The position numbers and the translations under genes were made by a program. DNA of 64,000 nt from Tuwongella immobilis. Lineage in GTDB: Bacteria; Planctomycetota; Planctomycetia; Gemmatales; Gemmataceae. Positions 1 to 64,000 of this stretch are shown here, one piece after another; the first letter of the stretch is position 1, and every line of letters begins with the position of its first letter. The DNA lies in NCBI RefSeq assembly GCF_901538355.1, contig NZ_LR593887.1:3324920-3388919 (forward strand), in the 5' to 3' direction. The notes under the pieces were generated by a model. It was given only the letters and a program-made list of their open reading frames with translations. It searched no databases and was not told where the DNA came from.

Positions 1-305
1 GCCAACGCGCTGGCGTCGTCGCGCAATTTGCCCAGCAAATCGACGTTGCCTCGGACATCGAGCCGCTCGACCTCACCATTTTGAATGAGCGTCTGTAATT
101 GCGTAAATGGAATCACACGCGGCGTGCGAAGTTGAGAAAAGACGAAAAATGCAATAAACGCCAATCCCAAGGAGATGAATAGCACAAATTGAAAGAGGTT
201 CCCCCGCGGTGGCACGGGAGTTCCCCCCCAACCCGGATCCCGTTGCGGCTTCTTCGGGTCATTGTCTTGGGGACGATTCGACGTTGGTTCAGGGCTGCTG
301 GACAT
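1..305 (-). CDS. ftsH: ATP-dependent zinc metalloprotease FtsH, N-terminal fragment (runs off the left edge)
   Basis: Reading the minus strand from an ATG at 305 gives about 101 residues. A polar Pro/Asn-rich head (MSSSPEPTSNRPQDNDPKKP) is followed by one hydrophobic segment (FQFVLFISLGLAFIAFFVF) and then a stretch of the kind IPFTQLQTLIQNGEVERLDV. This is the layout of the FtsH N-terminus: a membrane anchor followed by the periplasmic FtsH_ext domain, with its typical 'PYSxFxxxVxxGxVxxV' pattern. A GGAGA Shine-Dalgarno sequence lies 5 bases before the ATG. The AAA+ and M41 protease domains would lie to the left of the window. FtsH degrades membrane and short-lived cytosolic proteins. The identification rests on the N-terminus only; another membrane protein with an FtsH_ext-like domain is possible. 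Confidence 0.72.
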   Translation of the reverse strand, partial: MSSSPEPTSNRPQDNDPKKPQRDPGWGGTPVPPRGNLFQFVLFISLGLAFIAFFVFSQLRTPRVIPFTQLQTLIQNGEVERLDVRGNVDLLGKLRDDASAL

Positions 306-438
306 ATTTTCTCCTTGCGGACGTCGCCAATCGACGCGGTGTCCCGATTCGAATTGGCGCAGCGTGCCTCATCTCAGCATCTTAGGCGATCGGAAGCAAC
401 CCTGCCAGATCACCCATTGTCGCTGAGCCGGAGAATTG

Positions 439-1887
439 TCAGGACCATAATTTTGCGATCGGTTCCCCGGTGTAAACATGGTGGGGTCGATCTTCGGAAT
501 CGCGCCACATGGTTTCAGAAGGAATGCCGAGCGCGGAGTAAATCGTCGCCGCAAAGTTTTCCGGCGTTTGAGGATCCGATTTCGGATACGCCCCGCGAGC
601 GTCGGTCGCCCCGACGACATTGCCACCGCGAATCCCCGCACCGGCCATCCAGACCGTTTGCACCGCCCCCCAGTGATCGCGGCCCGGCAATTGATACGCG
701 GACGGCAATCGAAACACGCGCGGAGTTCTCCCAAATTCCGACGCCATCACAATTAACGTTTCATCGAGCAGACCACGTTCCTGTAAGTCGTCTAATAATG
801 CCGAAACGGCTTGATCCGTTGGTGGAAGCAGTTGATTCTTCAGATGTGGGAAGGCATTTCCATGCGTGTCCCAGGTTTCGTTATTGCCTAAATTCACCTG
901 AACCAGTCGAATTCCCGATTCCACCAGTCGCCGGGCCATTAACAGAGACCAACCAAATAAATTCTTTCCATAGCGTTCTTGCTCGGCCGGCGGCGCTCCG
1001 GTGACATCGAAAATTCCCTGCATGCGATCGCTGGTCAGCAGCGAAATGGCCGCTTGTCGATGCCGATCGAATGATTCAGTCGCCGCGAGTTGATCCATTA
1101 GCCGTTGTTGTTGATGGAATTGTTGTAACAATTGGAGTCGCCCGGTCAGCCGGGAGAGATTTATGCCTTGCGGTAATGAAAGATAGGGTGTTTGAAACCG
1201 TTGACCATATTTGGCGAGATTTTTATCTTGGTGGGAAAAGGCATATTGGGGATACGCACCATATGCTTCGGATGAAAAACTGGAGGCTTCCAAAAACCAG
1301 GGATCACGACTGCGTCCCAGAATCCCCGCAAATTGACCGGGAATCACTCGACCCGTGCGATGGATCAAGCGCTCGGGCAAGACCACCGCAGGCGGAAGAT
1401 TATTCCGTTGCGGAAACAACGCCCCCGCCACTGCCGCAATCGACGGATCATCCGCCGGTCTCGGCTGATTGGGATTAAATCCAGGCGGCGTTCGATTTTT
1501 GCCGGTGAGCATGAGATAATGCCCCGCGGAATGATCATTCGTCGAATGCGTCAATGACCGCACGAGTGCCCAATGCTTCGAGCGCTGAGCGAGTTTGGGG
1601 AGATGTTCGCAGATCGAAATCCCTGGCGTGGCGGTCTGAATCGGTCGAAATTCGCCGCGAATTTCTTCGGGCGCATCCGGTTTGGGATCGAACGAATCAT
1701 GCTGCGACAAGCCGCCGGAGAGAAAGATAAAAATGACGGATTTCGCGCGGGCGCGAGTCGGCTGCGTCGTCGCCTCGGCAAGCGGAGCCAGGTGATTCAT
1801 TCCCAAACCAAGCAGACCGATTGTGCCTGCTTGAATGGCATCCCGGCGACTCCATTGCGGGTGGGCGAATGATTGAGGAAGGTTCAT
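439..1887 (-). CDS. DUF1501 family exported protein
   Basis: This is a 482-residue protein counted from the ATG at 1887. That start puts a twin-arginine signal at the N-terminus (residues about 12-25, S-R-R-D-A-I-Q-A-G followed by a hydrophobic run), as is usual for DUF1501. The longer reading frame to 2028 would bury the signal. Seen motifs include VIFIFLSGGLSQHDSFDPKP near residue 55 and, towards the C-terminus, LIVMASEFGRTPR and GRDHWG, all typical of the alkaline-phosphatase-like DUF1501 fold. Family members are abundant in planctomycetes, often beside DUF1549/DUF1553 cytochrome-like proteins; no such partner is present here. The biochemical function is unknown. It is transcribed divergently from the oxidase at 2027, so the roughly 140 bp between them probably carry both promoters. 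Confidence 0.88.
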   Translation of the reverse strand: MNLPQSFAHPQWSRRDAIQAGTIGLLGLGMNHLAPLAEATTQPTRARAKSVIFIFLSGGLSQHDSFDPKPDAPEEIRGEFRPIQTATPGISICEHLPKLAQRSKHWALVRSLTHSTNDHSAGHYLMLTGKNRTPPGFNPNQPRPADDPSIAAVAGALFPQRNNLPPAVVLPERLIHRTGRVIPGQFAGILGRSRDPWFLEASSFSSEAYGAYPQYAFSHQDKNLAKYGQRFQTPYLSLPQGINLSRLTGRLQLLQQFHQQQRLMDQLAATESFDRHRQAAISLLTSDRMQGIFDVTGAPPAEQERYGKNLFGWSLLMARRLVESGIRLVQVNLGNNETWDTHGNAFPHLKNQLLPPTDQAVSALLDDLQERGLLDETLIVMASEFGRTPRVFRLPSAYQLPGRDHWGAVQTVWMAGAGIRGGNVVGATDARGAYPKSDPQTPENFAATIYSALGIPSETMWRDSEDRPHHVYTGEPIAKLWS

Positions 1888-2026
1888 GGCAGCGATCCAA
1901 ACGTGTGGCAGGTTGGAGTGATCGCTCGAGCATACGTCTGGTTCCAAGATTCCGCCAGAAAGAATTGTCGGTTCTTTGAAAATCCGCCGAGATCGTCCAC
2001 TAGCGGCAGATTTCAACGGGAAAGGC

Positions 2027-3163
2027 ATGTCGATGATCGCCGACGTGATTGTCTTGGGATTGGGTGGAATGGGGTCGGCGACGGTCTACGAACTGGCTCG
2101 CCGAAATCTGCAAGTCATTGGCATTGAACAGTTTCCGGCTGTCCATGCCCGAGGCAGTTCGCATGGGTATACGCGGATTATTCGAGAAGCCTATTACGAA
2201 CACCCTGATTATGTGCCGCTGGTGCAACGATCGATGCATTCCTGGCAGCAATTGGAGAATCAATCGGGTGTCTCATTGCTCGACCGGGTGCCATGTGTCA
2301 GTATTGGGCCGGAATCCGGGGAGTTGATTCCTGGTGTGCGTCGGTCGGCTGCGGTGCATCGGCTGGCGATTGAAGACTATTCGGCGGTTGATTTTCAAGC
2401 AATCGCGCCGATGTTCCGCATTCCCCAGGATTGGCGTGCGATCGTCGAGCCGCGAGCCGGGGTGCTTGCGGTGGAGTCATGCGTTCGGACGTATCTCCAT
2501 CTCGCACAACAGCTTGGAGCGGAACTTTACTTCGAATGTCCGGGCGTCGATTGGCAGATTGGATCGGATGGCCTGATTACCGTCGAGACCGAATCGGCCA
2601 CGTTCACGACCCGCCGATTGATTCTCACCGTCGGTGCTTGGGCCACTCGGTGGCTGCCCACGGTCCCGTTGACCGTGATGCGACAAGTGCAACATTGGCT
2701 ACCGATGCCCACGGACGAGACCTGGCGAACGACAGATTTCCCCACATTCTTGCTCGAAGCCCCGAATAGTTATTTTTACGGGATTCCGCAGCGATTCGGG
2801 TCGCCGGGAATCAAGATCGCCCAGCATTTTGGTGCCCCCGAACTCCAGTCGCCAGCACAAGTCGACTGGGAAGTCCGTGAGGCTGATTTTTCCCCGATTT
2901 TGCAAGCGGTAAATCAGTATCTCCCTGATCTACAGGCAACGCCGATCGCCTCCCAGGTCTGCATGTATACGATTTCTCCCGATTTGCATTTCTGCTTGGA
3001 TCAACTCCACGGCGCGGCGAATGTCTGGTTTGCGGCAGGATTTTCCGGGCACGGTTTCAAGTTTGCTCCGGTGATTGCGGAAGTGCTGGCCGATTGGTGC
3101 GAATTCGGAACCACTCAATGGCCAGTTGAGTTTCTGAGGACAAGTCGGCTGGCGGGATCGTGA
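2027..3163 (+). CDS. FAD-dependent sarcosine / N-methyl-L-tryptophan oxidase-like amine oxidase
   Basis: This is a 378-residue monomeric sarcosine oxidase family protein. A dinucleotide-binding GxGxxG (GLGGMG, residues about 11-16) opens the protein. The segment SSHGYTRIIREAYYEHPDY matches the family's substrate/flavin region. CMYTISPDLHF contains the cysteine (Cys312) that in MSOX/MTOX carries covalently bound FAD. Near the end, GFSGHGFKFAPVIAE is the conserved C-terminal flavin loop. The reaction would be oxidative demethylation of a secondary amino acid, releasing formaldehyde and H2O2; the exact substrate cannot be told from sequence. ATG codons at 2027 and 2033 both follow GGGAAAGG; the second has the better spacing. 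It is followed, 170 bp later, by the amidotransferase-like gene. Confidence 0.85.
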   Translation: MSMIADVIVLGLGGMGSATVYELARRNLQVIGIEQFPAVHARGSSHGYTRIIREAYYEHPDYVPLVQRSMHSWQQLENQSGVSLLDRVPCVSIGPESGELIPGVRRSAAVHRLAIEDYSAVDFQAIAPMFRIPQDWRAIVEPRAGVLAVESCVRTYLHLAQQLGAELYFECPGVDWQIGSDGLITVETESATFTTRRLILTVGAWATRWLPTVPLTVMRQVQHWLPMPTDETWRTTDFPTFLLEAPNSYFYGIPQRFGSPGIKIAQHFGAPELQSPAQVDWEVREADFSPILQAVNQYLPDLQATPIASQVCMYTISPDLHFCLDQLHGAANVWFAAGFSGHGFKFAPVIAEVLADWCEFGTTQWPVEFLRTSRLAGS

Positions 3164-3332
3164 ATCGAAAGAGATCGCAAAAATTTCCGGCTTGTCAGGA
3201 TTTCACCAACAATGGTAATTTGAGCAAGGCCACGGTTGCACCCCCGACTCGGTGCAATCCAGAGGCAGGATGCTTCTGAAGATGCGTGGTACCCGCCAAC
3301 CGGGGTGCCCACACCAGGGAAGGATGATTGGA

Positions 3333-4085
3333 ATGAGCGCGACTACCCGTCCGTTGATTGGGATCAATTGCGATCTCGTCGCCGCAACCAAACTCGCTCC
3401 GTTGCAAATTCGCTTGCACGCTGGATACTTCGACGCCATTTTAGCGGCCGGCGGCCTGCCGATTATCCTGCCGCCACTCAACAAAGAGCCGGAAATCGAT
3501 GCCCTGCTCGACCGCGTCAGCGGTGTCGTTCTGACCGGCGGAGCGGACATGGACCCCCGCCGACAAGGTCTGCCATCGCACGCTGCCGTTCAGCCGATGG
3601 TCGAACGCCGCGAAAATCACGATACGATGCTGATTCGCAAGCTGATGCAGCGACAAATTCCGACCCTGGGAATTGGGCTGGGAATGCAGCAACTCAACGT
3701 CGCCACGGGTGGATCGCTGTACTTGCATCTGCCGGCGGATCAGCCGAAAGCGATGCCGCACTTTGATCCTTCGGGCGGACCCCATCGCCACTTGGTGAAT
3801 GTGGAGCCGAATACGCAATTGCTGGAAATCTATGGCAGCCCGGAACTTCGGGTGAATTCGCGGCACCACCAAGCGATCAATCAAGTGGGCAACGGCTTCC
3901 GAATCGCCGCGAAAGCTCCGGATGGCGTCGTCGAGGCGATCGAATGGACGTCTGAGAATTGGTTCTGCATGGGTGTGCAATGGCACCCCGAATCGGACAC
4001 CGCTTCCGCATTGGATATGCAATTGTTTGAATGCTTTGTCTTGGCATCGGTTCGCGCATCGCAACCGCTCGTGGGTGCGGCGTAA
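3333..4085 (+). CDS. Class I glutamine amidotransferase-like (peptidase C26 / PuuD-like) protein lacking the catalytic cysteine
   Basis: This 250-residue protein has the PuuD/C26 layout: PLIGINCDL at the N-terminus, GVVLTGGADMDPRRQG, SRHHQAIN, and GVQWHPE near the end (His218 and Glu220 of the triad). In active members the nucleophile elbow reads G-I-C-R-G-x-Q-x-x-N-V. Here it reads G-I-G-L-G-M-Q-Q-L-N-V, so the cysteine is Gly115 (codon GGG at 3675-3677). Hydrolysis of gamma-glutamyl-GABA or glutamine by the known mechanism should therefore be impossible. It may be a binding or regulatory homologue. The ATG at 3333 is chosen because AGGGAAGGA sits about 9 bases upstream; ATGs at 3252 and 3324 are alternatives. 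A strong terminator follows the stop. Confidence 0.83.
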   Translation: MSATTRPLIGINCDLVAATKLAPLQIRLHAGYFDAILAAGGLPIILPPLNKEPEIDALLDRVSGVVLTGGADMDPRRQGLPSHAAVQPMVERRENHDTMLIRKLMQRQIPTLGIGLGMQQLNVATGGSLYLHLPADQPKAMPHFDPSGGPHRHLVNVEPNTQLLEIYGSPELRVNSRHHQAINQVGNGFRIAAKAPDGVVEAIEWTSENWFCMGVQWHPESDTASALDMQLFECFVLASVRASQPLVGAA

Positions 4086-4095
4086 ATCGCAATCA

Positions 4096-4127
4096 CCCCT
4101 TCGTGCGGGCCTTCACGAAGGGGTTTT
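4096..4127 (+). terminator. Rho-independent terminator after the amidotransferase-like gene
   Basis: A perfect 10-bp stem (CCCCTTCGTG at 4096-4105 with CACGAAGGGG at 4114-4123) encloses an 8-nt loop and is followed directly by TTTT. It lies 11 bp after the stop of the plus-strand gene and just before the stop of the convergent Dps gene, so it may serve mainly the plus strand. Confidence 0.8.
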
Positions 4128-4140
4128 CCACGGACCGGCG

Positions 4141-4668
4141 TTATTTTCGGCCGTCTTCGAGCGAGTCTTCGCCCAAGAAGTGATCCAAATGATGGGCGCG
4201 GTCTTCGACATCGACGAGGATCGACTTGAGGACGGTCTCGGTGCCATAATCGCCGAGATCCATAGCGAGCTTGATCGTCTTGCGAAGTTGCACAGCGATT
4301 GTGCCTTCGTGTTGTCGATCCAGCGTGAGCATATCCCGAATCGGGTATGTCCCTTCCCCTTCGTGTTCCAGATACGCGATTTTCGCTTGTTCCACCGGAT
4401 TGCTCGTCGGAATGCCTCCCAAAGCGGTCATTCGCTCGGCAACCTGATCGACTTGTTCATGGACCTGTTCGTAATGTTCGCCCAGGAATTTGTGGATATC
4501 CATGAATTGCGGGCCTTCCACCAACCAATGATGTTTTTGGTATTGGTGGAATAGAATGAACAGCGAGGCGACATGTCGATCCAATTCCGGGATCAACTGT
4601 TGGACCACTTCGCTCGATAAGTGGATCGGGTTGGGTTCGATCGTCGATTTTGAACGTAGCAATCCCAT
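4141..4668 (-). CDS. Dps-like ferritin (DNA-protecting iron-storage protein)
   Basis: This 175-residue Dps/ferritin-like four-helix protein has the ferroxidase signature of the family. HHWLVEGPQFMDIHKFLGEHYEQVHEQVDQVAERMTALGG, about residues 46-85, has the expected His, Asp and Glu positions (HWxVxGxxFxxxHxxxxxxYxxxxxxxDxxAER). Dps proteins oxidise Fe(II) with H2O2 in a dodecameric shell and protect DNA during stress. The ATG at 4668 is preceded by TGGAGA and gives the normal length; in-frame ATGs at 4689 and 4755 would add a tail without family similarity. The start lies 14 bp from the stop of the upstream HD-domain gene on the same strand, so the two are likely co-transcribed. Confidence 0.88.
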   Translation of the reverse strand: MGLLRSKSTIEPNPIHLSSEVVQQLIPELDRHVASLFILFHQYQKHHWLVEGPQFMDIHKFLGEHYEQVHEQVDQVAERMTALGGIPTSNPVEQAKIAYLEHEGEGTYPIRDMLTLDRQHEGTIAVQLRKTIKLAMDLGDYGTETVLKSILVDVEDRAHHLDHFLGEDSLEDGRK

Positions 4669-4681
4669 CTGGCATCTCCAT

Positions 4682-5704
4682 TTAACCATCGAGTTCCCGA
4701 ACCCGAAGCAAGGCCCGCCCCAGAATTGGGTCGCGTTCGGTGAAGGTGCCTTCACTCGAATCGCGGGATAAACAACGATGGTACATTTCTAGCTTCGCAT
4801 CCAAATCATCCGCATGATGAATCATAAGCACCTCGGGGATCAATGGCAAACGCGGCGATCCCCATTCGGGCAAACTCAGATACGAAAGCAAGAGATGCTC
4901 CAATAGTCGCCAATCTGACGGAGTCAACCCTTCGACCTTTGGAACCAGGTCTCGCACGAGGTCGCGTCCGAGGATGATGTGGCCGACCATTTTGCCAGAA
5001 ATCGTCTGTTCAGGGAGCGGATTGGTGTCCAACTCCCCAATTCGACCAACATCATGAAGCATTGCCCCAGTAATCGCCAAATCTCGATTAAAGTGAACCG
5101 CGCGGGTGGGATATTGTGTGAGATAATAGTCCGCTAATTGAATCACAGTCCGGGTCACATTTCGGGTGTGTTCCAACCAACCGCCAATGAATGGATAATA
5201 ATGTCGTTGACTTCCGGGAAGCAATAAGAGCCGCGATCGATAAGTCTCCATGACGAGTGAGACTAACGATTGATAACCCAGATTCCGATTTTCCTTCAGA
5301 TTGATTGTGAGAAGCTCATCGAATAATTCTTGCGGATTAAACAGACTCCGCTCGACGATATCCGATTCTTGAAATCCTTCTTCTCGATCTTGATCGGTAA
5401 TCTCACGAATCGCTTCAATTTCAATCTGTGGACCATAGCGTTCATGCTGCTGGAACTGCACGCGCAATTTGTAGCAACGACCTGTTTTCCAGGCTTTTTC
5501 GCAATCCGAATAGAAATCGGAATCTTCCCAAATCATCGCGGTTACGATGCGGTTGAGATCCCGAAAACGGCAGGTGAAAAACGGCTTCCCTTCCCGAGTC
5601 ATGCTCTTGGTTCGATCGGCTAACAGGGCATAACAATCGGCATATTGACCGGGCTGAAGCTCGGATAATTTCGCCCGGATGGGATGGGATTTCGAGCGGG
5701 CCAT
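4682..5704 (-). CDS. YhaM-like 3'-5' exoribonuclease (OB-fold plus HD domain)
   Basis: This 340-residue protein begins with an OB-fold (residues about 10-110; FFTCRFRDLNRIVTAMIWED, LRVQFQQHERYG), the nucleic-acid-binding tRNA-anticodon-type domain of YhaM. An HD phosphohydrolase domain follows: LEHTRNVTRTV, then MLHDVGRIGEL with the HD pair, and MIHHADDLDAKLE for the distal metal ligand. B. subtilis YhaM (about 314 aa) has the same two domains and degrades RNA and single-stranded DNA 3' to 5'. The ATG at 5704 starts at MARSKSHPI. A longer frame to 5884 would run through a terminator hairpin and was rejected. It sits immediately upstream of the Dps gene. Confidence 0.83.
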   Translation of the reverse strand: MARSKSHPIRAKLSELQPGQYADCYALLADRTKSMTREGKPFFTCRFRDLNRIVTAMIWEDSDFYSDCEKAWKTGRCYKLRVQFQQHERYGPQIEIEAIREITDQDREEGFQESDIVERSLFNPQELFDELLTINLKENRNLGYQSLVSLVMETYRSRLLLLPGSQRHYYPFIGGWLEHTRNVTRTVIQLADYYLTQYPTRAVHFNRDLAITGAMLHDVGRIGELDTNPLPEQTISGKMVGHIILGRDLVRDLVPKVEGLTPSDWRLLEHLLLSYLSLPEWGSPRLPLIPEVLMIHHADDLDAKLEMYHRCLSRDSSEGTFTERDPILGRALLRVRELDG

Positions 5705-5722
5705 ACAATCGCCCTTGGGTGT

Positions 5723-5755
5723 AAAAAAAGGTCGTTGGAACCACTTCCAACGACC
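5723..5755 (-). terminator. Rho-independent terminator of the FG-GAP surface-protein gene
   Basis: An 11-bp perfect stem (GGTCGTTGGAA at 5730-5740 with TTCCAACGACC at 5745-5755) has a 4-nt loop. On the minus strand it is followed by seven T residues (5729-5723). It lies between the stop of the large minus-strand gene (5793) and the start of the HD gene (5704), so it ends the upstream transcript. Confidence 0.88.
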
Positions 5756-5792
5756 TGAATCCACAGAATGCGACTCTGCCAACGATTCGGGA

Positions 5793-8747
5793 TTATCCGA
5801 CAAATACCCCGCCGAGGAAATTCGGGTCAAAGGCCAAGAATTGCTCTTCGACGTTCGGCGTGCCGGATCGCGGAATGTCGGCACCCGAGTAAATCGTCAC
5901 CAACGGCAACAGATTTTCGCCATTTCCAACGATGAGATCCGTAAGCGGGTCACCATCCAAATCCTTGGCAACCAACCGGACGCCACTGCGAGTTTCCGGG
6001 TCGCCAGCAAAGAAATTCGCCAAGACATTAAGCGTTGGCCCGGTCGCTGCCGTTAAACTCGCGCCACTGAGAGCGTAGACACGCGGCCCACCGTTGGGCC
6101 CCCCCCCCGCAATGAGATCGGCTTTGGAATCGCCGTCCAAATCACCCAAGGTGAGATAGACACCATTGGTCAACGATGGCTCAAAGACGAAGAAATCGGA
6201 GACAAGTTTTCGCGGACCGGAACTGAGCGTGGTTCCGTCGAACAGCGCCACGCGAGGTCCACCACCGAAACCGGCACCAACGGCCAGATCGTCGCGTCCA
6301 TCTCCGTTGATGTCTCCCGACGCAATTCGGACACCACCTCGGAAATTCGGATCTTCGATCGCAAAGAAGTCCGCAATCGTGACATCGGTCGCTGCACTGA
6401 AGATCCGAACCCGTGGCCCACCACCGACATCCGGCGACACAATCACATCGGCCAGACCGTCTCCGTTGATGTCTCCAGTGGCGACAAAGACCCCACCTTG
6501 GAATGTCGGTTCAAACGCTAGATAGCTGGCAATTTGTGCGCCGCTCACTCCATCAAAGATCCGAACTTCGGGCCGCCGACCCGCTCCAGGAGCCGTGATG
6601 ATATCCTGGAAACCGTCTCCGTTGACGTCTCCCGTCGCGACATAGACACCACCGGAGAATGAAAACTCATACGCTAGAAAACTAGTCGCTGTATTGCCGT
6701 CTGCCGTGAAGCCATTGACAATCGGTCCGCCGCCCGCCCCGGTACCCGCTGCGAAAGCGATGCGCGGCGGAGCTGGCGGAGTCACGGGAGGCGTCACCGG
6801 CGGAGTCACTGGCGGTGTCACCGGAGGCGTCACTGGCGGGGTGACAGGTGGTGTCACCGGCGGAGTCACGGGAGGCGTCACCGGCGGAGTCACGGGAGGC
6901 GTCACCGGGGGGACTGCGGCGGTGATCGTCTGGAAAATCGTGGCCGATTTACTGCTATCCCAGGTGTAATCGGCGTTGGTGTAGCTTTCGTAAATCGCAA
7001 AGATCCCGGTCGTGCCCTGCGGCAAGGTCGAAGTAGCAAATTGCGTCACTGTTCCGTTGAGTTTGGAGGTTCCCAACAGCGTGCCATTTTCCAGATAAAC
7101 CGACACAATCCCAGTCGTCGGATTCGAATTCGGGACAGTACCGATGACCGAAATCTCAAACGTCACCAAATTGCCGAGTGCGGAGGGATTGTTCAGCGAA
7201 ACAATCTTCGTTTCAGTGGCAAATGGTTGATATTCCGACGCTCCCATATCCACGGTGAGGTTAATCACGCGATTTCGGGAACTGCTATCCGTCACGATAT
7301 TGTCAAATGGCGGAATCGTGAGGAGATCGTTATTTCCCGAATCAATTGCGGGCGACCCACGCTTGAGAAGAATCGTCGGAACCAATCCCCCGTTATCGCG
7401 GAGGAGTTCCAATCGCGTCTCTAGGAAGAAATTAATCTCGGTTGTGATATTCCCATCTACTCCGTTCACCACTTGCACCACCGGATCAATCACAGCTGAG
7501 CCGGGTTGCGTGAAATCGGAAGTGAATCGTGGATTCGACAGCACCGAGTTTGTGATCTTCGAGAATTTCCCCTCGATATCCGTTGGATTCGCCTGTTGGA
7601 ACGGATCGAGAATCGGGCCAGCATAACCGTTGGTGAACAGACCAAAATCCGGGCCATTATTCGCGAGAATGCTGTTATGCATCTCGACATTCCCGTTTAT
7701 TTCCGTGCCATCTTGGATAAAGATGCCGTGCGAATCTCCAAGAAAAACGGAATTAAACGCAATCGTTGAGTTCAAGAATGTGACATTCGGAGTTCCGGTA
7801 ACCGCCACGCCACCCGCATCAAAAAAGGCTTGATTCCGAGCGATTGTAGTGTTGATGATCATGGCAGTGCCGCCACTCACCCAAAGTCCACCAACGTCGG
7901 AATCCGCAATGTTCCCAGAGAGAGTACTGCGTTGGATGGTGATGGTACCGGATGTTCGAATCCCAGCACCGGTATCCGTAAAGTTATCATAAACCCAAAC
8001 GGAGGTCAGTTCCGCTTTGCCATCATTCTGCAATCCAGCACCATCGGTATTTTTCCCAATCTTGGAATCGAGGATTGTCAGCGTTCCACTGATGGCATTC
8101 TGAATCCCGCCACCAACATTCTCGAGGATTTGACTGCGATTGAGCGTCATCGTCCCAAAATTGGCGATCCCACCTGCGGATTCAGAATCCGTGGTATTTT
8201 GCCGAACGATCGTATCATTCAGCGTTAGGGTCGCATCAGTCCCGTTGAGAATCCCTGCTGCAGAAATATTCGCTTTGTTATTCTCAACGATCATCCGATT
8301 CAGCGTTAATTCGCCGAGATTCGTGATCCCACCGCCGTTATCCTGAATGCCACCGCGAATCACGAAATTTTCAAGTGTCGCTTTGGCGGTTTTCGCCACA
8401 TTGAAGATACAATATTCTTCCAGACCGGAAATTCGTTGGATCGCGATGCGATTGCCGACTGGTGCCGAAATCGAGACTTCGCCCGTGATGGTGGGCAGCG
8501 CCGAGCTATTGAGGAAAATTGTCCCTTCGGTGATCGACGACGAAAAGACAATCGTGTCGGCTTCGGGAGTCGCGTTCGAACGATTGATGACATCGCGAAG
8601 GCTGTTCGAGCCTTCGACAAAGCTATCTTGCAGCGTTTGAATGACAAAGACTGCGGGAGTTTCTCGCGCCTCCAGGACGGACAACTCCAAAGGCTTTCGC
8701 GTGGTAGCACGAGCGGGTTTCGATCGATGAGAACGAGTAGTTCGCAT
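5793..8747 (-). CDS. Large exported beta-helix / FG-GAP (VCBS) repeat protein
   Basis: This 984-residue surface protein has four parts. First, a basic head and an LSVLEARETPAVF motif (about residues 22-35), the LExxExRxTPA-type export leader common in planctomycete cell-surface proteins. Second, a right-handed parallel beta-helix rich in Asn/Gly/Thr ladders (about residues 50-500), with TLNDTIVRQN-like and GGIxNxGxxTLNRS-like rungs. Third, an Ig-like stretch and a PPVT tetrapeptide linker (about residues 612-658). Fourth, C-terminal FG-GAP repeats (about 665-984) with Ca-binding D-x-[ND]-G-D-x-x-D loops such as TGDVNGDGFQDII, TGDINGDGLADVI and LGDLDGDSKADLI. The ATG at 8747 follows AAGGACTG. 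Function is unknown; adhesion or matrix roles are typical of such architectures. Confidence 0.86.
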   Translation of the reverse strand: MRTTRSHRSKPARATTRKPLELSVLEARETPAVFVIQTLQDSFVEGSNSLRDVINRSNATPEADTIVFSSSITEGTIFLNSSALPTITGEVSISAPVGNRIAIQRISGLEEYCIFNVAKTAKATLENFVIRGGIQDNGGGITNLGELTLNRMIVENNKANISAAGILNGTDATLTLNDTIVRQNTTDSESAGGIANFGTMTLNRSQILENVGGGIQNAISGTLTILDSKIGKNTDGAGLQNDGKAELTSVWVYDNFTDTGAGIRTSGTITIQRSTLSGNIADSDVGGLWVSGGTAMIINTTIARNQAFFDAGGVAVTGTPNVTFLNSTIAFNSVFLGDSHGIFIQDGTEINGNVEMHNSILANNGPDFGLFTNGYAGPILDPFQQANPTDIEGKFSKITNSVLSNPRFTSDFTQPGSAVIDPVVQVVNGVDGNITTEINFFLETRLELLRDNGGLVPTILLKRGSPAIDSGNNDLLTIPPFDNIVTDSSSRNRVINLTVDMGASEYQPFATETKIVSLNNPSALGNLVTFEISVIGTVPNSNPTTGIVSVYLENGTLLGTSKLNGTVTQFATSTLPQGTTGIFAIYESYTNADYTWDSSKSATIFQTITAAVPPVTPPVTPPVTPPVTPPVTPPVTPPVTPPVTPPVTPPVTPPVTPPAPPRIAFAAGTGAGGGPIVNGFTADGNTATSFLAYEFSFSGGVYVATGDVNGDGFQDIITAPGAGRRPEVRIFDGVSGAQIASYLAFEPTFQGGVFVATGDINGDGLADVIVSPDVGGGPRVRIFSAATDVTIADFFAIEDPNFRGGVRIASGDINGDGRDDLAVGAGFGGGPRVALFDGTTLSSGPRKLVSDFFVFEPSLTNGVYLTLGDLDGDSKADLIAGGGPNGGPRVYALSGASLTAATGPTLNVLANFFAGDPETRSGVRLVAKDLDGDPLTDLIVGNGENLLPLVTIYSGADIPRSGTPNVEEQFLAFDPNFLGGVFVG
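6774..6913 (-). repeat. 12-bp tandem repeat coding a (Pro-Pro-Val-Thr)n linker
   Basis: About a dozen copies of a 12-bp unit (plus-strand form GGCGGNGTCACN) encode the PPVT linker between the beta-helix and FG-GAP parts of the surface protein. Third positions vary (GGCGGAGTCACG, GGAGGCGTCACC, GGCGGTGTCACC). The protein repeat is therefore more uniform than the DNA repeat, which points to selection on the protein spacer. Confidence 0.9.
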
Positions 8748-9009
8748 AGCTGTCAGTCCTTCATGGTCCGTCCGGATCGCCAACGCGTGCGCAGTCTGTC
8801 TGCTGTAGATATGCACGATGAGTGCGCTCGACGGACAATCTCTTGCAGCTTTTTCTGGGAAGTCTTGGCAGTTGTCAGCCGGAAAAATCGATTCTGCAGA
8901 TCGTGCTCAGTTTATGGGGGAACCTCTCATCAATTGAAATGAAATTTCGACCATGCGAACGATTAGAAACTGTGGCGAAGTCGCGCGGACGGTTGCTATA
9001 AATGGGGCA

Positions 9010-9747
9010 ATGAAACCTGCAACTTCCAATCCCGAACCGACCTCGTGGCCGCCCCCACCGCCGCATTCCGCGATTGCGGTTCTGATTAGTGGTGGCCTCG
9101 ACTCTGCTGTACTTCTCGGCGAATCGCTTCAATGGTTTGAAGCGGTGTTCCCCGTTTACATATCGACAGGCTCCTATTGGGAATCGGTCGAGCGTCTTTA
9201 TTTAGATCGCTTTTTGAATGCGGTGGCTCAACCGAAACTCCGACCGCTCAAAGTGTTGCGAGTTCCGACCGATGATCTCTACGACGATCACTGGAGTATG
9301 ACCGGGGTTGGTTCCCCGCATTTTGACGCGCCCGATGAGGCCGTCTATCTCCCTGGTCGGAATGTGATTTTGCTTTCCAAGGCGATGATCTGGTGCCATC
9401 TGCAAGGCATCCCATTCTTGGCAACTGCCCCGCTGGACGCGAACCCCTTCCCCGACGCGACGCCCGATTTTGTGACGCGCTATCAGTCGGTGGTCAATCA
9501 AGCGATTGATGGCTCCGTTCAGATTATCCGCCCGTATATTCAGATGAATAAGGTGAGTGTGATTCGACGCGGTAAGCACCTCCCGCTTCAGCATACGTTT
9601 TCCTGTGTTCATCCCATTCACGATCAACATTGTGGCGCTTGTAATAAATGCGCGGAACGCCAGTTCGCGTTTCGAGATGCCGCGGTGGCCGATCCCACGC
9701 ACTATGCCCGCCCCCGGAGCGAGAAAGATTCGTTATGTTCCGTGTAA
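9010..9747 (+). CDS. queC: 7-cyano-7-deazaguanine (preQ0) synthase QueC
   Basis: This 245-residue QueC converts 7-carboxy-7-deazaguanine to preQ0 with ATP and ammonia on the queuosine pathway. It has the PP-loop SGGLDSAVLL (about residues 28-37) and the zinc-site C-x8-C-x2-C-x2-C (CVHPIHDQHCGACNKC) near the C-terminus. The start is uncertain: an in-frame ATG at 8953 precedes the chosen ATG at 9010, which gives the usual length and follows GGGGC. A TATAAAT sequence lies only 8 bp upstream of 9010, so a leaderless transcript is possible. Its last 13 bases overlap queD, so the two should be translated together. No queE is visible nearby. Confidence 0.88.
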   Translation: MKPATSNPEPTSWPPPPPHSAIAVLISGGLDSAVLLGESLQWFEAVFPVYISTGSYWESVERLYLDRFLNAVAQPKLRPLKVLRVPTDDLYDDHWSMTGVGSPHFDAPDEAVYLPGRNVILLSKAMIWCHLQGIPFLATAPLDANPFPDATPDFVTRYQSVVNQAIDGSVQIIRPYIQMNKVSVIRRGKHLPLQHTFSCVHPIHDQHCGACNKCAERQFAFRDAAVADPTHYARPRSEKDSLCSV

Positions 9748-10136
9748 CTCGTGAATTTGAATTTTGCTTTGGCCATCGACTCCTGAATTATCAAGGAAAG
9801 TGCCAAAATATTCATGGCCACAACGGCAAAGCGGTCATCACGCTCGGTTCCAAAGAATTGGATTCGCTGGGCATGGTGATTGACTTCGTGCAGATCAAGC
9901 GCGTCATGAAAACTTGGATCGATGACACGCTAGATCACAAACTGTTGCTGCAAAAAGACGATCCGATTATTCCATACCTGCAACAGCACGGCTTGCCGGT
10001 GTTCCCCATGGATGAGAATCCCACCACGGAAAACATCGCCAAATTGATCTACGAAGTCGCTAAAAGCAAAGGGCTTCCCATCCTCGAAGTCACGATGTGG
10101 GAAACCGAATACAGCTATGCGACCTACACGGAATGA
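9735..10136 (+). CDS. queD: 6-carboxy-5,6,7,8-tetrahydropterin synthase QueD (PTPS family)
   Basis: This 133-residue protein shows the PTPS/QueD fold: FCFGHRLLNYQGKCQNIHGHNG supplies the catalytic Cys and zinc histidines (H-x-n-H-x-H). LGMVIDFVQIKRVMK, LDHKLLL, NPTTENIAKLIY and a C-terminal WETEYSYATY follow in family order. QueD makes 6-carboxytetrahydropterin from dihydroneopterin triphosphate, the first committed queuosine step. The ATG at 9735 lies inside the end of queC, which indicates translational coupling. A longer frame starting at 9648 overlaps queC much further and is rejected. Confidence 0.88.
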   Translation: MFRVTREFEFCFGHRLLNYQGKCQNIHGHNGKAVITLGSKELDSLGMVIDFVQIKRVMKTWIDDTLDHKLLLQKDDPIIPYLQQHGLPVFPMDENPTTENIAKLIYEVAKSKGLPILEVTMWETEYSYATYTE

Positions 10137-10173
10137 CATTCGCAGGATGTCGTGCCAAATGTTGTGAAATTTT

Positions 10174-10246
10174 AGCCATTTTTCAATTTTCTTCGAAAAA
10201 ATGGCTGGAGCAATCGGATCGTACCGATTGAGCGACCGGTTGCTCC
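10174..10246. other. Two adjacent hairpins between queD and the lipid-synthase operon
   Basis: The first inverted repeat (AGCCATTTTTC at 10174-10184 with GAAAAAATGGCT at 10195-10206) is immediately followed by the second (GGAGCAATCGG at 10207-10217 with CCGGTTGCTCC at 10236-10246, one wobble position). The first probably ends the queCD transcript. The second could be a terminator or leader structure. A weak promoter-like pair, TGTCCA then 17 nt then TATACC, ends about 60 bp before the pfaD-like ATG; I do not assign it with confidence. Confidence 0.5.
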
Positions 10247-10365
10247 GGCGAAATCGCCTCACCCATCGGAAAAAGCTGTCCAAACGGCGACTTACGCTTT
10301 ATACCTAAACTCCAGTTACCTGCTCGACATCGTCGCTCGACTGCTGCTGAGAATCTTCTTGCGCC

Positions 10366-12084
10366 ATGGCACCATTGAACGCATTTACCACCGTCGGCCA
10401 ATCCCCGGCGCAACTCGGCTTCGTGCCGAAATTCCGTTCCCATCCGATCGGAACCTGGAGTGCCGATGGCTCCGGAATCGTCCTGTCCGATGTGCAGCAA
10501 CTTTCATCAATCCAACAGACGATTGCGCGGATTTCGGAAGGTTTGGCGATTGTACAATCCGACCGTGGAATTGAGTTGTTCCGCGCTGGCCAGGGGAGTT
10601 TCGGGGCGGCACCGGACCGCGTCAATTGTCTGCCGCTGCTCGCCTATTTGCCGCCGCTTTCGCTCCGAAACCTTGGCAGCAGCGAGTTTTGCGACGATTA
10701 CGGGATTCGCGTCCCCTATGTGACCGGCTCGATGGCCAACGGGATTGCATCCGTCGAAATCGTTCAAGCGATTGCACGAGCGGGAATGCTCGGATTCTTT
10801 GGCGCGGCCGGTCTCTCACTGGCGGCCATCGAAGTCGCCATCGAACGATTGCAAACCAGTTTGGGCGACACCCCATTTGGCATCAATTTGATTCACAGCC
10901 CAAATGAGATGGGCCACGAACGCGACACCGTCGAATTATTCTTGAATCGTGGGATTCGACTAATCGAGGCATCTGCGTTTCTCGATTTGACCTTGCCGGT
11001 GATTCGCTACCGCTTGGCGGGCATCCATCGCGACTCGCAAGGCAAAATCGTGACGCCAAATCGAATTCTGGCCAAAGTCAGCCGAATCGAAGTCGCGACC
11101 AAATTCCTATCGCCACCGCCCGAACGATTTGTGCGCGAACTGCTCGAATCGCGAATCATCACCCCCGAACAAGCGGAACTCGCCAAGCAGATTCCCGTCG
11201 CACAAGACATTACGGTCGAAGCCGACTCCGGCGGACACACCGACAATCGTCCGGCGATCACGTTGTTTCCCACCATTGTTGCCCTCCGTGATCGAATGCA
11301 ACCGCTGTACGGGTCAGCCTTTCCGCTTCGGATCGGCTTAGCTGGCGGCATCGCCACACCACGATCCACGAGCGCCGCGTTTGCCATGGGGGCGGCATAT
11401 GTGGTCACAGGATCGGTCAATCAAGCGTGTGTCGAATCAGGCAGTTCGGATGTGGTTCGAGCAATGCTCGCCCAGGCCGAACAAGCCGATGTCATCATGG
11501 CCCCTGCGGCCGACATGTTCGAGATGGGTGTCAAAGTTCAAGTGCTCAAGCGTGGATCGATGTTTGCCATGCGTGGTGCGAAACTGTACGAACTCTATCG
11601 CACCTATCCGAGTATCGAATCGATCCCCGAATCCGAACGACTGACACTCGAAAAACAGTTGTTTCGTGCGCCACTCGAAGAAATTTGGCAACAAACCATC
11701 GCCTATTTCCAACAACGCGATCCCGCGCAAGTACAACGCGGACTTGCAGATCCGAAACACAAAATGGCGTTGGTGTTCCGCTGGTATCTCGGGCAATCCT
11801 CCCGCTGGGCCAACCGCGGCGATGCCACCCGAAAACTCGATTACCAAGTCTGGTGCGGTCCGGCCATGGGTGCGTTCAATGAATGGGCCAAAGGTTCGTT
11901 CTTGGAACAACCTAAACAGCGTGATGTTGTGACGGTTGCCTGGAATCTCTTGTTCGGGGCCGCAATCGTGGCCCGTGAAACGCAGTTGCGTGCCGCCGGT
12001 CTCGACCTCCCCGCGCACTACTACCCGACACACCCCCAGACGCTGGCAGAACTGCAGCCACTCGTTCCGGAGATGTCCGCATGA
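10366..12084 (+). CDS. pfaD: PfaD-like FMN enoyl reductase of a PUFA-type lipid synthase
   Basis: This 572-residue protein matches PfaD, the stand-alone enoyl reductase of bacterial omega-3 PUFA synthases (nitronate-monooxygenase-like TIM barrel with FMN). Typical segments are VPYVTGSMANGIASVEIV, MLGFFGAAGL, GINLIHSPNEMGHE and EADSGGHTDNRPAITLFPTI. RIGLAGGIATPRS and GAAYVVTGSVNQA follow, with a C-terminal region around NRGDATRKLDYQVWCGPAMGAFN. It reduces the trans-2-enoyl bond on the ACP-bound chain in cycles that go to saturation. It is the first gene of the seven-gene set, and its TGA overlaps the next ATG (ATGA at 12081). The order reductase-PfaA-PfaC resembles the pfa1-pfa2-pfa3 order described in myxobacteria. 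Confidence 0.9.
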   Translation: MAPLNAFTTVGQSPAQLGFVPKFRSHPIGTWSADGSGIVLSDVQQLSSIQQTIARISEGLAIVQSDRGIELFRAGQGSFGAAPDRVNCLPLLAYLPPLSLRNLGSSEFCDDYGIRVPYVTGSMANGIASVEIVQAIARAGMLGFFGAAGLSLAAIEVAIERLQTSLGDTPFGINLIHSPNEMGHERDTVELFLNRGIRLIEASAFLDLTLPVIRYRLAGIHRDSQGKIVTPNRILAKVSRIEVATKFLSPPPERFVRELLESRIITPEQAELAKQIPVAQDITVEADSGGHTDNRPAITLFPTIVALRDRMQPLYGSAFPLRIGLAGGIATPRSTSAAFAMGAAYVVTGSVNQACVESGSSDVVRAMLAQAEQADVIMAPAADMFEMGVKVQVLKRGSMFAMRGAKLYELYRTYPSIESIPESERLTLEKQLFRAPLEEIWQQTIAYFQQRDPAQVQRGLADPKHKMALVFRWYLGQSSRWANRGDATRKLDYQVWCGPAMGAFNEWAKGSFLEQPKQRDVVTVAWNLLFGAAIVARETQLRAAGLDLPAHYYPTHPQTLAELQPLVPEMSA

Positions 12085-15000
12085 ATGCCTCACAATCGAC
12101 CGTCCCCGAGGCTCCGGTTCCCTTAGCCATCGTCGGACTCGGCTGCTTATTTCCAGGATCGAACCATGCGACGGCCTTCTGGGCGGATATCAAGCATGGG
12201 GTCGATCGCATCCGCGAAATTCCCGCAACCCATTGGAATGTCGACGATTACTTCGATTCCAACCCCAAAGCCCCCGACCGAACCTATGCTCGGCGTGGCG
12301 GGTTTTTGGACCCCGTACCGTTCAATCCGATTGAATATGGAATTGCTCCAACTGCAATCGAAGCGACGGACACTTCACAATTGCTCGGGCTGGTCGCAGC
12401 CCGTCAAGCGCTCGTGGATGCGGGCTATGGACCCGATCGATCGTTTGACCGCAATCGTGTCAGTGTGATTCTCGGCGTCACGGGAACGCTCGAACTAGTG
12501 ATCCCGCTTGGCGCTCGGCTGGGTCATCCGCATTGGAAGCGTGCACTGGAAGAAGCGGGGGTCGATGCGGAGACGGCTGCCGATGTCGTGGCCCGAATTT
12601 CCGAATCGTATGTGCCCTGGCAGGAAAATTCATTTCCCGGCCTACTCGGCAACGTCGTGGCTGGTCGGATCGCTAATCGGCTTGATCTTGGCGGCACCAA
12701 CTGCGTGGTCGATGCCGCATGTGCCAGCTCGTTGAGCGCGATCCACTTGGCAGGCTTGGAGTTAGCAGCGGGACGAAGCGATGTGGTCGTGACCGGAGGT
12801 GTGGACACCTTCAACGACATTTTCATGTACATGTGCTTCAGCAAAACCCCGGCTCTTTCGCCTAGCGGAAACTCTCGACCATTCGAATCATCGGGAGATG
12901 GAACGATCCTCGGTGAAGGTCTCGGCATGATCGTCCTCAAACGATTGAGCGATGCTCAACGAGATGGCGATCGTGTTTATGCCGTTCTCAAATCGGTCGG
13001 ATCGTCGAGTGATGGCAAGGGGAATGCGATTTATGCCCCCTCGTCAAAAGGTCAGATGAAGGCGTTGCATGCCGCCTATCGACTGGCAAATATCGACCCT
13101 CGAACAATCGAACTTGTCGAAGGGCACGGCACCGGAACTCGAGTCGGCGATAGTGTCGAAGCCGCTGCTTTGGTCGACGTGTATCGCCAAGCGCAAGCCG
13201 AAGGTACTTGGTGTGCCTTGGGTTCCGTCAAATCGCAAATCGGCCATACCAAAGCGGCGGCGGGTGCAGCGGGGATCATCAAGGCTGCCCTGGCACTCTA
13301 TCACAAGGTGTTGCCGCCGACGTTGAAAGTCGAGATGCCCGTGGAGACGCTGACTCCGGGCAAGACACCCTTTTATGTCAATACTCGCAAGCGACCATGG
13401 CTACCACGATTGGAGCATCCGCGTCGTGCTGCGGTGAGTTCGTTCGGATTCGGTGGCAGCAATTTCCACCTGGTTTTGGAAGAAGCCGACCAGCAGAAAT
13501 CGTCCCCGGATTGGGATGATCAGATCCAGATTCTTGCGTTTTCCGGCGCGAATGCCGATGAGATTCTGAAGCAGATTGAATCGTTCCCCTCAGCGAAGGA
13601 TTGGACGGCGGTTGCTCATGCAGCCGTCGCATTACGAACGCAATTTTCGCATGAACACCCGATCCGACTGACTGGAGTGCTCTCGATTCATTCGGAGCAA
13701 CCCGATCGCTGGAAACAGGTTGCGATCGGCTTGGTGCAAGCGAATACTCCAGCATCACAATCGCCTGATGGCTGGACCGTTGTTCGCGGACCGCGTGTCG
13801 GGAAGCTGGCCATGGTTTTCCCAGGCCAAGGTTCTCAATACGTCGATATGCAGTGCGATCTGGTTTGTCAATTTCCGCAAGCCCTTGATGCAATTGCGGT
13901 TGCGAATCAGGCACTGGGATCACTGGTGCAAGGAACGATTCCCGAACGCCTCAGCGATCTGATCTATCCGCATCCCGCATTCACGCCGGAAGTCGAACTC
14001 GCACAAGCAGATCGGCTTCGCCAGACCCAGCATGCTCAACCAGCCATCGGTGCTTCGAGTGTCGCAATGTTGGCCGTCCTCCGCGATTTCGGTGTTGAGC
14101 CGGAACTGGTGGCCGGTCATTCATTCGGCGAACTCACCGCGCTGCACGCCGCCGGAGTGCTTGACAATCAGGCACTCATCCGACTGTCTCGATTGCGTGG
14201 CGAGCTAATGGCACAAGCCGCCCAATCGGCGCAAGGTGATGCCGGATCAATGCTTGCGGTGTTAGCTCCCTGGGAATTAATCGAGACGATCATTCGGGAA
14301 GAGAATCTCGACGTGGTCGCTGCCAACAAGAATGGGCCGCAGCAAACGGTTCTCTCCGGAAGCACCCCGGAAATTGATCGATCGGAACGAGTATTCAAAC
14401 GTCGGCAAGTGCGTGTTTCTCGGTTGTCGGTTGCAGCGGCATTTCATAGCGAACGGGTATCTGCCGCCGCGATTCCATTCCGCAATGCGTTGGAATCATT
14501 GGACTTACGGCAGCCGCAGATTCCCGTCTTCTCCAATTCGACCGGACAAGCCTACCCAGCAGAAATGGGTACCGTCAAAGATCTGCTCGGATCGCAACTG
14601 GCGAAGCCCGTTGAGTTTGTGTCGATGATCCACGCGATGGGACAAGCCGGAGCGGGTGTCTTTCTCGAAGTCGGACCGGGCTTCACCCTCACGCGATTGA
14701 TTCAATCGATCTTGCCCACGAGCGTTGCGATTGCGACCGACAGCAGTAGCGGTAAACGCTCTGGAATTCACGACTTCGCGATGGCATTGGCTCAGTTGGC
14801 CGCACGCGGAATTCCCGTTCGTTTGGATCGATGGAATCCCAAGCCTGCCACGCCGTTGCCGACCGATGCCGAAAAGAAGGCGTTCACGATTCCATTGTGC
14901 GGCGCGAATTATGTGACACCGCGCGAAAAACGCCCCGCACGCCCCCCGATTGCAAGCCGTCAGAATTCCGAACCTGTGACGGTGACGCCGGGAGCAGTTG

Positions 15001-18000
15001 CGGCGGACTCTCGCAACGTTGTTCAACCGACAACGCCGATGTCGGCCAATCCAGCGCCCATGCCTGCGGTGGTTTCCCGCAATCCGACGCATGTGGCGGC
15101 AAAAGCTGTTTCACCGCAACCTCAAGTTTCCCAACGGGTTCCGACGGTTCTTCCGAAGGCACCCCAACCGACGATTTCGCAACCGCCGACCCATTCACCG
15201 AGTTCTTTCCCAAGGTCGCCGATGAGTGTTGATCCAAACGCAGTTCCCTTTGCACTGCAAGTCACGCAGCAAAGCCTGCTCGCATTCCAACGAATGCAAG
15301 AGCAAACGGCCCAACTGCATCGCCAATTTTTGGAACATCAGCAGTCTGCTCAACTGACTCTCCAGTCGCTGGTTGAGCAACAGCAAGCTCTGTTATTCCA
15401 AGGGGTTGCGCTGCCTTCGCTGCCTGCCGCTCCTCGAACCGTAGCAGTGGTTCCTCCGGCATCGCTGCCCGCGCCGATGGCGGCCCCAGTGCCTGCTCCG
15501 GTTTCGATCCCGGCCATTCCTCCGGCTCCGGTGCGAGCAGCCGTTCCAACGCCAGTCGCTCCAACAATCGCCAAACCGTCGATTCCGCCAGCCCCGGCTG
15601 CCGTCCCTGCTCCGGCTGTGGCAACCCCTCCAGTGGTGAAGACCGCGGCGGTCGTTGCCCCAGTGGTCACTGCGCAACCCCAAGCGGTGAAAGCAGTTCC
15701 GGCAACTCCTCCGGCAGCTTCAAGCTCCGCTGTTCAGACAACCTTGTTGTCGGTTGTCGCGGAGAAGACGGGTTACCCATCCGAGATGTTGGATTTGAGC
15801 ATGAGTTTGGACGGAGATTTGGGCATCGACTCGATTAAGCGAGTCGAGATCCTCTCCGCGCTCCAGGAAAAACTCCCCAACGCTCCAACCGTCAAGCCAG
15901 AGAATCTGGGGAGTCTGCACACCCTCCAAGATATCGTCAATTTCTTGGGCGCGGCCGTCGCCACACCGACTCCCACGACAACAGCCGCACCGACTTCGTC
16001 CGTTCCGGCGGCGACTCCGGCACCAGTCGCTGGTGAAGTGCAAGGGACGCTCCTGTCAGTGGTTGCGGAAAAGACGGGTTATCCATCCGAGATGTTGGAT
16101 TTGAGCATGAGCTTGGACGGAGATTTGGGCATCGACTCGATTAAGCGAGTCGAGATCCTCTCCGCGCTCCAGGAAAAACTCCCCAACGCTCCAACCGTCA
16201 AGCCGGAGAATCTGGGCAGTCTGCACACCCTCCAAGATATCGTCAATTTCTTGGGGATGAACACTGGTGCAAGCGTCGTTTCGCCTGCCGCAACTGCTTC
16301 GGGAGGGCCCCCCAACCACCCTACCCAGCGGCTCGTGCTGAAGGCGGTCGCGGGACTGCCTGAATCACGAGCCGAGATCGCCATCATCGATGAAGCCCCG
16401 ATTTGGCTGGTGGGGAATTCGTCCATTGTGCACCATCTCGCGGATGCGTTCCGGGCGATTGGCCTGGAGCCGACGCTCCTCGATTGGTCTTCGCCGCCGC
16501 CCAGCATGGCGACGCTGGCGGGGTTGATTCTGATCGGCGGCGACTCCGATCCGTGTCGATCGGTCCTGCCCTGGTTGCAGGCGGCATCGTCGGCATTGAA
16601 AAACGGTGCTCAGCGAGGCACGCCGATTGTTGCCAGTTTGACGACCATTGACGGACAATTCGGTCTATCCAACGATCGCACACCAATGAGCCCTGCGACA
16701 GGTGGACTCGCGGGGGCGATCAAAACTCTGGCGTTTGAATGGCCATTTGCCTTGTGCAAAGCCATTGATCTCTCACCGACATTGACCGCAACCCGCGAGT
16801 TGGCGAACGAAATTGTCAACGAATTGCGTCGCGTCGGGCCACAAGAATCGGGCCGATCCGAATCGGGGTGGAGCTACCTTGGCTTGGATTCGGAGCCACG
16901 ATCGGTCGAACAACGATTACCGCTTCGCCCATCGGATGTCGTGCTCGTGACGGGTGGCGCACGCGGGGTGACTTTCGCTTGTGCCCACACGCTCGCAGAA
17001 CGATATGGCTGCACGATCATTTTGGCCGGGCGAACCCCACCTCCGGGTGAAGAACCAACGTGGCTGCAAGCGGCAATCGATGAACCATCGATCAAACGTG
17101 CGATTAGTCAAAATGAACGGGGGATTTCACCCCGCGAAATCGGCGAGCGTGCCAATCGCGTCCTTGCAGAGCGTGAAGTGCGTGCGAATCTGCAAGCGAT
17201 TCGTTCGACCGGATCGCGAGTCGAATATGTGTCCATGGATGTTGCCGACGCGAAATCGGTGGCATCGGCGATTCAGCAGATTCAGAATCAGCTTGGCGCG
17301 ATTTCTGGACTGATTCACGGGGCGGGAGTCCTCGCAGATCGGCGAGTCGAAGACTTGACACGCGAGCAAATCGAGCGTGTCTATTCGACGAAGGTCGATG
17401 GCTTCCACGAACTCTTGCGCAATCTCGATCCATCCGCGTTGAAAGTGCTGGTCGCATTCTCGTCATCCACCGCGCGATTTGGTCGCACCGGCCAACTCGC
17501 CTATGCGATGGCGAACGAAGTGCTCAACAAATCGTTGCAGCGATTTGCCAAAGACTATCCCCACTGCAAGTGTCTGTCGCTGAACTGGGGACCGTGGGAA
17601 GGCGGCATGGTCACGCCCGGCTTACGGAAACTCTTCGAGTCCGAAGGCGTTGGCCTGATTCCACTTGCGTCAGGTGCCCAATTCCTAGCCGATGAGCTTG
17701 CCGTGGCATCGGGACCAGTCGAAATTGTGATTTTGGGCGAAGGGACCGCACCAGTGGCACCCATCTCTCAAATTCAAGCGATGATGCCGGGTGAGGCGTC
17801 TTCGCTCGAAACGCAGCCGCTCGCGAATGGGATGGCGAAATCGTTCGATCGTCTGATCGATATCGAGTCGCATCCGATTCTTCGATCGCATGTCCTGGAT
17901 GGGAAAGGGGTTCTGCCGCTTGCCCTGCATTTGGAGTGGCTGGCACACGGAGCGATTCATCGCAATCCGGGCCTTTTATTCCAAGGAGTGGACGAACTTC

Positions 18001-18695
18001 GTTTACTCCAGGGTGTGAAGATTGCCGAAGCGCAATCGCTGACGGTGTCGGTATTTACGGCCAAAGCGGTCCGTGAAGATGGTGTGTATCGCGTCCCCAC
18101 CGAATTGCGATCGATTCGCGCGGATGGTCGAGAGGTGCTCCACTCGCGCGCGACGATTGTGCTCGGGAGCCTCTTGCCGGATGCACCGGCGGCCCAGCAG
18201 CTACCGCAATTGCAAGCATATCCCCAATCCGTGGAAGAATGTTATCGCTTTACGCTGTTCCATGGCGAATTGATGCACGGCATCGAAGCCCTGGACGGCT
18301 TTTGCGATGATGCGGTGGCGGCCTCGGCGAAATGTGCCCCGGCGCCATCGGCCTGGCTAACGCGGCCGATCCGCTCGAATTGGTTGGCCGACCCGTTATT
18401 GCTCGATGTCGCCTTCCAATTGCTGATTGTGTGGAGCCGACAACGTCACGGTGCGGGTTCATTGCCCACGAGCGTGGCCAGTTATCGGCAGTTTCGGAAG
18501 CATTTCCCGCCGGATGGCGTTCGCCTCCTGGTACGAATTATCCATGATACCGGATCGATGGCGCGAGCGCGGATCGATTTGGTCGATCGGAGCGGTCAAC
18601 TGGTCGCCCGATTGGATGGGGCGGAATGCGTCATCGACGCCAAGCTGAACGAAGTCTTTCGACATAATCAGCTTCGCCCAATGGTCGGAATTTGA
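12081..18695 (+). CDS. pfaA: PfaA-like multidomain lipid synthase: KS-AT-ACP-ACP-KR-DH
   Basis: This is a 2204-residue iterative type I synthase. Its domains in order are: KS, about 14-470 (DAACASS with Cys214, EGHGTGT, SQIGHTKAAAG); AT, about 575-880 (VFPGQGSQY and GHSFGE with Ser681); and a Pro/Ala linker with a Gln-rich helical piece, about 1055-1115. Next come ACP1 and ACP2 (LGIDSIKR with Ser1251 and Ser1353), then KR, about 1610-1860 (VTGGARGVTFA and a C-terminal Ser/Tyr region around AFSSSTARFGRTGQLAYAMAN). A DH-type domain ends the protein, about 1925-2190, with HVLDGKGVLP (the HxxxGxxxxP signature, His1937). This is the PfaA plan, with only two ACPs where marine PfaAs commonly have four to nine. 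It would load malonyl units, extend and reduce. It overlaps pfaD by 4 nt and is followed 16 bp later by the PfaC-like gene. Confidence 0.92.
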   Translation: MNASQSTVPEAPVPLAIVGLGCLFPGSNHATAFWADIKHGVDRIREIPATHWNVDDYFDSNPKAPDRTYARRGGFLDPVPFNPIEYGIAPTAIEATDTSQLLGLVAARQALVDAGYGPDRSFDRNRVSVILGVTGTLELVIPLGARLGHPHWKRALEEAGVDAETAADVVARISESYVPWQENSFPGLLGNVVAGRIANRLDLGGTNCVVDAACASSLSAIHLAGLELAAGRSDVVVTGGVDTFNDIFMYMCFSKTPALSPSGNSRPFESSGDGTILGEGLGMIVLKRLSDAQRDGDRVYAVLKSVGSSSDGKGNAIYAPSSKGQMKALHAAYRLANIDPRTIELVEGHGTGTRVGDSVEAAALVDVYRQAQAEGTWCALGSVKSQIGHTKAAAGAAGIIKAALALYHKVLPPTLKVEMPVETLTPGKTPFYVNTRKRPWLPRLEHPRRAAVSSFGFGGSNFHLVLEEADQQKSSPDWDDQIQILAFSGANADEILKQIESFPSAKDWTAVAHAAVALRTQFSHEHPIRLTGVLSIHSEQPDRWKQVAIGLVQANTPASQSPDGWTVVRGPRVGKLAMVFPGQGSQYVDMQCDLVCQFPQALDAIAVANQALGSLVQGTIPERLSDLIYPHPAFTPEVELAQADRLRQTQHAQPAIGASSVAMLAVLRDFGVEPELVAGHSFGELTALHAAGVLDNQALIRLSRLRGELMAQAAQSAQGDAGSMLAVLAPWELIETIIREENLDVVAANKNGPQQTVLSGSTPEIDRSERVFKRRQVRVSRLSVAAAFHSERVSAAAIPFRNALESLDLRQPQIPVFSNSTGQAYPAEMGTVKDLLGSQLAKPVEFVSMIHAMGQAGAGVFLEVGPGFTLTRLIQSILPTSVAIATDSSSGKRSGIHDFAMALAQLAARGIPVRLDRWNPKPATPLPTDAEKKAFTIPLCGANYVTPREKRPARPPIASRQNSEPVTVTPGAVAADSRNVVQPTTPMSANPAPMPAVVSRNPTHVAAKAVSPQPQVSQRVPTVLPKAPQPTISQPPTHSPSSFPRSPMSVDPNAVPFALQVTQQSLLAFQRMQEQTAQLHRQFLEHQQSAQLTLQSLVEQQQALLFQGVALPSLPAAPRTVAVVPPASLPAPMAAPVPAPVSIPAIPPAPVRAAVPTPVAPTIAKPSIPPAPAAVPAPAVATPPVVKTAAVVAPVVTAQPQAVKAVPATPPAASSSAVQTTLLSVVAEKTGYPSEMLDLSMSLDGDLGIDSIKRVEILSALQEKLPNAPTVKPENLGSLHTLQDIVNFLGAAVATPTPTTTAAPTSSVPAATPAPVAGEVQGTLLSVVAEKTGYPSEMLDLSMSLDGDLGIDSIKRVEILSALQEKLPNAPTVKPENLGSLHTLQDIVNFLGMNTGASVVSPAATASGGPPNHPTQRLVLKAVAGLPESRAEIAIIDEAPIWLVGNSSIVHHLADAFRAIGLEPTLLDWSSPPPSMATLAGLILIGGDSDPCRSVLPWLQAASSALKNGAQRGTPIVASLTTIDGQFGLSNDRTPMSPATGGLAGAIKTLAFEWPFALCKAIDLSPTLTATRELANEIVNELRRVGPQESGRSESGWSYLGLDSEPRSVEQRLPLRPSDVVLVTGGARGVTFACAHTLAERYGCTIILAGRTPPPGEEPTWLQAAIDEPSIKRAISQNERGISPREIGERANRVLAEREVRANLQAIRSTGSRVEYVSMDVADAKSVASAIQQIQNQLGAISGLIHGAGVLADRRVEDLTREQIERVYSTKVDGFHELLRNLDPSALKVLVAFSSSTARFGRTGQLAYAMANEVLNKSLQRFAKDYPHCKCLSLNWGPWEGGMVTPGLRKLFESEGVGLIPLASGAQFLADELAVASGPVEIVILGEGTAPVAPISQIQAMMPGEASSLETQPLANGMAKSFDRLIDIESHPILRSHVLDGKGVLPLALHLEWLAHGAIHRNPGLLFQGVDELRLLQGVKIAEAQSLTVSVFTAKAVREDGVYRVPTELRSIRADGREVLHSRATIVLGSLLPDAPAAQQLPQLQAYPQSVEECYRFTLFHGELMHGIEALDGFCDDAVAASAKCAPAPSAWLTRPIRSNWLADPLLLDVAFQLLIVWSRQRHGAGSLPTSVASYRQFRKHFPPDGVRLLVRIIHDTGSMARARIDLVDRSGQLVARLDGAECVIDAKLNEVFRHNQLRPMVGI
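15765..15949 (+). repeat. ACP-coding direct repeat, copy 1
   Basis: About 185 bp encoding acyl carrier protein 1 (pantetheine-site Ser1251, codon 15831-15833). By eye it differs from copy 2, 306 bp downstream, at only four positions. The linker between the copies is Ala/Pro/Thr-rich and not repeated. Confidence 0.95.
16071..16255 (+). repeat. ACP-coding direct repeat, copy 2
   Basis: Second, nearly identical ACP unit (pantetheine-site Ser1353). The four differences I count from copy 1 (ACC/ATC, AGT/AGC, CCA/CCG and GGG/GGC contexts) look silent or nearly so, so the two proteins are essentially the same domain. Confidence 0.95.
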
Positions 18696-18711
18696 ATGAG
18701 GATAATCGGGA

Positions 18712-21700
18712 ATGCCGCCGTTGGATGAACGCATTGCAATCGTGGGCCGGGGCGGGTTATTCCCCGGCTCAACGACATTGGATCAGTTTGCAGCGCATCT
18801 CCTTGCCGGGACTGATCTTTCGTCGGATGTCCCTACGGGTCGATGGACGCTCGATCCGGAGCGGGCCGTCGATTCCCGACCGGGACAATTCGATCGCGTG
18901 GTTTCCAAACGAGGGTACTTCCTCTCCCCATTTGAATTGCCGGACGAAGATCTGGGATTCGATCGGGCGTTTCTTCAGCAGTTGGATCCACTCGTCCAAC
19001 TGGCGATTACCGTCGGCTGGCGAGCCTGGCAGGATGCGAATGGCCAGGCGATCAATCCCCAAAAAACCGGAATCATCGTCGGCAACATCGCTCTGCCGAC
19101 GGATCGAATTTCGGAGTGGACTCGTGAGGTGCTTCGTTCGCATCTCCCGGCCTATTCAGGCTTTGCGCCGAATCAGCCAATCAACCCGTTGAATCGATAT
19201 GTTGCGGGTCTGCCCGCAATGATGCTCGCACAAACGCTGCGGATTCAGGGGCCCGTTTGGACGTTGGATGCCGCATGTGCGTCCTCGCTCTATTCGGTCA
19301 AACTGGCGTGCGATTGGCTGCTTTCTGGCCAAGTCGATGCGATGATTTGCGGCGGCATGTCTCGCCCCGATTGTCTGTATACCCAGATGGGGTTCAGCCA
19401 ACTTCGGGCACTTTCGCCCACCGGAACGTGTTCCCCATTTGATTCCAAATCGAACGGTTTGGTTGTCGGCGAAGGCGCAGGACTCTTTGTACTGAAACGA
19501 TTATCGAGCGCAATTGCTGATGGCAACACGATTTACGGCGTCATCTGCGGCGCAGGTCTTTCCAATGATCGTGATGGCAATTTGCTCGCTCCATCATCCG
19601 AAGGTCAGCTTCGTGCGATGCGGGCCGCCTATGCGCAGGCGGGGTGGTCGCCCGATTCGGTGGACGTGATCGAGTGCCACGCCACCGGAACGCCACGCGG
19701 CGATGCTGTGGAATTCGCCAGTCTCCGCGAACTTTGGTCTGGCATCGGTCGAACTGGACAATGCGTCATCGGTTCGGTCAAATCATCAACTGGGCATCTA
19801 CTCACAGGTGCAAATTCTGCGGGGTTGATGAAGTTATTGCTGGGAATCGAAACCGGCAAATTGTATCCGACCGCGAATTATCAAAGTCCCTCACAAGCGA
19901 TTCCAATCGATGGAAGTCCTTTCCGAGTCTTGACTTCGGCTGAAGATTGGCCAAAATCCGCGAGTCATCCCCGACGTGCGGCCATTAGCGGATTCGGCTT
20001 CGGCGGCATCAATGCCCATGTGCTGCTGGAGGAATATCGGCCTGAATTGGTCCGTGTTCCAGTCCGCATGTCCACACCGCCAGCCGAGGAGCCGGTCGCC
20101 ATCGTCGCCATGGGGTTGCGACTGGCCGGGGAAGAATCGTCTCGCGAATGGCAATCGATTTTGCTCGGTGGGCGCCCCGGACCGCAACCCGTTTGTCGTG
20201 ATGGAGTTGGGTTCGCGGATCAGCGGCCATGCTTGGGGTTCACGAATCTCTCCGTTGGCGTGGAGCGGTTCCGAATTCCGCCAAGCGAAATCGAGCAGAT
20301 GTTGCCGCAGCAAATCGTATTGCTGCAGGCAACCGATCTCGCGTTGCAGCAACTGCAAGCCACGACGACGGTTACGGAACATTCCGTCGATCCGGAATCC
20401 CTGGCCATTCGTACCGGCACGTATGTCGGTCTTGGCTTGGATATTCAGACAACGAACTTTCAGATGCGTTGGTCGCTGTTGCAACAAGGTGCCAGCGCCA
20501 GCGAAATTGAATCCGCCTCGCCGCCGCTGACCCCGGATCGGACTATGGGCGCACTTGGCAGCGTGGCCGTGAGTCGTATCGCGCGGACGTTTCGACTCGG
20601 CGGCCCGTGTTTTCCGGTCTGTAGCGAAGATGCCTCCGGCACTGCCGCGCTGCTGACCGCGATGCAAGCCCTGAAACGACGCGAGATTGATCGTGCGATC
20701 GTTGCAGCCGTTGATCTCTCCGCCGACCCACGAATGGTCGCCGCCGATGCTGCGTTGGCTCAGGGGGCACCTCGACCCGTGCCGCTGGAGGGGGCGATTG
20801 CCTTCGTCATCAAGCGCGTGTCCGACGCGGAGCGGGACGGCAATCGGATTTTGGCGGTGATCGAGTCTGCCGCGCAAGCCCAATCCTTCCAAGGGGTTTG
20901 GGATGCGATTGCGCCAGAATCGGAAGCCGTCGAATCGATTGGATACATTGACGATTGTGGCCCCAACTCCCTGCCCCAACCGCCCAGTCTGCCCCGATTG
21001 CCGCATACTCCCGATCGTGCGGCCATTTATTCACATACTGCTTCGATCATCGGTTTTCCGGGGGCGGCTTCGACGTTATTGAGTTTGGCGCGGGCGACGC
21101 TGGCGATTGCGCAGCAGGTGATTCCTGCGGGGCAGTCGTTACTCGATGCCAGCCAACGACTTCCGGCGTACTGGGTTGCCGATGATGCGGGCCAACCGCG
21201 TCGAGCGATGGTGATCGGGTGCGGGCTGGCGGATTGCTATTCTGGCATTCGGTTGGCCGAACATCCAAGCGAAGCCACCACGAATCGGGACGATCGCTGG
21301 TTTCCGTTGGGCCGCCGATTGCCGCGACTGTTTGTGTTCTCGGGTGCAACGCTCGCCGAGCTGATGCAGTCGGTCGATTTGCTTCGCTCGCAAGTCGAAT
21401 CTGGGGTTGAGTTTGCGGCATTGAACGCTGGTGATTCCCATCCCGCGAATTCGCCCCAAAGCGTTGTGGCGACCTGTGTTGCGGAAACGGTCGCGGAATT
21501 GCGCGAGCAACTCGCCTTCCTCGTGCAACATCTGCGAACTGCTCCGGATGCCCCGATTGGGCGCGATGAGACGCTGGGCAAACCGATGCCGGTGGCGGTT
21601 CGGGATCGCGTGTTCTACACCCCTCGCCCGTTGGGGCCAAGCGCGCGGATTGCGTTTGTCTTTCCGGGGTCGGGAAATCACTTTGCGGACATGGGGCGCG

Positions 21701-24700
21701 ACCTGAGCGCGACTTTCCCGGAGATTTTGCGGACTCAGCAGGCCGAAAATCGGCGTTTGCGGACACAGATGGCGGTTGATGAGTTATGGCGTCCGCGTTT
21801 GTCAGCGGAAATCGCGCCGCGAACGCTCATCTTCGCGCAAGTCTCCCTCGGCGCGATGATTGCTGACTTGTTCCAATCGTTTGGGATTCGGCCCAGTGCC
21901 GCGATCGGATATTCGCTGGGAGAGTCGGCGAGTCTGTTTGGACTGCGAACCTGGCGTGCCCGCGATGCGATGCTTGCTCGACTCGAAGAATCGTCGCTGT
22001 TTGTGCACGATCTCGCCGGTCCGTGTCTTTCCGCGCGACGCTATTGGAACATGAGTGAAGATGAGCCGCTGGATTGGGTGGTTGGCATCGTCCGGACGGG
22101 TGCCCAGGCGGTTCGAGCGGCGTTGCTCCCTGAATCCAAGGCATTTTTGCTGATTATCAACACTCCGGAAGAATGTGTCATCGGCGGCCATCGCCCCGAT
22201 GTGGAAGCGCTGGCGGCGCGTCTCGAGAAACGGCTGTTGCCAATCGACGGGGTCACGACGGCCCATTGCGCTGTGACCGGGCCGATCGAGGAACCGTATC
22301 GGGAATTGCATCGATTGCCCACAACTCCGCCGTCGGGCGTCGATTACTACAGTGGGGCGACTGGGCAGCGGTATGCGGTGGACACGGAGTCGGCCTCCGC
22401 GGCGATTTTCGGGGCGGTGAATTCGACCATCGATTATCCGCGTCTGATCGAACAAGCCTATGCGGATGGGGTTCGGATCTTTTTGGAGCCGGGACCGGGT
22501 GGGTCGTGCGCCCGATTTATTGATCGGATTTTGAACGAAAAACCGCACCTCGCCCGCGCCGTTTGTGTACCGCGGCAGGATCATCGATCGCTCTTGGTTC
22601 GCATGCTGGCGAATCTGATTGCGGAGGGGATTCCAGTCGATTGTTCCCCGCTGTTTCGGCAATCGCCGGAATGGACGTTACCCGTTTCCCGCAATCGAGT
22701 TACGGTCCCAGTCGGCTTGCCGATTCGTCCGTTGGCGAACCTTGCCGCGAAGCCGGTGGAATCGCGCCCGGAACCGCGTTCGGAACCGCGCCCGGAACCG
22801 ATCATCGTCCCGCCAGTGATTCCCGCAAGCGTGGTCGATTTGACACCGCCGAGTGCAAGCGCGCCACGCCTGGCATCCCCTCCGCCGTTGGTCGAAAATT
22901 CGGTCAAATTGGCGGATGAGCGAGCGGCAACTGCACTGTTTGATGCGACTCCGGAATCGACGAAGCCGAGTTGGTCGCCCGAGCCGAGCACGCCAAACGC
23001 ATCAGCCGCCGACGATGCAATCACTGCGGAATTTGAGTCAAAATTCGAATCTCCCCCTGCACTTTGCTCCGATTTGCCAGCGGAATTGGAAGATCCCATG
23101 GTTGAACGACGTCCGCAATTGCCCGCGCTCAACGGTGAAATCCGTGCCGAGGCGATGGAAATTCCGCAAACCGGCCACCCCGTTGAAGCGGTGGTGCAGC
23201 AGATTCAGGGCCATGCGGAGACGCAACTGGCGGTGATGCAGGCACATCTGGCGTACTTGAGTTTTAGTACGCAGATGCAGCAGCAATTCGCCCGGCTGGT
23301 GCAGATGCAAACGCAACTGCTGCAAGGAAATGCGCTGCCCACGATGCCGCAAGTCGCACAGCCGCAAGTCGCACACCCGCAAGTCGCACACCCGCAAATG
23401 GCGATTGTTTCACCGCGTGACATCTCCCCGGAAATCGTCGATCAGCCGATGAGCATTGCGCAATTGCAACTGAATCCGGACGCGGTCAGCGAACTGGTCG
23501 CCCCGCTGACCGTGCCAGAGGAGACGCCACGGGCATTGGATACGGCCCAATGTTTCGAGTTTGCACGCGGTTCGATTGCGAAATCGCTCGGGGTTGCATT
23601 CGCGGAGATTGATTCGTTCCCGACTCGTGTTCGACTCCCGGATGGCCCCTTGATGCTGGTCGATCGTGTGCTGCAAATCGACGGCGAGCCGTTGAGTTTG
23701 GGCAGCGGTCGGGTGGTGACGGAACACCTCGTAACGGCGGATCGATGGTATCTGGACGCCGGGCGGATTCCGATTTGCGTGGCGGTGGAATCGGGGCAAG
23801 CGGACTTGTTTTTGAGCGGATTTCTGGGAATCGACCTGCGAACGCGCGGCTTGGCCGTGTATCGGTTGCTCGACGCCGTGGTCACGTTCCATAGTCCATT
23901 GCCGGGAATCGGATCAACAATCGTTTATGACATTCATATCGATCGATTCTTCCAACAGGGCGAAACCTACTTATTCAAATTCCGATTCGAAGCATCGGTT
24001 GATGGCCGCCCGCTGATGAGCATGACCGAAGGATGCGCGGGCTTTTTCAGCGAGTCGGAATTGGCCGCGGGCAAAGGGATCATCCATACCGCATTGGACT
24101 TACGACCGATCGCCGGGAAACGGCCCGCCGATTGGCGACCGCTCGCTCCACTGGGCGGAATCGAAGCATTCAACGAACTCCAAATCGATGCGTTGCGATC
24201 GGGCGATCTGGTGACCGCATTCGGGAGTGGATTTGCGGGTTTGCCGCTGCGTTCCCCCAACCGCTTACCCGGTGGGATGTTACGACTCGTGGACCGTGTC
24301 GTGGAATTCGATCCGCAGGGTGGTCGGTTCGGATTGGGCCGCATTCGGGCCGAGGCGGATATTCACCCCGACGACTGGTTTTTGACCTGTCACTTTGTGG
24401 ACGATCAGGTGATGCCCGGCACACTCATGTTCGAGTGTTGCATGCACACCCTGCGCATTTTCTTGATGCGATTGGGCTGGGTTGGCGAAGAGGGGCAGAT
24501 TGCGACCGAGCCGGTGCCGGGGGTTTCCAGTCGGTTGAAATGTCGCGGGCAAGTCATTGCCAGCACGAAGATTGTGACCTACGAAGTGGCGATCAAGGAG
24601 ATTGGCTACGGCCCTGAACCATATGCGATTGCCGATGCGTTGATGTCTGCCGATGGCAAGCCGATCGTCGAAATCACCAGCATGTCGATTCGCATCAGTG

Positions 24701-25851
24701 GCTTGACACGCGAATTCGTCGAATCGATTTGGCAGCACCAAACTGCGGCGATTCCGGCAGTGCGCTACGACCAACGCCCGGCGATTTTTGATACCGATCG
24801 CATCACCGCGTTCGCAATCGGGAACCCTTCGGATGCCTTCGGTGATCGCTATCGGATCTTCGATTCGGAGCGGATTATCGCGCGGCTCCCCGGACCGCCG
24901 TTCCAATTTTTGGATCGGATCACCCGCATTGATGGAGCGCGAGCGTGGGAGATGGTCGCCGGGGGCGAGGTTGATGCCCAATACGATGTGCCAACCGATG
25001 CCTGGTACTTTGGTGCGAATCGCTGCCAGCGGATGCCGTTTGCGGTGCTGCTGGAAATCGCGTTGCAACCCTGCGGCTGGTTGGCTGGGTATGTCGGATC
25101 GGCGTTGACGAGTTCAGATGATTTGTCGTTCCGAAATCTCGGCGGCTCGGCCACGCAATACGAAGCGATCGGCCCGGACTGTGGGACGCTGACCACCACC
25201 GTGAAGATGACTCGTGTCTCCAGCTCCGGTGGCATGATTATTCAAAATTATGATTTCACCGTAAGGCGGGAAGGCCGGGTCGTTTATGCGGGGGATACCT
25301 ACTTCGGTTTCTTCTCCAAAGGGGCGCTTGCGAATCAGGTTGGCTTGAAGGAATCTTCGCTGGAAGTCCCATCGCCAGAAGCACTTGCGTTAGCGGACCG
25401 ATTCCAAGTTCCGAATGATTCACCATTTCCAGATGACACGCTGCGGATGGTCGATACAATTGAGTTCAATCTCCCAACAGGCGGCTCGAAAGGGCTTGGA
25501 TTGATTCAAGGGACAATCGCGGTCAACCCCGAAGCGTGGTTCTTCAAAGCCCACTTCCATCAAGACCCCGTTTGGCCCGGCTCGTTGGGTTTGGAGTCGA
25601 TGCTCCAATTGTTGAAGGTCTTCGCTTGGCAACGATGGGGTACCGTTCCCCCCACCGGCTGGCAAACTGTCGCCATCGGCAAACGACACGAGTGGGTTTA
25701 CCGCGGCCAGGTAATTCCGACTCAAAATCGAGTGACCGTGCAGGCGACCATCACGGCAGTGGATGATGAACATCAACGCATTCAGGCAGATGGATTCCTG
25801 ATGGTCGATGGTCGGATCATCTACGCGATGAAAGATTTCACCCTGGAATGA
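18712..25851 (+). CDS. pfaC: PfaC-like multidomain lipid synthase: KS-CLF-AT-(hotdog dehydratase)x4
   Basis: This is a 2379-residue synthase. KS, about 5-445, has DAACASS (Cys189), CHATGT and STGHLL. A second KS-like domain, about 460-830, is the chain-length factor: the active-site position reads CSEDASGT, with Asp640 where Cys is expected. An AT, about 975-1290, follows (FVFPGSGNHF, GYSLGES with Ser1068). A linker with a Gln-rich helical stretch, about 1495-1545, leads to four FabA-like hotdog domains, about 1620-2379. Hotdogs 2 and 4 keep the catalytic histidine (CHFVDDQVMPG, His1894; AHFHQDPVWPG, His2281). Hotdogs 1 and 3 lack it, giving two dehydratase pseudo-dimers. The AT is a separate protein (PfaB) in marine gammaproteobacteria. 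No C-terminal acyltransferase or thioesterase is present. Confidence 0.9.
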   Translation: MPPLDERIAIVGRGGLFPGSTTLDQFAAHLLAGTDLSSDVPTGRWTLDPERAVDSRPGQFDRVVSKRGYFLSPFELPDEDLGFDRAFLQQLDPLVQLAITVGWRAWQDANGQAINPQKTGIIVGNIALPTDRISEWTREVLRSHLPAYSGFAPNQPINPLNRYVAGLPAMMLAQTLRIQGPVWTLDAACASSLYSVKLACDWLLSGQVDAMICGGMSRPDCLYTQMGFSQLRALSPTGTCSPFDSKSNGLVVGEGAGLFVLKRLSSAIADGNTIYGVICGAGLSNDRDGNLLAPSSEGQLRAMRAAYAQAGWSPDSVDVIECHATGTPRGDAVEFASLRELWSGIGRTGQCVIGSVKSSTGHLLTGANSAGLMKLLLGIETGKLYPTANYQSPSQAIPIDGSPFRVLTSAEDWPKSASHPRRAAISGFGFGGINAHVLLEEYRPELVRVPVRMSTPPAEEPVAIVAMGLRLAGEESSREWQSILLGGRPGPQPVCRDGVGFADQRPCLGFTNLSVGVERFRIPPSEIEQMLPQQIVLLQATDLALQQLQATTTVTEHSVDPESLAIRTGTYVGLGLDIQTTNFQMRWSLLQQGASASEIESASPPLTPDRTMGALGSVAVSRIARTFRLGGPCFPVCSEDASGTAALLTAMQALKRREIDRAIVAAVDLSADPRMVAADAALAQGAPRPVPLEGAIAFVIKRVSDAERDGNRILAVIESAAQAQSFQGVWDAIAPESEAVESIGYIDDCGPNSLPQPPSLPRLPHTPDRAAIYSHTASIIGFPGAASTLLSLARATLAIAQQVIPAGQSLLDASQRLPAYWVADDAGQPRRAMVIGCGLADCYSGIRLAEHPSEATTNRDDRWFPLGRRLPRLFVFSGATLAELMQSVDLLRSQVESGVEFAALNAGDSHPANSPQSVVATCVAETVAELREQLAFLVQHLRTAPDAPIGRDETLGKPMPVAVRDRVFYTPRPLGPSARIAFVFPGSGNHFADMGRDLSATFPEILRTQQAENRRLRTQMAVDELWRPRLSAEIAPRTLIFAQVSLGAMIADLFQSFGIRPSAAIGYSLGESASLFGLRTWRARDAMLARLEESSLFVHDLAGPCLSARRYWNMSEDEPLDWVVGIVRTGAQAVRAALLPESKAFLLIINTPEECVIGGHRPDVEALAARLEKRLLPIDGVTTAHCAVTGPIEEPYRELHRLPTTPPSGVDYYSGATGQRYAVDTESASAAIFGAVNSTIDYPRLIEQAYADGVRIFLEPGPGGSCARFIDRILNEKPHLARAVCVPRQDHRSLLVRMLANLIAEGIPVDCSPLFRQSPEWTLPVSRNRVTVPVGLPIRPLANLAAKPVESRPEPRSEPRPEPIIVPPVIPASVVDLTPPSASAPRLASPPPLVENSVKLADERAATALFDATPESTKPSWSPEPSTPNASAADDAITAEFESKFESPPALCSDLPAELEDPMVERRPQLPALNGEIRAEAMEIPQTGHPVEAVVQQIQGHAETQLAVMQAHLAYLSFSTQMQQQFARLVQMQTQLLQGNALPTMPQVAQPQVAHPQVAHPQMAIVSPRDISPEIVDQPMSIAQLQLNPDAVSELVAPLTVPEETPRALDTAQCFEFARGSIAKSLGVAFAEIDSFPTRVRLPDGPLMLVDRVLQIDGEPLSLGSGRVVTEHLVTADRWYLDAGRIPICVAVESGQADLFLSGFLGIDLRTRGLAVYRLLDAVVTFHSPLPGIGSTIVYDIHIDRFFQQGETYLFKFRFEASVDGRPLMSMTEGCAGFFSESELAAGKGIIHTALDLRPIAGKRPADWRPLAPLGGIEAFNELQIDALRSGDLVTAFGSGFAGLPLRSPNRLPGGMLRLVDRVVEFDPQGGRFGLGRIRAEADIHPDDWFLTCHFVDDQVMPGTLMFECCMHTLRIFLMRLGWVGEEGQIATEPVPGVSSRLKCRGQVIASTKIVTYEVAIKEIGYGPEPYAIADALMSADGKPIVEITSMSIRISGLTREFVESIWQHQTAAIPAVRYDQRPAIFDTDRITAFAIGNPSDAFGDRYRIFDSERIIARLPGPPFQFLDRITRIDGARAWEMVAGGEVDAQYDVPTDAWYFGANRCQRMPFAVLLEIALQPCGWLAGYVGSALTSSDDLSFRNLGGSATQYEAIGPDCGTLTTTVKMTRVSSSGGMIIQNYDFTVRREGRVVYAGDTYFGFFSKGALANQVGLKESSLEVPSPEALALADRFQVPNDSPFPDDTLRMVDTIEFNLPTGGSKGLGLIQGTIAVNPEAWFFKAHFHQDPVWPGSLGLESMLQLLKVFAWQRWGTVPPTGWQTVAIGKRHEWVYRGQVIPTQNRVTVQATITAVDDEHQRIQADGFLMVDGRIIYAMKDFTLE

Positions 25852-25911
25852 ATCGATGGTCCCTGATCCCTTGATTCGTTTTGGGCCAACCTCGGCGAAC
25901 TTTGGTCAGCC

Positions 25912-27024
25912 ATGAAATACTCGCGCGTGTATCTCGAATCGTTCGGCTACGAACTCCCACCGGTGGTAGTCTCGACCTCGGAATTGGAGTCGAGACTCGA
26001 ACCGCTGTACCAAGAACTGCGGCTTCCGGCCGGGCAACTCGAATTGCTCACCGGGATCAGCGAACGTCGGTGGTGGGAACGCGATTATTCGCTTTCCGAT
26101 GGTGCCACAGCCGCCGCCAAGAAGGCATTGGAATCGGCGCAATTCCCGGCAGATCAAGTGGATATGCTGATCTATGCCGGCGTTTGCCGCGAACAATTCG
26201 AGCCAGCAACCGCGTGCAATGTCGCCGCAAAGCTTGGCATCCATCCGGATGCGACGATGTTCGATTTGAGCAACGCTTGTCTGGGCGTCCTCAATGGCAT
26301 CGTCGAAATTGCCAACCGCATCGAACTGGGACAAGCCCGCGCAGGGATGGTCGTTTCCTGCGAAACGGCCCGCGAAATCAACGAAATCACCATCTCGCAA
26401 ATGTTGCAAGATCGTTCCATCGATCGATTTCGACATTCGCTGGCGACACTCACCGGCGGGTCCGGCGCAGTCGCCGTGCTCGTCGTCGATGAAAAGTATT
26501 CCATGCAGCATCGGCGGAAGCTGCTCGGTGGCGTCACCAAGAATGCGCCGCAACATAACGGCTTATGCCGCTGGGGGTTAGAAGAACTCCCCAAGACGAT
26601 CGAGAAATATCTCGGCTCCGATGCCAGCAGTCTGTTTCGCAATGGCTTGAACTTCGGCTTGGATCATTGCGTGCGCCCGTTTATGGCCACCGATGCCGGC
26701 GCGGTGTTGAAATACGGCGTCGAGTTGGGCCTGCGAACCTGGAAAAGTTTCCAGACGAAGCTCGGCTGGGCCGTGGATTCGTTGGATAAAGTGATCTGCC
26801 ATCAAGTCGGGGCCGGTCACCGCGAAGCGATTTTGCGCACCCTGGGGATCGCCCCGGAAAAAGAATTCTCGACTTATCAATTCCTCGGCAACATCGGCAC
26901 GGTGTCTCTCCCGCTGACCGCGGCGCTGGCAGAAGAACGCGATTTCCTGCGTGCTGGCGACCGGGTTGGCTTTCTTGGGATCGGCAGCGGCCTCAATTGT
27001 CTGATGCTGGGCATTCAATGGTGA
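25912..27024 (+). CDS. oleA: OleA, head-to-head acyl-CoA/acyl condensing thiolase
   Basis: This 370-residue thiolase-superfamily protein is similar to KAS III. Catalytic residues are visible: Cys123 in DLSNACLGVLNG, His in CHQVGAGHREA, and Asn in FLGNIGTVS. The REQFEPATACNVAAKLGI segment contains the glutamate that OleA uses from the partner subunit. OleA joins two activated fatty acyl chains by Claisen condensation to a 2-alkyl-3-keto acid. It follows the PfaC-like gene by 60 bp with no terminator between, and its stop overlaps oleB. Its position suggests that its substrate comes from the Pfa synthase, possibly directly from ACP; that is inference. Confidence 0.92.
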   Translation: MKYSRVYLESFGYELPPVVVSTSELESRLEPLYQELRLPAGQLELLTGISERRWWERDYSLSDGATAAAKKALESAQFPADQVDMLIYAGVCREQFEPATACNVAAKLGIHPDATMFDLSNACLGVLNGIVEIANRIELGQARAGMVVSCETAREINEITISQMLQDRSIDRFRHSLATLTGGSGAVAVLVVDEKYSMQHRRKLLGGVTKNAPQHNGLCRWGLEELPKTIEKYLGSDASSLFRNGLNFGLDHCVRPFMATDAGAVLKYGVELGLRTWKSFQTKLGWAVDSLDKVICHQVGAGHREAILRTLGIAPEKEFSTYQFLGNIGTVSLPLTAALAEERDFLRAGDRVGFLGIGSGLNCLMLGIQW

Positions 27025-27926
27025 TTCCTGATTATCCGTTCGAGTCTCACTACTTCGATCGCAACGGCCTTCGCATGCACTACCTCGATGAGGGGGGCGG
27101 CGATCCAGTAGTGATGGTTCACGGAAACCCGACATGGTCGTTTTATTTTCGTCATTTGGTCCTTGCACTTCGGGACCGACATCGCGTCATCGTACCGGAT
27201 CACATCGGCTGCGGCTTATCCGATCATCCGGATCAGCATGCCTACGATTTTCGGCTCCAATCGCGGATTGACGATCTGGATGCCCTGCTGGAATCGCTGA
27301 ATTTGCCGAATCGCGTCACGTTGGTCGTTCACGACTGGGGTGGCATGATCGGCATGGCCTACGCAGCCCGTCATCCGGAGAAGATTCGTCGGATTGTCGT
27401 GCTGAATACGGCATCGTTTCATATGCCGAAATCGAAATCGTTTCCGGCGCTGCTGTGGCTGGGTCGCAATACGGCGTTGGGTGCGTGGCTGATCCTGAAA
27501 TGCAACGCATTTTGCCGGCTGGCGAATCAGATTGCCGCCAAACGACGCCAACTGACGCAGGCGGAAAAGTCGGCGTATCTGATGCCGCATGACACGGTTC
27601 CTCGGCGGATCTCGGTGCTCAAATTTGTGCAGACGATCCCACTTCGCATCAGTGATCCGGGATATGATCTTGTCTCGGCGGTTGAATCATCGCTGCCGAA
27701 ATTTGCCGATGTTCCGATGCTGATCATTTGGGGACTCAAAGACTTCATCTTCGATCATCATTTTCTGGCCGAATGGGAACGCCGGTTTCCAAAGGCGGAA
27801 GTGCATCGATATGCCCGAAGTGGGCACTACATTCTGGAAGATGAACGCGAAGAAGCGATCGAATGGATCGATGATTTCTTCGCACGCCATCCCATACCTC
27901 CTTCGGGAGCGGAGGCTCGGCAATGA
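27018..27926 (+). CDS. oleB: OleB, beta-lactone decarboxylase (haloalkane-dehalogenase-like alpha/beta hydrolase)
   Basis: This 302-residue alpha/beta hydrolase has HGNPTWS near the oxyanion region and the nucleophile elbow VVHDWGGMIG with Asp106. GLKDFIFD supplies the acid and RSGHYILED the His. The Asp nucleophile and HGNPTWS are features OleB shares with haloalkane dehalogenases. OleB decarboxylates the cis-beta-lactone made by OleC to the final cis-olefin. The ATG at 27018 overlaps the oleA stop (ATGGTGA); a TTG at 26997 is an alternative. The protein ends at 27926 with an ATGA overlap to oleC. Confidence 0.9.
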   Translation: MVIPDYPFESHYFDRNGLRMHYLDEGGGDPVVMVHGNPTWSFYFRHLVLALRDRHRVIVPDHIGCGLSDHPDQHAYDFRLQSRIDDLDALLESLNLPNRVTLVVHDWGGMIGMAYAARHPEKIRRIVVLNTASFHMPKSKSFPALLWLGRNTALGAWLILKCNAFCRLANQIAAKRRQLTQAEKSAYLMPHDTVPRRISVLKFVQTIPLRISDPGYDLVSAVESSLPKFADVPMLIIWGLKDFIFDHHFLAEWERRFPKAEVHRYARSGHYILEDEREEAIEWIDDFFARHPIPPSGAEARQ

Positions 27927-29686
27927 GCGCGGGGTTCCAGAATGTTGCATCGCATCTGACCCGACTCGCCTCCGAACAACCCGATCGACCCGCGGTGATC
28001 TGCCTGCAACCCGCCCCTGCAGGCACGACTGCACCGACCGAGCAACTCACCTTCCAAGAGTTGAATCGTCGTTGCGACGCGATCGCGCACGGATTGGTGG
28101 GAATCGGCATCCGGCGCGGCGTCCGCACCGCCGTCATGGTGCGGCCAAGTCTCGATTTTTTCGCGCTCACCTTCGCCATGTTCAAAGTTGGGGCGATTCC
28201 CGTTCTCATCGATCCGGGAATGGGAATTCTGCGGCTCGGCAAATGCTTAGAGGATGCCGAACCTCAAGCCTTCATTGGACTTCCGATCGCGCACGTATTT
28301 CGCAATGTCTTGGGGTGGGCACGTCGCACGATCAAAATCACGCTCACCACCGGGCGATGGAAACTCGGGTTGGCCCGACATTCGCTCCCGGAATTGATCG
28401 CAAAATGTTCCGCCAGCGGACCATTCCAGAGCGATCCCTTTGTCGCCGAGGAACAAGCAGCGATTCTGTTTACCAGCGGCAGCACCGGCCCCGCAAAAGG
28501 GGTGATTTACACGCACGGAATTTTTGCCGCCCAGGTGGATGCATTGCGCGCGATGTATCGCATCGAGCCAGGCGAAGTGGATCTGCCGACGTTTCCATTG
28601 TTTGCGCTGTTCGGCCCCGCGCTGGGAATGACCGCCGTCATTCCCGACATGGACCCCACTCGCCCGGCGCAAGTCGATGCCCGCAAACTGATTGACGCGA
28701 TTCACCGCTTCCAAGTGACCAGCATGTTCGGCTCGCCGGCGGTCATCAATCGCGTCGGTCGATATGGACAAAATCACCCCACACAATTGACCACGCTCCG
28801 CCGCGTCATCTCAGCGGGTGCCCCGGTTTCGGCCAAAGCGATCGAGCGATTCACCGCCCTGCTCCCCAACGGCGTGCAAGTCCACACCCCCTACGGAGCC
28901 ACGGAATCACTTCCCGTTGCCACCATTGGCAGCGACGAAATCCTCCACCACACTCGAAGCGCAACCGATTCTGGCTGCGGAGTTTGCGTCGGGAAACCAG
29001 TTCCCGGAGTCGAGGCGTTCATCCTGCCGATCCACGATGAGCCGATCGCGATTTGGGATGAGTCGCTGCCACTTCCGCCAGGCACCGTCGGCGAAATCAC
29101 GGTCAGCAGTCGCATGGTCACACCGGCGTACTATCGCCTTCCGACGGCGACGGCCAAGGCGAAAATCGTCGATCCAAAAACCGGGAGACGGTTCCATCGC
29201 ATGGGCGATGTCGGCTACATTGACGCACTCGGCCGACTCTGGTTTTGTGGCCGAAAATCGCATCGCGTTGTGACCAAATCCGGAACGTGGTACACGATTC
29301 CCACCGAAGCGATTTTCAACACACATCCTGCCGTATTCCGTTCCGCGCTCGTTGGTGTTGTGGCCGGTGAAGCGACCATCCCGGTCATCTGCATCGAACG
29401 CGATCCGGAAATTGCGAGTCCGCCTGACCGGGACTTACTCGCCGAATTGCTCACGCTTGCCGCGGGATTTCCCCACACGCGTGGCATTACGACGCTGCTA
29501 ATCCACCCGAAGTTTCCGGTAGACATTCGCCATAATGCGAAGATTTTCCGGGAGAAACTCGCGGTGTGGGCCACGGAGGAACTGAAACGACGCGGAATCA
29601 CCCCGACCATTGCCGCGCCGGCTGCCCCCGTGCCAATCGCTCATTTGGAATCGCAGCCGATTCATTCCGTGGGAGACAACGCATGA
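27923..29686 (+). CDS. oleC: OleC, AMP-dependent beta-lactone synthetase
   Basis: This 587-residue adenylate-forming enzyme has the P-loop-like ILFTSGSTGPAKGVIYTH (about residues 177-194). TPYGATES and a C-terminal RMGDVGYIDALGRLWFCGRKSHRV region follow. Within this operon it matches OleC, which adenylates the 2-alkyl-3-hydroxy acid from OleD and closes it to a beta-lactone, rather than acting as an acyl-CoA ligase. It starts in the oleB stop codon and ends in the oleD start codon (ATGA at 29683). In some bacteria OleB and OleC are fused; here they are separate. Confidence 0.92.
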   Translation: MSAGFQNVASHLTRLASEQPDRPAVICLQPAPAGTTAPTEQLTFQELNRRCDAIAHGLVGIGIRRGVRTAVMVRPSLDFFALTFAMFKVGAIPVLIDPGMGILRLGKCLEDAEPQAFIGLPIAHVFRNVLGWARRTIKITLTTGRWKLGLARHSLPELIAKCSASGPFQSDPFVAEEQAAILFTSGSTGPAKGVIYTHGIFAAQVDALRAMYRIEPGEVDLPTFPLFALFGPALGMTAVIPDMDPTRPAQVDARKLIDAIHRFQVTSMFGSPAVINRVGRYGQNHPTQLTTLRRVISAGAPVSAKAIERFTALLPNGVQVHTPYGATESLPVATIGSDEILHHTRSATDSGCGVCVGKPVPGVEAFILPIHDEPIAIWDESLPLPPGTVGEITVSSRMVTPAYYRLPTATAKAKIVDPKTGRRFHRMGDVGYIDALGRLWFCGRKSHRVVTKSGTWYTIPTEAIFNTHPAVFRSALVGVVAGEATIPVICIERDPEIASPPDRDLLAELLTLAAGFPHTRGITTLLIHPKFPVDIRHNAKIFREKLAVWATEELKRRGITPTIAAPAAPVPIAHLESQPIHSVGDNA

Positions 29687-30681
29687 GTCGCGTTCTCGTC
29701 ACCGGCGGCGGCGGATTTTTGGGCAGTGCGATTGTGCGCCAATTGCGGCAGCGTGGCGTGCAAGTCGTAAGTATGTCACGCAAATCTTATCCCGAACTGG
29801 AGCAAATCGGCGTCCAGCAGATTTCTGCCGACTTGGAAGATGCCAAAGCAGTCTCCGAGGCGATTTCCGGGTGCGAAAGCGTCTTCCATGTTGCGGCCAA
29901 AGCGGGCATCTGGGGCTTGGAATCCGAATATCATCGCGCTAACGTCGTTGGGACCGAACACGTCATCGCCGCCTGTCGGACGCATGGCGTCAAGCGACTC
30001 GTCTTTACCTCCTCGCCCAGTGTGACATTCGCGGGAACCGATCAAGAAGGGGTGGATGAATCGGAACCCTATCCTGAGACGTACCTTGCGCCGTATCCCA
30101 AGACCAAAGCAATTGCCGAGCGGTTGGCGCTGGCGGCGAATGGTGCGACGCTTGCGGTGGTGGCACTGCGACCGCATTTGATTTGGGGACCGGGCGACCC
30201 GCATCTGGTGCCGCGGCTGGTGGAACGGGCCAAACAGGGGAAATTGCGGCGGATCGGGAATCGCCCGAATCGGGTGGATACGATTTTCGTGGAGAATGCC
30301 GCCGAAGCGCATCTCCAAGCCTGGGAACGACTTGCGCCCGGATCGACGGTTGCGGGCAAAGCCTACTTTTTGTCCCAGGGCGAACCGATGCCGTTATGGG
30401 ATTTCATCAATCAGATTTTGCAGATTGCGGGGGTGCCGCCGGTCACGCGAAGCATCCCGGCGGGGCTGGCGGTGTTCGCAGGCGGGTTGTTGGAATGGTG
30501 GTACCGCACAACGGGCCGACGCGGAGAACCGCCGATGACCCGATTTGTGGCGCGGCAACTTTCCACGGCGCATTGGTTTGATCTCTCGGCGGCGCGGCGT
30601 GATTTTGGATATGCCCCGAAAATCAGCACCGCCGAGGGATTGCGACGACTTGCGGAATCGATGCGATCGCCACAAGCCTAG
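29683..30681 (+). CDS. oleD: OleD, NAD(P)H-dependent 2-alkyl-3-ketoacid reductase
   Basis: This 332-residue short-chain dehydrogenase of the extended (3-beta-HSD/epimerase-like) type has VTGGGGFLG at residues about 5-13. FTSSPSVTF supplies the Ser region and YPKTKAIAE the Tyr-x3-Lys. OleD reduces the OleA product to a 2-alkyl-3-hydroxyalkanoic acid. The ATG at 29683 overlaps the oleC stop and gives the right length. It is the last gene of the set; the convergent apbC-like gene ends only one base after its stop, so transcription of the two may collide. Confidence 0.91.
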   Translation: MSRVLVTGGGGFLGSAIVRQLRQRGVQVVSMSRKSYPELEQIGVQQISADLEDAKAVSEAISGCESVFHVAAKAGIWGLESEYHRANVVGTEHVIAACRTHGVKRLVFTSSPSVTFAGTDQEGVDESEPYPETYLAPYPKTKAIAERLALAANGATLAVVALRPHLIWGPGDPHLVPRLVERAKQGKLRRIGNRPNRVDTIFVENAAEAHLQAWERLAPGSTVAGKAYFLSQGEPMPLWDFINQILQIAGVPPVTRSIPAGLAVFAGGLLEWWYRTTGRRGEPPMTRFVARQLSTAHWFDLSAARRDFGYAPKISTAEGLRRLAESMRSPQA

Positions 30682-30682
30682 A

Positions 30683-31507
30683 TTACAGTTGGACTTCCGG
30701 CAAATCGGCGGATTCGGCTTGGGTGCGATCTGCCGATTCGATGACCACTTTCGCCAGTTTCAAATAGGCGGCGGCAATCGGGCTTTCGCTATAGCGTTTG
30801 ACGATCGGTTCGCCGGAATCACCGCACTCGGCCACGCGCGGGTCGATGGGCAATTCGCCGAGCATCGGCACCCCGGCTTCATCGGCCAACTTTTGACCGC
30901 CGCCGGAGCGGAAAATCTCGTAGCGTTTGCCATCATCGCCCACGAAATAGCTCATATTTTCGACAATTCCCAGTACGGGAACGCGAACTTCGTTGAACAT
31001 TCGCAGCCCTTTTCGGGCATCAATGAGGCTGACATCTTGCGGCGTCGTCACCACCACCGCCCCGGTCAGCGGTGCGGATTGCGTGAGCGTGAGTTGCGCA
31101 TCGCCGGTGCCCGGTGGCAGATCGATGACGAGATAATCAAGCACGCCCCAATCGACTTGGGCGAGGAACGACATGACGGCTTGCGCCACCTTCGGGCCGC
31201 GCCAGATGACCGCTTGGTTGGGATCGACGAGAAAGCCCATCGACATCAGCTTGATGCCGTGCTTGAGCACGGGAAACGGTGTCGTTCGCTGATCGACGAG
31301 TCCGAGGCCGAACATGATGGGGACGCTTGGCCCATAAATATCGGCATCCATCAATCCGACACGGTGGCCGTGCATATGCAGCGCCAAAGCGAGGTTGGCG
31401 GAGACGGTCGATTTCCCGACGCCGCCCTTCCCGCTGGCGACCGCGATGATATGCTTGACGCCGGGCAGCGCCATTTTTTGGGGCTGTCCGGGTTGGGGAG
31501 GTTGCAT
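30683..31507 (-). CDS. Mrp/NBP35 (ApbC-like) P-loop ATPase, no CxxC
   Basis: This 274-residue ATPase has the deviant Walker A SGKGGVGKST (residues 25-34), DADIYGPS, IDLPPGTGDAQLT and ENMSYF (183-188). Mrp/ApbC proteins carry or transfer Fe-S clusters. Two things are unusual: the N-terminal MIP18-like domain is absent, and the CPxC pair that usually follows ENMSYF is replaced by G-D-D-G (190-193). Only one short gap (9 bp) separates it from the DUF971 gene upstream, a partnership that recurs with Mrp. GAGGA precedes the ATG at 31507. Confidence 0.86.
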   Translation of the reverse strand: MQPPQPGQPQKMALPGVKHIIAVASGKGGVGKSTVSANLALALHMHGHRVGLMDADIYGPSVPIMFGLGLVDQRTTPFPVLKHGIKLMSMGFLVDPNQAVIWRGPKVAQAVMSFLAQVDWGVLDYLVIDLPPGTGDAQLTLTQSAPLTGAVVVTTPQDVSLIDARKGLRMFNEVRVPVLGIVENMSYFVGDDGKRYEIFRSGGGQKLADEAGVPMLGELPIDPRVAECGDSGEPIVKRYSESPIAAAYLKLAKVVIESADRTQAESADLPEVQL

Positions 31508-31516
31508 GGAAAGTCC

Positions 31517-31882
31517 TCAATTCTTCGAAGAATCGCTGGGCGGATTCGCGCTGGCGGCATTGGCCGCAAGTCCCACCGAGCGAAGGAGATCGATGCTGTA
31601 AATTCCGGTATCGTGGCCGTCGTTCCAGACAATCTGGTAGGCGTAATGACCACGCGGTTTCATGGCGACCGGCTGGAGCGGACCGGCGGCGATTTCGCGG
31701 GCCGACAGCACTCGGAACGGATCGGGCGGGCGTTTGCGTTCCTCGCCACAGGCCGCACACGGACAGGCACGACGCAATTCTTGCCAACCGGAACGGGTGG
31801 TGATGCCATCACTCCATTCGATCAGCAGCGCATCGCCGTCACGTCGCAGGGCGAGCGGGCGGAGGGCGGGATTGCTGTTCAT
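31517..31882 (-). CDS. DUF971 (GBBH-like) domain protein
   Basis: This 121-residue protein has the DUF971 pattern: LRRDGDALLIEWSDG, RRACPCAACG, then KPRGHYAYQIVWNDGHDTGIYSIDLLR. The family resembles the N-terminus of gamma-butyrobetaine hydroxylase and is often encoded with Mrp/ApbC, which suggests a link to Fe-S handling; the precise role is unknown. The ATG at 31882 follows AAAGGCAACC. A longer frame to 32140 runs antisense over the next gene and is rejected. The C-x-C-x2-C cluster may bind metal. Confidence 0.85.
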   Translation of the reverse strand: MNSNPALRPLALRRDGDALLIEWSDGITTRSGWQELRRACPCAACGEERKRPPDPFRVLSAREIAAGPLQPVAMKPRGHYAYQIVWNDGHDTGIYSIDLLRSVGLAANAASANPPSDSSKN

Positions 31883-31919
31883 GGTTGCCTTTCTTTCCAG
31901 AGCCAAATCAGGGCAACTC

Positions 31920-33032
31920 TTATGATAGGAATTCCGCGAATCGACGAGCAATGAGATCGGGTCCGATTGCGGCCAGATTTGGGCAGCCGCACAGCGCAAG
32001 CGCGTTATCCAACTCCATGCGAAATAACGACAACACCCGTTCGACTCCGGCTTGACCATCGACGGCCAATCCCCACAACACCGGCCTGCCGAGTTGAACC
32101 GCGGATGCCCCCACGGCCAAGGCTTTGACCACATCCACACCGCGCCGCACGCCGGAATCGATCAGAACCGGCACGCGACCGCGCACCGCCTGCACAATTT
32201 CGGGGAGTACCTCGAAGGTCGACACGCCGCTATCCAGTTGGCGACCGCCGTGATTGGAGACGACGATTCCGGTCGCGCCGTGGTCGATCCCACGGGCCGC
32301 ATCATCGCCTCGAAGAATCCCCTTGAGCATCACCGGCAGTCGGGTTTGCGAGCGAATCCAATCGACCGTCTCCCAGGTAAGGCTGGCATCGAAGAGTCGA
32401 TCGGTGTATTCCTGGGCTGACGATTCCCGATCCGATCCGCCACGAATGCTACCCAGGCCGTATGGTTCCAAATTGGCAACCCGACAATCTTCCGGCAACT
32501 GAAAGTTGTTGCGAATATCGGCTTCGCGGCGGCCAAGCACGGGGACGTCGACGGTCAATTGAAATGCCGAATATCCAGCCGCTTCGGCACGGCGGATGAG
32601 CGAGCGTGTGATCTCTCGATCCCGGAAGCAATAGAGCTGAAACCACAACCGCCCGGTCGCGGCGGCGGCAATTGCTTCCAGCGTGGAGGTGGCCATGGTG
32701 CTGGCGACAAAGATCAGCCCCTGCCCGGTGACGGCTCGAACGGTGGCCAGTTCGCCTTCCGGGTGGGCCAAGCGGTGGAATCCCATCGGGGCGACGGTCA
32801 CGGGCATTGGCACGCGATGGCCCAACAGCGTGGTCGATGGATCGCGTTGGGTGACATCGACGAGCATGCGTGGACGTAACCGAAGTCGTTGAAAGGCTTC
32901 GACATTCGCTCGCAGGGTGAGCTCATCGCCCGCGCCGGCAGCGTAATAGCCAAACGCGGATTTCGTCATGCGAAGTTTGGCGGCTTGTTCGTAGTCGGCG
33001 AGATTGACACAAACACGCATTGGAGAATCCAT
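31920..33032 (-). CDS. FMN-dependent alpha-hydroxyacid oxidase/dehydrogenase
   Basis: This 370-residue TIM-barrel flavoenzyme (lactate/glycolate oxidase family) includes VAPMGFHRLAHPEGE, WFQLYCFRDREITRSLI, QLTVDVPVLGRREADIRNNF and LPVMLKGI (catalytic-region Lys). VVSNHGGRQLDSG carries the catalytic His and the substrate Arg. LIDSGVRRGVDVVKALAVGA and GRPVLWGLAVDG close the FMN phosphate site. The substrate (lactate, glycolate, mandelate or other) cannot be fixed from sequence. The start may be the ATG at 33032 or the ATG at 33020, which is better spaced from GGGAATGGA. Confidence 0.87.
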   Translation of the reverse strand: MDSPMRVCVNLADYEQAAKLRMTKSAFGYYAAGAGDELTLRANVEAFQRLRLRPRMLVDVTQRDPSTTLLGHRVPMPVTVAPMGFHRLAHPEGELATVRAVTGQGLIFVASTMATSTLEAIAAAATGRLWFQLYCFRDREITRSLIRRAEAAGYSAFQLTVDVPVLGRREADIRNNFQLPEDCRVANLEPYGLGSIRGGSDRESSAQEYTDRLFDASLTWETVDWIRSQTRLPVMLKGILRGDDAARGIDHGATGIVVSNHGGRQLDSGVSTFEVLPEIVQAVRGRVPVLIDSGVRRGVDVVKALAVGASAVQLGRPVLWGLAVDGQAGVERVLSLFRMELDNALALCGCPNLAAIGPDLIARRFAEFLS

Positions 33033-33264
33033 TCCCGGCGGATCGAAGGAGTCGAGTGAGTTTCGGCGATTGTATCAACTCTGCCTATTGGAAGGAACGA
33101 CGCGGTTTGGCAAACTCTTCGGGATATTCTCCAAAGTTCACCCCCCGAACTGGTCGAAAACAATCCTGACAATCGGGAGACCTGGAGTCACACGATCCAG
33201 AAATCGCGTCGAAGTGGGCCACCGGGAAACAATCGGCTCACGGAGACATCGGAGGGGGAATACG

Positions 33265-34473
33265 ATGGTTCGCAAAGCAGGGGTTTTGATCCTGCTGGCC
33301 AGTCTGACCGGGTGCGTGGCAACCAACCCGCACAAGTCGACGACCAGCCAAAAGCCGATTCAACCCAGCATGACTCCGGGAGTTCCGGGCTATCAGGGAC
33401 CATGGGGCCAGCCGGTCGCATCGAACAAGTTTGCCCCCGGAAAGGCGTCGCTGAACGCCTCGGGCATCCAACAGGCGGGTGCCAACATTCCGGCCGGCAT
33501 GAGCGGAAATATCCAACAAGCCGGACTGTTCAAGAAGACCGAAGGCTGTGCCACTTGCACCGCCAACGGCACGATCGTCAATCCGGTGCCGGGTGATTAC
33601 GAAGTCGGCGGCATCGCCCCCGGCGGCATGATGGGTGGCCCGGGTGGCTACATGGGTGGCCCGGGGATGATGATGGGTGGCGGGCCTCGCCCGATCGCCC
33701 CGCCGATCCCGCCGATGGGGGTTCCGGGTGCCGTCGCTGCGGTGGGTGCTCTGCCCCCGATGCTGCCGCAAGGCCCGCTGAACGCTCGCACCTCGGTGCT
33801 GTTCAGCGAACCGGCTGGCATGCGAGTGAGCTGGATGAGCGGCGGCAATACCGAGCACAGCTTGGATGTCCCCGGTCGCTACAACTTCCTGCAAGGCGGC
33901 GTGTATCGGCTGAAGCTCAGCCGCATTAACAATCTGCCGAACAAGAATCTGTACCCGACCATCGAAATCCTGCCCGCCAACCAAAAGACGGCGACCTTCT
34001 TGGCCCACAGCTCGGTGCCGGTCAATTTCACCGAAGAAGACTTTGAGCAAGTCTCGGCCGGGAACTTCCTGGTCAAGGTGATCTACCTGCCCGACGACAA
34101 GTACCAAGACCTGGCCGTTGGTGGCCCGGGCCTGGGTGAAATCGTCAGCTCGCGATTGGAACCGAATCTGGACCCCATCGTGGAAGCCCAGAAGCGCGGT
34201 ACGATCCTGATGATCATCCGCATGGGGAACATCGACCTGCAAGCCCCGAACACCCCGGCGATGGATGCTCCGAATCCGTATGCGGGTGGCCCGGGTGGCC
34301 CGGGGATGATGATGCCGGCTCCGTCTTCGGCGGTGCCGACTCCGAATGCCGCTCCGACGCCGATGCCGCTGCCCGGTGGCTTGGCCCCGGCGGCCCCGAC
34401 TCCGGCTCCGAAAGCGGACAGCAAGCCGATCGGCATGCTTCCCCCGGCTGGAATTCGCCCCTTAGGTGAATAA
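33265..34473 (+). CDS. Exported lipoprotein of unknown function with Gly/Met- and Pro-rich segments
   Basis: This 402-residue protein starts at an ATG with a strong GGAGGGGG site. It has a lipoprotein signal (RKAGVLILLASLTGC, lipobox L-T-G-C), a low-complexity Gly/Met/Pro region (about residues 115-165), and a globular core from about 170 to 330. An Ala/Pro-rich tail ends the protein. The core contains YRLKLSRINNLPNKNLYPTIEI and FLVKVIYLPDDKYQD, and these align by eye with the next gene's product. No enzyme motif is visible. A longer in-frame reading upstream to 33004 would hide the signal peptide and is rejected. Confidence 0.8.
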   Translation: MVRKAGVLILLASLTGCVATNPHKSTTSQKPIQPSMTPGVPGYQGPWGQPVASNKFAPGKASLNASGIQQAGANIPAGMSGNIQQAGLFKKTEGCATCTANGTIVNPVPGDYEVGGIAPGGMMGGPGGYMGGPGMMMGGGPRPIAPPIPPMGVPGAVAAVGALPPMLPQGPLNARTSVLFSEPAGMRVSWMSGGNTEHSLDVPGRYNFLQGGVYRLKLSRINNLPNKNLYPTIEILPANQKTATFLAHSSVPVNFTEEDFEQVSAGNFLVKVIYLPDDKYQDLAVGGPGLGEIVSSRLEPNLDPIVEAQKRGTILMIIRMGNIDLQAPNTPAMDAPNPYAGGPGGPGMMMPAPSSAVPTPNAAPTPMPLPGGLAPAAPTPAPKADSKPIGMLPPAGIRPLGE

Positions 34474-34605
34474 GTCGGGCCGGTGATCGTGCCTGTTGAA
34501 TCTCACCAGCCGCGGCGAGTCCCCCCTGGGTGAAACGCTCGCGGCTGGTTGGCAATCCGGTGGCAACAACATCGTTCCATTGACCGAATAACCCCTGGCA
34601 TCACC

Positions 34606-36039
34606 ATGAATCTCGGATTACTCAGTCTGGTGCTGCCGGTCTTGGCCGCGGGTCCGCTTGGTCCGCCGCCGCCGGCCCCCGTGGTCTACCTCCGCGTGAT
34701 CGCACCGGAAGGGACCAAGGTCCAATATCATCCCGGCACCCCGATGGCGGTTGCCCGACCGGCTCCGTCGCAAGTGGCGGTTCGTCCGGGATACGTCTAC
34801 AAACTTGGGCTAATCGACCTGCCCGACGATCCGCAGCGACCGCTCTACCCGTCGATCGAAGTGTACGGGGCGGTGCGACCGAATCCGCAAACGGATTTGA
34901 GCAAATATCCGGTGCCGATTCCGTTTAGCAAAGAAGAAATCGAGCGGGTCCGTCGCGGCTCGCTGCTGACGAAAGTAATCTACCTGGAAGATCCCGATTT
35001 TGCCGCGCCGGTCGCCACCACGCCCGATTCACCCTTGCAACTCGAATCCATCAACGAAAAAGATGCGATTCGTGAGGCCGGTGAGCGTGGGCGGCTGATG
35101 GTCGTCGTGCGGCTCGGCTCACGCCATTACGCCGATGAGGAACTGGGCCGCATGTTCGTCCCCGGCACCATGCTCCTGCCCGGCGAAGCAGCCATGGCCC
35201 CCGCACAAGCTCCGCCACAACTGGATATTTCGATGTGGGGATTGTTCGTCGATCCGATCTTGGGGCCGAAAGTCGACGGATTCGAGTGCCTGACCGACGG
35301 CGGCGACAAGGGACTTCGCTTGGGATTGGACTCTCGCGGTCGATTGAGCGGACTCGATGCGTCAGATTCCTCGATGGAATACACGACGAAATCGGGCAAG
35401 AAGGTGACGTCTTCGAATCGAGTCTGCGTCTGCATTCCGCGATTTGCGATTCTGAATGTCGAAACCTCGCCGGTGGGAATCCACCTGGCCGCCGGCCCGC
35501 AAGCGAATCTCAAACTCGTGGGTCGCGATCAACTGAAACTAGCGAAACGGCCCGGTCGCTTGGAAATTGGCGAAGCGGCGCAATCGGTGCGGGACTTCAC
35601 CGCCATGAAAGCGATGATTCATCGCATTGGACCGCACATTTTCGAGCAACTCATCGGCAAGCCGGTGGCGATCAGCCGCTCGCAAGGGGTGTCGGTCTTC
35701 TCGAAATTCGTGGACGTGCAAGACCTGACCGCGTTCAACGAAGAGTGCCTGGCGCTCACCAAGTGGGTGGCCCCGCCGTACCCCGAGAAGATTGGCGATA
35801 CGGTCACATTCTTCCTGCGGTATAAGAATCTGACGCTGGAGCCGATCGAAGATGTGGTGGTCAGCGATAGTCTGACCGCGCGACTGGAATACATTCCCGA
35901 GACGAGCCGCAGCGACCGGGCATCCAACTTCACGGTCAGCCCGAACGAAGTGGGATCGTCGGTACTGCGGTGGCAAATTCCGGGGAAGCTGATGCCGGGC
36001 CAATCAGGCGTGGTGAGTTTCCAAGCGAAGATTCGCTAA
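34606..36039 (+). CDS. Exported protein, paralogue of the upstream lipoprotein, with a C-terminal DUF11-like domain
   Basis: This 477-residue protein has an N-terminal hydrophobic signal (LGLLSLVLPVLAAG). Its first part shares YxLxLxxxxxLPxxPLYPxIEx and a FxxExxERVxxGxLLTKVIYL block, then an R-G-x-L-M-V-V-V-R-L-G block, with the lipoprotein 130 bp upstream. The C-terminal 110 residues (PYPEKIGDTVTFFLRYKNLT, DVVVSDSLTARLEYIPET) look like a DUF11/'conserved repeat' beta-sandwich found in surface proteins. The pair is probably a local duplication and co-expressed. Function is unknown; a cell-envelope or matrix role is likely. Confidence 0.78.
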   Translation: MNLGLLSLVLPVLAAGPLGPPPPAPVVYLRVIAPEGTKVQYHPGTPMAVARPAPSQVAVRPGYVYKLGLIDLPDDPQRPLYPSIEVYGAVRPNPQTDLSKYPVPIPFSKEEIERVRRGSLLTKVIYLEDPDFAAPVATTPDSPLQLESINEKDAIREAGERGRLMVVVRLGSRHYADEELGRMFVPGTMLLPGEAAMAPAQAPPQLDISMWGLFVDPILGPKVDGFECLTDGGDKGLRLGLDSRGRLSGLDASDSSMEYTTKSGKKVTSSNRVCVCIPRFAILNVETSPVGIHLAAGPQANLKLVGRDQLKLAKRPGRLEIGEAAQSVRDFTAMKAMIHRIGPHIFEQLIGKPVAISRSQGVSVFSKFVDVQDLTAFNEECLALTKWVAPPYPEKIGDTVTFFLRYKNLTLEPIEDVVVSDSLTARLEYIPETSRSDRASNFTVSPNEVGSSVLRWQIPGKLMPGQSGVVSFQAKIR

Positions 36040-36055
36040 TTCGGAGAGAGCATCG

Positions 36056-36433
36056 ATGTCGCGGGTTGGATTGTTTCTGTACGGGACGCTCAAACGCGGG
36101 CAACGTCGCCATGACCTGCTCGCCAGTGGGGAGTTTCTCGGACCGGCGGTCACGATTCCGCGATATCGGCTTTACGCACTCGCCCGCTATCCGATCTTGG
36201 TCGAATCGCCGGAAAATGGCGATGCCATCCATGGTGAATTGTGGGTGGTACCGCCCGAGACGCTCGACGCATTGGATGCCTACGAAGAAGTGCCGACGCT
36301 CTATGTTCGGCAATCCATCGCGTTGCAATCGCCGCACCCGATGGATCTGCCGATCGAAGCCTACCTGTTCGCACAGCCGATTCCAGCCAATGCGATCCGT
36401 TGCGTGGAATGGCCAATTGTCGGATCGGCGTGA
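36056..36433 (+). CDS. Gamma-glutamylcyclotransferase (AIG2-like) family protein
   Basis: This 125-residue protein has the GGCT-fold signature LFLYGTLKRGQ at residues 6-16, then GELWVVPPETLDALDAYEEVP with the conserved acidic position (the YEE glutamate), and a C-terminal VEAYLF-like strand. Family members cyclise gamma-glutamyl peptides to 5-oxoproline or act on gamma-glutamylamines; the substrate is not predictable. GGAGAG lies 7 bases before the ATG. It follows the exported protein by 16 bp and may share its transcript. Confidence 0.82.
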   Translation: MSRVGLFLYGTLKRGQRRHDLLASGEFLGPAVTIPRYRLYALARYPILVESPENGDAIHGELWVVPPETLDALDAYEEVPTLYVRQSIALQSPHPMDLPIEAYLFAQPIPANAIRCVEWPIVGSA

Positions 36434-36435
36434 GA

Positions 36436-37170
36436 CTACCGACTCGCCGGTTTGTAGCCAGCCTGAATCGCATCGTCCGCCGTCTTGAAGAAAATCGCGT
36501 TCGCACTCATCTTGGTCGATTCGTAATACCGGCCACCCGGTTTGTGAAAGACCTTCGATTTGCGATTGCCGATGACACAGCCTTCAACCCATGCCGGAAT
36601 CGCAAGTTGTTGTTGGGTCGATTGTTGGGATTCCACCGCTTGCTGCTGCGTGGCCCGAAACGCGGACGGCGATTCGGTCAACGGCTCGTTGGCATCCCAG
36701 ATGCCGAGCTGTTTTTCTCGTGCGACTTTCTGCGCTACCCGCAGTCGATCGACATATTGCACATTCGGCGGATTCGTCACCAGCACGCCATGACCAGCCG
36801 CGAGTAATTCCTCGTTCAACAATCGCTCACCCAGCCAAACATACGCCCATTTCGCGGTGCTGTCCGAACTGACCGTCTCAAGAACGTCGAATTCGATGCG
36901 CACTTGCTTCCGAGTGACCGCAAGCGAGAGAAATTGCTGCGCGGCGGTGCCCCACGGTTCTTGGCCGGTCGTGTCGCGGGTCGCTTTGCGGGGCGCATCC
37001 ACGCCGATGAGCCGCAGTTCGATCGTCTGACGAGTCCCTTGCGGACGCACCCGAATCGAATTGCCGTCGTGAACTTTCACCACCTCGGCGCTGAATTCCC
37101 GCTCGCCTGCGAATGCCGACGTTCCCATTCCGAATAGCGCGAGGCACAGTGAAACACGCATCGCATTCAT
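36436..37170 (-). CDS. Exported SNase-like (thermonuclease fold) protein with degenerate active site
   Basis: This 244-residue protein has a signal peptide (SLCLALFGMGTSAFA), then an OB-fold thermonuclease domain (about residues 25-160: VVKVHDGNSIRV, ELRLIGVDAP, LLNEELLAAGHG, REKQLGIWD). A C-terminal module of about 45 residues follows, related to the Ada-like 'GNxxSKxYHxPxCxYY' metal-binding segment but lacking the cysteine (FHKPGGRYYE). Against staphylococcal nuclease, Arg35 is kept (Arg53). Glu43 is replaced by Arg61 (DAPRK for DTPE), and Arg87 aligns with Ala106. Hydrolysis by the known mechanism is doubtful. Its ATG overlaps the stop of the PLD-like gene. Confidence 0.82.
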   Translation of the reverse strand: MNAMRVSLCLALFGMGTSAFAGEREFSAEVVKVHDGNSIRVRPQGTRQTIELRLIGVDAPRKATRDTTGQEPWGTAAQQFLSLAVTRKQVRIEFDVLETVSSDSTAKWAYVWLGERLLNEELLAAGHGVLVTNPPNVQYVDRLRVAQKVAREKQLGIWDANEPLTESPSAFRATQQQAVESQQSTQQQLAIPAWVEGCVIGNRKSKVFHKPGGRYYESTKMSANAIFFKTADDAIQAGYKPASR

Positions 37171-38264
37171 GGCGAATCTCCATCTCCACGCTCAGGGGTC
37201 GGGGCATTGCCGGGTGTCCCCGGATAGAGTTTCCAGAGTCGCTCGAATTCGCGTTGATAGGTCGCCGTGATCGATTGCGAGCGAATCACCAGCATGTTTT
37301 CATCGTTGGTGTCGGCAGCGCTAAGCGAAAAATTGAAGCTGCCGGTCAATGTCGTGATGCCGTCGATGAGAATGACTTTGTGGTGCAGCTTGGCGTCTTC
37401 ATCGTCGAATTTCACGGCGATTCCCACCTTGCGAAATTCGCGGAACGGAACGAACGGCCAACGGCGAGTGATTCCATCCGAGGCATATTGGTTATCCAGC
37501 AGCACTCGCACCGCCACCCCACGACGATGTGCCCGCAAAATCGCTTCGCCGACCTCCTGCGACGAAAAGACGAAGACCATGACGTCGATTGAGCGCTTGG
37601 CGCGATCGATTTCCGCGACAATTTTGGGCAGCGGGTCATCTTTCGGGCTAAATAGCGTGGTCACTTCCGCATCGCCGAGCATCACGACGGGGTGCGGATT
37701 GTCCCACTTGCCGACCGCACGCTTGCCGAATTTTCCATCGCGATACGCATCGAAAATCGCCTCGTAATTCGCGGCCAACTCCCGACTTTCCAGCCACAGC
37801 GAATTGTTGGGGTTCACCAAGAGACACGTCTCGGTCATGTTGGTGGAGCCGGTCCAGACGCGCTTGCGATCGGCAATGAAGAATTTGTTGTGCATCAGCC
37901 CACTTTTTCGCGTGTCGGGAATGATGGTCACGCCGCCGGTCTGCAGCAGTTTCCGAGCGGCGGTATTCTTCTCGTTATTCCACCAATCGGCCTCGACCAC
38001 CAGTCGAACCCGGACACCCGCTTTCGACCGATCGACGAGACGTTGCGCCACCAAAATCAGATCGACTTCGTGAATGGCCCCATCGAGCGTCGATTCGGCA
38101 CTGTCGAAAAATCGCAGCAGATTGCGAATCAGTCCATTGGGCGTATCCGCCGATTGTGGCCCGAAAAAGATCTGAATCGGCGGCCGCTCTTCTGCTCGGA
38201 GTCGCGGCCCACTCCCGACAATGAAGACAAGACAGAGCGCGGCGGCAACCCCTCGCATGGTCAT
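37167..38264 (-). CDS. Exported phospholipase D-like (HKD) protein
   Basis: This 365-residue protein has a signal peptide (VAAALCLVFIVGSG) and two complete HKD motifs: HNKFFIADRKRVWTGSTNMT and HHKVILIDGITTLTGSFNFS, each with H-x-K-x4-D and the downstream Gly-Ser. The two-motif layout indicates a self-contained PLD-superfamily catalytic unit, either phospholipase or nuclease (Nuc-like). The start at 38264 follows AAGGGGACTG; the frame upstream lacks support. Overlap with the SNase-like gene (ATGA) suggests that both exported proteins act together, perhaps on extracellular nucleic acid. Confidence 0.86.
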   Translation of the reverse strand: MTMRGVAAALCLVFIVGSGPRLRAEERPPIQIFFGPQSADTPNGLIRNLLRFFDSAESTLDGAIHEVDLILVAQRLVDRSKAGVRVRLVVEADWWNNEKNTAARKLLQTGGVTIIPDTRKSGLMHNKFFIADRKRVWTGSTNMTETCLLVNPNNSLWLESRELAANYEAIFDAYRDGKFGKRAVGKWDNPHPVVMLGDAEVTTLFSPKDDPLPKIVAEIDRAKRSIDVMVFVFSSQEVGEAILRAHRRGVAVRVLLDNQYASDGITRRWPFVPFREFRKVGIAVKFDDEDAKLHHKVILIDGITTLTGSFNFSLSAADTNDENMLVIRSQSITATYQREFERLWKLYPGTPGNAPTPERGDGDSP

Positions 38265-38310
38265 GGCAGTCCCCTTGCCTAGCGGCAACGAATTCTTGCA
38301 CGGCGATGCA

Positions 38311-38955
38311 TCAGACGCTCAATTCCAGTTCGATAAACAGATCCGGCTGTTGCTGATAGACCTGCACCGCTTTGCGAAGCGTGTAGATGCGGGCATCGTG
38401 CCATTCGCGTTCCAGTTGCGGAATCGTTGCCATGTACGGAAAATCGAGCATGAGATCTTTCCGCAGCATCAACGCACGCACTTTGCGCACCCGTTCATCT
38501 CCGACGACCTCGCAGGTCAGAAACAGCACATAGCGTACCTTGGTGACTGGCACATTGCCATCCTGCTTAATCAAGCCGGTCACAAAATGTTCCGCCACCA
38601 CGTTCAGCACATCGTTGAGCAGATACCACCGGTCTTTTGGTTCAATGGGCAGAATCGGATTTTCGACCGTGACTTTGGCGATGGCATCCTGCAGCTTTTC
38701 GATTTTGATCTGGTTGTGGAAAATGTCCTGCAAGTCGCGTTCCAGCAACGTGCGAATCTTCAGGGTATTGTCTTCCAGCAGATTCAGGCTAACATTCAGT
38801 CGGCTCAGAAATTGCTTGGTGGCCCATTGCTGCACCGCATTGCGGCGGCCCCACCATCGACCGATCACAAACGATGCCGCGGTGGTGAGCACCAGCATCA
38901 GCACCCGCATAATCGTTTCCGAAACCCAGCTATCGACCGCCAACAAGGTCAGCAT
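38311..38955 (-). CDS. Membrane-anchored protein of unknown function
   Basis: A 214-residue protein from the ATG at 38955, which has TGGAGT about 9 bases upstream. One N-terminal hydrophobic segment (TIMRVLMLVLTTAASFVIG) is followed by a basic WWGRRN and a mainly helical, charged soluble part (LLEDNTLKIRTLLERDLQDIFHNQIKIEKLQD). I do not recognise a family. It ends 46 bp before the start of the PLD-like gene on the same strand. The 45 bp between its ATG and the divergent PPTase ATG must hold at least one promoter if the longer upstream frames are not used. Confidence 0.6.
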   Translation of the reverse strand: MLTLLAVDSWVSETIMRVLMLVLTTAASFVIGRWWGRRNAVQQWATKQFLSRLNVSLNLLEDNTLKIRTLLERDLQDIFHNQIKIEKLQDAIAKVTVENPILPIEPKDRWYLLNDVLNVVAEHFVTGLIKQDGNVPVTKVRYVLFLTCEVVGDERVRKVRALMLRKDLMLDFPYMATIPQLEREWHDARIYTLRKAVQVYQQQPDLFIELELSV

Positions 38956-39000
38956 GCTTTGGACTCCATTCACGCGTTGACCAGCCATCCGAGACGTACC

Positions 39001-39792
39001 ATGACCGGGATAGATCAGCGTACACCGATTGAATCGCTCGTCCAATGGGAATTCCTTTCGGATCCCGAATCGATCGCATCGATTCGCCCGCCGAGTCGGC
39101 CCACCGTGTGGCTTGCGCCGCTGCCGATTTCGCGGGATGAAACTGTCGATGCGGAACCGCAGGCGATCGGGTTCAACGCGAGCGAATGGCAACGGGCAGC
39201 GCGGTATCGCGTGGCGGCGGCCCGGCATCAATTCATTCGAGCGCGATCGTTTTTACGGCAAGGATTGGCCGCGATTCTCGGCTGCGATCCGGACCAAGTC
39301 CCGTTCGAACAAGCCCCGCAGCAGAAGCCCCGATTGGGAGAGCCGTTTCGGTCCGCGGGTTGGGATTTCAATTTGTCGCACACATCGGGATGGGTCATGC
39401 TGGGTGTGACGGCGACCGGGCGAATCGGTGTCGATTGCGAACGGATTCGCAATGCCGCGTTTGATGCGCTCCTGGAACGCTTTTTTGCCGCTGAGGAATG
39501 GGCCGAGTGGCAATCCGCGACGGCGACCGAAAATCGGGAGCAATTGTTCTATCAGGCATGGACGCGCAAAGAGGCCGTGGTGAAGGCGTTGAGCCGAAGT
39601 GTGCAGGAATTCGCGCAGTTTGCGATTCCGCTCTGCCCGCCGCGATCGAATCATTGGGTGCGATCATGGGAGTCAATTCCGCATCCGCCGACGGTGCATC
39701 TCGATTCGCAATGTGTACAAGATCAACTGTTTGCATCGGTGGCGTGGCTGCCAAATGACGACACCGCCGAGGAATCATCCTCGACGGTGTGA
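39001..39792 (+). CDS. Sfp-type 4'-phosphopantetheinyl transferase
   Basis: This 263-residue protein has the Sfp/AcpT signatures: WDFNLSHTSGWVMLGVT, IGVDCERIRN (Asp145 and Glu147 as Mg ligands), RFFAAEEWAEW and FYQAWTRKEAVVKALS. It transfers phosphopantetheine from CoA to carrier-protein serines. It is the only such enzyme in the window and is a natural candidate to activate the two PfaA-like ACPs (the role of PfaE), although it lies about 8.3 kb downstream of oleD and is not in that operon. The ATG at 39001 was preferred over the much longer frame upstream, which overlaps the antisense gene. Confidence 0.87.
   Translation: MTGIDQRTPIESLVQWEFLSDPESIASIRPPSRPTVWLAPLPISRDETVDAEPQAIGFNASEWQRAARYRVAAARHQFIRARSFLRQGLAAILGCDPDQVPFEQAPQQKPRLGEPFRSAGWDFNLSHTSGWVMLGVTATGRIGVDCERIRNAAFDALLERFFAAEEWAEWQSATATENREQLFYQAWTRKEAVVKALSRSVQEFAQFAIPLCPPRSNHWVRSWESIPHPPTVHLDSQCVQDQLFASVAWLPNDDTAEESSSTV
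39761..39790. terminator. Hairpin between convergent genes (PPTase and coiled-coil protein)
   Basis: Arms of 13 bases (ACACCGCCGAGGA at 39761-39773 and TCCTCGACGGTGT at 39778-39790) have one mismatch and a 4-nt loop; they overlap the PPTase stop. No T-run follows on either strand, so this is a plausible rather than a classical terminator. Confidence 0.5.
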
Positions 39793-39820
39793 AAGTCATT
39801 CAACTTTTGCGAATCTGCGA

Positions 39821-41428
39821 TTAGTTGCCATCACCCGGCGGCGGCGGAGCACCCTTTTCGACCACGGAGCCACCCAGGTAGCTGCCCGTGTTCAAGCGGA
39901 GGCCCGGCGGACGTTGCGGGATTTGGTAGCCCACGAGTGCCATAAACCGTTTGGCCCGAATCACTTCCACGCCCTTTGCCTTCGCATCGGCTTCCAGACG
40001 CTGCATTTCGCTGGTGTATTCCACCACCGCTTCGCGTCGCGGGTCGTTGGGGTTCGACGATGGCACCACCAACGGTTCGCCCAACACCAGATAATCGGTT
40101 TCATAGGCAATCGGCGAGCCGATGAGCTTTCGTGTCTTCGGATCGAGATAGCCTTGGACTTGCACGCCAACTCGGGTCAGCTCTCGAATGAACTGGGCCG
40201 TGTCGTCATTGGCATCGCCATCGAGATCAATCAGACCAGCGACCACGATTCGTTCCCGACCGCCGCCAGCCGTCCAAATCGGATTGTACAGCTTATCGGA
40301 AGGCCGAATCGGGTTGCGGATCGGATCGCGTTCGTAAATGATGCGAGCCAACGCTTGATGCGGTCCGATGAGCGAAATCACTTCGATCGCACCACGCAAC
40401 TCATCCGGAACATCCAATCGACCCGACTTGGTCAACAGCCGTTCGGTGGCCGGATCCAGCGGGGCGACTTTGACATCGCGGCTGAACAGATCGATCACCA
40501 CTTGACCGCGATAAGTCGAGGCCAATTCGCCGTTGTTGTCCGATGCAAAGATGCTGAAGCGAGTCCCGGCACGCAGGTAATCGGCGGTACCCAGGTTGAT
40601 GTAGACATTGCCTTCTTCCCGGCGTTCGATCACACCCTTCGGCTTGTTCTGATCAACGTAGGTGCGTTCCCGCTTGGCTTCCAGCGTGTCGATCTTCTTC
40701 TTCATGTCCGCAATCTGCTCTTGCAGTTTGCGTTGTTCTTCGGCGGAGTTCCGATTCGACTTGTTCATTTCGAGTTTGATTTGATCGCGCTCGGTGCCCA
40801 AGTCGTTCACTTGCTTGAAAGCGGTCATGGCGGCTTCGGTAACATCGCCCTTGGCTTTGTTGATTTGGTCCGAAAGCGACTTGACCTGGGTTTCGTAACC
40901 CTGCTTCGCCTTCGCCATTTCGCTGGTGGCGGTGTCCAACTTAGCGACCAAAGCCGACTTCTCGGCCGTGGTGTCCGTCGCCGATTTCTTTTGCTTTTCG
41001 GCTTCTTCTTTGAAGCTGGAGACCAAGTCAACCATGCTCTTGGTCGGACGCGGTGCCGGCTCGTTGCCGATCAATCGCCATTCGAAATCTTTGGAATCCG
41101 AAAGCGTCTTCAAGCCCGCAAGAATATTTTGGTATTCTTCTTGGACGGCGTCTGGATGTTGGCTGACCATCCCCGCAAAATCGTCCTGGTCGGATTTGTT
41201 TTCAATCCCCATGGCGATCCGCAAGAGAATCTTCCGAACCCGCTCTTTTTCCAAAAGGGAGTTCTTGGCTAACTTTTCTTCGTTGGCTTTCTTTTCCTTG
41301 GCAATCAGCGTTTCTTGTTCGCTGTAACCAAAATACGCCAGCGTTCCGCTGATGATCGTCGCCAAGATGAAGAAGATGAGCGTCAGCAGCATCCCAATCT
41401 TGGTTTCGCCCGACTGTTTTTTGGCCAT
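39821..41428 (-). CDS. Membrane protein with long coiled coil and C-terminal beta domain, unknown function
   Basis: This 535-residue protein starts at MAKKQSGETKIG and has one N-terminal transmembrane helix (LLTLIFFILATIISGTLAYFG). A strongly charged helical region, about residues 35-265, is rich in Lys/Glu/Gln and predicted coiled coil by heptad feel. The C-terminal half is globular, with INLGTADYLRAGTRFSIF, RGQVVIDLF and IVVAGLIDLDGDANDDT. The tail is Pro/Gly-rich. Similar one-helix, coiled-coil proteins are common and unnamed in planctomycetes. It points away from polA, with a roughly 500-bp region between. Confidence 0.75.
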   Translation of the reverse strand: MAKKQSGETKIGMLLTLIFFILATIISGTLAYFGYSEQETLIAKEKKANEEKLAKNSLLEKERVRKILLRIAMGIENKSDQDDFAGMVSQHPDAVQEEYQNILAGLKTLSDSKDFEWRLIGNEPAPRPTKSMVDLVSSFKEEAEKQKKSATDTTAEKSALVAKLDTATSEMAKAKQGYETQVKSLSDQINKAKGDVTEAAMTAFKQVNDLGTERDQIKLEMNKSNRNSAEEQRKLQEQIADMKKKIDTLEAKRERTYVDQNKPKGVIERREEGNVYINLGTADYLRAGTRFSIFASDNNGELASTYRGQVVIDLFSRDVKVAPLDPATERLLTKSGRLDVPDELRGAIEVISLIGPHQALARIIYERDPIRNPIRPSDKLYNPIWTAGGGRERIVVAGLIDLDGDANDDTAQFIRELTRVGVQVQGYLDPKTRKLIGSPIAYETDYLVLGEPLVVPSSNPNDPRREAVVEYTSEMQRLEADAKAKGVEVIRAKRFMALVGYQIPQRPPGLRLNTGSYLGGSVVEKGAPPPPGDGN

Positions 41429-41924
41429 GATTCTACTCTCTGGGGAAAGCCCCATTGGGATCACCGGTCTTTCCCGAGAGATCCCGGCACTTGAGGAGGT
41501 GGATCACAACACCGGTTTATTCGGAATGGGAGCAAGTGCCTTTTCACCAGATTACCCGGTGTGGGCACGCAGTCAATCAATTCCAAGTGGTTCCGCACCG
41601 GATCGGGATGAAAGTTCTCCCGATTATGCTGGTTTCACCATATGAAACGAGGAAACTGGACAGAATCTCGGATCATCCCGCACTCGCCTTGACAGGACCG
41701 GTAGGGATATTTTACACTTGCTGAAGATGAATCGTAATTCCTCTCAATTGAGTCCGAACTCCATTCTATCCTGCGAATCGTCCGTGTGATTGGTGGTTTC
41801 AGACAGAAACTGGTCCCGCCCCGTCTGAATCACCCGGATCGACACGAACCAGCGTGTTCCTTCCGTCGGACCGACACGAGTGAACCCTGACGACCTGGAT
41901 GGATTGCCACCCCGGATGGACGCG
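41429..41924. other. Intergenic region between the coiled-coil gene and polA
   Basis: About 500 bp, divergent. Short plus-strand frames (89-97 codons) have no recognisable protein features and no convincing ribosome site, so I call none. The region contains the promoter-like element listed separately and no tRNA-like fold that I can see. Confidence 0.55.
41689..41718 (+). promoter_or_regulatory. Sigma-70-like promoter for polA-coaE
   Basis: TTGACA at 41689-41694, an 18-nt spacer, and TACACT at 41713-41718. The -35 box is a perfect consensus and the -10 box matches 4 of 6. It would start transcription near 41725, leaving a leader of about 200 nt before polA. Confidence 0.6.
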
Positions 41925-44846
41925 ATGACTGACCCTGCCCCGCAAGTGTACCTCGTGGATGCGCATGGCCTGATCTTTCAGGTCTTTCATGCCATTTCCG
42001 GCATGACCAGCCCCGATGGTCGCCCCACGAATGCGGTGTACGGCTTCGCCCGCGATCTGATGGACATTTCCGAATCCGTTCGCCCGGATTATCTGGTCTG
42101 TGCCTTCGACCTGCCCGGAAAAACCTTCCGCTCCGATATTTTTGATGCCTACAAAGCCAATCGCTCGGAACCGCCCAGCGATCTAATCTTGCAGTTGCCG
42201 CTGATTCAACAAGTGCTGCAAGCCATGAATATTCCGTCGATCGGAATTCCTGGCTACGAGGCCGACGATGTCTTAGCCACGCTTGCCGATGCTGCCGACA
42301 AAGCGGGCATGCATGTCACCATCTGTTCGAGCGACAAAGATTGTCGGCAATTGATTCGGGATCGCGTTCAACTGCTCAATCTTCGCAAGAAAACGCGAAT
42401 GGACCGCGCGGAACTCCTCGCCGATTGGGGCGTCACTCCCGAACAGGTCGTCGATTTCCAAGCATTGGTCGGCGATAAAGTCGACAATGTGCCCGGCGTG
42501 CCCGGCATCGGCGAAAAGACCGCCGCGAAATTACTGCAGCAATTTGGCTCCATCGATGGCATCATTCAACGGATCGACGAACTCCCCAAAGGCAAAAACC
42601 GCAGCAACTTAGAAGCGGCCATCGCCTCGGGAGCGATCCATCTCAGCCGTCAACTGACGCGACTCAGCACCGAAGTCCCAATTGCGTTGGAATGGGACAA
42701 GTGGAAACGCGCGGAATGGGACTTGCCCCGACTCCAATCCTTGTTCCAAGAATTGGGCTTCCGCAGTTACGCCGAGCGCATACGCGGAAAGTTGAAGTCC
42801 GCCGGTGCCGCCGCAAATGCCACGCTTTTGGAAACAGCCGGCATTGCTTCCCGTGCGGTGACCAAAGCGAAGGCCGCCTCGACTGCCCCGGCCAAGGCCA
42901 CGACGCCGGGGTTATTTGACACGGACGATTCGGCCGATGCTGCGGATCATTCGGTCGATGTCGATTTTCCCTTTGGCGCGCTCGGTCCTTCAACAGACAC
43001 TTGGGGCGGGAACTATCGCCTCATCAATCAACTATCCGATTGGAGCGATTTCCTCGCACAATTGTCGCAACAATCGTCCTTTGCCTTCGATTTGGAAACG
43101 ACATCCTTGCGCTTCGACGAGGCTCGGATTGTCGGGTTCGCCTTCTGTTGGAATGTTGGCGAGGCGGTCTATGTTCCCGCGCTCGCCCCGCTGGGTGAGC
43201 CGACGATTCCCATCGATCGCCTGCTGACGGATCTCAAGCCGATTCTCGAAAATCCGAAGATTGGCAAACGCAATCAGAATATCAAATTCGATGCGAACAT
43301 CCTTGCGCGGAAAGGCGTTACCGTGCGAGGGATCGTCGGCGATTCTATGGTGGCGCATTACCTCTTGCATGCGGGCGAACGGTCGCACAATCTCGATGAG
43401 ATGACGCGGCAGTACTTCCAGCATGAGAATATCACCATCGAATCGTTGATTGGCAAAGGCAAAAAACAGTTGTCGATGAGCGAAGTTCCGACCGAGAAAA
43501 TCGCGGAGTACGCCGCCGAGGACGCCGATGCCGCGTGGCGATTGTGCGAGCGACTCGAAACCGAGCTGCAATCAGCGGGGTTGGATGCGTTGTATCGCGA
43601 GGTGGAAATTCCGCTGATCGAAGTGCTGGGTCGGATGGAAAGCACGGGCATTCGCATCGATGTGCCCTTCTTGAATCGGCTCTCGGGCGAAATGGCCGAG
43701 CAGTTGGAAACCCTGGAAGCGGAGATTCATCAACTCGCCGGACGCGAATTTAACATCGGCTCACCCAAGCAGTTACGGCAGATTCTGTTCGAAGAAATGA
43801 AGCTGCCGATGCAGAAGCGCACCGACACCACCGGCGAAGCGAGCACCGATCAAGAATCGCTTGAGCGACTCGGCGCATTGGGATACGAGCTTCCACGCAA
43901 ATTGATCGAACATCGTCAGATTAGCAAACTCAAGGGCACCTATGTGGATGCCCTACCGAAGCTGGTCGATCTGCAAACCGGACGGGTGCATACCTCGTTT
44001 AATCAGACGGTGGCCGCGACCGGGCGACTGTCCAGCAGCGACCCGAATTTGCAGAATATCCCGACACGCACCGAACAAGGCAAACAGCTTCGCCAAGCGT
44101 TTCTCCCTCGTGATGGGTGGCAGTTGCTGACCGCCGATTATTCGCAGATCGAATTGCGAATGTTGGCGCATTATTCCGGCGATCCGGCATTGCGGCAGGC
44201 GTTTCTGGATGATTCCGACGTTCACACGCGGGTGGCTGCCGATATTTTCAAGGTTCCCGAAGCCGAAGTGAGCAGTTTGCAGCGTCGGGTGGCGAAAACC
44301 GTGAACTTCGGTGTCATTTATGGCATGAGTGCCCATGGCTTGGCCGCTCGACTGGGGATTCTGCGCGATGAAGCCACCGGGTTCATCGATGCCTACTTCG
44401 CCCGCTATCCGCAGGTGTTGGCGTATCAAGACACGCTCTTGGCGAATGCTCGCAAAAACGGCTACGTCTCGACGATTTTGGGCCGTCGCCGCCGATTCGA
44501 TCCCAGCGTGATTCGCCCCGGTTCGACGTTCCAGCAACGCAATCAAGCCGAACGCGAAGCGATCAATATGGAGATTCAAGGATCGGCTGCCGATTTGATG
44601 AAATTGGCATTGTTGCGAGTGGATGAACAATTGCAACGCGAGCAACGTCAATCCAAGATGTTGCTCACCGTGCATGATGAGCTTGTTTTTGAGGTTCCGC
44701 CAGACGAAATCGAGACGATGGTGGGCCTGGTTCGCAACGCCATGACCACCGCGATGGAACTGACGGTGCCGCTCCATGTCGATGTCAGCATTGGCCCGAA
44801 TTGGCTGGATACCGTGGATTGGCCCCAATCGGCGGGTGCCCCATGA
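41925..44846 (+). CDS. polA: DNA polymerase I (5' nuclease, 3'-5' exonuclease and polymerase)
   Basis: This is a full-length PolA of about 973 residues. The N-terminal 5' nuclease (about 1-290) has GYEADDVLATLA, SSDKDCRQLI and GVPGIGEKTAAKLL. The proofreading domain (about 370-550) keeps its acidic residues: AFDLETTSL, NIKFDANIL and YAAEDADAAW. The polymerase has TADYSQIELRMLAHYS (motif A, about 735), RRVAKTVNFGVIYGMS (motif B) and LTVHDELVFEVP (motif C, about 916). An intact proofreading site distinguishes it from the exo-dead Pol I of some lineages. Candidate starts are GTG 41880, ATG 41916 and ATG 41925; the last is best spaced from GGATGG. Its stop overlaps the coaE ATG. Confidence 0.95.
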   Translation: MTDPAPQVYLVDAHGLIFQVFHAISGMTSPDGRPTNAVYGFARDLMDISESVRPDYLVCAFDLPGKTFRSDIFDAYKANRSEPPSDLILQLPLIQQVLQAMNIPSIGIPGYEADDVLATLADAADKAGMHVTICSSDKDCRQLIRDRVQLLNLRKKTRMDRAELLADWGVTPEQVVDFQALVGDKVDNVPGVPGIGEKTAAKLLQQFGSIDGIIQRIDELPKGKNRSNLEAAIASGAIHLSRQLTRLSTEVPIALEWDKWKRAEWDLPRLQSLFQELGFRSYAERIRGKLKSAGAAANATLLETAGIASRAVTKAKAASTAPAKATTPGLFDTDDSADAADHSVDVDFPFGALGPSTDTWGGNYRLINQLSDWSDFLAQLSQQSSFAFDLETTSLRFDEARIVGFAFCWNVGEAVYVPALAPLGEPTIPIDRLLTDLKPILENPKIGKRNQNIKFDANILARKGVTVRGIVGDSMVAHYLLHAGERSHNLDEMTRQYFQHENITIESLIGKGKKQLSMSEVPTEKIAEYAAEDADAAWRLCERLETELQSAGLDALYREVEIPLIEVLGRMESTGIRIDVPFLNRLSGEMAEQLETLEAEIHQLAGREFNIGSPKQLRQILFEEMKLPMQKRTDTTGEASTDQESLERLGALGYELPRKLIEHRQISKLKGTYVDALPKLVDLQTGRVHTSFNQTVAATGRLSSSDPNLQNIPTRTEQGKQLRQAFLPRDGWQLLTADYSQIELRMLAHYSGDPALRQAFLDDSDVHTRVAADIFKVPEAEVSSLQRRVAKTVNFGVIYGMSAHGLAARLGILRDEATGFIDAYFARYPQVLAYQDTLLANARKNGYVSTILGRRRRFDPSVIRPGSTFQQRNQAEREAINMEIQGSAADLMKLALLRVDEQLQREQRQSKMLLTVHDELVFEVPPDEIETMVGLVRNAMTTAMELTVPLHVDVSIGPNWLDTVDWPQSAGAP

Positions 44847-45490
44847 GCAAACCGATTATCGGAATTGTCGGCGGCATTGGCTGTGGGAAATCGGCGGTGT
44901 CGCAGGCGTGTCACCGTCGTGGGGCGGTCCTGGTGGAGGGGGATCGCATTGCGCATGCCTCGCATCAGCAGCCGGAAATTCGGGACCAGATTTTCGCCCG
45001 GTTTCCGACGGTTCGCGGGGCGGATGACAAGGTTGATCGCCGAAAATTAGGTGGGATCGTCTTTGCGAATCCTGCGGAGTTACGGGCACTGGAAGCGATC
45101 GTCTTTCCGTGGATTCATGCCGAGATTCGCCGCGAAATTGCCGAAGCCCAGCAGAACCCCGACATCGGTTGGATTGTCTTGGATGCGGCAATCATGTTTG
45201 AAACGGGCTGGGCCACGGAATGTGATCGAATTCTCTATGTGCATGCTCCCCGAGCGATTCGTCAGCAGCGGGTGCTGACTCGGGGCTGGTCTGCTGCGGA
45301 ACTGGTGCGGCGGGAATCGCTGCAATGGCCGCTCGCTCGAAAAGCCGCCGCAGCGCATGGTGCAATTGATAATTCCGGAAGTTTGGAGAGTTTGGAACGA
45401 CAAATCGATCATTGGGTCCAGCGATGGGAATTGATCCAACGATCCAATCGTTCTGCGTCCACGACTTCCGATGCTGATTTTCGCCCGTGA
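44843..45490 (+). CDS. coaE: Dephospho-CoA kinase
   Basis: This 215-residue CoaE has the P-loop GIVGGIGCGKS at residues 7-17. EGDRIAH replaces the usual DAD, keeping the second acidic residue. VLDAAIMFETGW and RVLTRGW follow, with conserved Arg in the lid. It phosphorylates dephospho-CoA at the 3' position, the last CoA step. The ATG overlaps the polA TGA (ATGA). The order polA-coaE-rho on one strand is discussed as a finding. CoA also feeds the PPTase encoded upstream. Confidence 0.92.
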   Translation: MSKPIIGIVGGIGCGKSAVSQACHRRGAVLVEGDRIAHASHQQPEIRDQIFARFPTVRGADDKVDRRKLGGIVFANPAELRALEAIVFPWIHAEIRREIAEAQQNPDIGWIVLDAAIMFETGWATECDRILYVHAPRAIRQQRVLTRGWSAAELVRRESLQWPLARKAAAAHGAIDNSGSLESLERQIDHWVQRWELIQRSNRSASTTSDADFRP

Positions 45491-45594
45491 ATCGACTCGA
45501 ATCACCATTCGAGTTTGATTGTCACGGATGAAACTGCCAATGGGTGTGCGAATGGGCTGGTGGCCCACCGCTTGGCAGCGTTCGTTAACCTCCC

Positions 45595-45634
45595 GGAACG
45601 ACCGATTTCACCGGCTCCCCCATCCGGTCGTTCC
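45595..45634 (+). other. Hairpin in the rho leader
   Basis: A perfect 10-bp inverted repeat (GGAACGACCG at 45595-45604, CGGTCGTTCC at 45625-45634) with a 20-nt loop ends 46 bp before the rho ATG. It lacks a T-run. It could end the polA-coaE transcript weakly or be a leader structure; rho mRNAs are often autoregulated through the leader, but that is inference here. Confidence 0.45.
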
Positions 45635-45680
45635 AACGCCTGAGTATCGACGCAACACGTCAACGAGGAGTGGACGGAAC

Positions 45681-47444
<1,764 letters not shown>

Positions 47445-47462
47445 TTGCCGCGATTTCCTACA

Positions 47463-47510
47463 ACCAACCCCAGGCAGTTCCCGTCATGCGGGAGCGTGTC
47501 TGGGGTTGGT
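47463..47510 (+). terminator. Hairpin between rho and ribH
   Basis: Outer arms ACCAACCCCAG (47463-47473) and CTGGGGTTGGT (47500-47510) pair perfectly. Inside them, TCCCG and CGGGA form an inner stem around TCATG. The structure lies about 20 bp after the rho stop and 33 bp before ribH. It has no T-run, so it may terminate Rho-dependently or act in the ribH leader. It does not match an FMN riboswitch. Confidence 0.6.
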
Positions 47511-47543
47511 CATTGATGGTGCCAAGGTATCGAAAGGGCTGCT

Positions 47544-48023
47544 ATGCCAACGGTTTACGAAGGAAATTTTGCCACGCCGCATGGTCGATTTGCGCTCGTG
47601 GTGGCCCGCTTCAATGGCTTTCTGGTGGAATCGTTGGCCGAAGGTGCGATGGATGCGCTGAAGCGACACGGAGTCGCAGATGATGCCGTCGATTTGGTCC
47701 GTGTGCCCGGCTCGTTCGAGATTCCAGTCATCGCCCGACATTTGGCCGATAGTCAACGCTATGCCGCGATCATCTGCCTGGGTGCCGTCATCAAGGGCGA
47801 TACCGATCATTACGATTATGTCGCGGGTTCGGCCACGTCTGGAATCGCGCAAGTAGCGACCCAGACGGGGGTTCCGGTGATTTACGGGCTACTCACCTGT
47901 GACACATTAGAACAAGCGATTAATCGCGCGGGCGTGAAGGCTGGAAATAAGGGATTTGAAGCGGCCGTGACCGCAATTGAAATGGTGAATCTGATCCATT
48001 CGTTGCCGAAAGCCAAGGCGTGA
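47544..48023 (+). CDS. ribH: 6,7-dimethyl-8-ribityllumazine synthase
   Basis: This 159-residue lumazine synthase has ARFNGFLVESL for substrate binding and VPGSFEIP. LGAVIKGDTDHYDYV contains the catalytic His, and NRAGVKAGNKG is the phosphate-binding segment. It condenses 5-amino-6-ribitylamino-uracil with dihydroxybutanone phosphate on the riboflavin pathway. No other rib gene is adjacent; it stands alone between rho and a convergent lipoprotein gene. Confidence 0.94.
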   Translation: MPTVYEGNFATPHGRFALVVARFNGFLVESLAEGAMDALKRHGVADDAVDLVRVPGSFEIPVIARHLADSQRYAAIICLGAVIKGDTDHYDYVAGSATSGIAQVATQTGVPVIYGLLTCDTLEQAINRAGVKAGNKGFEAAVTAIEMVNLIHSLPKAKA

Positions 48024-48042
48024 AACGACTTCCGACGTGCAG

Positions 48043-48077
48043 ACCTCTCTCGATCGTGCGTGACGATCGAGAGAGGT
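48043..48077. terminator. Bidirectional hairpin between ribH and the lipoprotein gene
   Basis: A perfect 15-bp stem (ACCTCTCTCGATCGT at 48043-48057 with ACGATCGAGAGAGGT at 48063-48077) and a 5-nt loop sit in the 63 bp between two convergent stops. The stem symmetry and position fit a shared terminator, although neither strand has a long T-run. Confidence 0.75.
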
Positions 48078-48086
48078 GCATTCGCA

Positions 48087-48509
48087 TCACGGCGAGCGAA
48101 GCTGGAAGTCAAACGACTGTTCGCCGCCTTCCTTCACTTCCACTTTCGTACCATTGCCCTTGGCATCGGGCGGAATCACTTCCGATTGCTTCTTCGGGTT
48201 GATCCGCAGCTTCGAGGCTTCTTCGCTGGAGAGCGGCCGATTCTCGGTCGGAGCGGCATTGCTGGTAATGACCACCACTTTTTGCCCCACCGGAACCGCC
48301 GACAGCGAGTAACTGCCGTCTAGAATCGCGCCACCGGCATCCACGCCCTTACCATCCGCGGGCCGAAAGACGATATAGCCATCGGCCACGGGCTTTCCGT
48401 TGAAGTTCACGGTGCCCTTCACCTTGGCCGTCGGTCCGGTGCCAGAGTCACAGCCGACACCAACCAGCAGCATCATTCCAATCACCAATGTCGTGCCAAC
48501 AAATCTCAC
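48087..48509 (-). CDS. Small carboxypeptidase-regulatory-like lipoprotein
   Basis: This 140-residue lipoprotein has the signal TTLVIGMMLLVGVGC (lipobox V-G-V-G-C). A small beta-sandwich follows, beginning KVKGTVNFNGKPVADGYIVFRP. The VxGxVxxNGKPVxxGxVxFxP opening is seen in very many planctomycete lipoproteins encoded next to DUF1559 proteins. The start is GTG at 48509, with GAGGTGA in front. It lies 34 bp downstream of the DUF1559 gene and is almost certainly co-transcribed with it. Molecular role unknown. Confidence 0.84.
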   Translation of the reverse strand: MRFVGTTLVIGMMLLVGVGCDSGTGPTAKVKGTVNFNGKPVADGYIVFRPADGKGVDAGGAILDGSYSLSAVPVGQKVVVITSNAAPTENRPLSSEEASKLRINPKKQSEVIPPDAKGNGTKVEVKEGGEQSFDFQLRSP

Positions 48510-48543
48510 AGTTCACCTCGTGGGAGAGATCGCAAGGAAAACC

Positions 48544-49563
48544 TTAGTCTTGCGCGACGACTTCGCCATTGGCGCGCGTGCCCATCGACTGCCACACCGC
48601 AGCCGCAATGCTGTCACGGATGAAGCGAACGCTGCCATCGGCCATCGCCGCATTGACGCCGCCGGTGTGCTTGCTTCGGGCTGCGGCATGCGCTCCCGCC
48701 GCGCTCGGACCCGCGCCGTTGTTTCCGCCGATGCTGGTACAAGGGGCTTTGTAGGTCGAATCGCCTTGCGTTTGCGGACATGGCCCAATGATTTGATCGG
48801 GTGCCGAACTATTCGGCGACAGACTCGTCGAAAACAACCCGCCGCCCATGTTGCCATAAATCATGCTGCCAATCGGGCCGCCCCACCCCGCGGTGGTGGG
48901 CACCACCCCTTCGGCGAGCATGACGGTATTCGAGGTGCCGTCCGAGATGCCAACCAGGGTGATGTTTCGATTCGTGTTGTCGATCGCACTTTGGTTGGGC
49001 TTCACGCCGAAGACGCCAAGGCCGGAATACGTGTTCCCACTGGTCGGGTTGCCGTACATGTCGCCCGAACCCGTGCAGCCACGGTAGTTTCCGCGATAGA
49101 AGCCCCAGGTATCGCTGGTGATCTCATTCGCGGAGTTGGTCGTATCGCTGGGACACATGAACGAACTGATGATCGCATTGCGGGCATCGCGTTGCGTTGG
49201 CCCCGTCGGACTGCGATCGCCGCCGTTTTGGGTGTAGCTGTTGTTCAGATTGATCGGCAGCGCAACATACAACCGATAAACCGCTTCTTGTTCGATGCCC
49301 GGCAGAATGTACTGCACCCACGTAAAGGTATCCCACAGATCGTATTTGCGACCCGTCGGAAGCACACTATTGGCATCATGATAGTTATGAATGGCCAACC
49401 CCAATTGCTTGAGGTTGTTTTGGCACTTCATCCGTGCCGCCGCTTCACGCACCTTCTGCACGGCGGGAAGCAATAGTCCAATCAAAATCGCAATGATTGC
49501 GATGACGACGAGCAGCTCGATCAGAGTGAAGCCACGAGCCCGCTCACGATACCAAACGCGCAT
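48544..49563 (-). CDS. DUF1559 protein with type IV pilin-like N-terminus
   Basis: This 339-residue protein starts at the ATG at 49563 (CGGAG upstream). The prepilin cleavage/methylation motif [27 protein letters not shown] is split as G-F-T-L-I-E plus a hydrophobic helix at residues about 9-35. [18 protein letters not shown] follows, then a secreted domain ending in [12 protein letters not shown], the family's C-terminal DG motif. DUF1559 proteins exist in dozens of copies per planctomycete genome and are processed by prepilin peptidase. Whether they form pili or pseudopili is not known. Confidence 0.9.
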
Positions 49564-49895
49564 GATAGAACTCCGAGAGAGGTCACGTGGACACCCACAG
49601 AATCGGATGCAATCCACGTGAGTTCTACCGGATTGAACCCCAAGAACTCATCAAGGTTGTTTTGATGAGAACTTTATGAGCAATCCTTGATATTGGAAAT
49701 GAGAAAACTTTTAACATCCTAACGATATGGGCAGATTCTCGGCAAGCCCGAATTTCTCGAAATTAGTGACAATTTCAAATCGGTTGACTTCGATTGGATG
49801 CGAACCATTCCACCTGTCGAAAAACGGCAAATCCCCCGATGATTCGTGATGAATTCATCGAGGGATTTGGATGGATTTCAGGGATTTTGGCACGC
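49564..49895. other. Intergenic region between the glycosyltransferase and DUF1559 genes
   Basis: About 330 bp, AT-richer than its surroundings. It holds a short hairpin in the DUF1559 leader (CTCATCAA at 49647-49654 with TTGATGAG at 49662-49669) and, near the glycosyltransferase end, an imperfect inverted repeat (AAATCCCCCGATGA at 49830-49843 with TCATCGAGGGATTT at 49856-49869, one mismatch) that may end the glycosyltransferase transcript. I see no gene. Confidence 0.55.
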
Positions 49896-51929
49896 TCAAT
49901 TCCGCGAACGACGTTCCGCTTGAATCTGTTGCAATCGCGCAAGCATGCGTTGGCCAAAGGCTTGCAGCGACAATTGCGACTCCAGATCCAATTTAGCACG
50001 GGCACCAAGATCGCGTGCCGCCTGGGGATTTTCTCGAATCCAACGCATCCAGTGGGCCGCGTGATCCAAGCACGGATCGCCCCAGCCGATCCCCTTCGGA
50101 TACGGTCCCACATCTTCTTGAATCAACACGCGCTTGGTATCAACGAGCAAACTATTGTCCGATGTCATGAAATCGAGATTGCCCGAATACCCGCTGGCGA
50201 TGACGGGTTTCCCCAACAGCATCGCCTCGGCCATCGTCAGCCCCAAGCCTTCGGAGCGATGCAGCGAGACGAACGCATCCGCCGCCTGCATCAGTCCCAG
50301 CACGCGCTCCCGTGGCCACAGCCCTTCGAGAACCGTCGCCCCGACTTTGCTCGCGGCTTCCAGCAATTGCTGACGTTCTTGCGGATACCGATGCGATCGA
50401 TTGACCTTGATGACCAGCTTGGCCCCCGACTGTTTCGGAAACGCTCGCCCGAACGCCTCGATGAGGCCAATCGGATTCTTGCGGACCATCATGCTCGCCA
50501 TGTCAAAGACGAACAGAAAGACGCATTCATCCTTGTGGAATCCCCACTCGCTACGGTCGATGTGCGGCACTTTGGGCAGCTCGACCCCGGGCAACATCGT
50601 CACCACGGGGCGACGAAACCGAGCGCGGAACGCATCGGCGATGAATCGCGTGGGGGCCCAAATTTCGGAGACCGCATCATCCGCATGCTGCCAAACGTGC
50701 GGTACTTCTTCCAATTCCCAATACCAGACCGCGATTCGATGCACATCCGAACGCAACCGCATGCCGCTAAACGGAATCTGTTCGTTCAGGAACGAATTCA
50801 CCGCGACGGTCGCGATACTAATTTCGTGGGTTTCGATTTCCTGATAGCGTTCGCGGTCGGCCCAATTCGTCTCGAACAGCACCGGAATGTCGCGGCGTCC
50901 GCAACGAACATTGGCACGCTCCAAAGCCCGTCCCAATGCATGGGCGGCTTCTTGGAGTCCGCTGAGATATCGGAAGTGACCAATCAGATTGACGGCGAGT
51001 TGCTGCGGAATCCCCTGCTCGAATTCGGCACGAAGCTGGTGTTGCCAGGCGGAATTCGGTTGTGGCACAGGTTGTCGTCGTAGCCATGCCAAGACGGCAT
51101 TCACATCGCCGAGATTGGCTTGCGCTGCGGGAAAGCTCGCCTTCAATTCCGGTTGCGCGGCCAAAAGCAACTGCAATTCATCCCACGAGCGATACCGCGC
51201 GGGAAACTCCAAGCACTTGCTCCATCGGGAGTTCAGTTGATATTCCGCTTGCAGCCATCGTTGGAATGTTTGCCAGCCGAAAATCGTCAACGCGTGCGGG
51301 AATTTTGTCTGCCATTCCGGCTGATGCAAATAAGTCGCGGCCAGGGCACCGGGAAGATCTTCTTCCAATTCGAACATCATCCACAGGCATTCCTCGGGTT
51401 CCAATCCCAGATTCGAGGGGCCGTGAACGAGCAACCATTGGAGATATTCACGGCGTCCGCAGGGGAGCAATCCCAACGGAAATGCCGCGCGGAGATCACT
51501 ACGAAGTTCGTAGACGCGCTTGACTCGGCGGGCGGGATCGGCATCCCAGACGGCTCGCAATCGTGCGATGGCGACCGGGGAGAGATCATATTTTTCCGTC
51601 GCAACCTCGAACAACCATTTGCCGAATTCGCCGGTTGTGCCAGCCGATAACGCTTTCGGAAATTGCCGAGCAAACCACGGTCGGCTGGACAACAGCGCGA
51701 GGATAAATCGGACGGCTTGGCGATCGTCGGATTCGAGATCGGCTCCGGATAACTCCAACGGTGCAACGCCGCATTCTTGCAGCAGCGGATTGAGCACGCG
51801 CGGATTGCGAATGGAGAAATACGAAGAAGCGGTTTCTCCACGCCACCAATCACGTGCCCGACGCAGAATCGATCGCGGTGCGCTAAACATGCGTTTGAGA
51901 CTTTGCATCGTTGGGGTCAGCGAGGGCAT
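49896..51929 (-). CDS. GT4-type glycosyltransferase with long helical N-terminal region
   Basis: This 677-residue protein has a C-terminal half (about residues 340-670) that is a GT-B fold of the GT4 type: LFVFDMASMMVRKNPIGLIEAFGRAF, VIKVNRSHRYPQERQQLLE, and EGLGLTMAEAMLLGKPVIAS (the E-x7-E nucleotide-sugar motif). The N-terminal 330 residues are helical with repeated aromatic/Leu blocks (REYLQWLLVHG, TFQRWLQAEYQL, DVNAVLAWLRR), an arrangement I cannot name. It lies 28 bp downstream of the larger glycosyltransferase gene and is likely in one operon with it, for envelope or extracellular polysaccharide. Confidence 0.82.
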   Translation of the reverse strand: MPSLTPTMQSLKRMFSAPRSILRRARDWWRGETASSYFSIRNPRVLNPLLQECGVAPLELSGADLESDDRQAVRFILALLSSRPWFARQFPKALSAGTTGEFGKWLFEVATEKYDLSPVAIARLRAVWDADPARRVKRVYELRSDLRAAFPLGLLPCGRREYLQWLLVHGPSNLGLEPEECLWMMFELEEDLPGALAATYLHQPEWQTKFPHALTIFGWQTFQRWLQAEYQLNSRWSKCLEFPARYRSWDELQLLLAAQPELKASFPAAQANLGDVNAVLAWLRRQPVPQPNSAWQHQLRAEFEQGIPQQLAVNLIGHFRYLSGLQEAAHALGRALERANVRCGRRDIPVLFETNWADRERYQEIETHEISIATVAVNSFLNEQIPFSGMRLRSDVHRIAVWYWELEEVPHVWQHADDAVSEIWAPTRFIADAFRARFRRPVVTMLPGVELPKVPHIDRSEWGFHKDECVFLFVFDMASMMVRKNPIGLIEAFGRAFPKQSGAKLVIKVNRSHRYPQERQQLLEAASKVGATVLEGLWPRERVLGLMQAADAFVSLHRSEGLGLTMAEAMLLGKPVIASGYSGNLDFMTSDNSLLVDTKRVLIQEDVGPYPKGIGWGDPCLDHAAHWMRWIRENPQAARDLGARAKLDLESQLSLQAFGQRMLARLQQIQAERRSRN

Positions 51930-51957
51930 GCGACAAAACTCCTAGTCGATGCACGAC

Positions 51958-54900
51958 TCAAACTCGGGCGGTCGGTCCGACGCGTGCGAGACGCGGGGCG
52001 ACTTGGCGGGCTCGACTTCCATGGCGAGCGACGCTGAGGATTACTGTCTCATATCGGTCAAGCATTTCGGAATAATTAAGGTGGTTCTCGAAAGCCGACC
52101 GGGATTCTTGGGCAAATTGCGCTCGCAATGCCGGGTTTGACAACAGTTGTTCCAACCGATCTGCCAATCCGTCCGCATCGTGGCGGGCAAACTGCAACGC
52201 ATGCTGATTCCAGAATACCTGTTCCGGCACGCCCTGACACGGCGTGGATACGATTGGCAGGCCGTAGGCTTGCGCTTCCAGCACCGCGCGGCTAAACGTC
52301 TCCATATGCGACGTGCAGACGAAGAGATCCGCCGATCGGAAAAAGGCACGAATTTGATCCGTTTCCGGAATCAAAAACACGTGATCCTGTAATCCATAAT
52401 GGGCAATCAAATGACCCACATATTGACTGTAATGCAGCCCCTGACGCGCTCCGATCAGATAGATCGAGAAATCATCCCGCTTGTCTCGCAATCGCTTCGC
52501 AGCTTCGACCAACAGGTGTTGCCCCTTGCGTTCGATCACCGTTCCCACGGCGATGATGCGCTGTCGATTCATCGGCCCTGGCACTTGCGTGGCAGCTTCG
52601 GCCCGAGTCAGGGCGGCAATTTCCCGATCAAACGGCGTGACATCCAGCCCGTTGTGGATGACCTGGATATTGTTCTTGACGTTGAGCCGTTGAAATAATT
52701 GCGCGGTATCGTGCGAAGCGGGAATCACCCGGCTGGCCAGTTGGAACGCCTGCTCGCAGCGATCTTTCGCATACGGTGACATCAATTGACGCAATTGCGA
52801 TTCCGAATAACTTTCGTGGATGATCCATACCGATGGAATCCGCAAGCGTGCTGCCGCCTCGACAATCGGGAAACTCAGCAGCGTGTTGGCGACCACCACA
52901 TCCGGCGCGAGCTGCTTCAGAAGTCGAGTCGTGCGTTGCTGGTACGCTCGATAGGTGCCGACATCCCACTGCATATCAATGAACCGCGGACTGACCGGCG
53001 ATTCGTCCACCACCACGGGGATTTGCATCGCGTCCATGGTGCGACGCCCCTTCCCGTCCATCGGGGAATAGAGCGTGGATTGCACCGATTGCCGTCGATT
53101 CAGGCCGTCCATGATCTCAAACAGATAGCGCGGTGCCCCTTCAGTGTTGTTCAAATTGTGCGTGATGAACAGCACTTGTTTCGGTGGCGTGCGGAACGAC
53201 GGCAATTCCGGCAGTGGGCCATCCACTTCCGGACGGAAACTCCATCGGGCACTCAGGTTCGGATTGTAGTAGCGATCGGCACGCCGCTGATACTGCTTGC
53301 GAAATGCCAGCAATTCGCTCGGGCGATCATTCCGCTCATTGGAATCATCGGCGGTTCGTTCGATCAACGATCGGAACTCGACACCACCAATAGACAGCGA
53401 GCGATAGCCCGCATCGGCGAGGCGCATTCCGAAATCGACATCGAATAAACCATGGCCATAGTGTTCTGCATGGAATCCGCCGACGGCATCGAATGCTTTG
53501 CGAGAAATGAGCAACGCGCTGGCGGGCATCGCCGCCACGGCTCGATGAATTTCCGCCTGGAAATAATAACTCACCGACTGCTCGGGGAGACCATGAAACG
53601 CATATGCCGGTGCAATACCATCGCGAAGATTCAGCACCAGTCCCGCATGCAAGAGCGTGCCATCCATCGCCCGCTGAATCGGCCCAACAGCCCCGACTCC
53701 CGGCAACGTCGCATAGCCAACCAACTGCGTCAACCAGCGATCATCCGATGGGACCAGCCCCGCATCTAACAGCAGCACATAGGGTTCCGTCAATTCGGCG
53801 ATGCAATCGTTCCACTGCTCGGCTTGATTGCCTGCAGCGGGCACAATCATTCCGCAAATCCGGGGATCGCGATCGGTGTACGTCCCCACCAGGCCGCGAA
53901 GCTGATCCCGATTCGCCTGATCCGGAATCAACACGATCAGCCGATCTTGCGGATGCCGCATCGCTGTCACGAGCGCATCCAGCGACTTCCGCAGCACTTC
54001 CAGCGTTGCGTTCGCCCGAAGCAGAATCGCAACCGGCGCGGTCCGTTCTGGCCAGCGGAATTGATTGATGGGCAAATTGAGTCGTTTGGCAATCGTCGGC
54101 TGTTCCAATTCGGCATCAATCCGATGGCGGAACAAATGATCTTCCACCGCCTTGCGGCCTGAAAGATGCACAAACGGCTTGACCCCGGCACTACTCGCCG
54201 TCGATTCCGCGATCGCCCGCCAGTGATACAAAATCTTGGGAATGTGGAAGATACGGTCGGTTTCGCCGATCACTCGCAGCAGCAAATCGTGATCTTGCGA
54301 CCCTTCGTAGCCCAGGCGGAATCGCCCGACCTTCTCAAATAGCACGCGACGCATGCAGGTAAAATGGTTGATGTAGTTGTAGGCGAGGAACATCTCCGGC
54401 GACCAATCCGGCTTGAATTGCGGATCGAATCGGCGATTCTGTTCATCGATCTTATCTTCGTCGCTGTAAATGAGATCGGCTTCGGGATGCTGTTGCAGCA
54501 GCGCGACGATTTCAAAGAGCGCATGCGGCGCGAGCATATCGTCATTATCGAGCAGCGCAACGAATGTTCCCGATGCCTGCCCTGCCGCGGAGTTGCTGGC
54601 CGCGCAGATATGCCCGTTTTTGGGCCGCATCACGAGTTGGATGCGCGGATCGAGCGGCAGTCGCTTCAACGCCCGACGGGTTTCGGGCTTCGTCGAGGCA
54701 TCATCGGCGATGCAGAGTTCCCAATTGTCATACACTTGATCGAACACCGACTGCACCGCCGCCTCAAGCCAGCGGGCCTCGACATTGTACACCGGCATGA
54801 TGATGCTAATTTTGGGGCGATAGGCAAACCCTTTCGCCAGCTGCCGCATTTCGTCGAGCATGGCCGGCGTGAGCGCCGTGTGTCGCACAAAGCCATCATG

Positions 54901-55443
54901 CGGAATCGGCCCTCGCCCCGGACGACGCAGTAATTTCCCCATCAATCGGCGTTGAATGCGCGTGGCGAGATCGCCAACTCGGTGCCGCGCGACCGCATCG
55001 CCCAGAATCGCCGCTGCCAACAGTTTGGTGGTTCGTTTGGCGCGGCCTAAATTCTTTCGCAGAAACGACTTCGCGGGCGGCGTAGGAGCCCGCCGGTTGC
55101 CGATTTCGCTCACCGAGACATCAGCGACCGATTGCATCCGCTCGGTTGTACCAATGCGCACCTGAATGCGCTCACTGCCCAGTTCACGCGGAAAATGCAC
55201 CGAAGCGTGAAAGATCATCTGATCGGCAACTTCCGCCGGTCGAGTCGTGACCGGCACGATCGCGCGCGGTTGGCCATCGACACAGACTTCCATCTGCAGC
55301 GTCGCGGTGGTGGCCGGGCCTCGCCATTCGCTGCCCACTCCGAGGAGCGGAATGTCGGAGAACGGGTCGGAGAACCATTCCAGGAATAATTCCGACGAAG
55401 TTGGCCGAACGATTTCGGCGGTCGCGGATTCGATCGGCGTCAT
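51958..55443 (-). CDS. Tripartite glycosyltransferase (GT2, GT2-like, GT4)
   Basis: This is a protein of about 1161 residues. After a beta-rich N-terminal part of about 200 residues comes a GT2 domain: KISIIMPVYNVEARWLEAAV, LLDNDDM (DxD-like), IYSDEDKIDE and EGSQDHDLLLRVI. A second GT-A-like segment follows (APVAILLRANATLEVLRKSL, VLLLDAGLVPSDDRWL, GGFHAEHYGHGLFDVDFGMRL). The C-terminus is a GT4 unit (RIIAVGTVIERKGQHLLVEA, METFSRAVLEAQAYGLPIVST). Such fusions usually make repeat units of surface glycans. The ATG at 55443 has GGGAG 6 bases upstream; a GTG at 55470 is an alternative. Confidence 0.85.
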   Translation of the reverse strand: MTPIESATAEIVRPTSSELFLEWFSDPFSDIPLLGVGSEWRGPATTATLQMEVCVDGQPRAIVPVTTRPAEVADQMIFHASVHFPRELGSERIQVRIGTTERMQSVADVSVSEIGNRRAPTPPAKSFLRKNLGRAKRTTKLLAAAILGDAVARHRVGDLATRIQRRLMGKLLRRPGRGPIPHDGFVRHTALTPAMLDEMRQLAKGFAYRPKISIIMPVYNVEARWLEAAVQSVFDQVYDNWELCIADDASTKPETRRALKRLPLDPRIQLVMRPKNGHICAASNSAAGQASGTFVALLDNDDMLAPHALFEIVALLQQHPEADLIYSDEDKIDEQNRRFDPQFKPDWSPEMFLAYNYINHFTCMRRVLFEKVGRFRLGYEGSQDHDLLLRVIGETDRIFHIPKILYHWRAIAESTASSAGVKPFVHLSGRKAVEDHLFRHRIDAELEQPTIAKRLNLPINQFRWPERTAPVAILLRANATLEVLRKSLDALVTAMRHPQDRLIVLIPDQANRDQLRGLVGTYTDRDPRICGMIVPAAGNQAEQWNDCIAELTEPYVLLLDAGLVPSDDRWLTQLVGYATLPGVGAVGPIQRAMDGTLLHAGLVLNLRDGIAPAYAFHGLPEQSVSYYFQAEIHRAVAAMPASALLISRKAFDAVGGFHAEHYGHGLFDVDFGMRLADAGYRSLSIGGVEFRSLIERTADDSNERNDRPSELLAFRKQYQRRADRYYNPNLSARWSFRPEVDGPLPELPSFRTPPKQVLFITHNLNNTEGAPRYLFEIMDGLNRRQSVQSTLYSPMDGKGRRTMDAMQIPVVVDESPVSPRFIDMQWDVGTYRAYQQRTTRLLKQLAPDVVVANTLLSFPIVEAAARLRIPSVWIIHESYSESQLRQLMSPYAKDRCEQAFQLASRVIPASHDTAQLFQRLNVKNNIQVIHNGLDVTPFDREIAALTRAEAATQVPGPMNRQRIIAVGTVIERKGQHLLVEAAKRLRDKRDDFSIYLIGARQGLHYSQYVGHLIAHYGLQDHVFLIPETDQIRAFFRSADLFVCTSHMETFSRAVLEAQAYGLPIVSTPCQGVPEQVFWNQHALQFARHDADGLADRLEQLLSNPALRAQFAQESRSAFENHLNYSEMLDRYETVILSVARHGSRARQVAPRLARVGPTARV

Positions 55444-55826
55444 CGGATGCTCCCAGAATTGAAAATCCACGCCAGAACGACCCCAATCGAGCCCGACTCC
55501 GCACGATCATTGTCGCACGGGTCGAAGGATTCGGGATGTGGGTCGGCCGGGTGGAGGGCAGTCACAACGGATTCCGTTCCGAGGTCATTCGGTGAGTCAT
55601 CACCCACCCAGACGATCGGCCAGTGCCAATCGATTGGCAGGTCGGAAGAATTTTTTGAAGAAACCATCCGCCGAGTTGGCGAATGCGATGCAAGCAGCTT
55701 TCGAAGCGAATTGCCGCAGAAATCGACCCGCGAAGGGATCGGGGCGGGAACAGTTTTGTCGGCGACAATTGACGAAGATCGCGAACCGATGCGGGGTTGC
55801 GCTTCGGGGAACGAACGATCTTCCAT
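55440..55826 (-). CDS. Possible small hypothetical protein coupled to the glycosyltransferase
   Basis: A minus-strand frame of 128 codons from ATG 55826 (157 codons from a TTG at 55913) ends exactly at the glycosyltransferase ATG with a 4-nt ATGA overlap. The translation (MEDRSFPEAQPRIGSR..., ...DWHWPIVWVGDDSPNDLG...) matches nothing I recognise and has no signal or membrane segment. The overlap favours a real coupled gene, but an antisense frame of similar length on the plus strand weakens the case. Confidence 0.3.
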   Translation of the reverse strand: MEDRSFPEAQPRIGSRSSSIVADKTVPAPIPSRVDFCGNSLRKLLASHSPTRRMVSSKNSSDLPIDWHWPIVWVGDDSPNDLGTESVVTALHPADPHPESFDPCDNDRAESGSIGVVLAWIFNSGSIR

Positions 55827-55992
55827 GACCGACGGCTCCGCCTGCGGGCTTGAATGCTGGGCATCCGACCCAGCTTGACACGCCGTTCTACGCGGTCGAT
55901 CGAAACGGGTCAATGCGAAGTTGCATTGGCAAGCGGGCGATTTGGACTAGAATCAATTCCAGAGGCATCCGTCCGAGTTTGGGTATCGCCAA
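55827..55992. other. Upstream region of nusB
   Basis: Together with the doubtful frame at 55440-55826, this forms a gap of about 550 bp without a firm gene between the glycosyltransferase and nusB. Apart from the nusB promoter-like element I see no RNA gene or repeat in it. Confidence 0.5.
55926..55953 (+). promoter_or_regulatory. Sigma-70-like promoter for nusB-PHP-ftsY
   Basis: TTGGCA at 55926-55931, a 16-nt spacer, and TAGAAT at 55948-55953; each box matches the consensus at 5 of 6. It lies 39 bp before the nusB ATG, so the leader would be about 30 nt. Confidence 0.65.
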
Positions 55993-56430
55993 ATGATTCG
56001 AGCGCGTTCGCGGGCACGTGAAGTGGCCATGCAATTACTGGTGCAGTACGAGACCAATCCCCAAGTCAAGCGACTGGTGATCACTCGATTCGCACACGAC
56101 CGTCTGAGCAATGACGAATTAGAAGCATTCTGTCTGCGGCTCTACGATGGAACCGTGCGATTTCTGGACGAATTGGATCGGCAGCTCAGCAGCGTCTCGC
56201 AAAACTGGCGGTTGAATCGGATGGCGGTGGTGGATCGCAACGTCCTGCGGCTGGGGCTGTTTGAGATCACGCGGATGCCCGACCTGGCGACGCCTGCCCC
56301 GGTGGTCATCGATGAGATGATCGAACTGGCCAAGCGGTTCGGCTCGAAGGATTCCCCGTCGTTTATCAACGGAATTTTGGATCGATTCGCCAAACCTGCG
56401 CCCTTGGCCGCAGTCCCCCCCACGGAGTGA
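55993..56430 (+). CDS. nusB: Transcription antitermination factor NusB
   Basis: This 145-residue helical protein has the NusB pattern: ARSRAREVAMQLLVQYE at the N-terminus, WRLNRMAVVDRNVLRLGLFEI in the middle, and PAPVVIDEMIELAKRFGSKDSPSFINGILD near the end. NusB with NusE (S10) binds boxA RNA and supports rRNA antitermination. It is the first gene of a plus-strand block and is followed 4 bp later by a PHP-domain gene. Confidence 0.92.
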   Translation: MIRARSRAREVAMQLLVQYETNPQVKRLVITRFAHDRLSNDELEAFCLRLYDGTVRFLDELDRQLSSVSQNWRLNRMAVVDRNVLRLGLFEITRMPDLATPAPVVIDEMIELAKRFGSKDSPSFINGILDRFAKPAPLAAVPPTE

Positions 56431-56434
56431 GCGA

Positions 56435-57373
56435 ATGCGGGCGGGGGCGGCCTTCACCGAAATTTGCCAGCAATTTTCGCATTTGCAACGCTCCACGCGC
56501 GCGGATTTGCATATCCACTCGACGCATAGCGATGGCCAATTCACCCCCGCGGAGATTATCCATCACGCGCGGTCGGCTGGATTGTTCGCCATCGCCATCA
56601 CCGATCACGACAGCATCTCCGCATTTGCCGAGGCACAAACCGCGCTTGCTACCCCCACTCCGCTGGCCCCCGGAACCACCCGTCCCCGGTTGCAACTGAT
56701 TCCGGGTGTCGAAATCACCTGCCGATTTCGCAACCGCGAAGCCCACTTGCTAGGCTACGGATTCGACCCCGAGAATCCCCTGCTTCGATCCACCCTGACC
56801 GAAATGCGCGACCAACGGCGGGTGCGCTTCCAAGGGATGATCGACCGATTGCGAACCCTTGGACTGCGTTTCGCGGATCCGTTCGTCGAATCACTCCTGG
56901 CCAATCCGCATGCCAGTTTCGGCCGACGACATTTGGCCCAACACTTGGTCGATACCAAACAATCGCCGACCATCCATCTGGCATTCCATCGCTGGTTAAA
57001 CGATCGCGGACCAGCGGCTATCGAAAAAGTGCAATTGCCGATCGATGTGGGCATCCGCACCGTCCACGCGGCGGGAGGCGTCACCAGTTTGGCCCATCCC
57101 AGCGAAGAATTGGCCCCCGATGAGTTGGCCGAACTCAAATCGATGGGATTGGATGCATTAGAGGCGGAGTATCCTTGGCCGGGACGCGGACATCGTGCCG
57201 CAATCCGAGAATTCGCCAGACGTTGGGGCTTTTTGGTCAGCGGCGGGAGCGATTGTCACGGCCCGCAACCGTTGAATCGGATGATCGGTCGTAGCGGAAT
57301 CATTCGGGTGGAATTCGAGCAATTATTCGCCAGTCGGAGAGCCATTGCTCCGACGATGTCCCATTCGGGATAA
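56435..57373 (+). CDS. PHP-domain phosphoesterase (RNase AM / YciV-like)
   Basis: This 312-residue protein has a PHP domain opening RADLHIHSTHSDGQFTP (metal-binding H-x-H), followed by ITDHDSIS, PGVEITCRF and HLLGYGFD. SLAHPSEE and SGGSDCHGP close the metal site. This full set matches the YciV/RNase AM subfamily, which removes nucleotides from 5' ends of RNA and hydrolyses 3',5'-bisphosphate nucleotides. The link to nusB (4-bp gap) and ftsY downstream indicates co-transcription. Substrate assignment is by subfamily only. Confidence 0.86.
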   Translation: MRAGAAFTEICQQFSHLQRSTRADLHIHSTHSDGQFTPAEIIHHARSAGLFAIAITDHDSISAFAEAQTALATPTPLAPGTTRPRLQLIPGVEITCRFRNREAHLLGYGFDPENPLLRSTLTEMRDQRRVRFQGMIDRLRTLGLRFADPFVESLLANPHASFGRRHLAQHLVDTKQSPTIHLAFHRWLNDRGPAAIEKVQLPIDVGIRTVHAAGGVTSLAHPSEELAPDELAELKSMGLDALEAEYPWPGRGHRAAIREFARRWGFLVSGGSDCHGPQPLNRMIGRSGIIRVEFEQLFASRRAIAPTMSHSG

Positions 57374-57405
57374 TCGATTGGTGCTTGGGGAGAAGGAACG
57401 AGCAA

Positions 57406-58317
57406 ATGGTATTCGGGAAGATTTTCACGAAAATCAAAGAAGGGCTCACGAAAACCCGCGATATGTTCGCCGGGGTGCTGGATCTCTTCCGGCTACGTGG
57501 GAAAGTCGATCGAAAGTTTCTCGAAGAATTGGAACGCCGATTGTATCTCGCCGATGTCGGTGGGACCGCGACCACGGCCATTGTCGATCGCGTTCGCCAA
57601 GCGTTTCAAGACAAGGAAATTGATGGCAACGTCGAAACCTTCGTGCGGCAGCAGCTTCGAGAATTGCTCACCGATCCCAGCGAAGGGATTCGCTATGCGG
57701 AGAGCGGGCCAACGGTGGTGATGATCGCCGGAGTCAACGGCGCGGGCAAGACCACCTCCATTGCCAAGCTGGTCAACCGCTTGCAAAAAGACGGCAAAAA
57801 AGTGCTGATTGCGGCGTGCGATACCTTCCGCGCTGCCGCCGTGGAACAACTCACGGTCTGGGCGGAACGACTCGGCGCGGAAATCGTCAAAAACCCGACC
57901 GCGAGCGATGCCGCCAGTGTGGCCCACGATGCCTGCGAAAAAGCCCGCGCCAAAGAATTCGATGTCGTCATCGTCGATACAGCCGGACGATTGCACACAC
58001 AAGTGAACCTGATGCGCGAGTTGGAGAAGATCCATCGCGTGGTGGGCAAGGTGATCCCCAACGCGCCGCATGAAATCCTGTTGGTGCTGGATGCCACCAC
58101 CGGGCAAAATGCGATCACACAGGCGGAAATGTTCTGCAAATCCGTCAAATGCACGGGCATCATTTTAACGAAACTGGATGGGACCGCCAAAGGCGGCGCG
58201 ATTTTCGCCATCAAGCAGAAGCTCGGCTTGCCGGTCAAATACATCGGTGTCGGCGAGAAAATTGATGATCTCGAATTATTCGATCCCGAAAGTTTCGTAC
58301 AAGCATTGTTCGAGTGA
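57406..58317 (+). CDS. ftsY: Signal recognition particle receptor FtsY
   Basis: This 303-residue FtsY has a short amphipathic N-terminus (MVFGKIFTKIKEGLTKTRD) and no acidic A domain. The N and G domains follow: GVNGAGKTTSIAKL (P-loop), ACDTFRAAAVEQL, VIVDTAGRLHTQVNLM, LTKLDGTAKGGAIF and KYIGVGEKIDDLELFD. It docks ribosome-SRP complexes at the membrane. The ATG at 57406 is preceded by GGGGAGAAGGAACG; a TTG upstream at 57385 is less likely. Confidence 0.95.
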   Translation: MVFGKIFTKIKEGLTKTRDMFAGVLDLFRLRGKVDRKFLEELERRLYLADVGGTATTAIVDRVRQAFQDKEIDGNVETFVRQQLRELLTDPSEGIRYAESGPTVVMIAGVNGAGKTTSIAKLVNRLQKDGKKVLIAACDTFRAAAVEQLTVWAERLGAEIVKNPTASDAASVAHDACEKARAKEFDVVIVDTAGRLHTQVNLMRELEKIHRVVGKVIPNAPHEILLVLDATTGQNAITQAEMFCKSVKCTGIILTKLDGTAKGGAIFAIKQKLGLPVKYIGVGEKIDDLELFDPESFVQALFE

Positions 58318-58403
58318 GCCGAATTCCCCTGGACAATGCCCCGTGCGGAGAGCTACCATTCCCCGCACGCAATGGAATCGGTCTTGGCCAAGGAGAAGGC
58401 ATC

Positions 58404-59375
58404 ATGCAGGAACTCAGCCTGGTCACGGGTGGCGCGGGATTCATTGGCTCGCATTTGGTCGAAACGCTGCTGGCGGCTGGAACGCCGGTGCGGGTGTTGG
58501 ATGATTTCAGCACCGGACTTCGAAGCAATCTTGACGGATTCCGCACGCAGCCCGAACTGATCGAAGGTTCAATTACCGATGCCGATGCGGTCGCCAAGGC
58601 GATGGTCGGTGTCAAGGTGGTCTACCATCTGGGGGCGTTGGCTTCGGTCGCCCGCAGTGTCGAAACGCCGCTGGTGTCGCATCATGCCTGCGCGACGGGC
58701 ACGTTGACGGTGCTGGATGCCGCGCGGCGGGCGGGGGTTCGTCGGCTGGTGTATGCCGCCAGTTCGAGTGCGTATGGTGGCACCTCCACGCCGGATGGCC
58801 AACGCGAAGACCAACTGCCGGCCGCGCTCTCGCCATATGCCGCCGCCAAACTTGCGGGCGAATACTATCTGCAAGCCTTCGCACACACGTATGGAATCGA
58901 AACCGTTCGAGTTCGCTTCTTCAATATCTTTGGCCCGCGTCAGCGATCCGATAGCCCGTATTCCGGTGTCATCGCGCTGTTCCTGAACGCGATGGCACAA
59001 GGCAAAACGCCGACGATTCACGGCGATGGGCAGCAATCCCGCGATTTCACCTATGTCGGCAACGCCGTGCAAGCGCTCATGCGGGCGGCGATGGCTCCGA
59101 ATGTCTCCGGAAATGTCTACAATGTTGGCACCGGCTCCAGCGTGACGGTGCTGGAACTGGTCGAATCGCTGAATCGGCTGCTGGGGACGAACATCACCCC
59201 GCTGCATAGCGCACCGCGTGCCGGGGACGTGAAGTTTTCGCAAGCCGATATTCGCCGCACCTGCCGCGATTTGGGCTACGAGCCGAATATCCGATTCGAA
59301 GATGGGTTGCGACGCACCATGCAATGGTACTTTGAATGCAACCCCGAGCTGCGACCCGCCACCTGCGGCGTCTGA
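58404..59375 (+). CDS. NAD-dependent UDP-sugar epimerase/dehydratase
   Basis: This 323-residue extended SDR has LVTGGAGFIGSHLVE at residues about 5-19. AASSSAYGG holds the catalytic Ser and PYAAAKLAGEYY the Tyr-x3-Lys. RFFNIFGPRQR and DFTYVGNAVQAL are substrate-side motifs typical of UDP-GlcNAc/UDP-glucose 4-epimerases and UDP-glucuronate epimerases. Exact specificity is not assignable. The ATG at 58404 follows GGAGAAGG; the longer frame from 58314 would overlap ftsY. Its product could feed the two large glycosyltransferases encoded about 3-8 kb upstream. Confidence 0.87.
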   Translation: MQELSLVTGGAGFIGSHLVETLLAAGTPVRVLDDFSTGLRSNLDGFRTQPELIEGSITDADAVAKAMVGVKVVYHLGALASVARSVETPLVSHHACATGTLTVLDAARRAGVRRLVYAASSSAYGGTSTPDGQREDQLPAALSPYAAAKLAGEYYLQAFAHTYGIETVRVRFFNIFGPRQRSDSPYSGVIALFLNAMAQGKTPTIHGDGQQSRDFTYVGNAVQALMRAAMAPNVSGNVYNVGTGSSVTVLELVESLNRLLGTNITPLHSAPRAGDVKFSQADIRRTCRDLGYEPNIRFEDGLRRTMQWYFECNPELRPATCGV

Positions 59376-59564
59376 GCATTGTCGGATCTTCCCGATCGCA
59401 TCTCGGCACGCATGGCCGCAGGTGCGATCGCTGCATTTCCTGAACGATTCTCACCCCATCTGAGCACGACAACTGCGAATCCAAGCGATTTTCCGTGGCG
59501 GATGCCTGGAAAATCCGCGAAGATTGGCATCTGATTTCCTCTCCTTGATGTGGAGTGACGTGGC

Positions 59565-60569
59565 ATGAATCGGTTCCGAATCGCGGTGGCAGGTGTGGCG
59601 TGGATGGCGATGATTGGCTCGTCGCTGCTGTTGGCCCAAGGCCAAGCGCCAAAAACGATCGTCGATCCGAAGGATCAATCCCCCGAAGTGAGTCTGCAAG
59701 GGGAATATGTCGGCTCGGTCGAACACGATGGAAATGAGCATGCCGTTGGTGCCCAAGTCATCGATCAAGGCAAAGGCAAGTTTCTGGTGAAAGTGTTTCC
59801 CGGTGGTCTGCCCGGTGCTGGCTGGAATGGCAAACAAACCAAGCAAGTCGAAGGCAAACGAAGTAAGACCGGCTTGGATGTCAGCAACGATGAAATCGTC
59901 GGGACCGTCGAAAATCAAGAAATGAAGCTGAAGATGGTCAACGGCACGGCAACCGCGACCCTGAAGCGGACCGAACGCAAGTCGCCGACTCTGGGCATGA
60001 AGCCGCCTGAAGGCGCGGTGGTGTTGTATGGCGATGCTGCGGATGCCAAGAAGTGGAAGAACGGAAACACGGTCAAATTGTCGGACGGGGAATTTCTCGG
60101 CATCGGTGTCAAATCCGAGCAAGCCTTCCAAGCCTTCACGATGCACCTGGAATTCCGACTGCCATATATGCCGGAGGCGCGGGGCCAAGGCCGAGCGAAT
60201 TCGGGGCTGTATCTACAAGATCGCTATGAAGTGCAGATTCTCGACAGCTTCGGGTTAAACGGCGAAAACAACGAGTGCGGCGGCGTGTATCAGCAGTATA
60301 AGCCGTTGGTGAATATGTGCTTACCGCCGATGGTGTGGCAAACCTATGACATCGATTTCACTCCCGCGAAATTCGATGACGCGGGCAAGAAGATCGCCCC
60401 GGCCCGCGCGACGGTCAAGCTGAACGGTGTGGTGATCCACGAAGGAATCGAATTCAAAGGCGCAACCGGCGGTGGTCAACCCGAGAAGCCGAGCGCAGGC
60501 CCGTTCCAACTGCAAAATCACGGCAACCCGTTGGTGTTCCGCAACATTTGGGTTGTCGAGAAGAAGTGA
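59565..60569 (+). CDS. Exported DUF1080 (3-keto-disaccharide hydrolase-like) protein
   Basis: This 334-residue protein has a signal peptide (AVAGVAWMAMIGSSLLLAQ). A beta-rich region, about 40-140, contains LQGEYVGSVEHDGNEHAVGAQ. A DUF1080 concanavalin-like domain follows, about 145-334, with FTMHLEFRLPYMPEARGQGRANSGLYLQDRYEVQILDS, NECGGVYQQYKP and FQLQNHGNPLVFRNIWV. DUF1080 proteins are abundant in planctomycetes, and some act on 3-keto-glycosides. The extra N-terminal domain is of a kind often found with it in this phylum. Confidence 0.86.
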   Translation: MNRFRIAVAGVAWMAMIGSSLLLAQGQAPKTIVDPKDQSPEVSLQGEYVGSVEHDGNEHAVGAQVIDQGKGKFLVKVFPGGLPGAGWNGKQTKQVEGKRSKTGLDVSNDEIVGTVENQEMKLKMVNGTATATLKRTERKSPTLGMKPPEGAVVLYGDAADAKKWKNGNTVKLSDGEFLGIGVKSEQAFQAFTMHLEFRLPYMPEARGQGRANSGLYLQDRYEVQILDSFGLNGENNECGGVYQQYKPLVNMCLPPMVWQTYDIDFTPAKFDDAGKKIAPARATVKLNGVVIHEGIEFKGATGGGQPEKPSAGPFQLQNHGNPLVFRNIWVVEKK

Positions 60570-60653
60570 TTTCAACGGCTTACGGCGTATCGACTTGAGT
60601 TCGCCCAGTGCGTGACGTATCCTTCGAGTAGGAATTGCTCGGAGGAACCCCAC

Positions 60654-61433
60654 GTGCACACGAACTTCGATGGCGACGATTTTCCCGAAATGCTTGCCCG
60701 GGCTGCGGATGCGCTTCGTCGGGCATCGCGGGTAGCGGTGCTGACTGGTGCGGGGGTTTCTGCCGAAAGTGGCATTCCCACCTTCCGAGCCAGCGATGGG
60801 CTGTGGGAAAATCATCCGATTGAAGATGTGGCCACACCCATGGGATTTGAACGGAATCCCGAATTGGTGTGGCGATTTTACAATGCCCGTCGTGTGACCG
60901 CTGGCGCTGCGAAGCCCAATCGCGGTCACGCGGCGTTGGCCCAGCTCGAACAGCATTTTGGCGAACATTTCACGCTCATTACGCAAAATGTGGACGCCCT
61001 GCATTCGCAAGCCGGAAATCACCGGGTGCTTGAACTCCACGGCTGTCTGCGTCGCACGCGCTGCTTGAATTGCGGGGATATTGCCGATCAAGGGCTGACC
61101 GATCTCGGCCCGGAGCCGCATTGTCAGATCTGCGGCGGGCGACTGCGACCGGATATTGTCTGGTTTCATGAGATGCTGCCTGACGGGATTTGGGAAGCGG
61201 CGGCGATGGCCGTGATGGAATGTGATACCCTGTTGGTGGTGGGGACCAGCGCGGTGGTATATCCCGCAGCGGGGTTGGTTCCGTTGGCGATGCGAAAACA
61301 GCCGCCGGCAACGGTGATTGAAATCAATCTTACCAAGACGGCAGCGAGCGAATACGTCGATTTGGGCTTGTACGGTCCATCGGGCGAAATGCTGCCGAAA
61401 TTGTTGCAAGCGGCTCAGATTGGGAGTGAATGA
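60654..61433 (+). CDS. Sirtuin, NAD-dependent protein deacylase
   Basis: This 259-residue Sir2 family enzyme has GAGVSAESGIPTFR (NAD-binding) and ITQNVDALH. The catalytic His lies in LELHGCL, and the zinc pairs C-x2-C (CLNCGD) and C-x2-C (CQICGG) are complete. RPDIVWFHEMLP and GTSAVVYPAAGL follow. The start is taken as the GTG at 60654, 8 bases after GGAGGA; an upstream GTG at 60612 has no site. The next gene, folD, starts on the base after its stop, so the two are coupled. Confidence 0.9.
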   Translation: MHTNFDGDDFPEMLARAADALRRASRVAVLTGAGVSAESGIPTFRASDGLWENHPIEDVATPMGFERNPELVWRFYNARRVTAGAAKPNRGHAALAQLEQHFGEHFTLITQNVDALHSQAGNHRVLELHGCLRRTRCLNCGDIADQGLTDLGPEPHCQICGGRLRPDIVWFHEMLPDGIWEAAAMAVMECDTLLVVGTSAVVYPAAGLVPLAMRKQPPATVIEINLTKTAASEYVDLGLYGPSGEMLPKLLQAAQIGSE

Positions 61434-62336
61434 ATGCCGGCTCGTGTGCTTGATGGCAAAGCGTTGGCGGAGACGATGCGTGTGGAAATCGCCCAGCAAG
61501 TGGCCGCGCATGTGGCGTTGGGGCATCGTCCGCCTGGCTTGGCAGCAGTGCTGGTCGGAAACGTGGCAGCGTCCCGTGTGTATGTCCGCAACAAACGGCG
61601 GGCATGCGATGCCGCGGGAATTCGCTCCTGGCTGTACGAACTCCCGGAAGAATGCTCGTCGCAACAACTGCTCGATTTAGTGGCACAACTCAACGCCGAT
61701 GCCCAAGTCGATGGCATTCTGGTGCAGTTGCCGCTGCCGAAACAGATTGACGAACAAGCGGTGATCGAGGCGATTTTGCCCGATAAAGATGTGGATGGCT
61801 TTCACCCGGACAATGTCGGCCGTCTGACCATTGGAATCCCGCGATTCCTCCCCTGCACCCCCTATGGCGTGCAGCAGATTTTGCAGCGCGAAGGCATCGA
61901 CACCGCTGGAAAACGGGTGGCAATTCTCGGGCGATCGAACATCGTCGGCAAGCCGATGGCGTTGATTCTCATGCAAAAGCCGTCGAAAGCCTTTCCGATG
62001 GGCGGCGATGCCACGGTCACGATTCTGCATAGTCGTAGCCGCGACTTGGTCGAGCAATTGCGACAGGCCGATATTCTGATCGCGGGCATCGGCGTGGCAC
62101 ACTTTGTGCAGCCAGAAATGGTCAAGCCAGGTGCGGTGATCATTGATGTGGGCATTAACTCGCTCGAAGGTAAGATTGTCGGCGATGTTGCGCCGGGAGT
62201 TGCCGAGATTGCCTCGGCGATGACCCCAGTTCCCGGCGGTGTTGGCCCGATGACGATCACCATGCTTCTGCAAAACACGCTGGAGGCCGCCCGCATCCAC
62301 TCGGGATTGTCTCCACGCGAAACCTCGGTTCGGTGA
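61434..62336 (+). CDS. folD: Bifunctional methylenetetrahydrofolate dehydrogenase/cyclohydrolase FolD
   Basis: This 300-residue FolD has YVRNKRRACDAAGI, with the catalytic Tyr-x3-Lys. GILVQLPLPKQID and PDKDVDGFHPDNVGRL follow. GRSNIVGKPMALIL is the NADP-binding element and MTPVPGGVGPMTITMLLQNT the C-terminal signature. It interconverts 5,10-methylene-THF and 10-formyl-THF. It begins directly after the sirtuin stop codon. Confidence 0.95.
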   Translation: MPARVLDGKALAETMRVEIAQQVAAHVALGHRPPGLAAVLVGNVAASRVYVRNKRRACDAAGIRSWLYELPEECSSQQLLDLVAQLNADAQVDGILVQLPLPKQIDEQAVIEAILPDKDVDGFHPDNVGRLTIGIPRFLPCTPYGVQQILQREGIDTAGKRVAILGRSNIVGKPMALILMQKPSKAFPMGGDATVTILHSRSRDLVEQLRQADILIAGIGVAHFVQPEMVKPGAVIIDVGINSLEGKIVGDVAPGVAEIASAMTPVPGGVGPMTITMLLQNTLEAARIHSGLSPRETSVR

Positions 62337-62358
62337 CGGCTCTACGGAGATCGACGGC

Positions 62359-63582
62359 GTGATCAACCTCAACCTATCCAAAGCCACGCGCATTGGTTTG
62401 AATTTGGTGGCGGTGCTCGGAGCCATCGCTTTGCTCTACCTTGGGCGGTCGATCCTGGTTCCGTTGGTCTTCGCCGGACTCCTCGCCTCGATTCTGTGGC
62501 CTGCTGCAACTTGGCTGAACCAGCGGTTCCGACTCCCCTGGTTCATCTCCTGCTTTTCGGTGATTTTTCTGCTCATTCTCGTCAGCGTGATTTTGTTCCT
62601 CAGCTTCAGCGTCGCCATTCCGCAGATGGTGCAAGATGTCTCCATGCTCAATGATCCAATCCAGCAGCAGATCACATATACCCGCATTCGATCGTTCATT
62701 CAGAACATTTTCCCATTTCCGATTAGCCCCGATATCCTCCCGGTGGATGCGACGCAGTCGAAGTTCTTCTTATCGGTCGCGGATGCGCTCAATCAAAAGA
62801 ATGTCACACAGGCGTTGCTTGCCGTCACCTCGTATAGCATGACTTGGATTTGGCAAGGCGTGCTCGTGTTGTTCATTTTGCTGTTTTTGCTGCTGGAAGG
62901 CAGCATGCTGGCGAAGCGCGTGCGCGGCATCTTCGGCACCAGTCTCGAGACGCAAAGCCAAGTCTCGCTTGCCTTTCAGGAAATCATCGGCTCGGTTCGG
63001 GCATACCTGCTGTGGCGGACGTTCATCAACATCATCCTCGGCGGACTGCTCGGACTGTGCTACCACCTGCTCGGACTGAAACACGCCTGGACTTGGGCCA
63101 TTCTGACGATGGTGCTCTCCTATGTTCCGTATATCGGAACCATTGTTGCCGGGATTCCGCCGATCATCGATGCGTTTTTTTCCGCCAGCCCCGTCACCGC
63201 GCTGGTGATTCTGCTGGGGTACACCGTCGTCGTCACCATCGAAGGCTACATTATTGTGCCGATGGTGATGGGTCGCAGTATGGATCTCAATGCAACCACG
63301 GTGATGCTCGCCTGTTTATTTTGGGATCTCATCTGGGGAACACCGGGATTGTTCCTGGCCATGCCGCTGATGTCGAGTCTGAAGGCGGTCTGCATGCAGG
63401 TGCCCGAATGGCGACCGTGGGGCAAATTGATGGGATCGCACGATTCGGAAGATGACGGATTGCAGCGTCGGATCGCTGAACTCGCCCGGCGATTGGAGAA
63501 AGAGCCACCCGACGCGACTCAGATCATGGATCAAAGTGAGGCCGGCGACGCTCGATCCAACTCGAATCATTTGCCGGGGTGA
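62359..63582 (+). CDS. AI-2E family (YdiK/PerM-like) membrane transporter
   Basis: This 407-residue protein has about seven to eight hydrophobic segments and the family signature regions: LGRSILVPLVFAGLLASIL near the start, and VLSYVPYIGTIVAGIPPIIDAF, TIEGYIIVPMVMGRSMDLN and WGTPGLFLAMPLMSSLKAV in the C-terminal half. The tail is polar and cytosolic. Members export autoinducer-2 or act as Na+/H+ antiporters; the substrate here is unknown. The start is GTG at 62359, 8 bases after GGAGAT and 22 bp after folD, suggesting the same transcript. Confidence 0.87.
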   Translation: MINLNLSKATRIGLNLVAVLGAIALLYLGRSILVPLVFAGLLASILWPAATWLNQRFRLPWFISCFSVIFLLILVSVILFLSFSVAIPQMVQDVSMLNDPIQQQITYTRIRSFIQNIFPFPISPDILPVDATQSKFFLSVADALNQKNVTQALLAVTSYSMTWIWQGVLVLFILLFLLLEGSMLAKRVRGIFGTSLETQSQVSLAFQEIIGSVRAYLLWRTFINIILGGLLGLCYHLLGLKHAWTWAILTMVLSYVPYIGTIVAGIPPIIDAFFSASPVTALVILLGYTVVVTIEGYIIVPMVMGRSMDLNATTVMLACLFWDLIWGTPGLFLAMPLMSSLKAVCMQVPEWRPWGKLMGSHDSEDDGLQRRIAELARRLEKEPPDATQIMDQSEAGDARSNSNHLPG

Positions 63583-63639
63583 TGGCGATTCGCATTCGTC
63601 GAACTTCAAATGATCGGGATTGGATTCTGGAAACGCGAA

Positions 63640-63674
63640 GGCCCGTGGCCGGGGATTGCTCCCGATCACGGGCC
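63640..63674. terminator. Hairpin after the AI-2E gene
   Basis: GGCCCGTG (63640-63647) pairs with CACGGGCC (63667-63674). An inner CGGG/CCCG pair with a small bulge closes a 7-nt loop. It is followed by AATTTCGTTT rather than a clean T-run. It lies between the convergent AI-2E gene and the right-edge gene and probably serves both. Confidence 0.65.
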
Positions 63675-63764
63675 AATTTCGTTTCTGGTTCCGCGAGTTG
63701 CGGCTTTGCTCAGAATCCTCGATCTGCCCAAAAACGCCAGCACCTGCCCAAAAAATCCTACTTC

Positions 63765-64000
63765 TTAATCGTTCATCCTTCGAGACAATTGGGCACGGGC
63801 GACGACAAGGAACTGAGATCGTCCCCCAGCGAGCTGACCAGCGTCTTCCCATAGGGAAGTCGCAAGTTGCTCCACTTTCTCTTGGAACAATCGTGCTCGC
63901 CGATCTTCTTCCTTCTCGGCGGCACCCAGCCCTGCGTGATGGTCACGCAGCGAGTTCAGGACATCGGGCGAGACGTTGTGGTGATCGCAGTAGTGCTTGA
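63765..64000 (-). CDS. C-terminal fragment of an unknown, DUF2934-like protein (runs off the right edge)
   Basis: Reading leftwards from the window edge, 77 codons end at a TAA (63767-63765). The visible part is mainly helical and charged, starting HYCDHHNVSPDVLN, with ALFQEK-like Glu/Arg-rich helices. It ends in LWEDAGQLAGGRSQFLVVARAQL, which recalls the 'LWExAGrPxGRxxxFWxxAexxL' pattern of DUF2934. The start lies outside the window. Family assignment is tentative. Confidence 0.5.
   Translation of the reverse strand, partial: KHYCDHHNVSPDVLNSLRDHHAGLGAAEKEEDRRARLFQEKVEQLATSLWEDAGQLAGGRSQFLVVARAQLSRRMND

What the first reader, a model, noticed from the sequence alone, without database searches (positions are those of the whole stretch)
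15765..16255. Two ACP units almost identical at the DNA level, only two in total
The 185-bp ACP repeats at 15765 and 16071 differ at about four bases, although they code the same protein and are separated by a unique 120-bp linker. This means a very recent duplication or ongoing gene conversion. PUFA synthases typically carry more ACPs, and ACP number affects output, so this locus may change copy number readily.
Basis: seen in the sequence. Interest (0 to 1): 0.6.

Follow-up and report, generated by a model that had tools for sequence, protein, structure and literature searches.

The report
Recombining twin carrier domains in PfaA
A bacterial lipid-making enzyme carries two acyl carrier domains whose DNA is almost identical, most likely because recombination keeps copying one onto the other, and in a related species the same kind of exchange has removed one of the two.

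Summary
The two ACP domains of a PfaA-type synthase (12081-18695) differ at 4 of 185 bases, and the linker between them is unique. "Very recent duplication" is not supported; recombination between two old copies is. All 12 differing codons of 70 are silent. They pile up at the 5' edge (7 of 8 codons, pS 0.98), while the core is nearly uniform (5 of 62, pS 0.12; Fisher p = 5e-6). The edge is about as diverged as between genera, so the copies look old and only the core homogenised. Relatives show the process directly. Three species with alignable inter-ACP linkers have pS 0.00-0.07 within genes against 0.21-0.32 between species. A sister species of one of them has lost one ACP unit, leaving a hybrid ACP1/ACP2. 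Fragmented assemblies often break inside the ACPs. In other relatives the two ACPs diverge independently, so exchange is common, not universal. Two ACPs is the usual number here (27 of 37 full-length family genes), not a deficit. The cluster is of the Type I pfa-like kind, followed by oleABCD-like genes, probably making a polyunsaturated hydrocarbon. Copy-number change within this species was not testable.

The parts
12081..18695 (+). pfaA homologue, KS-AT-ACP-ACP-KR-DH, 2204 aa
   Evidence: Pfam; NCBIfam omega_3_PfaA 1467 bits, cut-off 1010
15741..15950 (+). ACP1 (residues 1221-1290, identical in protein to ACP2)
16047..16256 (+). ACP2
15765..15950 (+). homogenised core of ACP1 (62 codons, 5 silent differences, pS 0.12)
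16071..16256 (+). homogenised core of ACP2
15741..15764 (+). unconverted 5' edge of ACP1: 7 of 8 codons differ silently from ACP2, pS 0.98
16047..16070 (+). unconverted 5' edge of ACP2
15951..16046 (+). unique Ala/Pro/Thr-rich linker between the ACPs
15831..15833 (+). predicted phosphopantetheine serine codon of ACP1 (DSI motif; the motif's role is recalled)
   Evidence: read
16137..16139 (+). predicted phosphopantetheine serine codon of ACP2
   Evidence: read
10366..12084 (+). pfaD homologue (enoyl reductase)
   Evidence: TIGR02814 636 bits, cut-off 449
18712..25851 (+). pfaBC-type fusion: KS, PfaB-like acyltransferase region, FabA-like dehydratase stretches
25912..27024 (+). oleA-like thiolase-fold condensing enzyme
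   Evidence: 3-oxoacyl-ACP synthase III models; the name OleA rests on position and recalled knowledge
26997..27926 (+). oleB-like alpha/beta hydrolase (haloalkane-dehalogenase family)
   Evidence: best model below its cut-off; the name OleB rests on position
27923..29686 (+). oleC-like olefin beta-lactone synthetase
   Evidence: 653 bits, below the cut-off of 900; PRK09274 712 bits, above its cut-off of 478
29566..30681 (+). oleD-like 2-alkyl-3-oxoalkanoate reductase (ORF start uncertain, homology from residue 42)
   Evidence: 453 bits, below the cut-off of 580

Best explanation
The two ACPs are an old tandem pair in a PfaA-type synthase that evolve in concert. Their 200-bp direct repeats recombine with each other, which overwrites the well-matched core of one copy with the other and leaves the diverged 5' edge and the unrelated linkers untouched. 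The simplest form is non-reciprocal gene conversion; cycles of unequal expansion and contraction are a close variant. The same pairing, resolved as a crossover or deletion, removes one ACP plus linker in frame, as seen in a sister-species pair of the same family. Shown: the edge/core contrast in the window; concerted evolution and a hybrid ACP after loss in relatives. Inferred: that RecA-type pairing or replication slippage is the agent, and that the two ACPs act in parallel on output.
For: Edge pS 0.98 against core pS 0.12, Fisher p 4.9e-6, 8-codon scan p 0.0004, longest identical run p 0.008. The window core against the ACPs of 9 relative loci (8 genomes: L020 and L132 are one) has pS 0.62-0.93, so silent sites are not constrained. 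Pooled over 27 arrays with a best pair of at least 90%, 5' edge pS is 0.32, core 0.10, 3' edge 0.21; the 5' edge exceeds the core in 18 of 27. G010, G011 and G027 have pS 0.07, 0.00 and 0.04 within genes and 0.21-0.32 among these three species, with inter-ACP linkers alignable by eye. G012 carries one ACP whose 5' flank and 4 core sites match G010 ACP1 and whose 3' flank matches ACP2; the tree puts G010 and G012 together at 100 with the two-ACP species G011 and G027 next to them. Contigs break inside ACPs: 11 of 20 genes truncated at the 5' side (binomial p 7e-7), and 6 of 10 genes cut at the 3' side in a second collection. In 7 of 13 genomes whose two half-gene contigs were paired, the ends overlap exactly by 16-141 bp.
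Against: The window has no close relative in the tree (highest backbone identity 51%), so conversion in the window itself rests on the edge/core pattern, whose diverged part spans only 24 bp on one side; the 3' edge is not diverged (pS 0.00). One edge comparison with a relative is not saturated (window ACP2 against G006 ACP2, 0.26). Its middle linker is not recognisably like those of relatives. The weak similarity of the middle to the upstream linker (p 0.006) could be a trace of duplication. Several relatives show no exchange (G080/G084/G085, G063/G067, G053/G054). In 6 of the 27 arrays the 5' edge is less diverged than the core (L140, L126, L033, L079, L038, L026) and in 3 both are zero (L146, L179, L174).
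Confidence: 0.85

Rival explanations
1. Very recent tandem duplication of an ACP unit in this lineage, with no later exchange.
For: 97.8% identity over 185 bp; the row placed beside the window in the tree, G005 (support 80), has one ACP, although its assembly is fragmented (520 contigs). The middle linker is weakly like the upstream one (p 0.006).
Against: The 24 bp at the 5' edge encode the same eight residues but 7 of 8 codons differ, about as much as between genera. The middle linker is not like the downstream one. Two ACPs is the common state in the clade.
Confidence: 0.08
2. The DNA identity is held by selection on the nucleotide sequence itself (codon bias, RNA structure, overlapping signal), not by exchange.
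For: All differences are silent, so protein-level selection is strong.
Against: The same core differs from relatives at most silent sites (pS 0.62-0.93 over 9 loci), and paired ACPs of several relatives are near saturation (for example G080 0.77, G084 0.80).
Confidence: 0.02
3. Assembly artefact: the true array is longer, with further near-identical copies collapsed in the assembly.
For: Contigs of relatives often break in the ACPs.
Against: The two copies differ at 12 codons and have different linkers, so they are not one sequence entered twice. The genome is one contig, and relatives assembled in one to four contigs carry one or two copies (G010 2, G011 2, G012 1, G027 2, G052 2, G087 2, G023 1).
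Confidence: 0.05

Closest known systems
[quoted passage not shown] Gemmata obscuriglobus, Geobacter)
   Same: pfaA with tandem ACPs, pfaBC fusion, association with ole genes; found in a planctomycete and Deltaproteobacteria (section 5 part 1 of 3, section 7, and passages seen)
   Different: Nothing categorical found. This copy has two ACPs and a dehydratase-like domain at the C-terminus of PfaA. The parts read say nothing about exchange between ACPs.
Tandem ACPs of marine PfaA and thraustochytrid OrfA (PMC3585217, PMC5067506)
   Same: Near-identical tandem ACP proteins; number reported to set output (PMC5067506); number varies between organisms, 2-9 (PMC3585217) (abstracts and passages)
   Different: The enzymes studied there have 4, 5 or 9 ACPs; here there are two. 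The passages seen treat protein sequence and output, not DNA homogenisation.
Gene conversion between domains of modular polyketide synthases (recalled; only a search listing was seen)
   Same: Recombination between repeated domains of megasynthase genes
   Different: As recalled, it is discussed there for domains across modules; here it concerns adjacent ACPs in one iterative synthase

Membership tests
PfaA (omega-3 PUFA synthase subunit A) | whole-protein match above the curated cut-off | tested here: met
   TIGR02813 1467 bits, cut-off 1010
PfaA (omega-3 PUFA synthase subunit A) | KS-AT-tandem ACP-KR order | tested here: met
Type I pfa-like cluster | pfaBC fusion with KS, AT and dehydratases in one protein | tested here: met
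   KS, PfaB-family region (95 bits, below that family's cut-off of 144) and FabA stretches in one 2379-aa protein
Type I pfa-like cluster | proximal KS in the Type I clade of the KS tree | not tested
   The backbone tree places it among same-family planctomycetes, but reference KS sequences of Types A-T were not included
Type I pfa-like cluster | association with ole genes (proposed in the paper, not strictly defining) | tested here: met
   four adjacent ole-like genes; the OleC- and OleD-specific models and the best OleB-region model score below their cut-offs
Concerted evolution by recombination | copies within a gene closer to each other than to orthologues although the duplication is older | tested here: met
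   in relatives G010/G011/G027; for the window only through the edge/core contrast
Hentriacontanonaene-type olefin producer | polyunsaturated C31 hydrocarbon detected | not testable with these tools
   chemistry needed

The most novel reading that the evidence does not exclude
The tandem ACPs of these planctomycete synthases act as a recombination-set dial. Strong protein identity plus homogenised DNA keeps 200-bp direct repeats about 270-480 bp apart (spacings), so cells in a population switch in frame between one, two and three ACPs and tune lipid output without changing the product.
Probability: 0.12. Interest if true: 0.65.

Novelty: new member of a known kind. Interest (0 to 1): 0.4.

Why it matters
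ACP number has been shown to scale PUFA output without changing the profile (PMC5067506, abstract and passages). A natural process that homogenises and deletes ACPs gives a route by which output can evolve, and a warning: ACP counts from fragmented genomes of this group are unreliable, and trees of ACPs by position mislead where conversion is active. In the listings I saw no paper that describes DNA-level concerted evolution of PfaA ACPs; those searches cover open-licence papers only and I read only the papers cited.

Tried and rejected
Recent duplication was rejected on the edge/core contrast and the linker that is not clearly duplicated. Silent-site selection was rejected because the cores are near saturation between species. 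A within-species copy-number test was not possible: the search by genus returned only the window's own genome. I hoped to show that the window's own middle linker is orthologous to that of relatives; it is low-complexity, and I saw no match by eye and ran no formal test against relatives' linkers, so I claim nothing from it. Full-length PfaA queries to the family search gave no answer twice. A paper on instability of a PUFA cluster in yeast (PMC10540379, passages) concerns promoter repeats, not ACPs, and was set aside. Structure prediction was not used, since the ACP fold is not in question.

Selections made. From the family search (87 of 95 genomes matched) I took 60 loci by hand, the best PfaA-type KR-DH matches; genomes with only fragments or with KR matches of other synthases were left out. 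The wider set is the best 80 loci of a capped list and shares some genomes with the family set. In one search twelve of those loci were left out of the pooled edge/core count because their contigs looked the same as family contigs; other overlaps were not checked. In one search, 37 of the 60 family loci were counted: 20 truncated genes and L142, L152, L160 (gaps or frameshifts) were not. Of the 20 genes truncated at the 5' side, 11 start inside an ACP by HMM match, 4 (L127, L133, L155, L176) start near or just past the end of the array without a match, and 5 elsewhere. The binomial figure takes 138 of 1390 residues as target. Of 15 genomes searched for the missing half gene, 13 were paired; G092 and G048 were not. 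That breaks come from short reads is an inference; sequencing methods were not seen.

Full report
What is there. The window holds a run of same-strand genes: a pfaD homologue (10366-12084), a pfaA homologue (12081-18695), a fused pfaBC-type gene (18712-25851) and four ole-like genes (25912-30681). PfaA reads KS-AT-ACP-ACP-KR-DH. It passes the curated PfaA cut-off with 1467 bits against 1010. The genome is one contig of 6,690,754 bases and the ACP stretch occurs once in it. The host is a planctomycete by its relatives; size and family would fit Tuwongella immobilis, but that name is my recollection and no call confirms it.

The repeat. Two direct copies of 202 nt lie 306 bp apart, 15748-15949 and 16054-16255. 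Over residues 1221-1290 (70 codons) the proteins are identical and 12 codons differ, all silently. The differences are not evenly spread. The first 8 codons (15741-15764 against 16047-16070) differ at 7, pS 0.98; the remaining 62 differ at 5, pS 0.12 (Fisher p 4.9e-6; 7 differing codons in one 8-codon stretch p 0.0004; identical run of 30 codons p 0.008). The 96-bp linker between the copies has no match to the downstream linker (p 0.45). It has a weak match to the upstream one (p 0.006 against simple shuffles), which its Ala/Pro/Thr-rich make-up may explain.

Why not a recent duplication. A fresh tandem copy would carry its edge and one of its linkers with it. Here the edge, which encodes the same eight residues, is about as diverged as between genera: the window's edges against the ACPs of 9 relative loci (8 genomes) give pS 0.51-0.90, with one exception of 0.26 (window ACP2 against G006 ACP2). 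The copies therefore look old and the core must have been made alike later. Silent-site constraint cannot be the cause: the window core against the same relatives has pS 0.62-0.93.

Relatives. The C-terminal half of PfaA was sought in 95 genomes of the family; 87 matched and 60 loci were taken. Among 37 full-length genes, 27 have two ACPs, 8 one and 2 three; some of the ones may be collapsed in fragmented assemblies. In a wider set of 68 genes from public contigs, drawn from a capped best-80 list and partly the same genomes, 27 have two, 21 four, 15 three, 3 one and 2 five. So two is ordinary here. On the backbone tree of 51 rows (a quick tree, in which the window is a long branch) the ACP count in classes 1, 2 and 3 or more needs at least 12 changes. 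Within-gene ACP similarity forms a continuum. In the wider set 12 of 68 arrays, the window included, have a best pair of at least 93% at the DNA level; in the family set 9 of 32 arrays have a pair of at least 95%. For 115 of 199 ACPs in the wider set the nearest ACP lies in the same gene.

Concerted evolution in relatives. In G010, G011 and G027 the linker between the ACPs can be aligned by eye among the three species, so the two-ACP state predates their split. Yet pS within genes is 0.07, 0.00 and 0.04, while among these species it is 0.21-0.32 for every pairing. In contrast, G080/G084/G085, G063/G067 and G053/G054 have ACP1 close to ACP1 and ACP2 close to ACP2 between species (pS 0.06-0.21), with diverged copies inside each gene (0.44-0.80). 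Exchange is therefore common but not universal. Pooled over 27 arrays with a best pair of at least 90%, silent divergence is lower in the core (110 of 1069.5 sites) than at the 5' edge (61 of 188.3) or the 3' edge (32 of 155.5). Array by array, the 5' edge exceeds the core in 18, is below it in 6, and both are zero in 3.

Copy number changes. G012, sister of G010 (support 100) and assembled in three contigs, has one ACP. Its upstream flank and four informative core sites match ACP1 of G010 and its downstream flank matches ACP2. With the two-ACP species G011 and G027 outside this pair, the simplest reading is a loss by recombination within the ACP repeat, in frame, of one unit (spacing 117 codons in G010). 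G016 and G023 against G019 show flanks of the same hybrid kind, direction unsettled. G089 against G087 looks similar in the protein alignment but gives no clean signal at the DNA level, and its assembly is fragmented.

Assembly evidence. Of 60 family loci, 20 are cut by a contig end on the 5' side within the gene; 11 of these start inside an ACP, against about 10% expected from length (p 7e-7). In the wider set 6 of 10 genes cut at the 3' side end inside an ACP. The missing halves were sought in 15 genomes. Of 13 that were paired, 7 have contig ends that overlap exactly by 16 to 141 bp and 6 do not; such overlaps are what assemblers leave at repeats. Near-identical ACPs are thus probably commoner than intact genes suggest, and single-ACP counts from fragmented genomes should be doubted.

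How it works. The ACPs carry the growing chain on a phosphopantetheine arm at the serine of the DSI motif (15831-15833, 16137-16139; role recalled). Published work on other PUFA synthases found output rising with ACP number and the product profile unchanged (PMC5067506, abstract and passages). I infer that the two identical ACPs here act in parallel. Pairing of the 200-bp repeats, by RecA or by slippage at replication, copies the core of one onto the other or deletes one unit. Which agent acts, and how often, is not shown.

What is known. The cluster matches the Type I pfa-like clusters described in Gemmata obscuriglobus and Geobacter, proposed to feed olefin synthesis by Ole proteins (PMC3098273: section 5 part 1 of 3, section 7 and passages). 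The KS-tree test of membership was not done. Near-identity of tandem ACPs at the protein level is on record (PMC3585217 passage). I saw no paper on DNA-level concerted evolution of these ACPs in the listings, which cover open-licence papers only.

Verdict. Conversion is supported, recent duplication is not, and two ACPs is normal for this clade. Copy-number change is real between related species and unknown within this one.

Noticed in passing
window 6751-6935: Array of 12-nt units inside the span of a 1007-aa FG-GAP repeat protein ORF on the minus strand (5793-8816); 12 overlapping register copies reported.
   Followed up: no
window 8953-9747: QueC-like ORF (7-cyano-7-deazaguanine synthase family, 70 bits, below the cut-off of 150) upstream of pfaD.
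   Followed up: no
window 25912-30681: Four ole-like genes follow the pfa genes on the same strand with short gaps or overlaps, suggesting one unit making a polyunsaturated hydrocarbon.
   Followed up: partly
L037 and L048: Two public MAG contigs titled Klebsiella pneumoniae carry PfaA genes that came up beside environmental Gammaproteobacteria; I suspect the titles are wrong, untested.
   Followed up: no
L152 (G094; L083, Zavarzinella formosa, shows the same split frame): The PfaA reading frame is split at ACP1, with a run of 10 N inside ACP1 in L152, probably an assembly gap at the repeat.
   Followed up: partly
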